From positions 20,104,144 through 20,168,143 of the forward strand of contig CP099849.1 in the NCBI GenBank assembly GCA_030062745.1: a DNA stretch of 64,000 nucleotides, read 5' to 3'. The DNA is from Capitulum mitella. Lineage: Eukaryota > Arthropoda > Thecostraca > Pollicipedomorpha > Pollicipedidae. Shown one piece after another: positions 1 through 64,000 of the stretch (the stretch's first letter is position 1; each line of letters opens with the position of its first letter). Below the pieces are notes generated by a model, which worked only from the letters and a program-made list of their open reading frames with translations, was not told where the DNA came from and ran no database searches. The translations under genes and the position numbers were made by a program.

Positions 1-2780
1 ACCCTTCCCCAACAATGACAATAGACAAATTGCACATCACCTCATCTACTGTTTTTGCATCTATTACTGCCGCTTTTCATCTTATCAGAAACATGATAGC
101 ATTATTTTTGCAAGCATTTTATCCAGAAATTCTATTTTTGCACATTATGCACCATTTCAGCACTTGCCTTATTCCCAACTCTGATTAATTGTAACATCCC
201 TATCAGCTGCTGCTGAGAGCTGAGGATAGAGGACCAGAGCAGACAGATGTGTGCTTTAGCTTTGGGCTATACATAATCTAATGAAACTTAAGTGCTATAT
301 TATCTTTCATGAAATAGCCACCTTCAAGCAATGGCTTTGGAGTTCATTTTAAAGGGTGGCTGCAACCTGGCTTTTCAAATATAGGTTAAAGAAGAATTTC
401 TCAGAGATCATCCATAACTATTTCATTCCTTGTGCAATGAGCAGCTTTACAATAAAAGCAGTTTTGAGTGAACCACATTCAATATGTAGTGTGCATCCGT
501 CATGTTTGCCCAACCATAATAAACTGATAGCCATTTTGGAGACAAGACACCATCAAAAACTTTTGCTACCCTTGATCATATGATTCTTCTGATGATCAGA
601 AGTTGAATGATACTTTTCCTTTCTTCATTACCTCTGGTTCACAAGCTATGACCTAAGATGGGTTTATGGCTATGCAATAATTCTGAATCACCTATTCTAT
701 TTTGAGGAACTTTTGACCTCGAACAACTTTCTAACACTCAAAGCAATTCACAATTTGTGCAGAGTTTAAATTTACACTCTTTTTTTTGGTGGATCACTGA
801 TTGCAAAACGAAAAATACCCCTGCATGGTTTGCCATTGTTATGCCACTGCCAGTGCAGGGAATAGCACTATTGGCTTGGCAATTCACCTAAAACCATGCC
901 TAAAACCATCACAGTTACAAAGGGAAGGATTCCTTGGACTACATCATGGCCTTGTGTGTGATTGCATACACAATGTTTTGGTCATGCAGTTCCCTGGCAT
1001 CCTCAGGCAATATCTGGTTAATGCTAAATGATGAAATATGTACCACTAGAACTTTCTTGGCCAGAACACATACATGGCTGAAGCCAATCATCCATCCCAA
1101 CAGTAATGCCTTGTCTCACCACTCAACAAAAGTCAAACCATGAAAAGTTTTGTAAATATATGGTTGGAAGTGCAGGCAGACATGCCTTTATTTTCACATA
1201 TGACTACAAAACACCTTGGTTCAAACATAGGGGGTAATCATATTGAGGCTGAGGTACATTATGCAAGCTGCCCAGCACATTTCATCAACATCCCTGCATG
1301 GTTTGCAGTACGGTCTAGAGCCAGGCAAGTGAAAGGGGCCATAGGAGCCATTCCCCCTCCTCCCGAGCCAAATGGTCTACACTACATATTTAACAATTTT
1401 GGAGGAATACAGGAAAGTGATCATACAAATGCTACAAAAGCAAACACTGTTTTTCCCTGTGTGTAATATCAGGTCCATTACAAAAAATCGCCTTCTCGTA
1501 CAAATTTTGGTATTGGTTGAACAGGCTTCCCACTTCTCATATCTCTAAAAACCCACGTAGATGCTAAGCCATATTGGTGTCACAAGATGCATAATTGAAA
1601 AATAGGTCGAATGCAGGCTTTGTGCCTTATTAATGCCACAACTTTTCCAAAATAACCTTATCCAAAACTAAAAATGAGACCAGTTGCGACCCCTACTCGT
1701 CACGAGCTTTCCAACGGTGTGATTATTTTTATCCTGCGATCAACCGTTCATAGTTAGAGATGGTGGTCAACCGGCACCCCGCATTCGAGCGTGCATGGCG
1801 CCGACCCATGATTGGGCGCGGTTTAACCTTATGAAGGTCCTTATGATCTATTTTGAATATCCTTATGATCTGCAGGTGATTTCACCGAATACCCTTAGAT
1901 GACTGTAACGGTTTTATGATCCCTGCCATAAACATGACGCATGCGGTTTCCGGACGGCGCGGCGACAACCGGTCGAGGGCGTCAAATCGCCAGCGGTAAG
2001 CTGCCTGGGCGGGCGGGTTGATTTAAAAGGCGGACAATCGCTGTCGGCTCGCTGGCGGCCAGCCGCCCGCGTATGCGGTTTGGTTTCGAGCGCCACGCCG
2101 CGGAGGCCTTACACATAAAGAAAGGAAAAATTCCAAATAGAGTGAAATTAACGATGGCAATGGTTTGGTTTCGAGCAGTTTTTGACGGGATAAGTACTTC
2201 ATTTGTCTTCATATTCCCGAAAACGGAGTGCTACAGTCTGCTTCCGCTTCAAAGTACTCATATTACACAAACAGCAAACAGCAAGCAAACAGGAAAACAG
2301 CAAACGTTGGCTTGCAGTTTTCGACTTTACAAACGGCGTGTGGCTGGGCTTAGCAGCGAGTCTTTTTAGTCGGGCGAGTCGTCATGCCATGACTGGCGAT
2401 CCCGGGAGATGGGGTGAAGGGGGTCCGGACCCTCCTCCCAAATATTTAGGTATTTTATCATTAGGCTTATGCCAGTGACTGGATATAAACGATATGAAAT
2501 CCTTTGTGAACCACCCCCCTCACCCCCTAACAATTTTCGGAAATCTCCAGTCATGCGTCATGCCTAGGTAAAGGCATAATCTGCTGTGCGACGAATTTCC
2601 TGATGTTTGGTGTGACGTTGTTTCAGTGCTCATACAGGGATACGTAATTCATTAGTGCATCGGCGCATGGGTATAGAGCTGAGACAAATTTTGGCATAGA
2701 AAAGCAAATTCATCGACTCCTGAAATGTGACAATGGTATGTAAAGTTCCATACCAAACCTATACAAAGTTACGCTCCTGA
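1..2780. other. Intergenic, no gene recognised
   Basis: AT-rich sequence up to about 1,700, then more GC-rich. Reading frames are short (the longest is about 108 codons), carry no motif I recognise, and look like chance frames. No tRNA, rRNA or transposon end was recognised here. Confidence 0.5.
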
Positions 2781-2789
2781 CCATGCGTT

Positions 2790-3280
2790 AAGGTGCTTGC
2801 TATCCTGTGCGTGAAACAATACATTCTGGCAATAATGATACTTCGTCTTACGTATTTTTGGAACTGGCGATCATGAAGGAACTGCATCACTAGTTGGCGT
2901 GCACTTGTATGGGACATGGTTTTGTTCGTATTAAAGCTCAAAAACCATCAGTACTGGCACTTGAGATGTACAGTCGATTGTGTGACACCGGAGGCTGTCT
3001 TAGCGTGTTTCCATACGTGGTTCATGAGGCTCGAAACCCGGGCGCTCCGATCTGGTTGGCGTGCACTTCTAAAGGAGATGCCTTTTCACTGTATTTAAGC
3101 AGGCTGACCAATTAACATTGACATTTAGAGATATGCAATCGATGGTTTGTCAACGGAAGGTGTCTTGGTATATTTCCCTACTGCCATTGCACGTGACTGA
3201 TGAGTTTCAGACGTCTCTGGCACTCCGAACCGGATTGGCGTGCACTTGTAGAGGAGATGGCTTTTCTCCGTGTTAACCCT
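2790..3280. repeat. Degenerate tandem repeat, ~165-177 bp unit
   Basis: Three diverged copies share the core TTGGCGTGCACTT, at about 2894, 3056 and 3236. Copies 2 and 3 also align upstream of the core (a 'GGAGGCTGTCTT' / 'GGAAGGTGTCTT' block) and downstream of it ('GGAGATG.CTTTTC'). The spacing of 160-180 bp is satellite-like. No coding capacity was seen. Confidence 0.45.
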
Positions 3281-3774
3281 ATTCCCGGCAGGGGGGCTGA
3301 ATCCCCCGTTTTTTTGCTTGCCAATTCCAGGGTTTTTGACGCAGCTTCAGGAAACTTGGTGACTTTTCCTAGCTATTTTGTTTACGTACTGTGACAAAAT
3401 TTCGTAATTTTATTTTGCTCAGGGGCGGAGCAGGGAGGCACCTCAGCCCTCCCAAAAACTTGGTCTTGTTGAAGGTAAAAGGAAAATGACTATCAAAAGT
3501 AGTGTTTTAAGATACAACTTAAAATTTTAGATGGATGTATACTTATAAGTTGGGCAACGTACCAACACAATTTTGTTCATCTGAGGCCACTTCAGAAGAT
3601 CAGGTCAAGGTCAAAAGTTAAAATTTGGTTTCATAGCAGAAATTTTGGCGCCATTTTTTTCAAATGCCAAACAAGAATAAATATCACGTAGAAGGATCTC
3701 CTTATCTGAGTACCAAGTTTCGGCCTGACATCAGGTCGGGTCACGGAGATGTAATCTAAATATCAGTGCGCGTA
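3281..3774. other. Intergenic, no gene recognised
   Basis: No conserved frame is visible. Around 3419 there is a short CAGGGGCGGAGC sequence resembling the ends of non-autonomous DNA elements, but no partner end was found. Confidence 0.4.
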
Positions 3775-4603
3775 GGGGAGAGTGGGGTAGAGCGCACACC
3801 TTAAGGAAAAACGGCAATATCATCTGTGGTTGCAATGCTGCAAAGAAATGAAGGGTATGGTAAGAAGCTCTGATAAATTGGCTAGCTGTTGTAAAACACC
3901 TGTTCTGAAGGAATGATTCTAAAATAGATTAAAATCGTTTTTCCCAAAGCGGTTTAAAATGGCGCTTTATCCCCTATATGGCGTAAAGCGCCCGCTGGTG
4001 TGGGGCAAAACGCCCCCAACCATAGCTCCACCGTAACCGCGAGATTCTGTACCTTACCCCGATATTATTCCTTCAAAAGGGTGAATAAGTAGTCACCATA
4101 TGTGCTGTTATTCCAAGCACACGTTTGCCAGCAAAACCAAGGAGTTCTGGACCCGATGCGTAAACAGTAGCACATCAGTAACTCTAGCCATCTCAAAACG
4201 GAAAGCTCACCTAACTTCGACCTCTTCATTGTTGAAAGCGGGAGAATTTGGCTATGGTTTTATTTTTATTGCCAAAATTTACTGTTATCGAAGTCTCGTT
4301 GGCAACACGAGAGACAAACTTGGTCTGTTTTGGCAAAATTGCATGCCTTTAAGTCATCCAAACGTAACAGTGTGTATTCCTTGACAAAAGGTCTATCAGC
4401 AGGCATTTCTTGCAAAGTAAACTTGCTGGAATACATATGTGCACGTAGAAACAAAACCTGAACCCCCACGTGCAGAAACAGAATGCCCAAAGGCTCTTCG
4501 CTCGCTACAACGTGTGAGGACAAGAACTCAATATCGCGTTCCTCAGAAATGAACCATCGTATCTACCAAACAAAATCGTGGCTTCCCACTGCCATCCGCC
4601 AGT

Positions 4604-6474
4604 CTACAATCGTATATCACTGAAGAAGGACTGCCATAAAGAACGAAGAAATGTTAAGTTTTGGAACAAAATCGACCCTGCTGTTTCAACGAATGACTTC
4701 CACCGGTGGTTACGGCTGCTTTTGCAGATTTTACGGCAGATGTCACCGACATACGACTTCTGCTTTTCGTCTGCATCTGCGCACGGCTCGCAAGCCCAGG
4801 AGCTGCACTCCATGCACTGGATCTAGCGCTCACAAGAGCGCCTAAAGAGCATGCCACAGACGAAGCAAGTGATATCGCCACTCTTATCGTTGCGCACTGT
4901 GCTTTTCTTGGCTTTCTTCTTCACTGCCGGCACTTTTTTCTTCTCCTCGAGACGCCTCTTGTATGGTCAAGACGTGAGGAGTTTGGCCTTCTCCGCCTTC
5001 CTCGTTCTCGTTCTGACCGCTGTTTTGACTGGCGAAAAGATGTCAGCTAAGCCTGAAGCTGAGGTGCTAGGTATGGCCGTTGACGCACAGAACCCCGGGG
5101 CCTGCTCACAGGTCCTCTTCTCTGCACTGCTCGTAGTCGCCGAGTCTTGCACGGAATGCGCTGTTGCTTCCGCTTGCTGTCCTAAGACGATAAAATTGGT
5201 GCTGCTGGAAGCGTCCTGCTCTGTCTGGACAGCAGAGGACGTCCTGCTCTGCTGCTCACAGACACCCGCGGGACCATCCGGACAGTGGGGATCTTCCTCT
5301 TTAGTTAGCATTGACGGAGTGAAGTCTTCTTCGGTGAAGATGCTGGTGCCCAGGGGCCACAAACCCGTACACTGGAACCCGTTGATAACTTTCTCGATGG
5401 TGGCAGCTTTGCTGTAGACAGTGCAGAAGATTTCCGCGACCTGGTAGTCCGTAATGCGCTTGCCAGGATGGCAGTGCATCCAACAGTTTGCAGCAGTGTT
5501 GGCACTTTTCAGTGCCTTGTAGATACTTGCGTCCAATGGCTGCATGCGATGGGTGCAGTGAGGCGGAAGAGTAATCATTACGGTTCCGTACTCTCGGGCA
5601 AAGTCGACAGCGGCTAGTGACATGTGGCTCTGGTGTCCATCTGTAATGAGGATGTGTTTTTCCTCTTCACTGGGTTTCACGACGCTTGCGAAGTGCTTGA
5701 GCCACATCAAGAATGGATCGCAATCCATCCAGCCGGAGGGTGTTATTGTGGCTAGTGAACCAGGCGGAGCACCTTTTGAGAGTGTTTCTACCATCCTCTT
5801 GCGCTGATAAATCAGCATTGGTTGGACGTACTGTCCGCACGCATTGACGGTGCACATGACTGTCACCGTCCTACCTTTCTCTGCGCTAATTACCTTGCCC
5901 ACTCGGCGTTGTCCCCTGGTAGCCAACACAGAGTCTGGCTGCTGTACTGTTGTCAGTCCTGTCTCATCAGCGTCCCATATTCGCATCGGGTTCGCCTTGC
6001 ACGCGTCGAGCTGTTCCCGTAGTTGTCAAAGAAGCGTTTCACTTGTGGGCGGTTGAATCCTACAGTTCGAGCCAAACTGGTCGCCTCAGGCTTCCGGATA
6101 GAGAGATCAGGATGGCGTTGAAGGAAACAACGTAGCCAGTCTCGCCCGGCGATCTTCTGCTCCATGTTAAATCGGTTAGTGATGCCTTCCATCTGGACGA
6201 GCTCGTAGGCAAGGCGCCGGACATCGGTAGTAGTTAGGCCAAAGAATGCCTTCTCCATTTCCAAAATGTAATTTTTAAGCTTCTCCTCAAATGCTTCATT
6301 GATGTCTGGCCTGAGACGTCCCAGCTTCGGGCGTCCTGGAGATCGGACAACCTTGTCTCTATGGCGGCGGAGCGTCCTGCGGGGGATACTATATCGGGTC
6401 GACACGCTTTTCAGCTTTTCGCCATTTCCGAGAGCAGTCAACGCAGCTTGTAGACTTTCAGCTTGTCTTATAAC
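4604..6474 (-). pseudogene. Tigger/pogo-type DDE transposase pseudogene
   Basis: The N-terminal part (6474 down to about 6020) has a Pipsqueak/CENP-B-like helix-turn-helix (SIPRRTLRRHRDK, GRP linker) and a second DNA-binding region containing RDWLRCFLQRHP. The DDE part (5986 down to 4967) shows the three catalytic acids of pogo enzymes: WDADETGL, LITDGHQSHMS and HRMQPLDASIYKALK. The first D lies in DADET, the second in ITDGH, the third in QPLDA. The C terminus has paired cysteines (CFVCG, QCMECSSWACEPC) like the zinc-binding tail seen in this family. Defects: a one-base loss at the G run on the minus strand (plus 6016-6018) shifts the frame, an in-frame TGA lies at 4967-4969 and a TAG at 4823-4825. 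Open reading starts after a TAA at 6475-6477 and no good start codon is visible. It lies inside the TIR-bounded element 3775-7328. Confidence 0.85.
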
Positions 6475-6479
6475 TTATA

Positions 6480-6495
6480 TATAACTTAAGTTATA
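6480..6495. repeat. Perfect 16-bp palindrome
   Basis: TATAACTTAAGTTATA reads identically on both strands, just upstream of the transposase frame. It could be part of the element's promoter or simply AT-rich sequence. Confidence 0.4.
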
Positions 6496-7335
6496 GCTTG
6501 CCCACGTAGTCTTCGTTATGTATTTTCGAGACATGACATCTGCAATAGTACACCCCTGACATCACTGAAAGTTGGTGCATCAGGACAAATCAGCGCAGCC
6601 CTTATGCGTATCATTATATGCGAGGGGAGGGGCAGTATCACCTTGAACTAGGTGATAGGTGATAGCTCTCACCAATTTGCGTCACGCCATGCATTATTTT
6701 ATTAGTAAAAAACAAGATCATACTTTGAAGCGGAGGGAGAGGGAAAAAGTGTACTGACCTTCTACCCCTCGGTCAGTTCTGTCATAGGTACTTTCGCTCC
6801 ACTGCCAACCAAGCACCGATTCTAGCTCCTGACTTCCGGAATGCATAGATGCAAGGATGTTTTTTTTTATTTGCACGAATGTTGGGTAAAGAGCCCATCT
6901 AAGTACGGCTAAAACGCCCACTGGGCGCTGTACCCCAACCCTGGGGGTGGGCGCTTTGCCTACAGGCGCCATTTACAATTATTTCAAACGTATCAGGATG
7001 ACGAGACAATCACGACGCAGATAGATCATACCATACAGATGTTCTTACACAAGGCTTTTTGCCACCATATGTTGCTATGCGTAAGCTAACGGCCAGATAC
7101 ACACAAACGTAATCTTAATGTCTGTATTTTTTACATCGCAACCTACGAAAACAAACATCGCTTCGCCGTTACTAGCTCAAACTCACCAGGTGCCCCAAAA
7201 TCCACCCCGCCGCCTTTCCGAAGGGCTTCTACTTACCAAGAATTCTAAAATGGGGGTACGTCGTTTAGTTTCGCCGCTAGATGGTGGTGGGCGCTTTACC
7301 CAAGTGGGCGCCTTACCCCACTCTCCCCTATAGCC

Positions 7336-7364
7336 ATATATACATATATATTATATGTATATAT
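7336..7364. repeat. AT-rich inverted repeat beside the transposon
   Basis: Arms of 13 bp (7336-7348 and 7352-7364) around a 3-base spacer, made of TA-type dinucleotides, lie directly next to the right transposon end. This fits a TA-rich landing site. Confidence 0.5.
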
Positions 7365-7428
7365 AGTGTATACTGAAATACAAATAACACAAGAAATGTA
7401 AAAATGTAGCTTGATTAATTTGTGATGG

Positions 7429-7478
7429 CACCTGAAGTAAATAAATTCACCCATAACTGAATTTATTTACTTCAGGTG
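7429..7478. repeat. Perfect 20-bp stem, 10-nt loop hairpin
   Basis: CACCTGAAGTAAATAAATTC (7429-7448) is followed after ten bases by its exact reverse complement (7459-7478). A perfect 20-bp inverted repeat is unlikely by chance. It could be a young foldback insertion, a hairpin RNA gene, or the scar of a template switch. No flanking duplication was found. Confidence 0.75.
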
Positions 7479-7650
7479 GATCAGGCACAAGCCTGGTGCT
7501 AAGTGGAGGCGGAAAACCAGAAAGGATCAAACCTGGATTTAGAGTAAGCTGACTAGCATTCGATGAAAACCCAAGTCTGGGTAGAAGACAATAACGCATT
7601 ACTGAGTACTGGGGGTGCTTGGATTTATGGAAGTAAAGGGCTGTCGGTGG

Positions 7651-7909
7651 CAGGCACCTAGCTGGGACTTTCCTCGGGGGGGGAAGGTCATGCGATATGC
7701 CACTGACGTATGTTAAATATATAAGAAAAGTCAACAAATTACGCAGTTGACCTCATACTTAACGGTCAGCAAAGACATATAATGTTTGCTTTTGTAACAT
7801 GTATATAATTATTATTAGGTATTCCTGCAAAATCGCTAAATATTTAGTGTAGATCCCTTGGTTCGGAGGGGGAGGCATGACCCCATGACCCCCCTTGGCT
7901 ACGTGCCTG
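7651..7909. mobile_element. hAT-like MITE, copy A
   Basis: The left end CAGGCACCTAGCTGGG and the right end (complement CAGGCACGTAGCCAAG) form terminal inverted repeats starting with CAG. The flanks GTCGGTGG (7643-7650) and GTCGATGG (7910-7917) match at 7 of 8 positions, an 8-bp target duplication typical of the hAT superfamily. The interior has a G-run after the left end and C-runs before the right end. It has no coding capacity. A second copy lies at 27801-27954 and a left-end fragment at 11069. Confidence 0.7.
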
Positions 7910-7917
7910 GTCGATGG

Positions 7918-10239
7918 GGACTCTGGAGAAACCTCCCGGCTCATGACAAATGTATGCTTCCTTTTCCTTTGCTTAGGTTTTAAAATGTTATTCGACGCTG
8001 CACATTAGGCGTCGCAAACAAAGAAATAGGTGCATTTAAAGGGCAATGGGTAGTGTAAGAAATGGAATGAATACCTAACTTTCAGTACGTCTGCAAGTTA
8101 TCGGCCTACGGCAGCGGCCCACTCGGAACCCCTTACCTGATCCGGTAGCAGAATCTTGACTAAGCGGTGTACGGTACATGCGGCCACAGTTACTATGAGA
8201 CAATATGTCTGGGCGAATGCACGGAACCTGTTGTTACTGTACATGCTTTACCACAGAAACCGTTTCACATTTCCTTTACTTCAGATGTTATGACTACTTC
8301 CCCATCACGAATCTGTCACGTAAACAGCGTGCACACAAACGTAAACATACATGGGCCCAGGCAATCAGACAGGTCCTAACTTCTTCAGTCAGGACAAAGA
8401 CCAGATAAGGTGACTGTGATGGTCATAGGCACTGAAGGACGCGAAACCGGCGATGCGCTGCACCGGAGTCGCATCGTCGGGCCTGTTTTGGTGAAGAGCC
8501 TTTGTCCGCTCTAGAGCAGTGCAACCTTGGGATGAGGGGCCTTGAACATGGTACAGGCATCGAGATCGGAGCCGCGCTCATCACCGATCATTGCCATGAG
8601 CCGAAACAATACGCTGCCCAACTTCGGCCAAGGTAGAGAATCCACAGCGCCGTGAGCCATGAGGTTCATATGGTAATGATCGGTGCATATGGTAATAATC
8701 CCGCCATCACTGACAGGACCTGACAGTGTCATCTAGTCACGTACCGTTTTATGCGTGAGTTTTACTTGACATCGCCACCCCCTGACCCCTGCGTTGTTTA
8801 TCACCTTGACGATGGGCTGTAATAGCTACAACTGCTTTGCGAATTGCCCAGTTATGTATCTATGCCTATGAAATGGTCTAGGCCTGCCGTGGCCTCCAGT
8901 CTTCCCGAACCTTCCCACGTATCAGCCCTAAAGCCTTAGTGTAGGAGGAGCAGGCTCCAAATTTTCCCGAGTCACTTTCAGTGCCGTGGCTGGAATTTGG
9001 TCCAGGAGGGGGACTAAAATTTAGGGCCCCCAATCAGCCCCAATTCGAGAAAACTCCCCAGATTTTGTTCACTATTTTCAGAGCCCCGTAAAGTAAAATC
9101 AGCTTGCACATTGCTATTTTCCCGCGGATATCCATACGCCCGCGCGAAAAGATAGTTGTGTTGTAGGATGCTCGCACGCCTTGTGAGCAAGTGAAATTCG
9201 ATTTCCGAGCCCGTTCGCGAGTTACCGAGATGTCAGTCCTGGGGCAATAGTAGTAAGTTAGTTCGCGAACGTTGTTTGGACTTCGTCGATTATGATGCTG
9301 TCAAGACAAATCGCAACCTCTGCCGGAAGCACGATGCACATATATCGGGCGGGGTCGGGTGTTTACAACTTTTTGGAGGCCGACATACTTGCCATGCATA
9401 CCTCGGCGCCCACCGAGGTAACTACGAGACTACGAGGTAACTTGGTGTGCCTATCGAGGTAACTTGGGTGACGTCACAGGTTGTTTATGAACTCCGTTTG
9501 GCAGAATGTGCCAATCAAGGTAACCTGGTGTGCCTCGTGGGTCAATTTATGTACGGAGCTCCGGCCTTTGTAGTGGATATTGATAGTTCTGCACGTTTGT
9601 TTGGCTTCCACCCTTTGTCCGGTCTTTCAGTGGCCGGCTGACCCTTCGCTACGCGACCCCAGACTGGACATCAGTAAATGACTGACGAGCAGTGGGCAGT
9701 CGGCCTCCTTACTCGGTCCCGTGCGCGACCGTTTAGGGCGTTTACTCCCTGAGGCACACTTCTTTCCCTGACCAGTCGTTCTCGTGCACGTTCTCCGGCT
9801 CGCGACTCATGGCCATTCTCTGAGGTGCACCGTTGTCCTTTGTCTGCACAGTTGCTTTGTGGCAATGTGGAAACCGCCGTTATGTACGTGCTTTGATTAT
9901 TACTGCGTAACATATCGTCTTTTGCATGTTAGTCACGCTTCTGCTGGCTGTCGTGTTGGACGGAGGATTAGTATGATAAATTTGTTTTCGAATTTATCTG
10001 GTTCGATGCGAGAGCTGATTTCTGAAGCGGTCTGCGATAAAGGAGCGTTGCAATATGTTCGCACGTGGTCAAACTAAAACCAGTAAAACGAGTCAGTTCC
10101 CCGTCCTCTCCCTTTTAGTCGTCAGTGTGGCTCGCATATTGTGAGATTTTCTACCATACAAATTAAACTTGACACTGTTCAGCGCTCCAGGAGCAATTCA
10201 TCCAGCCTACCCACCTTCCTACCGAGTTTATATTGCATT
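7918..10239. other. Intergenic, no gene recognised
   Basis: Only short frames without recognisable motifs. A short phrase AGGTAACTTGGTGTGCCT recurs with changes between about 9410 and 9540, so there is a small local duplication. A further G/C-run stretch around 8983-9045 resembles MITE remnants but has no convincing ends. Confidence 0.4.
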
Positions 10240-11055
10240 ACGTTCATCGCTCCTGACGATCTCAGGGCCCTTGATCGTCTGAAGGACCCAATTTCCGTCT
10301 AGGATCCCTGACCATCGAGGTCCACTGACTTTCTCAGGGAAACAAACCATCCAAGGACCCCTTATGGTTTCAGACTGACTGTCCTATGATCCCGAACGGC
10401 CCCAAGGCCCCTGGCTGTCGTAGGCTTCTGACTGTCTCAGGACTCATGACTCTCCTGATATCCTTGGACCCTGACCATCCTAGGCCCCTGACTGTGTCCA
10501 GAGCCCTGGCTATCTCCGGGCCTTTACCATGACAGGGTCTTACCGTCACAGCGCCTTAAACGAAGAAACGTCCCATACCAAGCTCTTCGCTGTATCAGGG
10601 CTCATGACTGTCCTAAGACTCATGATGATCCCCAGGCCCCTTAACCGTCGCAGGGCCCTAGAACACCCCTAGGGCCAATGACCCTCCCAGGAGTGCTGAA
10701 AACATCCGAACTCATGGCTTCCCGGGGCCCCGACCCGGGTCCTTCCCCGTCCCAAGGTGTCAGGCCGTTCCGGGGTCCTTGACTGTGTCATGGTTTCTGG
10801 CCGTATCAGGGCTTCTAACCACCGCACAGCTGATGGACGCCTTAGGGGGCCGATCGTCCCTGGAGCCGTGACTTTTCGAGGGCCCCTGACTGCTTCAAGG
10901 CCAGGACAGTCTCGGGGCTCTTGACTGTTGCAGGATCCCTGACAGTCCCGAGACCCTTGGAAATCCAAGGGTCTTTGATCATTTCAGGGCCCTGACCATC
11001 TCATGGCCCTTGTTTTTGTTTCAGGGCCAATGACTATCCCAGGGCCCCCAACCGT
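10240..11055. repeat. Degenerate G/C-rich minisatellite
   Basis: About 800 bp is built from variants of a roughly 20-30 bp phrase like CTGACTGTCTCAGGGCCC, recurring dozens of times with substitutions and small indels. The open frames through it are repeat translations, not genes. Confidence 0.6.
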
Positions 11056-11068
11056 CTGGGCGCCGCTG

Positions 11069-11165
11069 CAGGCGCGTAGCCAGGCTTTTCCTAGGGGATG
11101 GGGGAGGGGGTGGCAATATCAAATCCTGTCATATGCCACTAGCCTATTACGATTTTTTTTAGGAA
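11069..11165. mobile_element. hAT-like MITE fragment (left end)
   Basis: The sequence beginning CAGGCGCGTAGCCAGG, followed by TTTTCCTAGGGG, a G-run and CATATGCCACTAGCCTATTA, matches the first part of the MITE at 7651. No right end with target duplication was found, so it is probably truncated. Confidence 0.45.
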
Positions 11166-14100
11166 AAAGCAAGCTTTTTTGCAAATGACCTCACACTCTG
11201 TGGACAGGAAAAACACTGCTGTAGTTCTGAATGGCGTGCTTCTGAAGAACTTCGTTTTTTTTTAAATCATGCATTTTGCCTTGAATATGGCCGTTTTCGG
11301 AACTAACTGCCTTCTCAAGAAGCATAAGCTCGTTTCAGCCATACAATCAAATAAACTTAGAGCCCACTGAAGTGCAAAATGGCCTGATATGTTACCCCAC
11401 ATGGCCTATAGCACCTCCTGGTGCGATTTTGAAGTCATACTGCCCTAGAATCAGCCACTTTCATAGAAGCGGAAATAGATACGTTGGGATGACTTGTTCG
11501 TTTACAGTCAACAAACCCACACATCGATTAATATGTATAACGATGGGCGGAAATTTCGAACGGGAAAATACGAAATGCCGAGCATCAATGTGGAGATCGA
11601 GGCGGAAAAGGAATTATTTCGTCGAATAAAGCGTGGAATGAGAAAACATCAAATGTAAAATGTTCAACATAAATATCGAAGCAGTATAAACACCAGCCTG
11701 CCATATACCAAATGATTGATGACTGACGAAATGTCGGGGTAGGGATCAATAACGGATCGGATAAATATTTAATTGAACAATATCGCAATACGGACACCTA
11801 GTAGCGCACGGGCACTGACTTTTCCCTAAAACTGTACGGGGACATCTCAGCAGGACCGTCGTGAAATCTTTCCATGGTTTACACATAACCTTCCAGGTAT
11901 CTTCGCTATTTGGCTAAACTGAAATGAATATTCCGGTTGTCTCAGGGGGTTACTGAGCTCAACCGACTAGGCAAATACCCTGGTTGCACCACTGAACCTG
12001 ATGATCTTTTGAAGACAACCTGTGACTCCTGTTGCCAGGGATGTTTCAACCTTATAATAACGCATGACAGTGGACTAGCAAACGTTTTTCCAGCGTCTCG
12101 GATAGAATAATCGTAGAACATACTGCCGATCTCAGGCGACAGCCAGCGCTGATTACCGTATCTGCCAACGACAGTCAGCTTGGGAAGAGCTTGAATTCCT
12201 TCCGTGATTTTGACAGATAGAAGTCCTGGCCACCTCACCACCAGGTTCATGTCTTGGTCTTATCTTCATCCTTTGAGATATCAGGCTGCTACATATTGCC
12301 CCACTCCATGGTTTGTAATGCAAAACTTGGTCATTCTATACTAGCCCAAGTGCGATGCCCTTCCCTGATAGGATGATATAAAGTATAACCTCGCGATTAT
12401 TTGTTCATCCAATATTTCGTTCCGCAATATTTCTCCGTTTCGATATATATCGCTATTAGATATTCATCCATATTGGACATATTGCCGTTCCAAGTTTTTC
12501 CGTTTGATGTTCATGTCTGTCGCCAGTTACCCTGTTTACTGCTTTGCTTTCGACATTTTGTTTTCAAGATTTGCTCACTCGATATTCTACCATATGGCAT
12601 TTTGTAGGGTAGCTGTGACATCCCTAGTTCCGAAGATAAACGCGGACCAGTGATGTGTGGTAAAATGCATATATAAATGACGTGGGACAGGAAAGAAATG
12701 TAATCATTTTTGACAGTTTCTTATCCTATCCACTGCTGATTTTTCCTGCAAATGTTCTAATTCTGTGTAACTAAGTTTGTTGGTCATAACGCGGAGTCTA
12801 CATGTCACATGTCTACAGCCTTTTCCTTGCAAGTATCGTGCGTTCGTTCATTGTCTTATCCTTATTATTACTGATTTTTCATTCAGTTTTTTTTAATGTG
12901 TCATATGTAAGTTCATTGGTCTTGACAAGGCACACTGATATATACACCCATGTACTTGTGAGTAGCAGTGTCTCGCATCCCTTTACATCTCACAGTGCCA
13001 TCATTTCAAGGATCCCTGTATCTCACGAAATCGTCTCCACCCTCGTATCCACTCACATATTACTTTGCAGACGCTAGCAACTTGTGAGGCTCGGAACACC
13101 CATAGGATCGCAGTCTCGTCTAGAGACCCGCCGATGAAAGCAAATCTACCATACGAAAGATAGCGCGCTTCTTGTTACATAATGAGGGAGAAGTATCTGT
13201 GACAGTCCTGTTCGGACATTCTCAGCTCCTGTTCGGGACGTGGTCGCCACACAATACATAGGTCACCGAGTTCGTAACAGAGAGCAAAGAAAGACTGTAT
13301 TGACCTAAACGCACCATAGGAATGACACCAGAACATCTAAAAATGCACTTTTGAATTGCTCAGGTGTTCCTAACATCACAAGGAACAAAGCCAGTTAAGC
13401 AATACAGCAACGCGTGACATGTGTCATTGGTTCTGCCAGACTGGGATCGTCCCTCCGAGTTTTGCGGAAGTTGACTTTATGATTAAAGCATTGCATTAAA
13501 AAGGCGTGGCAAAACAAATCTCGATAAAGTCGGGCACAGTTACTGGGGCCGGTTTTGTGAAGAAATTACACCATGTTAAATGATGTTATTGTGCGATACC
13601 CCTTCTTTTATATGACATGAAGTAATCATATGCATTATGTAGCAGCACATTGTTACCTAGCCCACGTTCGTCTTCCGAGCTGTGCATTTACGACGTCCTC
13701 CAACGGACTTGGCTCCGCTTCTGTAAGAATGCTCTTGGTACATATGCGATCCGAAAACCGCACCTTAAGGTCAAAGATGCCAAATGGGACAAAATGCAGG
13801 GCCACTTTTGAACTGGTGGTGGTCAAAACATAGGGCTGGTGTGGTTTAAACAAGGTTGTGGCTCATGACAAGGTCTACGGTAGGAAAAAACTATCGTTCG
13901 GAGGGCAAAAATGCATGGTTTGAAAAGGTCAGTTCCACGTGGAGAACCACTCTAAGTGAATACAGATGTGTTGCTCCTATGGACTACATTGACGTATATG
14001 CGAATTTTACGTGGTTTCGTTTTTACACAACGTAGTAGGTAGGTGTAACTGGAATACTACATTTTCAGACCTGCTCCTCCCCAGTCGAAATTCCTTAGAC

Positions 14101-14690
14101 GAGGCCCTGGCTTTGGCTGTCCTCCACACATACATAATGGAATGATACCGGCACCAAACTTCTGACATGTAGGACGGAACCATCTTGCCAGAGTGCATAA
14201 AGTATTAACAATCAGTACCATGCCCAACACCACTACGCATGGCATACAAAAAAAAGAATCTCAGCATGCAAAAAAGCTGAGTGACGCTGAAAACACATAA
14301 GGCTAATGTATATCAAATGCAGTATAATTTTCTTCGCAAGGCTAATGTTGAACCTCCAAAAAGTGGAGCCATGGCCCCACCCTTTCTTTTCCCCTGTTCC
14401 TACGCCCACGTATTAATGTTCACAAAAACGGTTATGTTTCTCTCTACTGACGTCACGTTTAGTATAAAACGCTGCCGGGTACACTTGTGCTGATTACTTC
14501 CGAAATTATCGCCAGAATGTCACGTTTTGGAATGGGTGCCGAGTGTCATCAAATTTAATGACTGCCATATCTGAGAAGCCTTCGGATTTATACTAATTTC
14601 GCGGAAACAAGTATCGTCTGTCGCCCTTGCTCCCACAGTGATTTTTCTTTTTTAACAGCGAAAGGTTGATTTTTTACGATTCTGCTTAGT
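11166..14690. other. Intergenic, no gene recognised
   Basis: Mixed-composition DNA with short unrelated frames (at most about 100 codons). I see no protein family, RNA gene or transposon structure. Confidence 0.4.
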
Positions 14691-14799
14691 GCAGTGACTG
14701 AAATTTCTGGGGGGGGGGCAAAAATATAGTTTTGTCCCCCTAGCCTGACGCCTGGGGGGGTGACTACCCCTCCTGTCCCCATTTTCCGCCGTCGCTGCC

Positions 14800-15570
14800 A
14801 GGGGCCCCTATGCTGCCCTAGGGACTCAGTCCTCACCTTGGCCGTCTCAGGAGCCCTATGACTCTTCTGGCGGTCTCAGGGTCACTATGCCGTGTGGGGC
14901 CCTGTTGTGGTCGCATGGGCCCTTTGGGAATTTCAGGGCTCTCTAGGTGTCTCAAGAATCATCTAACCCTCTTGTAGACCCCCCAGACTGCATCAAGAGC
15001 CCGTCAGGTTCATACGTAGACCCCGTGAACTTCTACGAACCCCTTCGAGCCCCTTTCCAGCCTGAGAAGGCCCCTCTTCCCAGACATCAGGGGAGAGGGA
15101 CGATCACCCCATCGTTCTTCTTGGATCCGCGCCTTGCCCTCGTAATCAGTGGCTAAAATCATGTTGGCCTGTAAGAGGGCCCCGCTGGAGTGTAAAGGGA
15201 GTCTCTGCTTACCTGTTGAGACATTCCTGCCGGCCTGGCAGTTGCCACGTACATGTCGGCAGAAGCGTCTTTTCAGGCAAGCAGGGATCCCTGGGTGAAC
15301 GTTTAGGGACCCCTGCTCGCCTGTAAGAGTGGAGGGGACTCTGCCTATCAGTAGAGGGCCCCTACCCGCCTATGAAGGGCCCCTGTCAGCCGCTGGAGAC
15401 AGGGTCAGGGGCTTTCTTATGGACCGAAAGGAGTCCCCTCCAAAGGCCGGCAGGGGCCATTTATGGGTCAACAGGGGCCCTCCGCAGACAAGCAGTGAAC
15501 TACCGTACAAGCTAGCAGGGTCCCTAAGCACTCATGCAGACCAGGGACCTATTGGCACTCAAAGCCCTCT
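14800..15570. repeat. Degenerate GC-rich repeat (GGGGCCC phrases)
   Basis: Recurring phrases such as CAGGGGCCC, GAGGGCCCCT and CCGCCTGTAAG occur at irregular 25-60 bp spacing, similar in style to the minisatellite at 10,240 but more decayed. Apparent frames are repeat translations. Confidence 0.4.
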
Positions 15571-15919
15571 TTTATTTTCGAAGTCCGTTTTTAGGATTAG
15601 AAGCCATTTTTAATGCTCAATATATTCTTAGTTTGCTTTATCTGTTTCAGACAGCAAAAAAGGCGCTCTGCGGGCGCCTAATACCATTCAAACATCTGGG
15701 GTATTCGCCCCTAGGGAGGCCCGCTCGGCCTCCAGGGGGAGCACGACCGCCTTGGTTGCACCACTGAAAACTCATCTCAGTCGAGCACCGATGCTGTCCT
15801 TGTCCCCACCATGGTCAACGTACTACTTCATTCATGTATAAGTACAAAGTCCCAAGTCACCCATGTTCCAGCTCTATGTTGGGGCATACCCTAATTTCGA
15901 TCTCTACGTGGCCCATCTC

Positions 15920-16050
15920 TAATTTAAATGGAAAGCTCTTTGAACGCTGCGCATCGCGACGCGTTTGTTGCCAAGGTCGCGAGAGGTCCTCGCTTGTAGA
16001 GTACAGCTGTTTGTTGTCGGGAAGAAGGTGAAGGCGAGAGTTGTTGGCTG
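15920..16050 (+). promoter_or_regulatory. Possible Cdc20 promoter and untranslated first exon
   Basis: A short CpG-rich stretch in AT-rich surroundings is followed by a perfect donor consensus GTAAGT at 16051. TTTAAA (15923-15928) and TTTGAA (15939-15944) resemble the CHR element found in promoters of mitotic genes including vertebrate CDC20. The link to the gene downstream is inference from position only. Confidence 0.2.
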
Positions 16051-16199
16051 GTAAGTTATGAGTGCTGGATATTTTTTAGAAAGCGGCGACCGAGTATGGT
16101 TATGTAGGGGCCGGAAAATGTGAACTGACATCGAAAACGGCCATGCAGGTCTGTAGGCTTAGGAACAAGGGAGGCTGGGGTGGGTCTATAGGCCCTTCT

Positions 16200-17059
16200 T
16201 TTTAGTAATTTATCATTAGCTCTATGGGAAAAATACTTGCCCCACTTTTTATAGTCCTACACTTCACTGCATATCCATCAGATGTCTGGCCAATCCCTCA
16301 TAAATTTTCTTCAGTCAGTAAAAAAATCCTGTTTTTAGAGTCTGAAAAATTTTGTTCTGTGGTGCAAAATGCATAACTTCTTAACTAGAATATGTTACTT
16401 TGACATTCACTGCAGGAAGATCAAATCCCTGAAACACTGGTTTCATCACTTATGTTACATTATCAATGTACATGTCTGACACCACCAATTTTTACATTAT
16501 GCATGATTTGACTTCAAACATAATACATTTTTACTTCACTTAGAACTCTGGAGCACAGGATAATGCCTATTGCAGCCAAAACGTTCCTTCAGGCAATATC
16601 CATTTGATGTAAAATAGGTACTTTTGGCTGTTGATTCTGCATTATGAATGCATATGTTAGTTCAGCTTCATTTCCAAACACACATAGCCAGTTATGAAAA
16701 ACCATCCTTTGCATCAGCATCTTAAGACATGATGCTTGAGTGCACTACCTAGATGCTTGATCACATCATAAATTTTGCATTTTCAAGGGATATGTGATAC
16801 CAAAAAATATGGCTCCTAAAAAGAACACGCTAACACCATTTTATTTTCATTTTTTTATTTTTTGACTGGGATGTTTTGCAAAAGCTTGATCATGTGCCAA
16901 GAAAATGATAATGTTCATACCATCATGAAGAACTGCTTCTGGCTTGGGTAAGAATGGATGCATACTTTTCCATCTGACATTTCTGTACCCATTTTACAGA
17001 TTTTCAAGAGATAGGTGGTGCTCAAAAGAGCATACCTGGTAAAAAATAACAAGACAGAG
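16200..17059. other. AT-rich stretch upstream of Cdc20
   Basis: AT-rich and probably intronic or promoter-distal sequence. The conserved Cdc20 N-terminal peptide that should precede the RWQRK box was searched for by eye here and not found. Confidence 0.35.
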
Positions 17060-17153
17060 ATGGAGAACAAGTTTCCAACCCAGCGATGGCAAAGAAAGGC
17101 TTTGGAGCAGGGTGTCCAGAAGCTGAGTGTGCCAAAAGACAGCAACTCATCAG
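17060..17153 (+). CDS. Cdc20: Candidate N-terminal Cdc20 exon (RWQRK box)
   Basis: The frame reads [10 protein letters not shown], matching the basic box near the Cdc20 N terminus. The exon ends at CAG|GTCAGA with one spare base, which completes the codon at the next acceptor (17792), so phase agrees. Codons here are AT-rich, unlike later exons. ATG 17060 has a good context but would drop the usual upstream N-terminal peptide. Alternatively the exon begins after the AG at 17083 and the start lies further upstream. Confidence 0.5.
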
Positions 17154-20100
17154 GTCAGAATGATTATTATGCTTACATGGAATGCCAAATGGCAACAGCT
17201 CACAGCAGTTCACGGACATCTCTTTCCTTGCTTAAATCACCTATTCTGCTGGCCATTCTGACCATGCTCAACCTTATCTTTTCCATCTGATCTAACTCAT
17301 AGCCAGTTAACTATACCACTATATTTTTTGAGACAAATGAAACATATTTTCACCTTTGCATTCATGGCAAATTTTCACACATCTGAAATGAGGACTCTAT
17401 GTCAATATTGGCAAGACTTCACAACATGTGGATTGTTTATGAAAGACATGCAATGTCTATTGTGTTGCATCTGTCCATCTAAAGCTTTATTTTAACCTCC
17501 TCGGCCGTTCCTAACATGGCATTTACTGGTCCAGCTGCCTTTAATATGGTCTGAAACTCTGAGTTGCTGATGTCCTAATGTCAGTATAGGATGGGGTGTG
17601 AACCTCTCCAACCTGTTGCTGATTCTGCATGCTGTCACTCAGGATGCTGCCTGGACCTCTCCAACTTGAATGTCTGGTGCTTCTACAGTGTATGACCTGA
17701 ACCTCTCCAGCCTGTCAATGACTATGTGCTGCCCTGGCAGCGCGCGGTCTGAACCTCTCCAGCCTGTCACTGACTGTGTGTTCCCCTGCAGTGCACGGTC
17801 TGAACCTGTCCAGCCTGTCGCTGAACACGCCCGTGCTGTCGGCCGGCTCGACCAAGTCGTCTCCAGGCCGCACGTGCCGGACGCCGGGCAAGCGGAGTCC
17901 GTGCCGGAGCGCCGGCACCCCGGGCCACTCGACCGTGGACGGCTCGCTGACGCTGCGCCCCGGCGGACGCACGCCCACGCGCGGCCTCCCCAAAACGCCT
18001 AACGGCGGCGACAGGTGGGCCCGCCGCGGCGCAATGGGGGACGGCGGATGTGCAGGAGAGGTGGGCCGGAATGGGCTTTGGTGGAGGTTGTTGGGGACGG
18101 CATGCGAGGCGCAACCGAAAATCAATATCTGTACAAAAGCGCTACCAAAGATCGATGTGAAAAGTCAAGGGTGAAAACTTACCAGTCTGAGCGGGGAAGA
18201 TGCTTCCTCACTTCTTTGGCAACAAAGAACATTTAATACGTCGTCTGCTCTCGTGACTTTTCTGTTACGAGCTCTCGAGTGGTTACGACCTGCGTCTTCT
18301 CTCGCTCCATCCGACTGCAGTAGCCTGTTTCATCTAGGTCTGGAAACGAAACAATCCTGATGGACTATCGAACGTGCCGTTTTCAGGGTGTAAAAACAAC
18401 AGCAATAACGTGCGGAGCAGCAGTGGTTGCTCCGCACCTGGTAGCTCATGCCGCAGTTCTGCACCGGCTGTGACGAAACATCACATGTGCTGCCATCTCT
18501 CCCAGCAGCAGGAACTACCGGTTCCCTGCTTTGCTCTGTAGTGGCGCTAGGCTGCACGTTCGTCCTCTCCGAATGCCGTCCGCTTGCCCGGCCGATGCCC
18601 CGACATTGTCCCATCTGTATGTTTCTGTATTTATTTTTTGTATATTTCCACAGGTTTATCCCGTGCCGCGGCACCACAGATATGGAGAACAGCTACCACT
18701 CGCTGATGCGCGCCGGCGGCGGCAGCAGCGCCGACACGACGGCCAGCGACGGTAGCGGCGCGCCGGAGGAGGCGGCGCCGGCCGGGCCGCCCTCTGAGGA
18801 CCAGCAGCTGATGGCCGAGACGCTCAACAACGGCGTGCCGCGCGACACGCGCATCCTCTCGTTCCGCGCCAAGGCGCCGCAGCCGGCCGACAGTAAGGCG
18901 TCCGGAGATCGGAGGGGACGGGGAGACGGTGTCGTTCTGATGTTTCTTTGTGTGCCGGTGACGTAGCCCGGCAGTGCTAATTGTGCGGATTTACGCCCGA
19001 TGTTTTTTGTGGTGCATGGCTACCGGCGTCGTATCGGACCTGTTCGATCTATCTTTTACTGGTTTCAGTCAGCTTGCACCTCAGTAATGCTTGCATCTTA
19101 AGTACCCTCTGTGATTCCTATGAATGCTAAGCTAGATACGTTCAACTCGTGCGCCTAAACCAGTAGCTAGCTCCACTGCCAACGGCGCGGGAACAGAGTA
19201 GCCAGCTGCTGTGCTGGTACCGCAGACTGCCATCCTGCCGGCAGGCCAAGCCAGCAGTCAACACGTGCTGTCTCCAGTCTGTACTGTACTGACCTTCCCC
19301 TGCTTGCAAGCTGCGCCGGTAGTCGGCACTTGCTATCTTCAGTCCATGCTGTACTGACCTTCCCCTGGTTGCAGGCTACGCCAACAGTCTGCGCGTGCTG
19401 TACAGCGCCAGCCGCTCGAACGCGCCGCGCGCGCCGTCCACGCGCTACATCCCGTCGGTGCCGGAGAAGGTGCTGGACGCGCCGGATCTACTGGACGACT
19501 ACTACCTGCACCTGCTGGACTGGAGCGCCACCAACCAGCTGGCTGTGGCGCTGGGCTCGGCCGTCTACGTGTGGAACGCCTCTGACGGCACGATCGCCAG
19601 CCTGACGCAGATGGACTCCCAGGAGGACTACATCTGCTCACTGGCCTGGGTCAAGGAGGGTGAGTAGCCGGCGGTGGGGGGGGGGGGTCTGCCTGGCTGT
19701 CCGCTTCCACCGCCGCTGCCGCATACCGTGGAAGCGGGACAGCAGCCGGGTTTTTGGTACGCTAAAGTGCCTTGAATGGTCTGTGCCTGCTGCTGTATCC
19801 GAAATCAGGCCGTGGTGTATTAGATGTCATTGAGCCTAGCTCGGCTGATCGTAGCCTTTGACCCTGATACTGGTCCGGCTTTAGGTAATACCTGTCGTCA
19901 TATGGTTCCCTGTCCGCGCCTCCCACTCCGTCCGTGTCCGTCAGGCTCTGCTGGCGGCCGGTGACATTACTGGTGTTGTGTGACTCGCTGTTAGTTTCCA
20001 TCCGGTCTCTCCGCCAGGCGCTGTGCTGGCGGTGGGTGACAGTACGGGTGCCGTCCAGCTGTGGGATGTGGCCCGCCAAAAGAGGCTGAGGGTCATGACC

Positions 20101-23100
20101 GGGCACGATGCACGCGTCTCCACCCTCTCCTGGAACAGCCACCTCGTCTCCAGGTGAGCTGTTGTTCTGTGTATTCACAGTTTCCTGGAGTAGCCACCTC
20201 TTCTCGTCTCATGTTTTAGTCGTCTCCGAGAACAGCGTCCTGTCTCTCACATCTGGTTGTGAGCTGGAGAAGTCCTTGCCTGTGTCGTGAATTCAACGCG
20301 CGCTGTCGTGATGTGACTGAAAGCCATCTGGCATGGGTTCTCTTCTGATATTTACTAGCCCCGGATGTCACGAAAGACTTCTGGAGTGTCTGTGTGTCAT
20401 GCCAGTTTTATTTGTCGTTCTGTCGTGCTGGCGTGGGAATGACGTGCCACCAGCGTTAGAAAAACTGTGGAACACTAAAAAAATTATTCTCCAAGGAAAA
20501 TTTTGTGCTCTAAAATGGTCATTTGCTCCCCCAAAAGACATGGGTGTTCCTACCCAACCAGAGTTTGAAGTTGCCCAGCGTCCCTCTCCGGTTGATGGTT
20601 TACCATCCATACTCAGCTGTTGAAGTACACTCTGAACTTACGGCCAGCCACTTCCCCCCCCCCTGGCCAACGACTGTTGACCCAGGAAACTGGTTGCCCC
20701 CCAAAACGGAGCCAGTGGATCCGCCCCTGGTGGCCGCATATGTTTGCAGAGCACCTAGTTAGTCCATGTTTCCCACATATACGCATGGCATTTTATACTC
20801 CAAAAGAGAATTTGTACTCCAACACAAGGAAGAAAAACCAGGTTTCCAACACTGCGTGCCACTGATGCCAAAATAACGAACAGAATTTCCTGTTCCGTCA
20901 TGAAATGTACCCGTTATAAGACGTATTTAGCACGAAGGGGTTCTGCAGGTGATGGATTGTCCGATGCGACCTGACCCCGGTCATGCCCGCTGTGACCTGA
21001 CCCTGGCCGTGCCCACTATGGCCTGACCTCGGTTATGCCCTCTGTGATCTGGCTTCGGCCGTGGCCACTGTGACCTGACCCCGGCTGTGCCCACTGTGAC
21101 CTGACCTCGGCCGTGCCCGCTGTGACCTGACCTCGGCCGTGCCCACTGTGACCTGACCTGGGCCGTGCCCACTGTGACCTGACCCTGGCCGCGGCCGCTG
21201 TAACCTTACCCAGGCCGTGGCCACCGTAACCTGACCCAGGCCGACCTCGCCGCAGCGGCTCCCGGAGCGGCGTCATCCACCACCACGACGTGCGCATACC
21301 CAACCATCACGTGGGCACGCTGGCCGGCCACGTGCAGGAGGTGTGCGGCCTGCGCTGGTCGGAAGAGGGCCGCCTGCTGGCCTCCGGCGGCAACGACAAC
21401 CAGCTGCTGGTCTGGGACGCCGCCTCCGGCACGGGTACGTGGACGCTGGCCTGTGCTTGGTCGGCCTGTGTCACGTGGCGGCCGTGCTGTGATTTGTTGG
21501 CCACGCTCCTAGCTGATGTCGATTGCTTCTGTTCAAGCGAATCGGGTGCTTCCGCTGAATTAACTTGCTCTGATTACTGTTGTAAAGCCCTTCTTCCAAG
21601 AGAATGCCGTAGTCCTACTTACTCTTTGTAGAAGCCGGTCTTTAGCAGCCTTGTGGGAAGCGTGCGTCACCGCCAACCGGAAAGGATCCGTCGGTCTCAG
21701 CAATGACCCACAGTCACTGGCTCTCTCTTGCTGGTTGATGAGCGGACGATAACCCGTCCTCTGCCGCGTTGCCTGGCTCACCGGCTCCGGCCGGCTCCGG
21801 CAGGTGATTCGGCGGAGCCGCTGCACACGCTGACGCACCACCAGGCGGCCGTGAAGGCGGTCTCCTGGTGTCCGTGGAGCCCGCACCTGCTGGCGTCGGG
21901 CGGCGGCACGGCCGACCGCAGCATCCGCTTCTGGAACGCCTCCACCGGCCAGCTGCTGAACACGACCACCACCAACTCACAGGTGAGCGCGCCACCTCCA
22001 CCGGCCAGCTGCTCAACACGACCACCACCAACTCACAGGTGAACGCGCCGCCGCCGCCGGCCAGCTGATCAACACGACCACCACCACCAACTCACAGGTG
22101 AGCGCGCCGCCGCCACCGGCCAGCTGGTGAACACGACCACCACCAACTCACAGGTGAGCGCGCCATCTCCACCGGCCAGCTGCTCAACACGACCACCACC
22201 AACTCACAGGTGAGCGCCACCTCCACCGGTCATCTGCTCAACACGACCACCACCAACTCACAGGTGAGCGCGCCGCCTCCACCGTCCAGCTGCTGAACAC
22301 GACCACCACCACCAACTCACAGGTGAGCGCGCCGCCTCCACCGGCCAACTGATCAAGTCGCAGTGAACGCACCACCGCTGATTCACATGGGCGCTGAGCA
22401 CCACTAACTTACATATGGATGACAGTAAATGGAACAAAAAGGTCAGCTGGTTTCACAGTGGAGATGCTTTTAGGAGTACTACGTCGACCAAAAAGAAGTA
22501 TCTGTGCTCTCGCCACCTGATCCGACGACTGTTATGGCAGAGCCCCTGCCGTCCCAGCGGGTGTTCCTGGTAGTCTGGTGCTCCGACTGTCCTGTGTGCG
22601 CCGATGACGGGGTTCGTGACGTACATGGTCGGTCGGCAGGTGTGCTCCCTGGTCTGGTCCAGCGAGTACAAGGAGATCATGTCCGGCCACGGCTTCAGCT
22701 ACAACCAGCTGACCATCTGGAAGTACCCGCAGATGACCAAGGTGGTGGATCTCACAGGTATGGCGGTCCCACGTGAGCCCATGTGGTTTACAACTGGCTC
22801 GATCGGCTCGTGAAGAGGGGCAGCTTAGTATTTGGACGAGGGCGTTCCTGGTACTGTCAGTCTGAGTACGCAAGTTCCCATCAAATTCATCGTATCATGT
22901 CATCCGCAAAGATTCATGGGACGAGTGATGTGTTTGGTTCTAGAGCTGTGCCTTACCACTGGGAGGGGTCACACGCCTTGTATGCCTGAGTTGCTCTGTG
23001 TTCCAGGCTCCACGAACACTGCGTATTTGAGCGGGCCCAGATCACCACTGTTCTATTTTTCCATTTTCTATTTTTCTGTTCATCTGGCGAATATCGGGCA

Positions 23101-23828
23101 CTCGAACTGCCCTGTATCTCAGGTCTCAGATACCATATCATGGAGTTGGCTGGTGGTGTTCCTGAGAGTAAGAGTCCGGATGTTGCAGCCAGCGCTGCGT
23201 TTCAGGCCCAGTCACGGGTTGGCTCGGTCTGTTGACTGGCTTTGTGTTTCATACCACGAACCCTAGGTCATGAAGTTGACCCAGTGTTTCAGGTTACGAG
23301 TCCCAGTTGCTGGAGTTGCCCCTGAGTTTCAGGTCGCTTGTCCCGCGTGCTGGGGCTGTCCTTGTGTTTCAGGTCACTGATCCCGGCTGCTGGGGCTGCC
23401 CTTGTGTTTCAGGTCGCTATTGCCGGTTGCTTGGGCTGCCCTTGTGTTTCAGGCCACTGGTCCCGGGTGCTGGGGCTGTCCTTGTGTTTCAGGTCACTGG
23501 TCCCGGGTGCTGGTAGTGCCCGCGTTTCAGGTCGCTAGTCCCGGGTGCTGGCAATGCCCCTTGTTTTAGGTCACGAGTCCCCGCTGCTGGTGCTGCCCCT
23601 ATGTGTCAGGTCACGAGTCACGGGTGCTGGCATTGCCCCTGTGTTTCAGGTCACGAGTCCCGGGTGCTGGAGCTGACCGTGTCTCCGGACGGCTCGACGG
23701 TGGCCAGCGCCGCCGCCGACGAGACCATCCGGTTGTGGAAGTGCTGGCAGACGGACAAGGTGAAGAAGGCCAAGTCCTCGACCAGCAAGGCGGGCCCCAG
23801 CACGATAATGCGGGCCGGTATTCGATGA
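17060..23828 (+). CDS. Cdc20: Cdc20 / fizzy, APC/C activator
   Basis: Mitotic co-activator that recruits substrates to the anaphase-promoting complex and is held by the spindle checkpoint. Exons by phase and splice consensus: 17060?-17153, 17792-18014, 18654-18892, 19375-19659, 20018-20153, 21256-21434, 21804-21982, 22640-22757, 23650-23828. The C-box DRFIP is split across the second intron. [10 protein letters not shown] matches the MAD2-binding motif. The seven WD40 blades follow (ILDAP-like [13 protein letters not shown], then [44 protein letters not shown]). The protein ends in the Ile-Arg tail that docks on APC/C. IHHHDVR and the C terminus favour Cdc20 over Cdh1/fizzy-related. Exons 2-9 give about 512 residues (human 499). 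The N-terminal exon is uncertain. Most introns carry duplicated splice junctions. Confidence 0.93.
17596..17820 (+). repeat. ~50-bp tandem copies of Cdc20 exon 2 acceptor
   Basis: The exon start GGTCTGAACCTGTCCAGCCT is preceded in the intron by four degenerate copies (around 17600, 17653, 17699 and 17751), spaced 46-53 bp. The nearest copy also retains an acceptor-like CTGGCAG before the exon-like part. Confidence 0.75.
19235..19400 (+). repeat. ~65-bp tandem copies of Cdc20 exon 4 acceptor
   Basis: The real boundary TTGCAG|GCTACGCCAACAG at 19374/19375 has copies about 65 and 130 bp upstream (TTGCAAGCTGCGCCGGTAG and GGCAGGCCAAGCCAGCAG). In the nearer copy the acceptor AG/G has become AAG. 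Confidence 0.7.
19930..20060 (+). repeat. 73-bp duplication of Cdc20 exon 5 acceptor
   Basis: CGTCAG|GCTCTGCTGGCGG at 19944 is a copy of the true boundary CGCCAG|GCGCTGTGCTGGCGG at 20017/20018, including about 30 bases of exon-like sequence. Confidence 0.65.
20126..20214 (+). repeat. 60-bp duplication of Cdc20 exon 5 donor end
   Basis: The last coding bases (CTCCTGGAACAGCCACCTCG...) recur 60 bp downstream inside the intron as TTCCTGGAGTAGCCACCTC. The copy has lost a consensus GT donor. Confidence 0.6.
20950..21245 (+). repeat. 26-bp minisatellite in Cdc20 intron 5
   Basis: About eleven copies of a 26-bp unit based on TGTGACCTGACCTCGGCCGT run up to the acceptor of the next exon at 21255. Several central copies are exactly 26 bp apart (for example 21069 and 21095). 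Confidence 0.8.
21955..22350 (+). repeat. ~56-bp tandem copies of Cdc20 exon 7 donor
   Basis: The true exon end ACCAACTCACAG|GTGAGC at 21982/21983 is followed by six more copies of exon end plus donor at 54-60 bp spacing (around 22034, 22093, 22149, 22205, 22259 and 22319). Nearly all keep CACAG|GTGAGC, so seven consensus donors lie in a row. Confidence 0.9.
23270..23689 (+). repeat. 40-bp tandem copies of Cdc20 last-exon acceptor
   Basis: The true boundary GTGTTTCAG|GTCACGAGTC at 23649/23650 is the last of about ten units spaced 40 bp apart (exactly 40 at 23364, 23404, 23444 and 23484). Each unit carries a polypyrimidine-like stretch, CAG, and a copy of the first exon bases. Confidence 0.9.
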
Positions 23829-24209
23829 GAAGGCCCGCTGCTTCTGACTGCCGGCCTGGACGGGCCGCGGGCGGCCGCGTCCGGCTGCCGTCGAGAGTCC
23901 GCCTCTCATCCGAACAGGCGACGAATTATCGCGCCCGCCGTGTTCCGCCGCGGGGATGCGCCCTTGTGACGAGGACGCCGCCCGGCGGCCGTGTCGTCCT
24001 GTACAGACGGCGGCTGGGGCAGTTCTGTCCGTGCTGCTGTCCGTGCTGCTGTTTTATGCCTGCGTCGCGCGACGCCCGCGACGTCCTGACACTGTTCTTC
24101 CGAAAAATTTTGAGATGGCGAGCTTGTATAGCGGCCTGCTCCGAGCTGCGAATCGACGCGCTCTGGAGGCCGCCGGCCTGTGTATGTAACTGATCGTGTA
24201 AGATGTGCA

Positions 24210-24215
24210 AATAAA
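24210..24215 (+). terminator. Cdc20 polyadenylation signal
   Basis: AATAAA lies 382 bases after the Cdc20 stop codon, in a sensible 3' UTR position. Confidence 0.6.
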
Positions 24216-25571
24216 GATGGATCGAGTAGGCATGTGCCGGTCACTGATTTAGAGGCCTAGCCTTCTCTTCGGCTCTTCTTTTGTAGGAGTCGACATGAAA
24301 TGGGCGAGGCAATGATAAGTGGCCATCCTCGCAGCTGACGACGAAAACATATTACATTCAATCCCGTGGAATAAATCACCAATATCTGGAAGTGAATGGA
24401 TGCACTCATCATCCTGTCAGCAAGCGTACCGCCCGGAAAGCAATCGAGAGGCAACACCTGTGCCCCTTGAACTAGCGAAAATTTAGCATTAACCCTACGG
24501 CGTTGCATGGAAATGGCTCGACAAGAAGCCGGTACTCCCGTGCCGGAACACGTTCCATCGCTGCTGTTCAACCGTAGCGCGGTGAAGCAAGAACATTTCT
24601 GGCAGTCAGCATGGCCAGCTGGCGCCGACGCTGCCGTCCGGGCAGATCGGACCACGAAGACGTTCTGGGCAGTGACGGGCCCGGGGTTCGGAAGGGTGGC
24701 GGCTGGTTTGACTCTAACCAGGGTTCAGGGCTGCACCACGGTTCACGGCAGTCGCCGCCATGCGCCTCTCTCTCAGAGGGGTGGCGTGGTCTGGTCTCAC
24801 GCCTGACCGGAGACAGGACGGAAGCGGTGTTCGGACGTGGCGGGGTCAGGGAGAGGCTCCCGCCCTGACACTCCGGACGTGCCAGTGCAGGCTGAGATGT
24901 GGCCAGACCGGCCCTGTCCACAGCTCTGCCGAAACCTGCAGAGGCCGACCTGACTGATTCACGCGGAATCCATTCCCGACAGGCCACGTGCTGTTGGTCC
25001 GTGCGGCCAAGTTAGGGTTCTATCGACCAGCAAATTGTGGGATGATGGCGATCGGTCATTCAAACTACAAACAATGCGGTTCGCCATCTGATCTACAACA
25101 ATTTTCCCACGTCATAATCAGCTCGAAGAATAAATGGTGAACATGTCCGACCCACGAACTGTGATTAGAAGCGCATATATTTCACTTCATTTTGTCGCCT
25201 ATCGATTGTACAAAACACGAAGACGCATTAACTACGCCTAGTCCCAAACAATAACGCTCGCACTGTTAAAAAGTAAAACGATACCCTCAAAACCGACTTA
25301 TGTTTGCCCCCGAGTCGGAGTTACTCCAAACGACAGCGGGGCACGATTCAGACGAGACCACAATCGGTTCGATGGAAAGCTGCTGCATGTTCAATACAAA
25401 ACGCGAAGGGAAATAAATACCTCTAGCTTCCCTTCGTCGCACTCGCCGGCGTCCGGCACAAAAACGAACGCTCGGCAGAGGAGAGAACAACTAATAACGA
25501 TGACAGAGTGTAGTGGTGCGTGTGGATGGGAGACGGGCGCACGCGCGCGCTGATGATGATGATGACGGCGC
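24216..25571. other. Convergent intergenic region, probable Rsf1 3' UTR
   Basis: Lies between the Cdc20 polyadenylation signal and the Rsf1 stop codon. Frames of 80-140 codons occur but have no family resemblance. I did not find a canonical AATAAA on the minus strand, so the Rsf1 3' end is undefined. Confidence 0.4.
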
Positions 25572-26554
25572 TCAGTCGTTCTGCGCCTGGCTGGTGAAGT
25601 ACGACACCAGGCCGCCGAACTCCCGGCTGCCCTCGGCCTCGGCCGGCGCCGGCTGGCTGACCGGCGGCTGCGGCTGCGACTGCGGCTGCGGCTGCGGCAC
25701 GGGCGGCTCGGCCGGCCGGGGCGCGTAGTGCGGCGGCGGCGGCGGGCCCGGCCCGTACCGCATGCCGTACACGGTCCGCCACGGCTGGTGCGGACTCGGC
25801 GCCGGCCCGCCGGGCATGGTGGCCGCCGGCCGCAGGCCCGGGTGGTACGGCTGGCCCGGGTAGAAGTGCGGCGGCGGCGGGCCGGCGGCGGCCGTCGCGT
25901 ACGGGTGGTGGCCGGGCGCCAGCGGCGGCGGCCGGCCCGGCACGCTGCTCGGCAGGCCAGGGTGCGGGTGGAACGGCTGCGCCAGGCTGGTCGGCTGGCC
26001 CGGCGCGGGACCGCCCGGGTAGCGCGGCGGCGGCCGCACCAGCATGTGGCCGCCGGCCATGCTCATGGGAAGGCCGCGGCCGCCGGCGGCGCCCGGCCCG
26101 ACCGGCTGCGGCGGCGGCGGGCCCGACACGCGCATCGGCGGCAGAGACAGGCCGGCCGGCGGCTGCTGCAGCGGCGGCGGCTGCAGCGGCGGCGGTTGCG
26201 GCGACGACGCCGGACTGGGCGAGCGCTGCAGGCCCTGCAGCACGCGGTGGTGCGCCGGCGGCTGCGGCCCGGCCGGCGCCACGGCCGCCTTCTGAGGCTC
26301 CTCGACCAGTTCGGGCGGCGGCGGCTCAGCCTGAACCACCTCGGCGACCGGCTCCGGCGGCTGGGCGGGGGGAGCTGCCACCTCCGGCGCGGCGGCTGGC
26401 GGCGCCACGGGTGGCGGCGAGGCGGCCGCTGCCGGCTCGGCCACGGCCGGCTCCTTGGCAGGCGTCTTGCTCTTCTTCGGTGGAATCTTGTTTGCGTCCT
26501 CGCCGCTGTCTCTTTCCTCTTCTTCTTCCATTGCCTCCTCGTCCCCTTCTTTTT
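25572..26554 (-). CDS. Rsf1: Rsf1 terminal exon: proline-rich tail
   Basis: The exon opens after TTCCGCAG with acidic residues, then a long Pro/Ala/Gly-rich low-complexity stretch, and ends [16 protein letters not shown] before the stop. From memory, a similar short GLVSYF-type C terminus occurs in arthropod Rsf1 proteins; an alignment would settle it. The Arg-rich frame on the opposite strand is a shadow. Confidence 0.75.
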
Positions 26555-29500
26555 CTGCGGAAGATGTTCAGTTTGCAAGGAAATCGCAAAACGGACTTTA
26601 CGGTTACTGCCATTTCATTTAACATCCATCGTGAGCGATAACCCACATTTCCCTTTCGAAAACGGATTCATTCATGGAATGCGCCACGAATTCATATTTT
26701 ACAGGCCATAGCTCCCAGACTTCGTAAATACTTCCAGCTACTGGCCTTCTAGCCAAGTATATGCGGCGTCCTGCAGTGAGGCGGACACACAGAGCTCGGC
26801 AACTCACCGGGCGGGTCGTCCGACTCGCTCTTCTCGTCCGGCGGCGGCTTGAACTCCTCCTCACTCTCGGAGGAGCTGCGCTTGTTGCGCCGGCCGAAGC
26901 TCATCGGCTCGATCGGCCGCAGCTGCACGGAACGGCGGCGGCCAGCGTCAGTGCGCGTACGGGATCCGAGGCCTGCCCCCCCCCCCCCACCACTCCACCG
27001 ACGCAGGGCCGCCCGTACTCAGCGCACACGTCTGAACTACAAAACCGTCGCTGGAGCCCACGTATACGAGAAGGGAAGCATGTTCCATGTTGTTTACGGC
27101 CACGTGACCACCTGCATCCTTTTTTCTTACATACCATCAAAATCCATGACGTCTACCTTCTTTAGAAACCACGCCCATATAAACATACGCCCCGTGCTAT
27201 CAACCACAACGCACCTGCCTCCTCCTACCCCACCATACACCGTTCGACTGTCCACAGTTCACCAACGTGCGACCCACGCCCCTGCCCAACTCACCGTATC
27301 ACTGTCCGACTCCGACTCAAGGATGGCGGCGTAGTTGGTCTTTTTGCCGCGCGTGCGTCGCGCCAGCGGCTCGACCTCGGCCTCCGGCTCCGGCTGCGAG
27401 TACTTGATGCGGCGGCGCGGCTTCTCGGCGGGCGGGTCGTCAGAGGAGGGTCGCTTCTTGGCGCGCGCCTTGCCGCCGCTCTTTTTGCGCGCCTTGGCGG
27501 CCGGCTTCTTGCCGCCCGAGCGGGCCGGCGGCTTCTTCCTGTCCGGCAGAGTGTGGTGTCATGGAGGGCTGAGGCGGTGGCTCAGCGTGCGACGGTCGGC
27601 AGCCGCCAGGCAGGGATTCCGTACCTTGCGAGTGTACAAGCAGCTGCACTCGCCAGAATACAAGCAGGCAACACAATGACAGCCTAATCGCACACACGAC
27701 AGTGCGAGCTATTTACGTTACACGTTATACAGCACAAGTTACAAACGCAGCAAAAACAAACAAAAACAAACAAAAACAAACATTCGAAGTGTGCACGGTG
27801 CAGGCACACGTAATCAGTAATTTCCTAGGGGGGGGGGGCAAATGCCATTTTTGTCACATGCCGACCGTATTCATGCGAAATCGCTCAATATCTCGTGAAG
27901 AGCGCTTGGCTTGGGGGCAATGACCCCTGTGCCCCTCCCCCAGCTACGTCCCTGCTACGGTGATCCGCACACGTGGCACGACTAACCGAAAATTCGCGGC
28001 ACCACCCTTATGTAACACATCCAGCCCGCAGTCAACAAACATGTGCGGCGACCGGCTTACTTTTTCTTTTTGCGTCCCCAGGTGTCATCCGACTCATCGG
28101 AGTCGTCGCCGGAGACGACGAAGTCGCGCATGGGCCGTGGCCTCTTCCTGCCGCGCGCCGTGCCCCACTCCTCGTCACTGCTCTCGTCCGAGACGTACCG
28201 CTGCCGTCCCCTGGAGACAGACCACCGGCAGTCAGCAGTCAGCAAACAGCGGCCTCCCGAGACACAAACATCGGAAGCTCCACAACAACCACCAGTCACG
28301 GACGGTCACGACGTCAAGAACGAACACATCGAACAAGGTGTACGCATCAGTAACGACAAGTGTCCATCCAACCGATCGCTTTAACGGATATAAGGGCAAG
28401 GAATCGGTCATCGCATCGTGCTGTCAACAAACCTTCCCTGGCCAACCTCTATGTAAATCCGCAATAAAGCCAACCCGAGGTCTGTTTCCGCTGTCCACCG
28501 CCGGCGCGGATCCCCGGCCCGCAGCGGCGGCAGCAGTCGCCCAGTCTCACCTGGAGCGGGCCGAGCGTCTGGTGGGCTCGCGGGCCGGCCGGCGACGGCC
28601 TCGGCGCGTCTCCAGCTCGCTCTCGGCCGACAGCTCGTCCGGGTTGAACTCGTCGTCGTCCTCCAGCTCGTCCTCGCTCGTCGCCTTGAAGCTCGCGTCC
28701 GCCTCGTCGTCGTCATCGTCGCCGTCGTCGTCCAGGTCGTTGATGCGCCGGCGCCGCTTCTTGGCCGGCGGCGGCGGCGCCACCTCGTCGTCCGAGCCGT
28801 CCGGACTGGGCGGCGGCCGCTGGCGCCGCAGCGGCGGCGGCGGCGGCCGCACCATCGGCGTCGTCACCGGCAGCTGCGGCGGCGGGAGCGGAGTCGGGGT
28901 CGTCGGCGGCGGCGGCGGCGGGCTCGGCGGCCGCCGGCTCCTTCTCGTCCTCGGCCTGCGTGATGTTCTCCATGGACTTGCCCCGGCCGGCGTTGCCCGC
29001 GCCGCGCACGTACTCCAGCTCGTCCTGAGGATGCCGCGGTCGTCACAGTTCAGACGTGACCACCAGCGGCGACGGACTGGCACCGGACGGCCGTGTCGGT
29101 TCAACAGCGGTGAGGCCTCCCGTTTGAAACATGTTTCTGATGGACCCAGACGCTATCTTTTCGCGCGTGTTGCCGCAAGCTGGGTTAAACGGTAAGATGA
29201 TTGTTATGGCTAGCCAGACCCAATGACCTGTTCATCGACCATGCCAAGTTTGGACCGCACACCCTGGCTATGGGCCACGCTACGGGAATATGTCACCATA
29301 TGTCCCGCCTGCTGCCCCGGAAGGCACACCTAAAACTCACTACCATCCATTCTTGCACTCCTGCACTACACCAGCCACGCCTCGTTCAGTCAATGACGTC
29401 AGACCCTCCTGGGATCGGTGTCTCGGTCGCAAGCATCATTCCAACCGGTCACTCAACACAATCTGTACCAAATCAGATTACTCTAGTGACAGCCTGGCCT

Positions 29501-32500
29501 TCACAGGCCGCAAACAGCCGCTGCCGGGACCGCCAACTGACCCGTATCGCGTCGTCGATCATCTCGTCGAACTGCTTGACCTTCTGGCTGATCTCGGCGG
29601 CCGGCCGGCGCGCGCGCAGCGTGTAGATGGGCTCGTCCGACTCGTCCGAGACGTCGCTCGCCTCGTCCGACTCGTCCGAGTCCTCGTCGGACGAGCCGTC
29701 GTCCGAGCTGCTGCCGGCCTCGCCCAGCGAGGCGTCCGACACCTCCTCGTCCTCCTGGCCGCCGGGGAGGGGACAGTCACGTCGCCCGTCCCAATGGCAA
29801 TGCCACGGATCAATACCGAGACATCGCACTGTACAAACTCCCAGACCATCCACAAAACGGCTACAAGCGCACAGGCAGCTGACCATCTTCTCCGCCCAGT
29901 GCGATTCCGCCACAACACAGGAAACAACAAACCCTACATTATTGTACCAGCTTACATCCCACAATCGGTGCCACCATCAATGCCGCATTTGCCCATTCGA
30001 ATGCACAACACCCTGCATTTTTCCGTCCCGACCCCCGCGGCTCCGAACACCCCCGCCGTCCACGGAGCGTCCCCCGCAAACGGCCAGGCAACAGCAGCAG
30101 CCCTCCCGCCCTCCGGCCCGGAGTCGGCGTCGCCACTCACGTGGTCGGAGCGCTTGGGCCGGCGCGGCCGACTCGGCAGCACGTTGCCCATGCTGATGTT
30201 GACGTACTCGAGCCGCTGTTTGCGCAGCAGGTCGTTCTCGCGCTGTTTCAGCGCCAGGTCGAACTCGTCCAGGCGCAGCGTCAGAGCCGTGACAAGGCGG
30301 CCCTGCCGGACGGGGCGGGCAGGCCGGGTCAGTCCAATGAGGTCCGCCCGGGCACAGACCACCGAAAACACAGTGTACGTGTTACATGCACCTAATAAAG
30401 CTATTTCAAGTCACGCAAAGATGACCTTTTTGAACGTATCCCTCGGCCCCTGGATTTCTCCCACGAACTGCGACTGTTTGACAGGCAAGTTCGACGTGGC
30501 GAATTAATGTCAACAGCAGTTTTATACAGCCCACTCCAGGCTGAACGTGCGGGCCCACGCCCGGCAAGGAGACGTGGCGAACGCGGCGTTGCATCATACA
30601 TCACGAAAAAGATGATGAACGTTGATGAAAGGCCGACTGATAAGCGGGTTCAGAGGTGACCCGAGTCAACGACATCGCAATGTCTGCCTACGTGTCCCTC
30701 TTGTTCACGGATAATGAGAACAGTAACTGCACCATCAGCATTACAGCCAGTGTAGCTTCCCGCTCTAATCAGGAACTGACACGGAACGAACTCGAACGGC
30801 GGAGACGCCGCCCAAATAGATAAACAGCGGAACGACGCTACTCCCAGAATCCTGGACAACCGTTTATGCTGAGTGACCTGATCACAATAGGCCACCCTAC
30901 GATAAGCTCCCGCCCTTGACGGCCGAACCATCGGCGACAATACATTTCCACCACTTTGCTTCTCACCGGCCTTTAAGTTAGCCAAGCATACTAAGTTTCC
31001 GTGGATTTAATCATGATTTCGTAACTGGCCTAGCATGTCGGCAGTGTTCTGCCCACCACTTCCCAGACCGGCCACTCAGGCCGGACGCAACTGCGCATCA
31101 CTCCAACCCCAGAGAGGCCTGGCTTCCGGTCTCCAACACGCCAGCCCGGCTCTCTGGCGGTGCCCGGCGGCCGGCCGCCGCCGAGTCCGCCCGCCCGCTC
31201 CACGGCGCCGCCCCTGACATCAGCTCCGGCCGGCAGGCGGCGGCCGCCGACCTTGGCCGGCGCGAGGTGGCCTCGGAGCCGCCGCCTGAGAGCCGGCCAC
31301 AGTCGGCCGCCGTCGCGTCACAGAAGGGCACCGCCGGCCGCCGACGCACCACGGCAGCCATGCTGTGGGTGGTGCTGTGGCTAGCCTTCCTCGTCGCCTG
31401 GCTGCTCTACAGCAACAGGCGGCCGAAAAATGCCCCGCCCGGTAAGTGAATTTCACTGACAGCCGGCGCCACTGCACCAGGCGCCGGCCGCCACTGGGCT
31501 ATGTGAATGTGCCTGGTGGTCTCGGACTTGGACTCTTACAAAGTCTCATGTTATATCCTTTTCCTGTTATATGTCATTTACCTCCATTTATGAGTAACAT
31601 GCGCGAGATACCGTACTCCGATTGCCTAACTGTAGGAGCCCATTCATGCAATGCTTCCTGGGATTCCTTCCATCGGGCCCGGAAGACCGGCGTCTACACT
31701 ATTAACGCCACTCCTTTTGCACCGTATACTCCCTTCAAACACAAGCCACTGTGACACACACCCCTACCCGCCCATGCGGTGTGCAGACACTCTCCCGAGC
31801 TTCCAACCGTCTCCGCAGGCCCGGCAAACATCCCGCTGGTGGGTCGCGCCCTCTCGCTCGACCAGAGACACCCGGAGAACACGTTCCTGCGCTGGCGGCG
31901 CCAGTACGGCGACATCTACAGCGTGCGGCTGGGCCCGTCCGACATGGTGGTGCTGTCGGACCCCGCGCTCATTCGCGAGGCATTCAGTCGGCCGGCCTCG
32001 ACCGGTCGGCCCACGGGGCCCGTCATCGAGCGGCTGGGCGTGGAGCGCGGCCTCATCTTCTCCAAGGGCGAGCAGTGGCACGTGACGCGCCGCTTCGCGC
32101 TCTTCCACCTGCGCAACTTCGGCATGGGCAAGGCGCGCCTGGAGGAGGTGATTCGCCAGCAGGCGGACGACTTCTTGACGACAGTGGTGGGGGCCAGTGA
32201 GGGCCAGCCGCTCACCATCGATAAGAGCCTCGACATTGCCGTAGTCAACATCATCTGGGGCATCGTCAGCGGCGAGACGCTCGACATCACCGACGAGCGC
32301 GTGCTCAACATCTTCAACAAGAACAAGGAGTTGAGCGAGAAGGCGAAGCGCCTCAACCTGTTTGTTTTCGTGCCGTTCCTGCTGAAGGTGCTGCCGTCAT
32401 GGTTGGTCGGCCTGGACGAGATCATTGAGCTGTTCCACACGGTGCGGAAGGAGCTGATCACGCCGGTCATCGCCGAGCATCGGCGCCGCTTCGACCCGAC

Positions 32501-35500
32501 GGCCGAGCCCGCCGACTTCATCGAGTGCTTCCTGCTGGAGCAGCAGCGCGACTCGCAACGCTTCACCGACGACGGCCTGGTCCAGTGCATCGGCGACATG
32601 TTCAACGCCGGCAGCGACACGACGGCCACCACGCTGCGCTGGGCCTTCTGCTTCCTGTGCGCGCGGCCCGACGCCCAGCGGCGCGTGCAGGACGAGATCG
32701 ACCGGGTGGTGGGCGGCAGCCGGCCGCCGTCGCTGGCCGACCGGCCCAGCATGCCGTACACGGACGCCTTCCTGATGGAGACGCAGCGGCTGGGCGACGT
32801 GGCGCCGATGGGCGTGCTGCACGCCGCCGAGCAGGAGTTCGAGGTGGGCGGCTACACGGTGCCGCGCGGCGCCCACATCACCGCCCTGCTCACGGCCGTG
32901 CTCAAGGACCCGCGCAACTTCCCCGAGCCGGAGCGTTTCCGGCCCGAGCGCTTCCTGGACGAGCTCGGCAAGCTGAAGCCCAGCCGGGCGCTGATGCCGT
33001 TCTCGGTCGGCAAGCGCTCCTGCCTGGGTGAGGCCATGGCGCGCTCCGAGCTCTTCCTCTTCCTGACGAGCGCGCTGCAGCGGTTCTCCTTCCGCTTCCC
33101 GGCCGGCTTTGAGCACGACCTGTCGCGCGAGGAGCGCGCCGGTCTCTCGTCCCCGGCACCGTTCAAAGTGGTGCCCACGCGCCGCTGAGCGGGCCGAGGC
33201 CGGCCGACAGCAGGTGGGCACGGCCGGCAGTACCGGCGAGATGGACCGATGCAGCCACAGACTGAACGCCTCGGCAGCGTCAGTGAAGATGCATGGACGT
33301 GAGCGCCGCCAGGAAACATGCCAAAGTTAGGATTTCCAAGGTCCTCAGCGAGATCACTGTGACGCTTTGAGTGTGTAAGTTACTGAAATGACCAAGGGAT
33401 AAATGATTCTGATGCGAATCGAGCCAAGGAGGGGCGACTTGAATCGAAGGGACGAGCAGACGTATGGTAATTCATATGCATGCATTCCGTGTCTACCACC
33501 GAAGTAAATAAAACGTGAATAAGAAAGATGATTCTTTCCAGCTGTCATTTCCCGCTTACGGCCCATATAACTTAAAAACAAAGAGAGCGCACACAAAGAG
33601 CAGCTCGAATACCGAAGAACGTCCGACAAAACAAACGCTGAAAACAAAACCTGCATGCATCCATAACAAAATCCGCAGTAATTCTACGCCATCATCCACG
33701 ACTTTGGACACGCCCAACCACGTGGTCCATCCCACCGCGATAGGCCACAGTCAGTTATCTTGAGTGGGACAGTAGCGCGCCGCTGTTGGCTGCCTGCCAT
33801 CCGCTGTCTACCGCTCCCAGCGCCGAGTCACAGTGACCTCGGCAGGCCGGGCAACGCTCTCAATAGCGTGCGCTGTGCACGGCGTACAAACACGGGCGGC
33901 GAGTGCAACAAGATGGCGGCGACAGACGCGGCAACAACATGAATCAACCACGCCCGTGTAGGGCGGAGGTTCATGCATTCCTCTACGTTTCCCGAGAATA
34001 ACTTTTTAACGGTTTGTTTGAGCCACCTGAAACTTGGTGCACCCTCTGGGGGGCCATTTTCGCACGTTATGGTTGCAAAAATGTTTCCTCTACGTTACCG
34101 TGGTAGCAAGCTATGGCGTCATGACGAGGGCCAGTCCAGCGGTTTCACGCCCAAACACCGTTGCCAACAGCTGTTGGCAACGGTCTCATTTTTGTGTCAC
34201 TGCAAAACGGAATGAGTGCATAAATACAACAAAAAATATATAAATCCACTTAAAATGTTATGTTCTATGAGGCTACATTTGGTAGGCTTACGCTCAATGT
34301 CGGGATAATCGAGCGTGTAAACTAAGATCATGGAAACGGCGAGAAACGCGCTACTTCTTTATCTCTGAAAATCCCATGCAAAATAGGCATCGCAAAAACA
34401 ATCTGTGTATTTGGACTGCCTGAGCTGTGCGGAATCACTGTATATAAATTTGGTGCAAATTCCCTTTTATTACATGAAAAAAGGGCGGAACTTGACTTGA
34501 TTTTTGACCAAGACTTCATTTTTGTCTCGACTGGCGGTGCGGCGCCGGCCGCAGGGTATTGAGCCCACAAAGCCAAGACATGCCAAACATTAGCTCTTGT
34601 GGTAGATATCAACTAAAAAATATTTTAACACATCCAAGTCACAATTTCTTGATAATCCAAGGCCATTCTACCTCAATGGCTTAAGATGACCTGGGATGAT
34701 CTAAGATGGCCTAAGATGTACTTTAGGCGTCATTCGTCAACAGTGCTGATTAGTTCAGATGCTCCAATGGACTTCAGAATCCATTATTACCCATAAAAAC
34801 TACTTTTGCAGCTATGAGAATGTATTTGGGCCGACGACGCCACTGCACAAGGATTCACCTTGCATGGCCTGGATCGGAATCCATGGATGAAATGCAACCA
34901 TCTGAAGTGAAGATGGACTCATAATTGATTGGCGAGCATTATCAAATCTGTTTCGCTTCATTACCATTCATTCTTTGACATCCACTTGTGCTTAAATTAA
35001 AAGCGTATCACTTTCTGCTAATTCTTGGTACTTGACCGGACCTGGAATGTCGCCCAGTGACCTAGAACCTTAACCTGCGCCCGACTGGCAGTCGGCGCAA
35101 TGCACGCCCAACGGGGGTTATATATTCGAGATGGCTGATAAGCCCTCTCGAACTTGCGAAAGATTTGTCGCACGAAAAAAATGAACATACCATTGGAAAG
35201 CTCATGACACGTAAAGCTTGAAACTCGTGTCATCTTTTACATTTGGGGAGTATCTAAGCCATGTATGCCCTACATGTGTCTGGCCATAGCTGACTACATG
35301 GACCCCAGAAATGCCCTGTCCCTCAAAGGCTGTTAGTGATGAAGACCAGGTAAAGGTACTGATAGATATATGTTCACGGACACCGACACACATCTAGTTT
35401 CCCTAATTTGTCTAACATTTGCGCGGGGATGTTGAGTTAAAGATACTGCGATTTCTGCGCCAAAGGGCGGCAGGCGACGGCGCCAAAGGCAAGGTGAAAT

Positions 35501-38500
35501 TAACGGGCACCAATTTCAGCGTCCTCTTTTTTGGTGATGGGCTTCGTGTCATGGTTTTCAATGTTCATTCTTTGAAAAACAATCGTAGTTACCAAAATAA
35601 GCAATTAGCGGAGCTTTATTCGCGCAAGCCTGTTTATTATCGAACTGGACAATTTCTTCAACCTAACTCTTTTACCCAATGGTAAAAGAAAAATCAAACG
35701 AACATTAGTGCGTATTCGGCTGCATTTTGAGCTATTCGCTGTTAACAAGTTCACTTGAAAGAAGAAAAAAGGAAAAAAACGAAGAAAAAGAAAAAGAAGT
35801 TCCAGTGGACAAGTGAACAAGTACCAGCTATACGCACTGACGTTCTCGGGAGAAGCTTCACTGGTGTTCTCGGTAATCGTGTGGTCAAAGGGTCGATAGC
35901 ACCAGCCATGCACATGCATGTGATCTCATAGTAAACAACTGTACTCACGTGTTCAGAGGACGAACCGTCCCAGCTGTGCAAACGAACGTGGTCTCGGGGT
36001 AGACACCAACTGTACTCACGTGCTCACAGAGCACCAGCTGTGCTCATCCACGTGACATCGGGGTAGACCACGCCAGATGCACTCACGTGCCCCAGGGCGA
36101 ACAGTCTTAGCTGTGCATACGCACGTGGTCTCGGGGTAGACAGCACTAACTGTACTCACGCGTTCACAGAGCCGAGAGGACCAGCTGTGCACACGCATGT
36201 GGTCACGAGGTTGTCTACCTCGTGACAGCTGCACTCACGTGTTCGCAGGGCGGACAGTACCAGCTGCCCTCCGGAATGCTCAAGAGCGGCGGACGCACGC
36301 AGTTGGTGTGCCAGCCGCTGTTGCAGCCGTCGCAGAGCAGGATGTACTCGGGGTGGTCGCCATGGCCGCACTTCCTGCACAGGTCCTCCTCGTCCAGCTC
36401 CTCCTCGGCCTCGTCCTCGTCATCGTCCTCGTCCGAGGGCTGGGCGGCGGCGTCCGGCGCGGCGGCCGGCCCGGACCCGCCGCGGTCTGCCGAGGAGATC
36501 CGGCGATATCAGCAGCGGCCGGCCATCCGACGGCGGCAGCGGGCCCAGAATTAGGCCGCAGCAGTGACCGCTGAGATCAGTCTACCAACGCAGACTGCCG
36601 CAGTGCAAAACAGCATCACGTTCACCAGGAAAGACTGCTTCGTTACTGCAATTTCTGAGGTTTCGGGCACGTCAATCACTAGACCACTGACAGCCAGGTC
36701 TTAAATTCTCGCTCTTGAGACCCTCTCCCAAAACACTCCACCAAAGTCCACCTCAATGAGACCAAAATGGAACCACCGAGCGGCCCCAACCCTAGCGAAA
36801 ACCAACACTCACCTGAGCAAATACACGCGGAGCGCGTACGGACCGGCGCGGCCACTGACCTGCCACGCGCGCCTTTTTCCGGGCGGAGCGGGCCGTGCGG
36901 GCGTGCTGGACGGGCACGTACTCCTGGTCGTTGTCCGACTCGGGCGAGAACTCGTGGTCCGAGCGGAAGATGTCCTCGTCGCGGGCCTCGTGGTGGGCGA
37001 ACAGCTCCATCTCGTCGTCGTCCTCCTCCGAGCTGGAGCTGGTGACGAGAAGGCGGAGTCAGACGCGGCGCCGGCACACAACAGCCCACTCCGATATCCA
37101 GGCGGCGTCATTTTCACGGCTGAATCGCGCCGTAATGCCGAATGGAACCGAACGGCAAGGCATGATAGATACACCGAAACGAGACCAACGTGGCAGTACC
37201 AGAAACGTAATGTGCATACCGGTGTTGATAAAACGGTTAAGCTTTCTCATGATCTCACGACATAACGTTCCCCCTTTCCCGATGTATAGACGCAACCACA
37301 AATTCGGAAGAACCAGCACAGATCAGTTATTTTCCACCACTGGCCTCCACATGGACGCACATATCTGCAGCAAGACGGCCTGGCCTCTGAACACTTTACG
37401 GACAGAAAGGTACAATTATCGATCTAGTGCATAAACGACATTAATGTTTTCGTTAAACGCGAATAATGTATCCCCATTCCTTACTCACGAATCCAACTGA
37501 TACCACATGCCAACTAACGATTGCAATCTAATCAAAGATCAGTGGATACACGCCAGTCTCAGCAGCTAATGACTTCCCTGCGACGACTAAAAACACCACC
37601 ACTGTCAGTGGTACGACAACGCAGCGCCATCGCTCACCTGGTTCCTGATGAAGACTGCCAAGGGTCGTTTCCAGTCTTCTTCTTTTTCTTCTTGCGCTTC
37701 TTCTTCTTGGCCTTCTCCTCTTCATGCTCCTTTTGGGCCTTCTTCTGGCGGCGCTTCTTCTTCTTGTCCTTGCGCTGGGCGCGCCGGTGTTCGCGCTCCT
37801 GCTGGCGCAGTTTGCGCATCTCCGACTGCTCCTTGAGCACACGCAGCCGCTCCTCCTCGTCCACCCTGCGCTGCTCTTCCTCCTTTTCGCGCAGCTTGGC
37901 CACACGGGACGAGCGCCGCCGGCCGGCGCCTCCCTCTGCGGGCACGGACGGCGCCGGTCACCGCCGGGCACGGACGGCGCCGACGGTACTCACAGCCGGC
38001 GGCAGGACGGCGCCCGCACGGGGAGAGCGGACGCAGCGGGAGCGCGCCGTCCGGCTCGGTCCGCGTCTGGCAGCCAACGTGCCAAGCAGCGCCCACAGAC
38101 GCGACGCCAGGGCACGATCACCCCGCACCGTGGGCCGTCACGACCAAGGTCAATGGCAAGGGCACCGGCCTGCACGTTCCACGGCACGGGTATTACGTCG
38201 CAGACTGGAAGACGAATCGAAAGTGCTAAGCTTGCGACGCAGACCAGGTGGGTCATTCGTTTACGTACGATCATGCACCAAGGAACCGTGGCATGCAGGT
38301 TTTCTTTTTGACGGGACTATAAGCATTCAGGATCATATATCAAAGGACAGCACCAAAGTACAATAACAACGCCGGAAAACGGTTTTTCGTTCTTGTTGTA
38401 GACACTAAATTTATCACCGGAACAAGCAATTTTACGAGCCAGATAAAAAAGTCGGTACACACCAATGCAAAAAACACAGAAAATCAACTCCGAATGCGTA

Positions 38501-41500
38501 GCGTACCACTCAATTTGTCCATATTAGTCCTCTGTAACAATGTCTTGGACAACAAAGTTCTTGGTGTCTGTGCACAATAGTTCTATTTCCAATCCTGCGT
38601 AAAAATACCATGCATATATTCACAGTCCATCCTTGAAGCATCTCCTCGAATGATCAAGGCAAAGCAAAGCCACGACAAGCGTCACCTACCGTCTCCATCC
38701 GGTTCGACTGGCAGCAGGCTGTCCAGTTCACTCTTCCTCTTCCTGCCTCGTTTCTTGGCCGCCGGCGCCTCCTCCTCCTCCTCCCAGCTCGCCGTTGTCC
38801 TTCTTCTCCTCGGCTTCGGGCGGCGGCTCGGCGTGACCGTTGTTTCCCGTGGCGCTCCGGCTGGTCCGGCGACGCTGCACGCCGTTTCCGACCTCACAGA
38901 GGGCGCCCCAGCCGCTGCCTGAGACCACCAGCGGCGGCTCCTCCACGGCTTCACTGACCCAGCCGGGCGGCACACCGCCCTCACAGTCCGCTCCCGCCCC
39001 GGAGCCGGACACCACCAGCGGCGGATCCTCCACGGCTTCACTGACCCAGCCGGGCGGCACACCGCCCTCACAGTCCGCCCCCGCCCCGGAGCCGGACACC
39101 ACCAGCGGCGGATCCTCCACGGCTTCACTGAACCCAGCCGGGCGGCACACCGCCCTCACAGTCTGCCCCCGCCCCGGAGCCGGACACCACCAGCGGCGCC
39201 TCCTCCACGGCTGCACTGACGTCATCCGGGGCCGTGCCCGACGTGTCTACGCGGGGCGAGGCCTCACCGGCCGCGGCCGCCGCCGACGTGCCGTCGCTCG
39301 CCTCCGAGCCGGTCACGGCGTCGTCCCGCGACGTCGCGTCGTCGGCGGACGGCGCCGGGCCGGCGGCCGCCGCCTCGGACGGCGAGTCGGCTGTCTGCGC
39401 ACCGCCCGGGCGCGGCTCCGGGTCCGACGAGTCCGGCAGGGACGGCGCCGGACTGGCGGCGGCCGCCGGCGGCCGGCCGTCGTCGGCGGCGCTGCTCGAC
39501 ACGCGGTCGTCGGCCTCCTGCGCCGGCCGGTCCCGGGCCTCTTCGCACCGCTCTTCGCCGACACCAGATGACTCGGGACTGTCCGGCCCGGCCTCGGGGC
39601 CCGCCGTTGCGTCGCCGCTGGACGCCACCGCCTCCGTGGCCGTCGCCGGCGCGCAGGACTCGTCTGCCGCGGCGGACGAGGCCGTGTCGGCGGCGGAGGA
39701 GGCGGCGGAGGTCGCCGGCGGGGAGGCCGCGGCGGCGGCAGCCGGCTCCTCGCTGGAGGACGGATTCGAAGTCGATTCGGCGGCGTCGCCACCTGTCCCG
39801 CCCAACTCCTCCTCCGGATCCCGCGGCCTCAAGACTGCTGGAGTCGGCCGGTTCCTGACCGGGGCTGTCGGGCGCAGGGTCAGCCTGAGGACGATGGCTG
39901 GTTTCCACCTGGTCCGCGTCTCCGCCAGCCAGACCACTTCCTTCCGGTTCTGTCGCAGCCTCAGAGACCTCATCGGCCACCGTGCTTGTGTCTGCCAAGG
40001 CGGGCTCCGAACTCCCCGGCCTTGGGCCCTCCAATTTTTCAGAGCCACATTCCAAAGACGCCATTGCCACGGTGGATGCAACCAATGTCTCGCGAACAGG
40101 CTCCGAAGCCTCCGTATCACAGCCCAGTGTTGTGCTTTCTGCGGCTTCGCCAGCACTGTCTCCAGATGGCTTTGTGAGGGCGGAGTCGGCCTCTCCAGAG
40201 CATGCTTCTCCGGAGGGTTCCGATTCCGTGGGACCCGGCACCGCTTCTGAAGTGACCCTGGCACCTGCGTCGTCAGCGACATCGTCTGGCCGCGGCGGCG
40301 AACCAGAGGGCTCATCACGCTTTAATTCGGACGCTTCCGACGTTGAAACTTGCTCCAGAGGCTCTTCCACGCGCAAGGCGGCAGTGGCCACCCTCTCATC
40401 GACAGACGAGCACACGTCCGCGGAGCTAACTGGCACGGAGTCGGTCGCTGAGGCCGGCGCAGACGCCTCAGCGGAATGTGAGACAGCGTCAAACGTGGAG
40501 GCAGCCATCTCAGGCCTCTCCTCAACCTGGTCAACTCCAGCGGCAGGACGAACTGCCGCTTCAGAGGGCTGCGGCTCGGCCGACTCGTCGCCATTCTGTT
40601 TGTTCACCGCATCCCCAGCCTCGCCGTCCGGCTCGGCCTCCGCCGTGTCCAGCCGGGAGGACTCGCCAGCCGAGGAGGGCGCCTCCTCCTCTTCCTCTTC
40701 AGCCGGGGCTACTCCTGTGTCTGGCTCAGCCTCTTCAGGCGCACCCCCTGCGTCCGCGGCCGCCGCCTCCGACTGTCGGGGCTGCGAGGCCGCAGCCTGG
40801 TGCTCCGACTCCGCGGCCGACTCTGGCTGCGACGACTCCGCCTCCGCCGAGGTGGTCAGCGGCGCCGGGGACGGCGCCCGCTCCTGCCGAGCTCCGGAGC
40901 AGACGCTGCTGTCGGCCGCCGCCCCCTGCTCCGCCGCCGCGGCGACCTCCTGCCGGCCAGCGCCCACTGCGTCCGACGCGTCCGCGGGAGCTGCCTCTGA
41001 CTCCGCGTCCTCCGCGACGGTCTCACCAGTCTCCGCCTCCGCCACAGCTGCGCTGTCTGCCTGACAATCCCCTGACGCCGTCGGCTTGGTGACGCCATCA
41101 GGAGACGCCTCCCTGGTGACTTCTTTGCCTGGCATCGCCGTCCGCTCGACATCTCCGGCCCCTTCACAGTCCTCGACTGAGGTGGGCTGGATTTTCTCAG
41201 AGGCCTCCGCCTCCGCTTCCCCTTCCGCTTCCGCTTCTGCTTCTGCTTCCGCTTCTGTTTCCACTTCCGCTTCTGCTTCAGCTTCAGCTTCTGTTTCTGC
41301 TTCTGCTTCCGCTTCTGCTTCTGCTTCTGCTTCTGCTTCCGCCTCCGCCGTCTCCTTGGACGACAGGTCTGCCGCTGCCTCCGAAGTGGTCTCGGGTGCG
41401 GTCGGCTTGGCCGCAGCGCCGTCCGCCGCCCCGACAGAAGCGCTGACGCCCGTTCCCCCGCCGGGCACGGCTTCCGACGGCAGATCAACGGCCTGCCCGG

Positions 41501-44500
41501 TCTGATCGTCGCTGACATCCGGCTCCGGACTCTTTGTACCCTCAGCATGGTGCTCACTCACTGGCTTACTCGCGGCCGGCGCCACAGGCGTAGAAGAAAT
41601 ATCACTCGAACTGCGGTCCACTTCCGCAGGCTCCGCACCTGACTCTATCAACACGCGACCAGTATCCGCGGCGCCGCCCACCACCGCTGTCGCGTGCTCC
41701 TTCGCGTCATCAGGGGAAGAATCCGTGGGCGGCGCTGACACGTCACTGGCTTTGTCTGCCACGGTTGGCACGTTCGCGACCGCGGCGCCCGGCCCCGCGC
41801 GACGGGCCTCGCTCGACTCAACGTCACTCGAACAGTCGGCGGCGAGCGCGCTCGCCGGAGTCGAGTCCTCCCGAGTATGGGTCTCGTCCTTAGCGTCTAA
41901 CGCTAATGGAGCCGTCATAGGCTCGCCCGACTCCGGGTCCACGTCCGGCCCCGCCGCAAGCTCAGCCTTCACGTCCGTGGCGGGAGCGGGGGAGCCTGGC
42001 CGGCACACCTCGCGGTCAGAATCCGCCTTCGCTTCCACGGCAGCAGCTGGCGGCTCTTCTTCACTGCCAGCCGCTGCTTCGTCCGCGGCCGCTATTTCTT
42101 CTACGTCAGCTCCTGCCGTCTCGTCTTCGTCAGCCTCATCTGTCTCCTCTTTGACCGCGACTGCTGCGTCCTTCTCATCCGCACACTCGCCGTCGCCCGC
42201 GTCCTCGACGTCTTCCCCGGTCTCCTTCTCCACCTTGGCCGAGGCCGTGCACCTGGCCTCCGCACCGGCGGCCGGCTCCGCGTCGTGGTCGGCCGACTCC
42301 TCCGACTTGAAATCGGCCGCCGCCGGTGTGGCCTCCGCCGCCGCCTGCTCCCGGTCGGGCGGCTCCTTGGCCTCTGGCGGCTCGCGTTTGGCCTGGTGGC
42401 GGTCGGCCGGCCGGGGTGGTGCCGGCACCTGGAGCAGCTCCTCTTCGCTGTTGGCCTGCGAGTTGTCCTCCGACTTGCCCTGCGGCGAGTCGGACTGCAG
42501 GCTCTGGATCAGCGCCACCATGCTCTCACGGTCCCTGCAGGTGCCGGCGAATACAGTCAGGTCTTCGGCCAGGGAGCAATGACATGCCGTTTCCCCACCT
42601 ACATTGTGGAATACTATACTCTGATGCGTGATACTTCATGGTTTTTCCTGTTCAGCAGGGACGAGTTAATGTTAAGAAATTATCACTAAAATACACATAA
42701 GCTTTCCTGATAAGCAGTACAGACGTCCCTTACAAAATACTTCAATAAGTCATGCAGAAAAACCGAGCAATGATGTTATGGGTTCCATAATAACTTAACA
42801 GACTAAAGTGCTGGACATGGCAACCTATAACAACACTTAGCACATGAAGACTCTGCTACAATGGATCAGAAACAGTGCTTGACAGGCATGTTCAAATGGG
42901 GACAATCACAATGGCAACAAATGCAAGCTGACTTACTCAGCCACCACCTGCCAGGTCTCATCGTCAATGTCCTCTTTGTAGATGCGTAACTGACAATCCT
43001 CATCCAGCTGGTACCAGTAGTTATTGCCATGCCTGTCACGCCCCAGAGGCTGCAAGCGGAGCACTGTGGCTGTTTCCTTGTTCACTTCATCCTTGAACTT
43101 CTTGTTGCGGTCAAACTGCACTTCACAAAGGTTCTGGAACAAACGCATCATTGTCCACAGTGGAAAATTGCCGGAAAAGATGATATGCTGAGAGAACACG
43201 TCACTGGCGATGTTACAGGCAACTATACTACATATGGCTAAGCAGAGAGGCCATTCTTGCTACAGCACGGTCAAGGAAGGACTATGACAAATATCGTCAA
43301 TGCTCACCTTGAGGACCCGCAGCTTGACAGCAAGGTCTGCCTGCTTGTAGCCAAATCTCTCCAGCTCCCAGGCATCCTGTTTCGAAATGGGCCTGCAGAA
43401 GCTGATGAGTGCTCTCTCCCACAGGTCTGGCTTTACTTGGCGTCGCGCCTTTCGCATCAGGCGGATATGGAAGTGTTTCAGGGCATCGTGTACTGGAATT
43501 ACAATAAGTGTCACGTAGAGCATCCTGATGCAGTCAGGAGGCAAAACATGTTAAAATGCTTGCCATATATTAAGGTTCTAGACCAGTTTTCTAGCAGTCA
43601 TGTCAAGGTGTAAAATGGTTCTTAAGTTTATGTTACAAATGGCAGGGATTTCAAACCATACCAATGATTACTTGGAGTAGATGGAAAAGAAAACACTACT
43701 GATGGAAAACCATCCATTAAGCCTAATGTAATGCAACAATAGAGTGACTTTCATTTATCTCTTTTCCATACCAATATTTCACTTCTTCATGTTAAAAAAT
43801 GATAACATGACTTCCATACAATTTTTCAAGTTTCCATTTTCATTAAAAAATTCAAATATGAAAGCTGCATAGTGACCAATCAAAAAATGAATACATAAAG
43901 CATGCACCTGAATATAAAAGAACAGCAGGCACAGTTTCAAACAATGAAACACAATCAGAAGTCCGTGCGACCACAAAATAGTTCAGAAGGAAATGGCATG
44001 AGACCTTGCAACAGAATCAAAATCTTAATGGTTTGCAACACATCCTGTGAAGAGCAAGATCCTACATCTTGGTCCCAAGAACCCTAGACAAGAGCAAAGT
44101 TAACTCAGAAGCTCCTTAGAGCAGGATGCTATCGCGAAAGATTAAGTCTTTGCAGATGAACATCTTAGGCTTCGTATGCAGGCAGCAACAGCTGCAACAT
44201 GAGCAAGTAAGTCCTGGGATTCATCAGACAGTCCTACAAAAACATCACAGAGGAGACGATGCCACTGCTGAACAAGATGTTGGTAAGACTGTTCCAGGAG
44301 TATGGGAACATTTTCCAAAGGCCCTTAAAAAGGGAAGACCAGCTGCTAGTTGCAAGAGTGTATTCGACTGCTCCTGGAGTATGGGAACATTAACTGCCGC
44401 CTACCGTGACGCACTGTCGAGACCTTCGTGTCAGCCCTGGTTTTCTCACAACAAACTGTACTTCAGTCTACAGTAACGGAACCATGAAAAAATTTTCAAA

Positions 44501-47500
44501 AGTCAAGTTTCTCGGCGAGTCATTTTTGAATGACAGAAATGTGATCACATGTAAGTTTCTCGGCGAGTCATTTTTGAATGACAGAAATGTGATCACATGT
44601 AAGTTTCTCGGCGAGTCATTTTTGAATGACAGAAATGTGATCACATGTCTGACTAGGGGGAACCCGGGCTGGCTGTCTGCCGATTGGCCGGTCACCAGCG
44701 GCACCCTACATCTCGTGCACAGACTGCTATCTGGCGGCGAAACAAACTCAATCGCTGAAACGTTTGTCTGTAAGCGAATCATACGTAGCCGCAAAACGAA
44801 CCAGAACGAGCTCTTCCACCTGGCCAACTTCCACCGAGTCCGGCAAATTAAAACGAGTCGGCACTTCGCTCACCAAGCTGTGACAGGCCTCAACCATGTA
44901 CCACATGGCATGATTGACCTGAACGTTTTTAAGACTGCTATAAGGCATCACTTCGTAGAAGAGAATGGCTGTGACTGATTATCACGTGATTCGTGCTGGT
45001 CACTGATGTTAAGCTTTCACTGGTTATACCCTTTGTGATTCACAAAATGTTCCTTATTACTGACTGAGAGCATGCATGCCCATGTGGCTGCATTACCTAG
45101 TGCTTCATCCCATTTTTTGAGGGGCTTTTTGACCTTGGAATGTGATAGCCATGCATTTTCTTTTGCAAGAAAGGAATTTCTGGTGCCTTGTATTATGCTG
45201 CAGTACAATGAAATAATAGTCCATGGATTCAACAAGGAAGACCAGCTGCAACAGAGCAGTGTCATGAAATGAGGCTTGTGGATTAAGCACAGCACCAGCT
45301 ATATCAAGACTGCCTGCAAAACCCTAAGAATGCCCTCCCTTGCCCACAAGACACATGGGTGACACAATGACATCAATATTCCATTCAAGTTGATGAATGG
45401 TCACCTTGGTCTGCATCTGGAGGACTTCTTCAGGGAGCCAACAATGGACACCAGAACAGGTCACAATCAGGTAGGTAGCAAAACCTCAGATGAAATCAAG
45501 AGTGCCAAGGGGCCATCTGGGAGTTTGTGCTGTGGAAAACTGGAATGGTGTGCAGAATGCTGTAATTAGGGCCCCATCCCTGCACCAGTGTAAGTTTCAG
45601 CTGGATAAGCTCTTGGCACCTCACCAGTATGACTTCCCCATTTCAATCTGAGTTATAACCAGGGAATGTCAAGAGCCTGATGTGATCAGATTTAACAAGT
45701 CCCTGGCCCTTGGAAGTCCTGCCCATAGAAGGCAAGACATGTTGCACATTTTCATGACATCATGCACATTTTCCACACCTTCAACATTAGGACAAGGGAC
45801 ATCCATCACTGTCCATTGTTTGGTTAAGAATAGACATAAAATAAACATCTCCATGCAATGCCCACTGAAACATGTTAATTACACAAATGCTTCTACCTGA
45901 TGCACATTATACATCTTTCAAGTAGAGAGGCACCGGGCCATAAAACAGGGCAGGTTTTGGTGACATCTTCTTAGGAAAGAGTTGAGGCCTGGGACCAGTG
46001 TTGGGGAAGCCTTCAAAAACTCCAGGCAGAACTATCAAAGTTGGAAGCACAGACCAACTAAGAGCAGCTCAGAGTGTTCAGGGGCAGTGGTTTGGATTAA
46101 AGCACACACCACCACAACCTTCCTACAAAAACATCATACAGCTAGCAACAGCACCAATACACTATGGTCATCTGAAATGCATCACATAGTTCACTTTCAT
46201 AGCAAAAAGCTATGGGATGACTTCTGCCAATTTATGGTTTACAATGCAATGTGGCCTTGATATGGTGAGAAACCATATTTTATTACACTGGTTTACATAC
46301 ACTGTGTACATACATTCGGCTCTGCAAAGGACAGCTTACTGCCCCATTTTGGAGTAAAACTCAGTCTGTACCTAGCATCATGTTGACCCCTGTGAAATGG
46401 TCTGCAGACTGAGAGTAACATTTATTTACTGATGACTTAAACAAGAATAGGCCTAGAGGGAACTAGCAGACATATCTCTACTTCAGATGTAAGGACAGTT
46501 GAAGAGGTAGAACATAAAACAGGGAAAATACATAAAAAGCCTAAAAAGATTCCCCACACAGAGACCAGGTTACTCTTATGGGCAAAATTACCTATATTAG
46601 CTATGTATCATGCATACACATGGTCAATGCATGCATCCATCTTCATGAGACAAGACCTACAATACTGAAATGCTTGTGAAAAGGAAGAAAAAAGCTTCTG
46701 CTCCAGTGATCATCTAAGGCTCCTGTTTCATGTTAGGTCTCCACTTTATTACAGCTCAATGCTTGTGTATTTGGACAGACAGGTTGCTACAGCAACTGGA
46801 AAACATATATGGATAAGGCATGATAACAAAAACAGCCACAGAGCAGCACAATACAACAGGAATTTTTTATTTACTGAAATGCACTTAGCCTGGCCATGTA
46901 AAAAACATTAGAGCACCAAAAATGTTCAAAAAACCCTACAATAAGCACATCTTAAATATGTTGGTGACAACAGCCCCAGACATCATATGAAACCATAGCA
47001 TGTATATATGGCTGGAACTTAAAAAAACTACTGGGAGGAGAGGCCCACATAGGATTTCACACTGTTTCTTTTTAGTCATTACCATAGGCCTAAAATTCAC
47101 ATTAAAACCCTTCAATATTGGGACAACCCAAACCTCCATCCCCACAATCACCAACAATGCATGGGCAATCCTTTAGAAGCGCACGCCATAAACCAAGCAC
47201 ACTGGATGACACATATACGGCGCGCGTGGCAAAAGGAGACGTCAGCTGTTGCAAGAAACGGCAACACTATGCACTGGAGCTCCAAGTCGTAGATCACCTA
47301 CTATTCGCTCTTGTTTTACACAGTAGGTTAGGTTAGGTTAGGTTAGGTTCGGTTCGGTTAGGTTAGGTTAGGTTAGGTAAGGTTAGGTTAGGTTAGGTTA
47401 GGTTAGGTTAGCGAATAGTAGGTGATCCACGACCCTGGAGCTCCAGTGCATAATGTTGTTGTTTCTTGCAACAGCTGACGTCTCCTTTTGCCACACGCGC

Positions 47501-48231
47501 CATATATGTGTCATCCAGTGTGCTTGGTTTATGGCGCGCGCTTCTAAAGGATTACCATTTTAATTGTACTCACTCAGACTGATGGAGTGCCATTATTAAT
47601 TTGTATCCTTATAAGTGGCTTTTGACTTTGACATCTATGATTTCTAAGGAAAACACATAAAATTAGACTATTAAGGGAAAAAATGTATGATAACCATTTG
47701 CATTCATACTATTAAAGCATACAACTTAACATATTTAAATCCCCCATACCCAAAAGCATGATACTCAAATTAAGATACTGAAGAACAAATGACACCCAAC
47801 ACTGAAAATCCATACATATAACATACTGAGACACCATGCCAGTGTTTGACCAAAACCAAAATAAGTTACCACAATGCACCGAGTATCATCTCCAGAAAAT
47901 GACAAGAAAACTGAAAAAGGAATCGCAGTACCTCCCATCAACCTGCAACACACACATGGTTTAACATGCAACCAAATACAATGAATAACAAGGGCCATCG
48001 TTTTCTTATTAACAAAACATCCTGATCCAGCAGGGGGCTGCGCAAACCGGGCGTTTGGACGGCTGTTAACGTGCGGAGAAACAAACCTTCATCAGTGGAT
48101 TCGAGCATTTTCTGAAGCCGGGAGAATGGCGGGTAAGATATACCGCACTTTTCTCCGAATTTTTCCAGAAACGAACATATTACGGCGAAGTTAGGGTCGT
48201 CACAGCATTTTGAGACGTCCGAGGACGCCAT
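25572..48231 (-). CDS. Rsf1: Rsf1, remodeling and spacing factor 1
   Basis: Histone-binding partner of ISWI/SNF2H in the nuclear RSF nucleosome-spacing complex. Exons in coding order: 48231-48087, 43492-43308, 43133-42937, 42534-38690, 37935-37638, 37038-36860, 36486-36239, 30302-30141, 29754-29542, 29024-28551, 28210-28061, 27538-27295, 26922-26808, 26554-25572. All phases join once the +1 shifts are allowed for. The N terminus [15 protein letters not shown], the [20 protein letters not shown] region, the PHD finger and the post-[16 protein letters not shown] region match vertebrate RSF1. ATG 48231 was chosen for its context (GAAATGG) and homology; an upstream in-frame ATG at 48315 is weaker. 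It is about 2,480 codons against 1,441 in human, mostly from exon 4. Four apparent +1 frameshifts interrupt it. It may be functional with assembly errors, or damaged. Confidence 0.9.
27801..27954. mobile_element. hAT-like MITE, copy B (in Rsf1 intron 11)
   Basis: The left end CAGGCACACGTAATCAG and right end CAGCTACGTCCCTG match copy A at 7651 in ends, G-run, the GAAATCGCTCAATAT block and C-runs. The flanks GCACGGTG (27793-27800) and CTACGGTG (27955-27962) share 6 of 8 bases, an aged 8-bp duplication. A (CAAAAACAAA)3 microsatellite (27751-27780) lies just to its left. Confidence 0.65.
28551..29024 (-). CDS. Rsf1: Rsf1 exon 10, with apparent +1 frameshift
   Basis: The first part reads [20 protein letters not shown], aligned with the human GVGRGKDIST region. 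The second part reads [20 protein letters not shown], aligned with human KKRRRLNDLDSDS. These lie in different frames. The switch falls in the GCC/CCG run around 28880-28930 and is equivalent to one extra base. Length minus one gives the phase needed by the next acceptor. Confidence 0.75.
31360..33188 (+). CDS. CYP2-clan cytochrome P450
   Basis: A 483-residue microsomal haem monooxygenase of the CYP2 clan; substrate unknown. Two exons: 31360-31441 and 31819-33188. Exon 1 encodes an N-terminal membrane anchor ([16 protein letters not shown]) and the start of the proline hinge [13 protein letters not shown]. Other marks are the C-helix W-x-x-x-R (EQWHVTRRF), the I-helix AGSDTTATT from residue 291, ExxR as ETQR at 348-351, PERF, and the haem loop [11 protein letters not shown] with Cys429. 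No frame damage is visible. The ATG has a good context (GCCATGC). The gene is antisense inside a Rsf1 intron. It has one intron where CYP2-clan genes usually have several, which suggests intron loss or a retrocopy that gained or kept its first intron. Confidence 0.92.
33507..33512 (+). terminator. P450 polyadenylation signal
   Basis: AATAAA about 320 bases after the P450 stop codon, the first such hexamer downstream on this strand. Confidence 0.55.
35930..36260 (-). repeat. Tandem copies of the Rsf1 PHD-exon donor
   Basis: On the minus strand the true exon end CTGCGAACAC|GTGAGTGCAG (36239/36238) is followed by four copies at 67-80 bp spacing (near 36160, 36087, 36020 and 35949). These read like GAACACGTGAGTACAG and GGGCACGTGAGTGCA. 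Most copies also include GCACAGCT followed by exon-like bases, so each resembles a mini-exon with both splice sites. Confidence 0.85.
36239..36486 (-). CDS. Rsf1: Rsf1 PHD-finger exon
   Basis: After an acidic stretch ([19 protein letters not shown]) the exon encodes a complete PHD finger: [19 protein letters not shown] and WYCPPCEH give the C4HC3 zinc ligands, close to human RSF1 (CKKCG, LLCDSCDSGYHTAC, WFCPPC). The exon ends exactly after the last ligands, in phase 0. Confidence 0.93.
37638..37935 (-). CDS. Rsf1: Rsf1 exon 5: basic/acidic coiled region
   Basis: Encodes a highly charged helix ([19 protein letters not shown], then long lysine runs), probably a nuclear or DNA-contacting segment. 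Upstream of its acceptor the 16-bp phrase GGGCACGGACGGCGCC (plus strand) occurs twice, 26 bp apart (37940 and 37966), a small junction duplication. Confidence 0.75.
38690..42534 (-). CDS. Rsf1: Rsf1 exon 4: giant acidic low-complexity exon
   Basis: A 3.8-kb exon of about 1,280 codons rich in Glu, Ala, Asp, Ser and Pro, entered as ...[12 protein letters not shown] and ending [17 protein letters not shown]. It contains an (EA)n tract (about 41,200-41,345) and an 87-bp tandem repeat (38,921-39,230). The biased composition moves between frames at three places: near 39,830, at 39,127-39,136 and near 38,780. Each is equivalent to one extra base, and the three together restore phase. Opposite-strand frames of up to 360 codons here are shadows. 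Confidence 0.8.
38921..39230 (-). repeat. 87-bp in-exon tandem repeat, 29-residue unit
   Basis: Units start at 38921, 39008, 39095 and 39183. Two units are exactly 87 bp and near identical. The third is 88 bp because of one extra A (CTGAACCC versus CTGACCC on the plus strand). Each encodes a peptide containing [18 protein letters not shown]. The last copy is partial and diverged. Confidence 0.9.
41195..41345 (-). repeat. Coding hexanucleotide (Glu-Ala)n tract
   Basis: On the plus strand, GCTTCT/GCTTCC repeats encode an almost uninterrupted alternation of Glu and Ala, with a few Thr and Val, in Rsf1 exon 4. This is probably length-polymorphic. Confidence 0.85.
44505..44648. repeat. Three exact 48-bp tandem copies
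   Basis: Units begin at 44505, 44553 and 44601 and appear identical across 48 bases. Each contains a short inverted repeat (GTCAT...ATGAC) and the palindrome TGTGATCACA. The identity implies recent duplication. Because 48 is a multiple of three it stays open in all three copies ([16 protein letters not shown]). Confidence 0.9.
47167..47553. mobile_element. Foldback element with internal TTAGG array
   Basis: The left arm (47167-47308) and right arm (47411-47553) are imperfect inverted repeats about 142 bp long. For example, AATCCTTTAGAAGCGC on the left pairs with GCGCTTCTAAAGGATT on the right, and CACCTACTATTCGC pairs with GCGAATAGTAGGTG. The space between holds the TTAGG array. No coding frame is present. 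I could not identify a target duplication, so the superfamily is unknown; a MITE or foldback transposon is the likeliest reading. Confidence 0.7.
47322..47410 (+). repeat. Interstitial (TTAGG)n telomere-type array
   Basis: About 18 units of TTAGG with a few variants (TTCGG twice, TAAGG once). TTAGG is the ancestral arthropod telomere unit. Here it lies within an intron between inverted arms, so it is not a chromosome end. Confidence 0.95.
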
Positions 48232-50951
48232 TTCGGCAAACAAAACATAGTATAGTGACGAAAACGCTGACGTACAAACTTTACTCGACTGCATGCCACA
48301 ATTTTTCACATTCATGGGCTGTTAACAGATCAGCTTGACACTCTTACAAAAATCAGTGTATAGAAAAAATCTTATAAATACATTTCAGTCGTAATACAAC
48401 GTAACATTAACCTTACGAAAGGAAAATATCGCAACAAATTTTGTTACTTCTCTATCTACAGCATCATTCAAAACAGCAAGAACGCAAATGCCCACGGCCA
48501 AGGTCACGTGCAGTGTCCGAAAACAGCTTGGCTTCCGCGGAACGGAGTGGGCGTTATGTATGGTATGGTGGTCACGTATGGTGGACTCGCTGGTCCTAGA
48601 CCAGCCCCTCGTTACATAAAGTTTGGTGTACAACGAGGCTGGCATGGGGTAACCACCGGAAACGGGGGGGGGGGTGCGGGAACATGTCCCCTCAAATTTT
48701 AGCAAAATGAACTTTTATCTTCCCCAGTGTTTATCCGAAAGTGCACGTTTTTCGCAATTTCTCGTTGAAAATAAGATTGTGGGTCAGATCGCCCCCCGCC
48801 CAGACCCTGATCTATCCCTTCAGTATTTGGGACGTGGCTACACCAATCGCCGTTGGAACTTGGGTCTGGCGCATATTGAGGCTTGGAAACATGGCAACAG
48901 AATATGTCGGCTTACAGCGAATTACCACACTGTCACGGGCTTCGAACGTGTCGGGTAGTGTGGGGATGCATTCCCAAAAGTTTCTTGGAAGTCCACTCTT
49001 CGCTCGATGTGCGAGGAACGTAGAATGAAAAGAAACGCGTCTTAGATCTTCATATTCCCTTGACTTCGTCCATGGGGGAATCCCAGCCAGCCGTTTTGCG
49101 TTGAACCTTCCAAAGTCCTCTGTCCTTCAACCTGCTCAGTGGTTGAAGTCATGCTAATATTCTCGTGAAACTCCACTCGAATGTCATCTTATCAGTTACA
49201 CTGCAGGATGGTGCCTATGCATTGCAAAGAGCAAGGTGAATCCAGTTAATTACCAAGACCCAAAACTCCCGCCGACGCCTGCTCATTGGTTCCGCCGCAT
49301 ATGCTTGTCATATTCCATACGAAACGAATTCGAGGCCCGTGCTGGTCCTTTTGTCCTTCACGTAACGGTATCATTGCAAAACCTACCGTTTTCTTCTCTC
49401 GCCCCACAATCATCAAAGCGTGAGGACTCAATTATCCCGAGGCTTCCAGCCTATCGCGAGATTCGTCCAACCACAAAGTCCTCTTCCTCGATCGAAAAGG
49501 AGACAGCTCCTCTTTTAAGGTAGATTTATTCTCCCTCGAAATAAAGTCCACTACAACAAAACCAATCCGTACGGGATAACAAAACACTGGTCTAATTTGG
49601 TCGCCGGCGCCGACGCTCCCCGTCGTCCGACCGCATCGGTAGGCGCCGCTCGACGGGACGACACTCGGCGCGTCACACTCAGCCAACACCAGAGACAAAG
49701 CCGCCGGCACACAAGCGAGGTCCGGCAGTCGCGTCACGGATTCAATCGGAAAACCGGCGCCGAGTTCACCGCGCGCGTTGTCCACAAAACCGCGGGCGCC
49801 GTCTTAAATTTCGCCGGCCGACCAGCCCGCGGGCCAGGCGTGGCCGAGGTTTTAATGACCGGTCCGCGGCCGGCGTGTGAGCCTCGGCATACCTCGGGCA
49901 GGCACCGGCGACCTGCGACAGCCGACTTGTGCGTTCTGGCACTCGCGGAAACCGCCACCACTCCCGCCCGCCGGGGAAGTGAAGATCAGCACGCCAGCAA
50001 CAGAAGGAAACGGCGCGAGGCCGGAATTAGCACGGATCCAGGGAGTGATCGTGCGCAAGGAGGCCAATCGAGCCAGCTGCGGCCCCACAGCCACCCCGCC
50101 CTGGACGGAGTGGAAAGTGCCCGGCGCTAGTCACACTCGTGAAATAAAAGCGATACTAATGACAATCACTTCGGCTGGATTCACAGCGACAAGCGCAGCG
50201 TCGGAGAACGCTCTGCCAGACAGCAAAGTTATGTTTGATCCGTACGCACGCCTCTGCGGATCGATGAGTACTTATATGCAAGTATCCGTATAGCTGAAAA
50301 ACTCACAATTTGAAAACATTACACACACCCCACAGCGATGGCCTGCATACCGTAAGGTTCTCGCACGCGGAAAATGCCCCATCCACAGTCAGAGGATGCC
50401 CAAAACAACCACGCAGCCGCTGTGAAACGAGACAGAAAAATAATCATAGTGCAATGCCGCACCAAGGTCTGATGGTGAACACCAAACAGCTCTCGCCACG
50501 CGTCAGTGGCGACACAGAACGGTCGCCACCCACCTCGAGCCATCATTCAACACACAGCACGCCCGCGTCGCCGGCCTCCATTTCCCGCGGGCGCCGCGCG
50601 AGGCGCCAGCGTCGTGTCCCGGTCGTCGCGCAGCGCCGGCCCGCCGTCAGCACTAGCCGGGGACACACAGCAGCAAGGCACAGCCGGACGCCACCGCCCG
50701 GCGGCCGCACTCCGCCCCCGCCCCCGCCAGTCACGGCCACGCTAAAACCGGAGCCGCCGCCGGCCGCTCGCCCCCGGCCCGTTCCCGACGCGTCTCTCGC
50801 CCCCTCCTGCACACGCCAGCCATCACCGGGTACCCTGGCACCGCGAATAAATACGGAGACCGCGCCGACGGTGTTCGTGCGTGGCGCCGACAGCCGGCTG
50901 CCGCGGCCCCAGCTGCTGCCGCCGCGCGGCTCCGGACCCTGGGCGGCCGCC
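48232..50951. other. Rsf1 upstream region and TM9SF2 3' region
   Basis: This contains the presumed Rsf1 promoter (GC-richer just above 48,231, with a CACGTG E-box near 48,505) and probable TM9SF2 3' UTR. A GC-rich stretch at 49,600-50,130 has a 177-codon plus-strand frame with no family resemblance. No other gene was recognised. Confidence 0.4.
49525..49530 (-). terminator. Possible TM9SF2 polyadenylation signal
   Basis: AATAAA on the minus strand about 1.4 kb after the TM9SF2 stop. It is the only canonical hexamer I found on this strand in the region, but the distance is long. Confidence 0.25.
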
Positions 50952-53900
50952 TCAGTCCACCTTGACCACGCTGTAGATCTTCCTGACGAACCAGAAGCAG
51001 GCCAGGTAGCCGATGGTGCCTGCGCAAAGACGGTTGGTGAGCGACTGCTCGGCTCCACGAAGTGTGCGATCATCCTCCGCCTCGGAAATGACGAACGACA
51101 AGTTTACTGTACCAAAACATTTTGTGAACTAAAACTGTACCAAAACATTCTGTGAACTAAAACTATAAGAATCAAGCATCAAATGCGAGCAGCCCCGGAG
51201 AAAAGGAACACCAGCCCACGTTATACCAGTTCCGTCCCATAACTTTGTGCCATAAACCGCGCTACAAGACGTGACCAAGGTACAATGACTATTCGTCACC
51301 AACGGTGATTCACTCTCGTCGCAGCGCACACGGAAAGGCTTCGAAAGACCACCTCAGCGACGGAGACTCACCAAATGTTATTTTACATGCACAAAACGAC
51401 CATAACACGAAGAGGCAATACGCATCAAACAACCTCCTACAGGGCAACCAATGACGTAAAACATCGGACGGCAGTCCTCGAAGTCCCTCACCCGTCATGA
51501 TGAAGAAGAGGAACACCATGATGAGCGTGTAGCCGAAGTACAGGAAGATGGAAGTGGGGTCCACGATGCTCAGCTTAGGTGGCGAAGTAATGGCAGCAGT
51601 AGATGAACAGGTAGACGGCAGTGAAGCCGGACGTCATGAAGGAGCGCCACCACCAGTGGTAGTCCTGCAACGGGGAGGACGACATTAGGCGGGCGGAACA
51701 CACTGCGGAGCGCGCCGCTGATCTGCAGCACGACTCAGAGCGACGCCACAGACGGCACAGTCCATGCCTCTGTCCGTGTATAATATTGTTATACTTGGCC
51801 GAGCTCCGAGCCCTCCCGCGTCTCGTGTCTGCGGCGCTCGAGGCGTGACGTCAGATTCGGAAGCTCAGCAACGCTCAGCCTATATTGCCCGACCACGCGA
51901 GGTGAGTGGACGGCGACGCGTGCGTACGCATCGCAGGAGACCGACTCAAGAGGAGTGTTGACCGCGTGTCGCGGGGACGGCGGCGCATATGGCAGGCCAG
52001 AGTTAAGTCGTAGCGGACGGACATCTGTGTCATATAAAATACCGTCCTGATTCGTACTGAAACCCTTGTTGCGCTATGGATTCCTTACAATGAAGATTCA
52101 AGAACCCCGAGCAAAATGACAGCTTTTTTACGAATATCAATGATAAGATACGAAGCGACAGTAAAAATGGCAGCAGCACAATACGAATTTGTGTTGATAA
52201 CAAAAAGCGAAAACCACGACCATCTTCACAGATTTACATACATTTCGCACATCAGTTCTGAAATGCAGAGATCTGGGAACACATGCCTACGGCGAGCTTC
52301 TTGCACATGCACCGAGTACATTTCGTAAGCGTTTCTAATCACGGTGTAGCTTTGTCCCACTACACATCGACTGGGCGTACATAAGGAGCACAACAAAAAT
52401 AAGAATAACGACAGTAGGAGTTCGTAAGGGCGATATTTACTCCGTTGTTGCTTAAGTTTTTTCGGAGAGCAGCTGAGTGTCATGGGTTCGTGGTTTGTGG
52501 TGAAAGGATTCATACAGTCAAACCCATTTTACTCACGTACATCCAGAAAAAAGACTTCCTGACAACAATGCAAAACGATAACGGAAATAAAAATAATTAA
52601 TAATGGTAATAAATATACTCCATTTTGCGGGCGGAAGAAGCAATCAGCCTCTCGGGTGCCCTGGGGATTCATCTTTTTTCGCACACAACTCTGCAACCTA
52701 ATCCCAAGCCAAGCAGCACAAGTCCAATGGGAAGACTGCCCTTATCCACGCCAGTTCACCTATGCTGTTAAAATACGATGACGTGACACTATACCGAAAT
52801 CCTACTGACCACCGCAAGACCTACAACCTGCGGGCTGCCCCTGCCCCTCCAGAGACGCCGAGACACCACGATGGCCTCCTCTTTGGCTCGCTGAGCCCCT
52901 CACTCCCCTCCAGAAACCCTGCGGCAATCCTCCGCCGGCCGTAACCAGCTGAGCAGGCCGCCGGCCACCTCCCGGCCAAGGTGTGACGCACGTAGATCGA
53001 TCGGCCGCGGCCGGCCGAGGGCCCGGCGGGCAGGTCGGCCCGGCATGGACCGAGCTCCGACTTCCGGCTCCCCGCCCCGACAAGGCCCGCCACACCGGCG
53101 ACGGCGGTCGGCGCCGGTCGAGCCGCCCAACTCGACACACCAGCGCCGGGTCGACACCGAACGTAACGAGAACAATACGATGATAATGGGGTCGGGACCA
53201 TGAGGAAGGCGCACGGTGCTAGCGTCAGGAGCGGAGAACATCCGCGGGGAGGTTCGGAGCTGTCAAACCGCTTCACCGCCACTATGACAGTCAAACAGCG
53301 GCGGTTGCGCATCACGACGTCCCTGACGGCTACCCAGTCCAAAGGCCGTTCCCGGAGCCCACCGCCGGCAGCCAGCTGCGGCCGCCGACCGGTCCGGGGC
53401 GCCCGAGCCGCACCGGCCGGCACCACGTACCTCAGCGCACAGGTGGAAGTAGCAGAGCAGGATGGTGGTCTCCGAGCAGGTGATGAACAGAATCACGAAC
53501 ACCAGGAACAAGAAGCCGAACATGTAGTACATCTGGCTGGACCTGACGGCGCAAACACGCTCTTTAATGTATGTCCTTGGACGCGACGTACATGTAGGTG
53601 CAAAACCAACGAAAAAAGTTCACTTGTTGCATTCCATACAATAACAATGCTCGGATCTCGTCAAAGCAAATCATAGTTATCCGCAAATGGCCTCACCAAT
53701 ACAGAAGCGGCTTGGTAAGAAGCCTCTACAAATAGCTTCATTAACGTACATTTCACGCAGCACAGTCTTGTCTCCAGGACAACATTTCATTGGTTGAACA
53801 TACACATGGCGGAAGCAAGTGAAAATCAATACACCGAGCCCCACATACAGCGCAATACATCTCCTCCGGTCTGCCAGTCCGGAGACATCCCGTTAACTCC

Positions 53901-56900
53901 AGCCCCGGGCAAATCACGACAGATCGCCGTGTCGTAAGCCGTCGGCGCGAAATGGCCGCCCGGCCGCCGCGCCGTCCGCCGAGACACGACACGGCGCGCC
54001 AATCTCGTGCCGCCGCGCCATGAAGCCGCCATTAGGCCGGCAACGGCGCGTCCCCTGTCGGCGGCCGGGCCGTCGTCGGCCGTCGGCGCCGACGCACGGC
54101 GTCACCACGCCGCGGGACGGCGTGCTCCGTCAGCGCGCCGCTCCGCCGCCGCCGGGGCCGTGGCGGTAACGGGCGGCCGCCGCTCCCGGCTCGAGGTCGG
54201 CGCTTATGATCGACGGCCTCAGCAGAAGGCGGGGCGTGGATGGGTTCAACGGGAGCAGAACGCGCGCGGGAACGTCACGAAACCCAGCCAGTGAGCCGCG
54301 TCCCATGACTGGGAGGGAATGGCTTCTCGTCAATCTCGCGTAGCTGCTAGAATGGCAGAGCTTAGATCGAGACCACTGCGGAGGGTCGGGCGTGCGTTGA
54401 TACGGGGCACGTGGACGTCGCAGGAGCTAGCGCAGCGAGCCGTCGTGGCGAGAGCGGAGATCCACACGTGGCGGTTTGTACGCCGCAGAGACAACACCTT
54501 CCGCGACCTTATCATAGACCAACAGCAGCATATCTACCAAACACAGATGGAAGCTGTCTTTGAGAGGGAACATGGCGAGACTCCAACACCATTAACGAGA
54601 GATACCATTCCCAAACTCGTCGCGCGTTACACATATGAATAACGCCGGAATAGTTAGCGGCTTCTTGAATAGCTTGCAACCGGTTAGGACAGCCGCAATA
54701 CGGATAATACAGGCCAATATCCCACCAAACAAACCCACAGCTCCCACAACACACAACGACAGCCCCCTTTTCACGACCGGCCGGCGGCATCAGCACTCAC
54801 CAGATGGAGCTGAGGATGAAGAACAGCTGGACGAAGATGCAGCCGAAGGGCAGGATGCCGCCCATCAGGACGCAGGGCAGCGGCCGGGTGTAGATGCTCT
54901 GTTCGGGGATCTGGCGCGGGATCTGGTTGGTGCGCACCTGCCCGGACAGAGTCGGTGGTCAGATCAGGACGCTCAGTCCGCACCCACGAGCATCTCATTT
55001 GCCAAGTTCGGTTTTATGTTCGGCTCCCGCCACAGTACCGTGATGATGACCAGGAAGCAGTGTTCTGAAGCGTGCCATGGATACTGCCTCTGAAAGCAGA
55101 CGCTGGAACATAGCGGCGACGCTCTGAATTGGAACGAACATCACTGTGAGTTTTCTTATTTTCGATGGAAACTAGTTTTTTTTTCTCGAAACCAACGAGT
55201 GTACGTTCATTTTGCGCAAAAACCTTGGTGAAAAGTAACGATTATGCCGTTCACTGCATGAAGGTGAAGTGGGTTATTGCGCAGATGGGTTGACGGCCCG
55301 CACCAATTTGGATAATTTGCATTTTATGTATATGGTGGTACATGGGAGAAATGAGCTAAAACTATGGTCCCAGACCGTTAAGGCGTCTTTACATCGCTGG
55401 TGAACATGTAGACATACAAAAGAATCAATACATATGCCGTCGCCTTGCTGTCGTCTTGCGTACTGAGTACAATGCGTGCCACTGCCACGCATTAATATGA
55501 TAATTTCCCGCCAATGCGTATGTTGCACCGGCCCATTTAATTAACTGCCAATATCCGAGTTACGGTGAATAACACGACTGCAACATTCCTTGATACCTGA
55601 CCTCTTGCACTGTTCGGCTGAAGTTCATTAAGAGCCCAACAACAATACGAATTGCAGACGAAAAAAGAAACAAAACCAAGGAATAGAAAAACGCATTGTG
55701 ATTTACGCGGCGTTTTGGCCCAGGTCGCCATTCAAGGGAATTGAAGATTATGTGGCACCGCAAATGCTTTGCGTAAAGAGCGCCACAGAGTCAGCCGATC
55801 GCCGACATCTTCGCCCGTAGATCGGCCGGCCGGCCGGCCCGCGGTCTGCCACCCTAGGCTCCGCCCGCTCCGTACCATCCACAACACTGCCGCACCGGGG
55901 GATCGCATCAGCCGAGCAGCGGCCGACGGTCGGAGTTCGAAAAGACCTGCCGACCGGCTCGCTACCGCCGGTCGGCCGGCAGCGGACACCGAGATCTCTG
56001 CCCAGAGCCGCGGCCGCCGCCGGTCGGCAGAACGTCTCCCTCCGCCCTGGCCCGGTCGTCCGCTGCCGACAGCCAAAACCGCCAACCATCCCGCCACATG
56101 GCCCGCCTTTGTTCGTCGTTGGACCAACTTCCCATTTACATCACTTTATATTTCGATCTGAAAACCAAGGATGCTCATGGAGAATGCATCGCACTTTCCA
56201 AAGCTGGAAAGGTCTTCCCGACCACCTTAACGCGTTTTGGGTTGACTAGGAATTGGCCCCTCTTTCCAATGGGCGTTTAAGCAAACGTACCTGGAAAGGG
56301 CACTTGTAGATCTTGATGAATGTTTATGCCGCACCCAGGTCTAATATTAAAAGTGCACAAGAAGCATGCCGATGACCTTCTGGTTCCGCCCTGTTCCTGC
56401 ACCTTGGAAGCCTGCCATGCAATCAACCATTCAGCATTGGCGAATAACATCGGTCGAGCCCTTTAACAGCTGACCGTGTATCATCCTCCAGTCCAATGAA
56501 CCAGGGTTCATCTCTCGCTGCCCAGGCATTCATCATCTGCAGAGACGCCCGAGGCTCCCAGCTAACCGAACCTCCGCCCACGTGCCGCCGACAGGGGCGG
56601 CCAGTCCGGCGCCCCCTCCCCGCCCCTCCGGTATTTACCGGGCGTCGGCGGCCGGGCGAGTGAGTTAGCCGACAGACGGGCGGCCGGCGCCGGCCCGCCG
56701 GGCCCCATAGCTCGGACGGCCTGACACGCCGGCGCCGGAGGCCGCGCCGGCCGTGGGCGGGGGGCAGCGGGCACGCCCGGCACGGCCGGACCGCGGCCGC
56801 CGCCTCGGTCTCAGTTTAGCTCGGCTCGCACCGCCGCTAACTTTAGCCGGACGACATTTTGCGAAATTGAACAGGAGTCTCTCACATATGGCGTTTGGGA

Positions 56901-59900
56901 CTGAAATATCCCAGCTTCATCCCGGGCCATAAAATGGTTGAACGGTGTCGCCAAAGTGTTGCAAACTTTACATAAAGGACGGCAGACGAGAAAATGAGGA
57001 CTGAAAAATTACCCGTCCAATGCTAAAAATAAACACTTAATAAGAACGCCTGTCAGAATGATGACTCCAGCTGCCCAAAGGACTTCACCTATCACAACAA
57101 AAATGCGTAATTAAACGCAGGACGCCATTTTAACAAAACCGGCGCCGCCCACGTCGTTCCATGCTCACAGAATTTCAACAAAAAACGTGCAGTATCCACA
57201 CACCGTCTCGCAGCCCCGCAATCCTGGTCCTGCGGCGCGGAGACCTCCGTTCGCCGCCCGCTCCGACCAGCAGCCTCCCCTCCCTCTCCGGCGCTCACCG
57301 GGTGCTCCAGGACGCGCTTCTTGAAGCCGAAGTAGGCGCCGACGAAGGTCAGCGGCACGGAGACGCCAAACCAGAGCCCAATCAGCGCCAGGATGGTGAG
57401 GAACGGCAGCGCCGCCGACGAGCTGTGCGCCCACAGCACCAGGTTCAGCAGCAGGGTGATGCCGAACACGATCCTGCGGCAGACCAGAGCGGCGTCAGGG
57501 AAGCCGCGCCGCACGGCGGTCGGCGGCACGGCGGAGACGAACGGGTCGAGTGGTGCGGAGCTCAGAGGGTTTGTTACGGATTTTCCGCCGCACGCAAACA
57601 GACATGGGCGACATCACATATACAAGAACGAGATTTCGTACACTGCGCGAGGTTTCTTAGAGGCGTACAACACCAATCTATCATACGCACGCGATGGCCA
57701 AGTCCTTCATTTGAAGGGCTCGAGCCACTCGAGACCAGTTTGATGGATAGCCTGGGCTGAATACATCTCACATGATGTCATGCAAGCGACTGCAGCAATT
57801 CATCACTGTCTCATGCCAACCCATTCCCAAGCAGATAAACAAAACAAAATATGCCAAAACCCGTCTGACAGGGAACAGCGGTGTCATGGACACGCAAGAT
57901 GGACATCACGGCGACATCACGCAACAAACTGGGCAATTAATGTCACTGTCATTGCGTGCAGATGTCATTTGCTCAGATGAGAAGATATATGCCCATCTGG
58001 CACCGACACTGCCCAAATATTGCCGTCGTCAATGGCATTTCCGGCGCGCACGCAAATGGTCAACTATCGTTTCGCACAAGGGCTGACACAAACTGGTCAT
58101 ACAGGACCGCGTATAATAGGAGGCAGGCGTAAAGGAACGGCACACAGCGAAAAACACACAATGTAACAGATTCTCGGAGTCTTCATGCACTGGCCTAATT
58201 CAACATCCATGGAACAAAAGAAAACCAAACACACTGTCTGGGCTTGAAGTCAGACCCGACTTTGCTGAACGATTGGTTCACAACATTTGATGGTGAGTGC
58301 TGTTTTGGTTCAAGGAACTTTCGCCCTAGTACGTTATCTACAAACTTGATGAATTAGTCCACAAAACCATGGCATCCTATTGCCCATCAACGCCCTTCTG
58401 CAAAACTATAACAATTCCACGAAACGTCAACTGATAATAAGCCAACGAGTCACAAAAACCTCACAGTACCATTTATGCCCTCCATTCCATGGACGCAGCT
58501 ACATGCTTTTCAACTTATCCCCCCCAATTAACTGAGCAGAATCCTTGTCATGTACCAGCTTAAATGTTTTTGCCATTCAGAACAAAACACAAGGATCAGA
58601 CACCACCAGAAAATAAGAATTCTGTCACGCAGTGCTTCACGACGAAAACCTACACAGGGTCCAGCGTCCAGTCATCGCGGGGCTAGTGCAACAATGTCCA
58701 CCCAAAGTAAGCCCAGCACCAGACGATGAAAGCCAGCCGACAGTTTTCGCTCACTTCACGCACAGTGAACCAGCACCCAAAACAGGGCCCTCTCACCCAG
58801 GCACAACGGGTGAAGGGTGCAATCCCCTGGGCTCTCATGACACCAAGCAGAACGTTTTGGCACCCACACGTTACCCACTCACCCGGGGCAGAGTGTGGAG
58901 GTCAGCAGGACGTTGAGACCCCACTTCTCGCCGCCGAACGACTTGTAGATGCGGGCAGCCACGTATCCGGCCGGCGTGCCCAGACAGACGTACAGCACCA
59001 GACCGCAGGTCATCAGCGAGCCGCGGTTCGCCGGCGACAGGAAGCCCAGGCAGGCGAACACTGCCGCGGGCAGAGACGCCGGCGTCATAAGCGGCGGCCC
59101 AGCAGGTCGCATGGGCACACGGGCGGGTCCGAGAGGTCACACGGGCACACGGATCAGTCCGATGGGTCATACAGGTGACAAAGAGCCCTCCGAGGAGCCA
59201 CAAGGGTCGGTCAGACAGGTCGCACGGGGCGGCCCAGTAGTTCGTAAGGATCATACGGGTTACACGGGCCGGCCAGAAGGGCCACACGGATCACAAGAGT
59301 CATCCCGGTCACACGGGTCGATCCAAGAAGTGCCACCTGAGTAACAGAGAACGTTCAGAGGGGCAAGGGAGAGGCTACAGCGGTGCTGACCGCGGCTCCT
59401 CAGTAGCGTCGACTGCACGTGTTCGGTACAAAACAGCCTCAACGACTGACGGCAGTCGACTGTCAACAGTACAAGTCTCGTCATGTATAACATCAAGCAA
59501 AGCTGCCACAACGATTGCGCAGCGCCCGGTGTATGGATTACGAATAACGTTGTGGCCACAACTTTCCAAATGAAAACGACCGACGCTTACAAAGGACGCT
59601 GAAGCCTGCTGCCGACACCAAAACCGCCACTTAAGCCAATGGCCAATCCGCGAGTCAAGAGAGGGTTTAATCAAACGTTCTGTTATCGCTAGGCTATCCA
59701 AGGTTGGCCGCGAAAACAAACAGTCACTGAGAGTATGTGGGCGAACGACTTAAAACGAACTCAGCCGATAACACACAAGCGTCCACGCCGTCCTATCCCC
59801 GGCCGGCGGCTCCCGGGCGCGACTGACCGAGCGTGATGAGCATCATGGAGAGGACCTGGACGCCGGAGCCGACCAGCACCGAGAGCAGCATGCCGTGCCG

Positions 59901-62900
59901 CGGCGGTCGGAACACGTCGCCGTGCACCAGCTTCCAGCCGAACTCCTCCTGCGTGTCGTCGCCAGACTCGATCTGCGGGCGCGCCGGATGGCCGTCAGGC
60001 GGCGGCCGGCAACAGGACTGTCCGGGGCTAAGGACGGCGGGCCGCTGCCCATCGGCAAGCTCGTGGCCAAATCCACCGGCGGTGCCACGGTGTAGGACAG
60101 CGGTCTGGGTCGAAGTGAGTATACACAGGCAGACCGGTACAGGGAAGCGCAGCGATCCACGCATTACAATGGCGCAGCACGAAATGGTCAGAAAAATCTA
60201 AACAACAGTTAGAAAGCAGACAGCCGTGAACGGCGACCCATACGGCTGAACGCACAGACTAATAATCGGTCATTTTCGTTTTTTCTGACCAATCGTACGA
60301 GAGCAATGCTGAAGGGAAAACGCAACATCAGCCCAAAGCTATTTTTCGGCCAGAGCCCCGAGGCAGAAGCAACCAATGGCAGGACCATTCATCAAATTCA
60401 CGAGCTCAAATGGCCAGCATTTGGCTAAACCACCACTATATGACGGCTTCCGCTGGGGAGCGTTCCAAAATATCGGCGTCAAGGCGCTCGTTTACCCGCT
60501 CATGGTACAGAGTGCGGGGAAAATGGCAGCCGGTGTACTATTAGGACACTACAATTCATCAACCTAAGTAAAATCGAGTGATTCCTCTCGATTTCTTCCT
60601 TTAGCGGCAGTCTAAGGTAACCAGCAGGACATCGGTTAATAAGTCTGCAGGATTTTTTAAGACATCTTTCCTCCTCCGCATAAGACGGCGCGCAGAAAGT
60701 TATGAAGTGAGAGCTTGAACTGAGCAAAACTACGGGTTGCGGTTCTCCAGACTAAGATATGCTCCCTTTCACAATACCGGACCTCAGCTCATAGAATACG
60801 TTAACGAAGCTGTGCCTATCGACTGCATCCCCGTCTACACATCATTCGTCTCGCTGCAGCAATTTCACATTCCACTCGATAGTTGCATTTAGCCTAATGA
60901 AGCACCCTAGAAAAACTACTTCCCGACCTGCATCCAGGAAATCTACCTGGTATTTAATACCTCGTTATGTGATACGAATAGCACAGTTGTGAAACCAGAA
61001 CGCAATAACGCTTTGGAGTAGAAGCATTGATGCAAAGTTTATAACTAGTCACAATGCCTGACTGCCCCATCAGTGTCAGGCCCTGGTCACCACTGTTGAG
61101 AACGTCTTCCCCCAAGCCACCACATCAGAGCACACCCCTACATCACCGCCACACCGCCAGACCGCACCGCTTAAGTCCGGCACCCAATCACGGCCGGTAC
61201 GCACAGCTTCATCACAGCATCACCGCCCAGTCGCCTGACCCATCAGCGGCCCATGACGCCGAGCAGGCTGGGTCGGCGGCCCGCCCACCTGGTTGTAGCG
61301 CGCGATGTCCTTGTGCAGCGTCCGCAGCATGATCATGGCCACCATGCCGGAGAGGAACAGCACGATCACCAGCGAGTTCAGGATCGAGAACCACTGGATG
61401 TTGGAGTTGGGCATCGAGTCCAGCAGGTAGTCCCAGCGCGAGGACCACTTGTGGTCGTGCGTCTCCTGGCAGAACAAACGGACGGCGTCACCTGGGTCCT
61501 GGTCACCAGCACGACCACGGACAACATAAAATTGTGACATGGACATCGAACACGCCGCCCGAACTCTGAAACTGCGCAAGTTCACGGTGCGGCCATTGCC
61601 CGCCACAGACTGCCGTACGCGGACCACGCACCTTTCCAAAACCGCAATAAACAAGTGGAATCTAATGAAGAAAAACTTTGGTGGGGAAGTGTGGGGCGAG
61701 AAGACTTAACAGGGGTTCACGCGAAGTGTGAAGACGCACGTGTGCCGGACCACTCACATGGAAGATGACGGAGTAGGTGTACTTGATGTTGATCTTCTGG
61801 CCGGCGACCAGCTCCCGGGAGCTGATCTCCATGGGCGGCAGCTGGCTGTCGCAGCTGACGCCGTCGGCGGGGTGCTGGATGGAGCGCGGCGTCACGTGCA
61901 CGCGGATGATCCGGCCGCCTGGCGACGGACCACCCCACAGTTAGTCCAGCCAGGGGTGCCGGCGCAGCGCTGAGCAGGGTCGACAGGCGACCACCGGGAA
62001 GCTCCCATGGGAACATTATACCACCAGGTGGCAGTTTAGATCAGCCGCAATTAATACACAATGGTTTCGAAAAGGCAACGTCATGACACAGTATATGGCT
62101 TCACAATTTCATAACACCCAAAAAGTTGCCAGTTTCTAAAAATAGTTAAAACAGTCTAAAAATCGTCTGACTAAGCTGTCTAAAAATAGTCAAACTGTAC
62201 CACATAACACGCAAAGGACGGTCTTTCGACACGACCATGGGAATTTGAGACAATCCTGTGGTTTCAGCTAACCGTTCTCCTGGAAGGAGGCGCCCCAGGC
62301 CTCGTTGGAGCCACTGTGGTATGTGATGTTGAAATCCAGGTGGTTGTACACGTAGTAGACGTCACTCTTATGAGCCAAATTACTCTGAAAGGGAAAACGA
62401 GCGCTAATAAGAGGAATGATCTGACACCAACTACCCATATCGTTAACATCACTTAATAATTTGCCTGACTTTACCATCGCTCCCTCTTTCTACGCGACGT
62501 CGTATCACGGTTACCTCCTTCCCACAGCAACAGGTGCAGATGGAAACGGCAAAAACAAAACAGGCCACCCTTTATCTCAGGACTTCGTGTCAGCATAGCC
62601 GCTGGCGACAGCGTTATACCCCAGAATCGGGAAGGTCCGAGTTGACCTCTCACGACCAGCAGATCGTCCAGTCCGAGAACGTCACAGCGTGGCCACCCGG
62701 CGGCGGCCACTCACGCCCAGGTAGCAGGACGGCTTCGGCCGGTTCTGAGCGTCCACGTAGCAGCCGACCGGGAAGCCGTTGTTGCAGCTGCGCTCGCCGG
62801 GGTCCGTCACGTAGCACAGCGTCACTGGCATGTTGTCTGCCAACGCGGGGATACGGGTCAGTAATATGTAATTTAATTATCAATGCACGTAGCGTGCATA

Positions 62901-63945
62901 ACGTAACTAGGTACGAATAATACACAAAACTGTGCGTAACACCTGTTATGGGTGATTTTCTAGCCGCAGCCGTGCACTGTTCACATGAATCCCGCCGGCG
63001 GACGCCCGATGTTCGGGTGAAGCCTCAGCCATCGACCGCTTTGGCACGCCCATTCAAAACGCTATCGCGGCATTTCAACATCTGTTGATTCAACGCCGAC
63101 ATCGACAAACATGATAATCAGTACACACGCTGAAGGGGACAGCCGACGGAAATGCCATTAGTGCCTCGCGCCGAAACAAAATCGCATTTGTCACGAAAGC
63201 GACTTCGTTCTGTTTTCCACGCTCGTCGCCCTGGCCATGTCAAACTCGGTCATTCTCGAACCCGGCGGCGAGGCCCTGTAGGCCGCCATCTTTGGCGTGC
63301 CGCCGGCCACTAACCGCCGGCCGCACGCCTCCACCACCCACCGACAATGAAGTGGTGCTGGTAGTCCAGGAAGATGGCGCGCTTCAGGCCGGCCAGCTTG
63401 GTCTTGGCCTCGTTGCTCGAGCCGTCGTAGGAACGCTCGCAGACCTTGACGCACGTCTGAGACAGCTTCCCGACCGGCTCGAACACGAACTGCCCGGGCG
63501 GCACCGAGGTCACACGGCGGTGGATCGGGCGGTGCCGGCAGACGGCAGCGTGCGCCACTGAGGCGTCCGACACTGACAATGAAGACCTATCCCACCTGCT
63601 TTAGAACGCCCATTTTGGCTGAAGGCTGTTACACACACAGCCATGTTGGTTCCTCTAAAATGTTAGCTTATTCTAAAGGAGTAAAACTGTTAAGCAACAG
63701 GAGTAAATTAACATTACAAACTAGAACATAGCAAAACAAAAACAAAGCAAGTGCGTTTCTACCACACTGATGTCAGTACCTCCAAACGAATAAAAACAAA
63801 TCATGCCACCAAAATACGACCATTCTAAGACCGTTCTTTACAAACCTCGTAGGGCGACGACTGGATACGTTCCCCGAATACCACTTGTCCCAGGTTCTCA
63901 ACAGGAGGTGGTGCTGACTTCTCCTTGGGTTCACAGAAATCAAAA
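50952..63945 (-). CDS. TM9SF2: TM9SF2 (nonaspanin), 5' end outside window
   Basis: Nine-pass Golgi/endosomal membrane protein. Thirteen exons in coding order: 63945-63846, 63489-63342, 62836-62715, 62384-62273, 61918-61758, 61465-61289, 59972-59828, 59060-58883, 57473-57299, 54937-54801, 53542-53431, 51664-51492, 51019-50952. All phases agree. The luminal part runs FDFCEP...[12 protein letters not shown] and DNMPVT. The membrane part runs [73 protein letters not shown] and ends VKVD. The terminal KVD fits the family's KxD/E COPI-binding signal for Golgi retention. ENLGQV and RYNQ...EEFGWK favour TM9SF2 over TM9SF4. About 602 codons are here (human protein 663 residues); the signal peptide and first residues lie beyond 64,000. 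One +1 frameshift at about 51577. Confidence 0.93.
51492..51664 (-). CDS. TM9SF2: TM9SF2 penultimate exon with +1 frameshift
   Basis: The exon reads [20 protein letters not shown]...HYFAT, then meets an in-frame TAA. Skipping one T gives [20 protein letters not shown], which continues the family sequence without loss. Total length minus one fits the phases of both neighbours. The extra base sits at about 51577 in GCCACC-T-AAGCTG (minus strand). Confidence 0.85.
54319..54642 (+). CDS. Hypothetical 107-codon frame in a TM9SF2 intron
   Basis: A frame with balanced composition ([16 protein letters not shown]..., ending KLVARYTYE) on the strand opposite TM9SF2, inside its intron between exons ending 54801 and starting 53542. 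I do not recognise it. Codon use is less GC-biased than the neighbouring genes. It may be a transposon remnant or chance. Confidence 0.2.
   Translation: MASRQSRVAARMAELRSRPLRRVGRALIRGTWTSQELAQRAVVARAEIHTWRFVRRRDNTFRDLIIDQQQHIYQTQMEAVFEREHGETPTPLTRDTIPKLVARYTYE
59095..59335. repeat. Degenerate minisatellite in TM9SF2 intron
   Basis: Variants of GGTCACACGGG and GGGCACACGGATCA recur every 15-30 bp just upstream (in gene orientation) of the exon starting at 59060. Unlike the Cdc20 cases, no clear copy of the splice junction is visible. Confidence 0.5.
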
Positions 63946-64000
63946 CTACAAAAAAAAACAGCATCAGTGTTAGGGCAGCACTGGCCCCAACCACACAAAA

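Follow-up and report, generated by a model that had tools for sequence, protein, structure and literature searches.

In the 64-kb window (the whole stretch of DNA analysed), the exon end and its splice site are copied head to tail into the adjoining intron in two genes, CDC20 and an RSF1-like gene. These junction copies are not a quirk of the window; unrelated genes elsewhere in the genome have them, and all samples together gave 17/278 junctions at z≥5 versus 4/1363 controls. Duplication was 2-3 times commoner at intron ends than mid-intron.

Gene models and sampling

Four genes were modelled in the window, giving 34 introns and 68 junctions:

17060..23828, + strand: CDC20, coding exons 1-9; open spliced frame of 543 aa; alignment to human CDC20 (4ggd) from residue 98
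25572..48231, - strand: RSF1-like gene, 14 coding exons; WSD and PHD domains
51000..63945, - strand: TM9SF2-like gene, 13 exons in the window, 3' end incomplete; EMP70; negative comparison
+ strand: P450 gene, 2 exons

The 14-exon minus-strand gene is presumably RSF1, and the gene at 51000..63945 is one that we take to be TM9SF2. A PDB match was not found for the N-terminal part of the RSF1-like protein, and an Rfam scan of the 64-kb window gave no matches. Small apparent frame breaks are present in RSF1 exon 4 and in exon 12 of the TM9SF2-like gene.

An exon-only anchor of 30 nt was compared with the closest 400 nt of the intron that it borders, and z was obtained from 500 dinucleotide shuffles. 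Eight CCT genes, WD40 genes, myosins and one FZR1-like gene were sampled outside the window. The CCT sample leaves out the introns of 6 exon pairs whose profile gaps were large and of 1 unresolved pair. Four pairs were skipped in the WD40 sample, whose 39 introns are less well supported predictions; one model (L009) misses an exon, as judged against LIS1. The myosin sample leaves out 3 unresolved pairs, 2 over the length limit and those with profile gaps >16.

Junction copies in the window

Six of the 68 window junctions reached z≥5, versus 0/316 exon-internal anchors; at z≥4 the counts were 8/68 and 1/316. An anchor score of ≥15 was obtained in own introns for 7/68 anchors, and in 1/1934 cases for anchors set against introns other than their own. 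CDC20 holds five of its 16 splice junctions at z≥5 and a sixth at 4.7; its I1 donor scored 4.0. At z≥4, the TM9SF2-like gene had 0/24 junctions and the P450 gene 0/2. The arrays and duplications are as follows:

17595..17819, + strand: CDC20 I1 acceptor array (TRF, z 11.5); three copies of a ~52 bp unit comprising polypyrimidine tract, AG and the first part of exon 2; exon 2 proper begins at 17792
19212..19400, + strand: CDC20 I3 acceptor (z 4.7); acceptor and exon 4 start copied twice upstream at a spacing of 65 bp, both copies diverged; exon start 19375
19923..20060, + strand: CDC20 I4 acceptor (z 7.4); acceptor and exon 5 start copied once, 73 bp upstream; exon start 20018
20126..20250, + strand: CDC20 I5 donor (z 7.0); degenerate downstream copies of exon 5 end, one or two by separate counts, the junction itself covered by neither; exon end 20153
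20968..21243, + strand: CDC20 intron 5 array (TRF), 26-bp unit x 10.6; stops 12 bp short of the acceptor of exon 6, exon not reached
21937..22394, + strand: CDC20 I7 donor array (TRF, z 12.5); ~56 bp unit of 44 nt of exon 7 end plus the donor; six full and two degenerate copies; exon end 21982
23110..23682, + strand: CDC20 I8 acceptor array (TRF, z 9.8); ~40 bp unit of TTTCAG plus exon 9 start; nine copies and three older ones upstream; exon start 23650
35935..36268, - strand: RSF1 I7 donor array (TRF, z 6.0); ~70 bp unit of exon 7 (PHD finger) end plus GTGAGT; four copies, five in another count; exon end at 36239
37936..37990, - strand: small duplication in RSF1 intron 4, abutting the exon 5 acceptor; 18/18 nt match

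The sequence-only reading had named six CDC20 blocks and RSF1 intron 7 as holding copies of the adjacent exon end with its splice site; all of these blocks were confirmed, I3 being the weakest of those in CDC20. It had also pointed to a duplication at RSF1 exon 5 (37940-37990), which is real but is not a junction copy, because the match is confined to intron sequence. By TRF and copy counts, the junction copies are minisatellite-like in being head-to-tail copies of one short unit of 10-100 bp.

Occurrence elsewhere in the genome

Outside the window, junctions at z≥5 numbered 5/84 in the eight CCT genes and 6/78 in the WD40 genes, the latter counting L011_4818, whose predicted exon lies inside an array; the occurrence of copies in unrelated genes, as read earlier from the window, was thereby extended. 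WD40 controls at z 5 numbered 2/295, both from L011. No junction reached z≥5 among 40 in myosins or 8 in the FZR1-like gene. CDC20 is an outlier (5/16 at z≥5 versus 12/262 elsewhere), a status to be read with its having been chosen for being striking. By side, the junctions with nearby exon copies were 10 donors and 8 acceptors, and array-bearing loci lie on several contigs.

A genome search of 477 Mb, which skips very common words, was made with the CDC20 I7 and I8 arrays, and each matched solely its own place. A mobile repeat was rejected for these two arrays, and the earlier view that duplication acts locally, with no single mobile repeat behind it, agrees with this and with the differing unit lengths. 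Introner-like elements are one sequence family in many introns, which is not what I7, I8 and the varied unit lengths present.

Direction of copying and intron age

The alignment with human CDC20 (4ggd) spans the I3, I4, I5, I7 and I8 junctions; I1 lies outside the aligned part. The alignment runs through 5/6 copied exon ends and so identifies the exon as the source there, which indicates an exon-to-intron direction for these five junctions. In a further locus (L022) the exons match U5-40K, residues 1-131, across the junction, as read from the match table.

CDC20 intron 7 has the same position and phase as an FZR1-like intron that bears no array, and for this reason birth of intron 7 by duplication is unsupported. 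The positions of CDC20 intron 4 and of a second FZR1-like intron differ by one nucleotide. In the Rogers model, introns are gained by tandem genomic duplication supplying AGGT splice-like sites (PMC3443670). A duplication making a new intron was not found for CDC20 intron 7, and intron 4 is displaced by the one nucleotide; a splice-like AGGT is present in the duplicates of I7 (CACAG|GTGAGC) and I8 (TTTCAG|GT) and absent from some arrays. Sliding of an exon border into an existing array was considered and is disfavoured by the human alignment and by the intron position shared with the FZR1-like gene.

Placement of arrays relative to junctions

The check proposed with the first reading, whether repeats meet junctions beyond chance, was run, and they do: arrays crossed a junction in 10/36 cases versus 3.1 expected under uniform placement (P 0.0008), or 4.5 with GC matching (P 0.01). 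This count leaves out L011_4818; with it included, the result was 11/37 versus 3.3 (P 1.3e-4). Outside the window, 7/28 arrays cross versus 2.3 expected (P 0.007), GC-matched 3.3 (P 0.04). Arrays crossing or ≤15 bp from a junction were 16/36 versus 5.0 expected, and outside the window 12/28 versus 3.8, GC-matched 5.2 (P 0.0026). The edge excess is therefore not fully explained by GC, and some step would favour intron ends. An earlier placement test used higher-order periods and 21 arrays, of which 6 crossed versus 4.2 expected (P 0.21); base periods were adopted after this null result.

Specific anchoring of the duplications at junctions, as first claimed, was not borne out. The chance of a nearby copy per 30-mer was 7.8% for the end of the exon, 8.3% for the edge of the intron and 9-12% deeper inside, so that the density of copies stays level from exon into intron with no peak at the junction. 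Exon 30-mers copied into the intron fell with depth from 7.4% at -30 (17/229) to 3.9% at -45, 1.3% at -60 and 0.4% at -75, which is the expectation for units of 35-75 bp that ignore the junction. Eight TRF arrays end 4-23 bp before the exon. Within exons, 16/395 30-mers reached z 5, 14 of them from RSF1; with RSF1 removed, 2/214 remained.

Introns with arrays are longer (median 1098 versus 402 without), as the suggested role in intron growth would have it, although the difference arises partly by construction. Exon copies were found at 2/96 junctions in introns <400 nt and 13/106 in introns >600 nt, a dependence qualified by the fact that arrays themselves lengthen introns.

State of the decoy sites

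The arrays of competing splice sites described at first reading are mostly intact: GT/AG is kept in 81/89 decoy copies, and 54/89 decoys score better than the true site or within 1 bit of it. Decoys of CDC20 I7 and I8 would be harmful if used, as 0/16 tested would keep the C-terminus of the protein; they must therefore be largely ignored if the gene works.

In blind alignments the splice dinucleotide was kept in 94/104 copies versus 83/111 where that dinucleotide occurs at other positions of the unit, and the splice core was better kept than the unit mean in 14/18 arrays; in L025 and L030 it was kept less than the rest. Within-array ranks did not depart from chance in the 10 arrays with ≥4 copies (combined P 0.45). 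Strong selection on the decoys is not shown by these alignments. Copies differ among themselves and from the exon unit (0.37-1.0 of a 46-nt seed matched).

Identity to the exon copy showed no consistent trend with distance in 9 arrays (rho -0.68 to 0.41, mean -0.09), and a conveyor-belt origin, with new copies made from the exon and older ones pushed inwards, was not supported on this ground, though two loci had clearly negative values (L031, rho -0.68; L009, rho -0.42).

Interpretation

The observations are probably best explained by a minisatellite-type duplication that favours intron ends and is invisible to the protein as the exon-nearest site is still used. Short tandem duplications, with units mostly of 35-75 bp, would be frequent within the introns of this genome and around them; where a unit chanced to span an exon-intron junction, the intron would acquire a duplicate of the exon end complete with donor or acceptor. 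The original exon-nearest site would stay in use, as exon definition (short exon units) would predict; message and protein would then be unchanged, making the duplication close to neutral. Extra copies would multiply and diverge within the intron like any minisatellite, to up to about a dozen decoys, which would persist because nothing removes them. We infer use of the outer site, near neutrality and exon definition and, for the step that duplicates, either slippage or unequal exchange. Counted against this explanation were the edge excess beyond GC, the outlying CDC20, the absence of junction copies in myosins, TM9SF2 and the FZR1-like gene, and a possible shortage of unit lengths divisible by three among crossing arrays.

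A rather unlikely alternative is that exon-intron borders, through co-transcriptional structures or breaks, are true hotspots at which duplication starts. The surplus of arrays that cross junctions or lie within 15 bp of them, overall and outside the window, and the five CDC20 junctions at z 5 would fit such hotspots, but copy density has no peak at the junction, GC accounts for part of the excess, and myosins (0/40) and TM9SF2 (0/24) lack copies. Selection might instead keep the decoys because they attract components of the spliceosome or allow regulated unproductive splicing. The better-kept dinucleotide and core argue for this; the chance-level ranks, the poorly kept cores of L025 and L030, and the array-free FZR1-like intron at the position of CDC20 intron 7 argue against it, and we consider it improbable.

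The arrays that stop 4-23 bp short of an exon demonstrate that arrays can lie beside junctions without exon copies, as would be expected if the intronic minisatellite were older and the exon border slid into it later; the alignment of the copied exon ends with human CDC20 at 5/6 junctions and the shared position and phase of intron 7 make this order of events very improbable. Creation or inflation of the repeats in assembly is the least credible reading: the frame breaks in RSF1 and the TM9SF2-like gene mean that the assembly may contain errors, but the copies have diverged from the exon unit and from each other, and loci on several contigs show them.

Minisatellite-type duplication with continued use of the exon-nearest site can be extended by a proposal that is possible but somewhat doubtful, namely that decoys are kept since a strict shortest-exon rule makes near-perfect tandem copies of a junction nearly neutral, at about 1/16 of sampled junctions (17/278). 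If true genome-wide, the arrays would amount to splice-competition experiments made by nature in very large numbers, and array copy number could tune or noise the splicing of essential genes such as CDC20. To our knowledge, choice among equally good splice sites has mostly been studied with engineered duplications. The natural duplications here comprise 1 to about 13 copies, of donors and acceptors, in essential genes, and let the cell's choice of the correct splice site be tested in natural material. Comparison of the DNA with long-read RNA would reveal which copy is chosen, exon versus intron definition, and the cost of decoys. Junction copying would also be a simple route to longer introns without touching the protein.

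Relation to known systems

Judged by its title, a 1995 Nucleic Acids Research paper reportedly describes a minisatellite in an interferon-induced transcript with multiple splice donor sites; it shares with our arrays a repeat supplying several splice donors, but concerns a single transcript. Human introns are said, in the title of Zhuo et al. 2007, to arise from tandem arrays, with a link to alternative splicing; unlike that case, the FZR1-like comparison does not suggest an array origin for CDC20 intron 7. A literature search, with most subscription journals outside its coverage, returned single cases and human internal repeats, none in a barnacle or at such a scale.

In the potato RdRp gene, tandem duplication across an intron-exon boundary made a new intron (PMC4974935). 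Common to both systems is duplication of the intron end and exon start, with branch site, polypyrimidine tract and 3' splice site; the potato case is a single duplication and a new intron, whereas here serial copies lie inside introns of several genes, at least one intron being old. Two fission yeast genes have introns of tandem repeats, read as intron gain from exonic repeats (AGGC), which likewise resemble the neighbouring exon and carry proto splice sites in their units (PMC3629103); unlike there, junctions are copied here at both intron ends, in ~6% of those sampled. Human internal tandem repeats, minisatellite-like as here, overlap exon-intron borders and can change splicing, with 27 intron modifications (PMC2812944). 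Those are recent segmental duplications, whereas here a background feature of the sampled genes, with long series of intact decoys, was found.

Unit length and reading frame

Unit length was a multiple of three in 2/11 crossing arrays versus 12/26 others (P 0.15). A deficit of such units, if real, would mean occasional decoy use. In a hand count the contrast had seemed stronger (0/9 versus 8/15).

Gene models

The assembly comprised 477 Mb in 16 contigs, with the window located on contig 11 (bases 20104144-20168143); 16 chromosomes are given for each of two barnacles (PMC11331182). Together with a (TTAGG)n-type tract in the window, the number of large contigs is in keeping with an arthropod, probably a barnacle. 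GC was high in exons and lower in introns in the sampled genes. Splice sites were set by eye, guided by human proteins, and then checked by script; the window gene models combined contained 34 introns. The spliced CDC20 model yielded an unbroken, script-checked protein of 543 amino acids, whose alignment with human CDC20 (E = 1.9e-146) starts at residue 98 and extends to the end. WSD and PHD domains were found in the exons of a second gene, which we take to be RSF1, and an EMP70 domain in a third, presumably TM9SF2. The N-terminal segment of the RSF1-like protein gave no PDB match. Three further features of these models were recorded.

31360-33188, antisense, cytochrome P450 gene of two exons within RSF1 intron 7
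38917-39220, RSF1 exon 4, 87-bp unit (a multiple of three) repeated 3.5 times; the exon also has frame breaks in the present assembly
51500-51600, TM9SF2-like exon 12, apparent one-base frame break in the present assembly, pointing either to a base-level error in the assembly or to a gene that does not work

Junction copies in the window

The first or last 30 coding nucleotides of each exon were aligned to the 400 nt of neighbouring intron closest to that exon end, with dinucleotide shuffles as the null. A z of 5 was attained at 6 of 68 window junctions and by none of 316 exon-internal control anchors (1/316 at z 4), bearing out the sequence-only reading, which had proposed that CDC20 introns and RSF1 intron 7 hold copies of their own junctions.

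Window junctions at z 5 (30-nt anchor test)
CDC20 introns 1, 4 and 8, acceptors
CDC20 introns 5 and 7, donors
RSF1 intron 7, donor

The CDC20 intron 3 acceptor (4.7) and intron 1 donor (4.0) fell below threshold. With 40-nt anchors and whole introns the same six CDC20 junctions came out on top, and the donor of RSF1 intron 7 (5.9 kb) scored only 3.4; 2 of 140 controls then reached z 5.

Other genes

Exons of eight chaperonin (CCT) genes were located by Pfam profile, and linking them according to frame and splice score yielded 42 introns; 20 WD40 loci gave a further 39 predicted introns. Copies were found in these unrelated genes also, at z 5 at 5/84 CCT junctions (controls 2/536) and 6/78 WD40 junctions (controls 2/295, both doubtful, as is one of the six junctions, at locus L011). 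Among CCT junctions, one acceptor (L031) had 12 copies, with the junction covered in 11, and one donor (L035) had 13. In the U5-40K homologue (WD40 locus L022) a 71-bp unit, 60 nt of exon plus the donor, was repeated about 10 times at 98% identity. No junction reached z 5 in 20 myosin introns (0/40; controls 0/216) or in four introns (0/8) of a gene that we take to be FZR1; compared in pieces, it shares 42-57% identity with CDC20. All samples summed to 17/278 junctions and 4/1363 controls.

Placement of tandem arrays

In 30 of 115 introns, 40 bp or more was taken up by tandem arrays with a period of at least 15. Inside exons, at 60-90 nt, coverage was 1.3%; it was about 5% at the junction, 10-13% at 60-800 nt into introns and 1.6% beyond 800 nt, with no peak at the junction across the 115 introns. 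A 30-mer copy scan gave 7.8% (18/230) at the exon end, 8.3% (19/228) at the intron edge and 9.3-12.1% deeper, falling to 0.4% by 75 nt inside exons. Under uniform placement, multi-unit arrays reaching at most one unit into the exon should thin near the edge, and the edge was not thinned. Arrays crossing a junction or within 15 bp of it numbered 16 of 36, where uniform placement predicts 5.0 (P = 9e-6) and placement matched for GC predicts 6.8 (P = 4e-4), and 12 of 28 outside the window, with 3.8 expected (P = 1e-4; GC-matched 5.2, P = 0.0026). Specific anchoring of duplication at junctions, as had been proposed, is not supported as such: arrays are in excess near intron ends, but coverage has no peak at the junction itself. 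That proposal had been staked on junction-overlapping repeats being commoner than expected: outside the window, crossing arrays numbered 7 where 2.3 were expected (P = 0.007), or 3.3 with GC matching (P = 0.04), although a first placement test on 76 introns, which used higher-order periods, was not significant (6 against 4.2, P = 0.21), and the array-period rule was altered after that result.

Age and fate of the copies

The human CDC20 alignment runs through the copied ends at introns 3, 4, 5, 7 and 8, so the exons there predate the copies; the copied end at intron 1 falls outside it. CDC20 intron 7 coincides exactly, in position and in phase, with an array-free intron of the FZR1-like gene and would therefore predate its own array, unless the intron was gained twice. 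Another FZR1-like intron lies one nucleotide off CDC20 intron 4.

Among 89 decoys (intronic copies of a true splice site) at 17 junctions, GT or AG was kept in 81, and 54 scored better than the true site or within 1 bit of it. There is thus no visible purging of decoys. In site-blind alignments of 18 junctions the splice dinucleotide was kept in 94/104, and identical dinucleotides at other positions of the unit in 83/111; within-array ranks were not significant (P = 0.45). Identity to the exon copy showed no consistent trend with distance. The middle copies of CDC20 intron 8 have variants in common that are absent from the exon, which fits internal amplification. For CDC20 introns 7 and 8, predicted translation lost the C-terminus if any of the 6 or 10 decoys, respectively, was used.

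We think that tandem duplication blind to the junction yet biased to intron ends, with minisatellite turnover then reshaping the duplicated units, would explain this anatomy. Since copies are tolerated at donors and acceptors and decoy use would do damage, we infer that the outer splice site is used, exons being recognised as short units. Single cases of comparable repeats at introns appear in PMC4974935 and PMC3629103, while PMC2812944 deals with human repeats located where exons meet introns; in the open-licence literature searched, nothing was found that describes serial copying of junctions across a genome.

Other repeats and elements in the window

4967-6474, minus strand, DDE_1 transposase remnant, presumably pogo/Tigger-type
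44505-44648, RSF1 intron 1, 48-bp unit in three identical copies, young-looking, with the closest junction about 1 kb away
47164-47556, RSF1 intron 1, 121-bp inverted repeat (94% complementary) around a telomere-like tract (TAGGT/TTAGG, 17.6 units), resembling a MITE whose core is telomeric
20968-21243 (CDC20) and 59104-59330 (TM9SF2), repeat tracts each upstream of an acceptor, GACCTGACC/CCGTG-rich with CTGAC branch-point-like motifs

The last two tracts are alike by eye, possibly through convergence.
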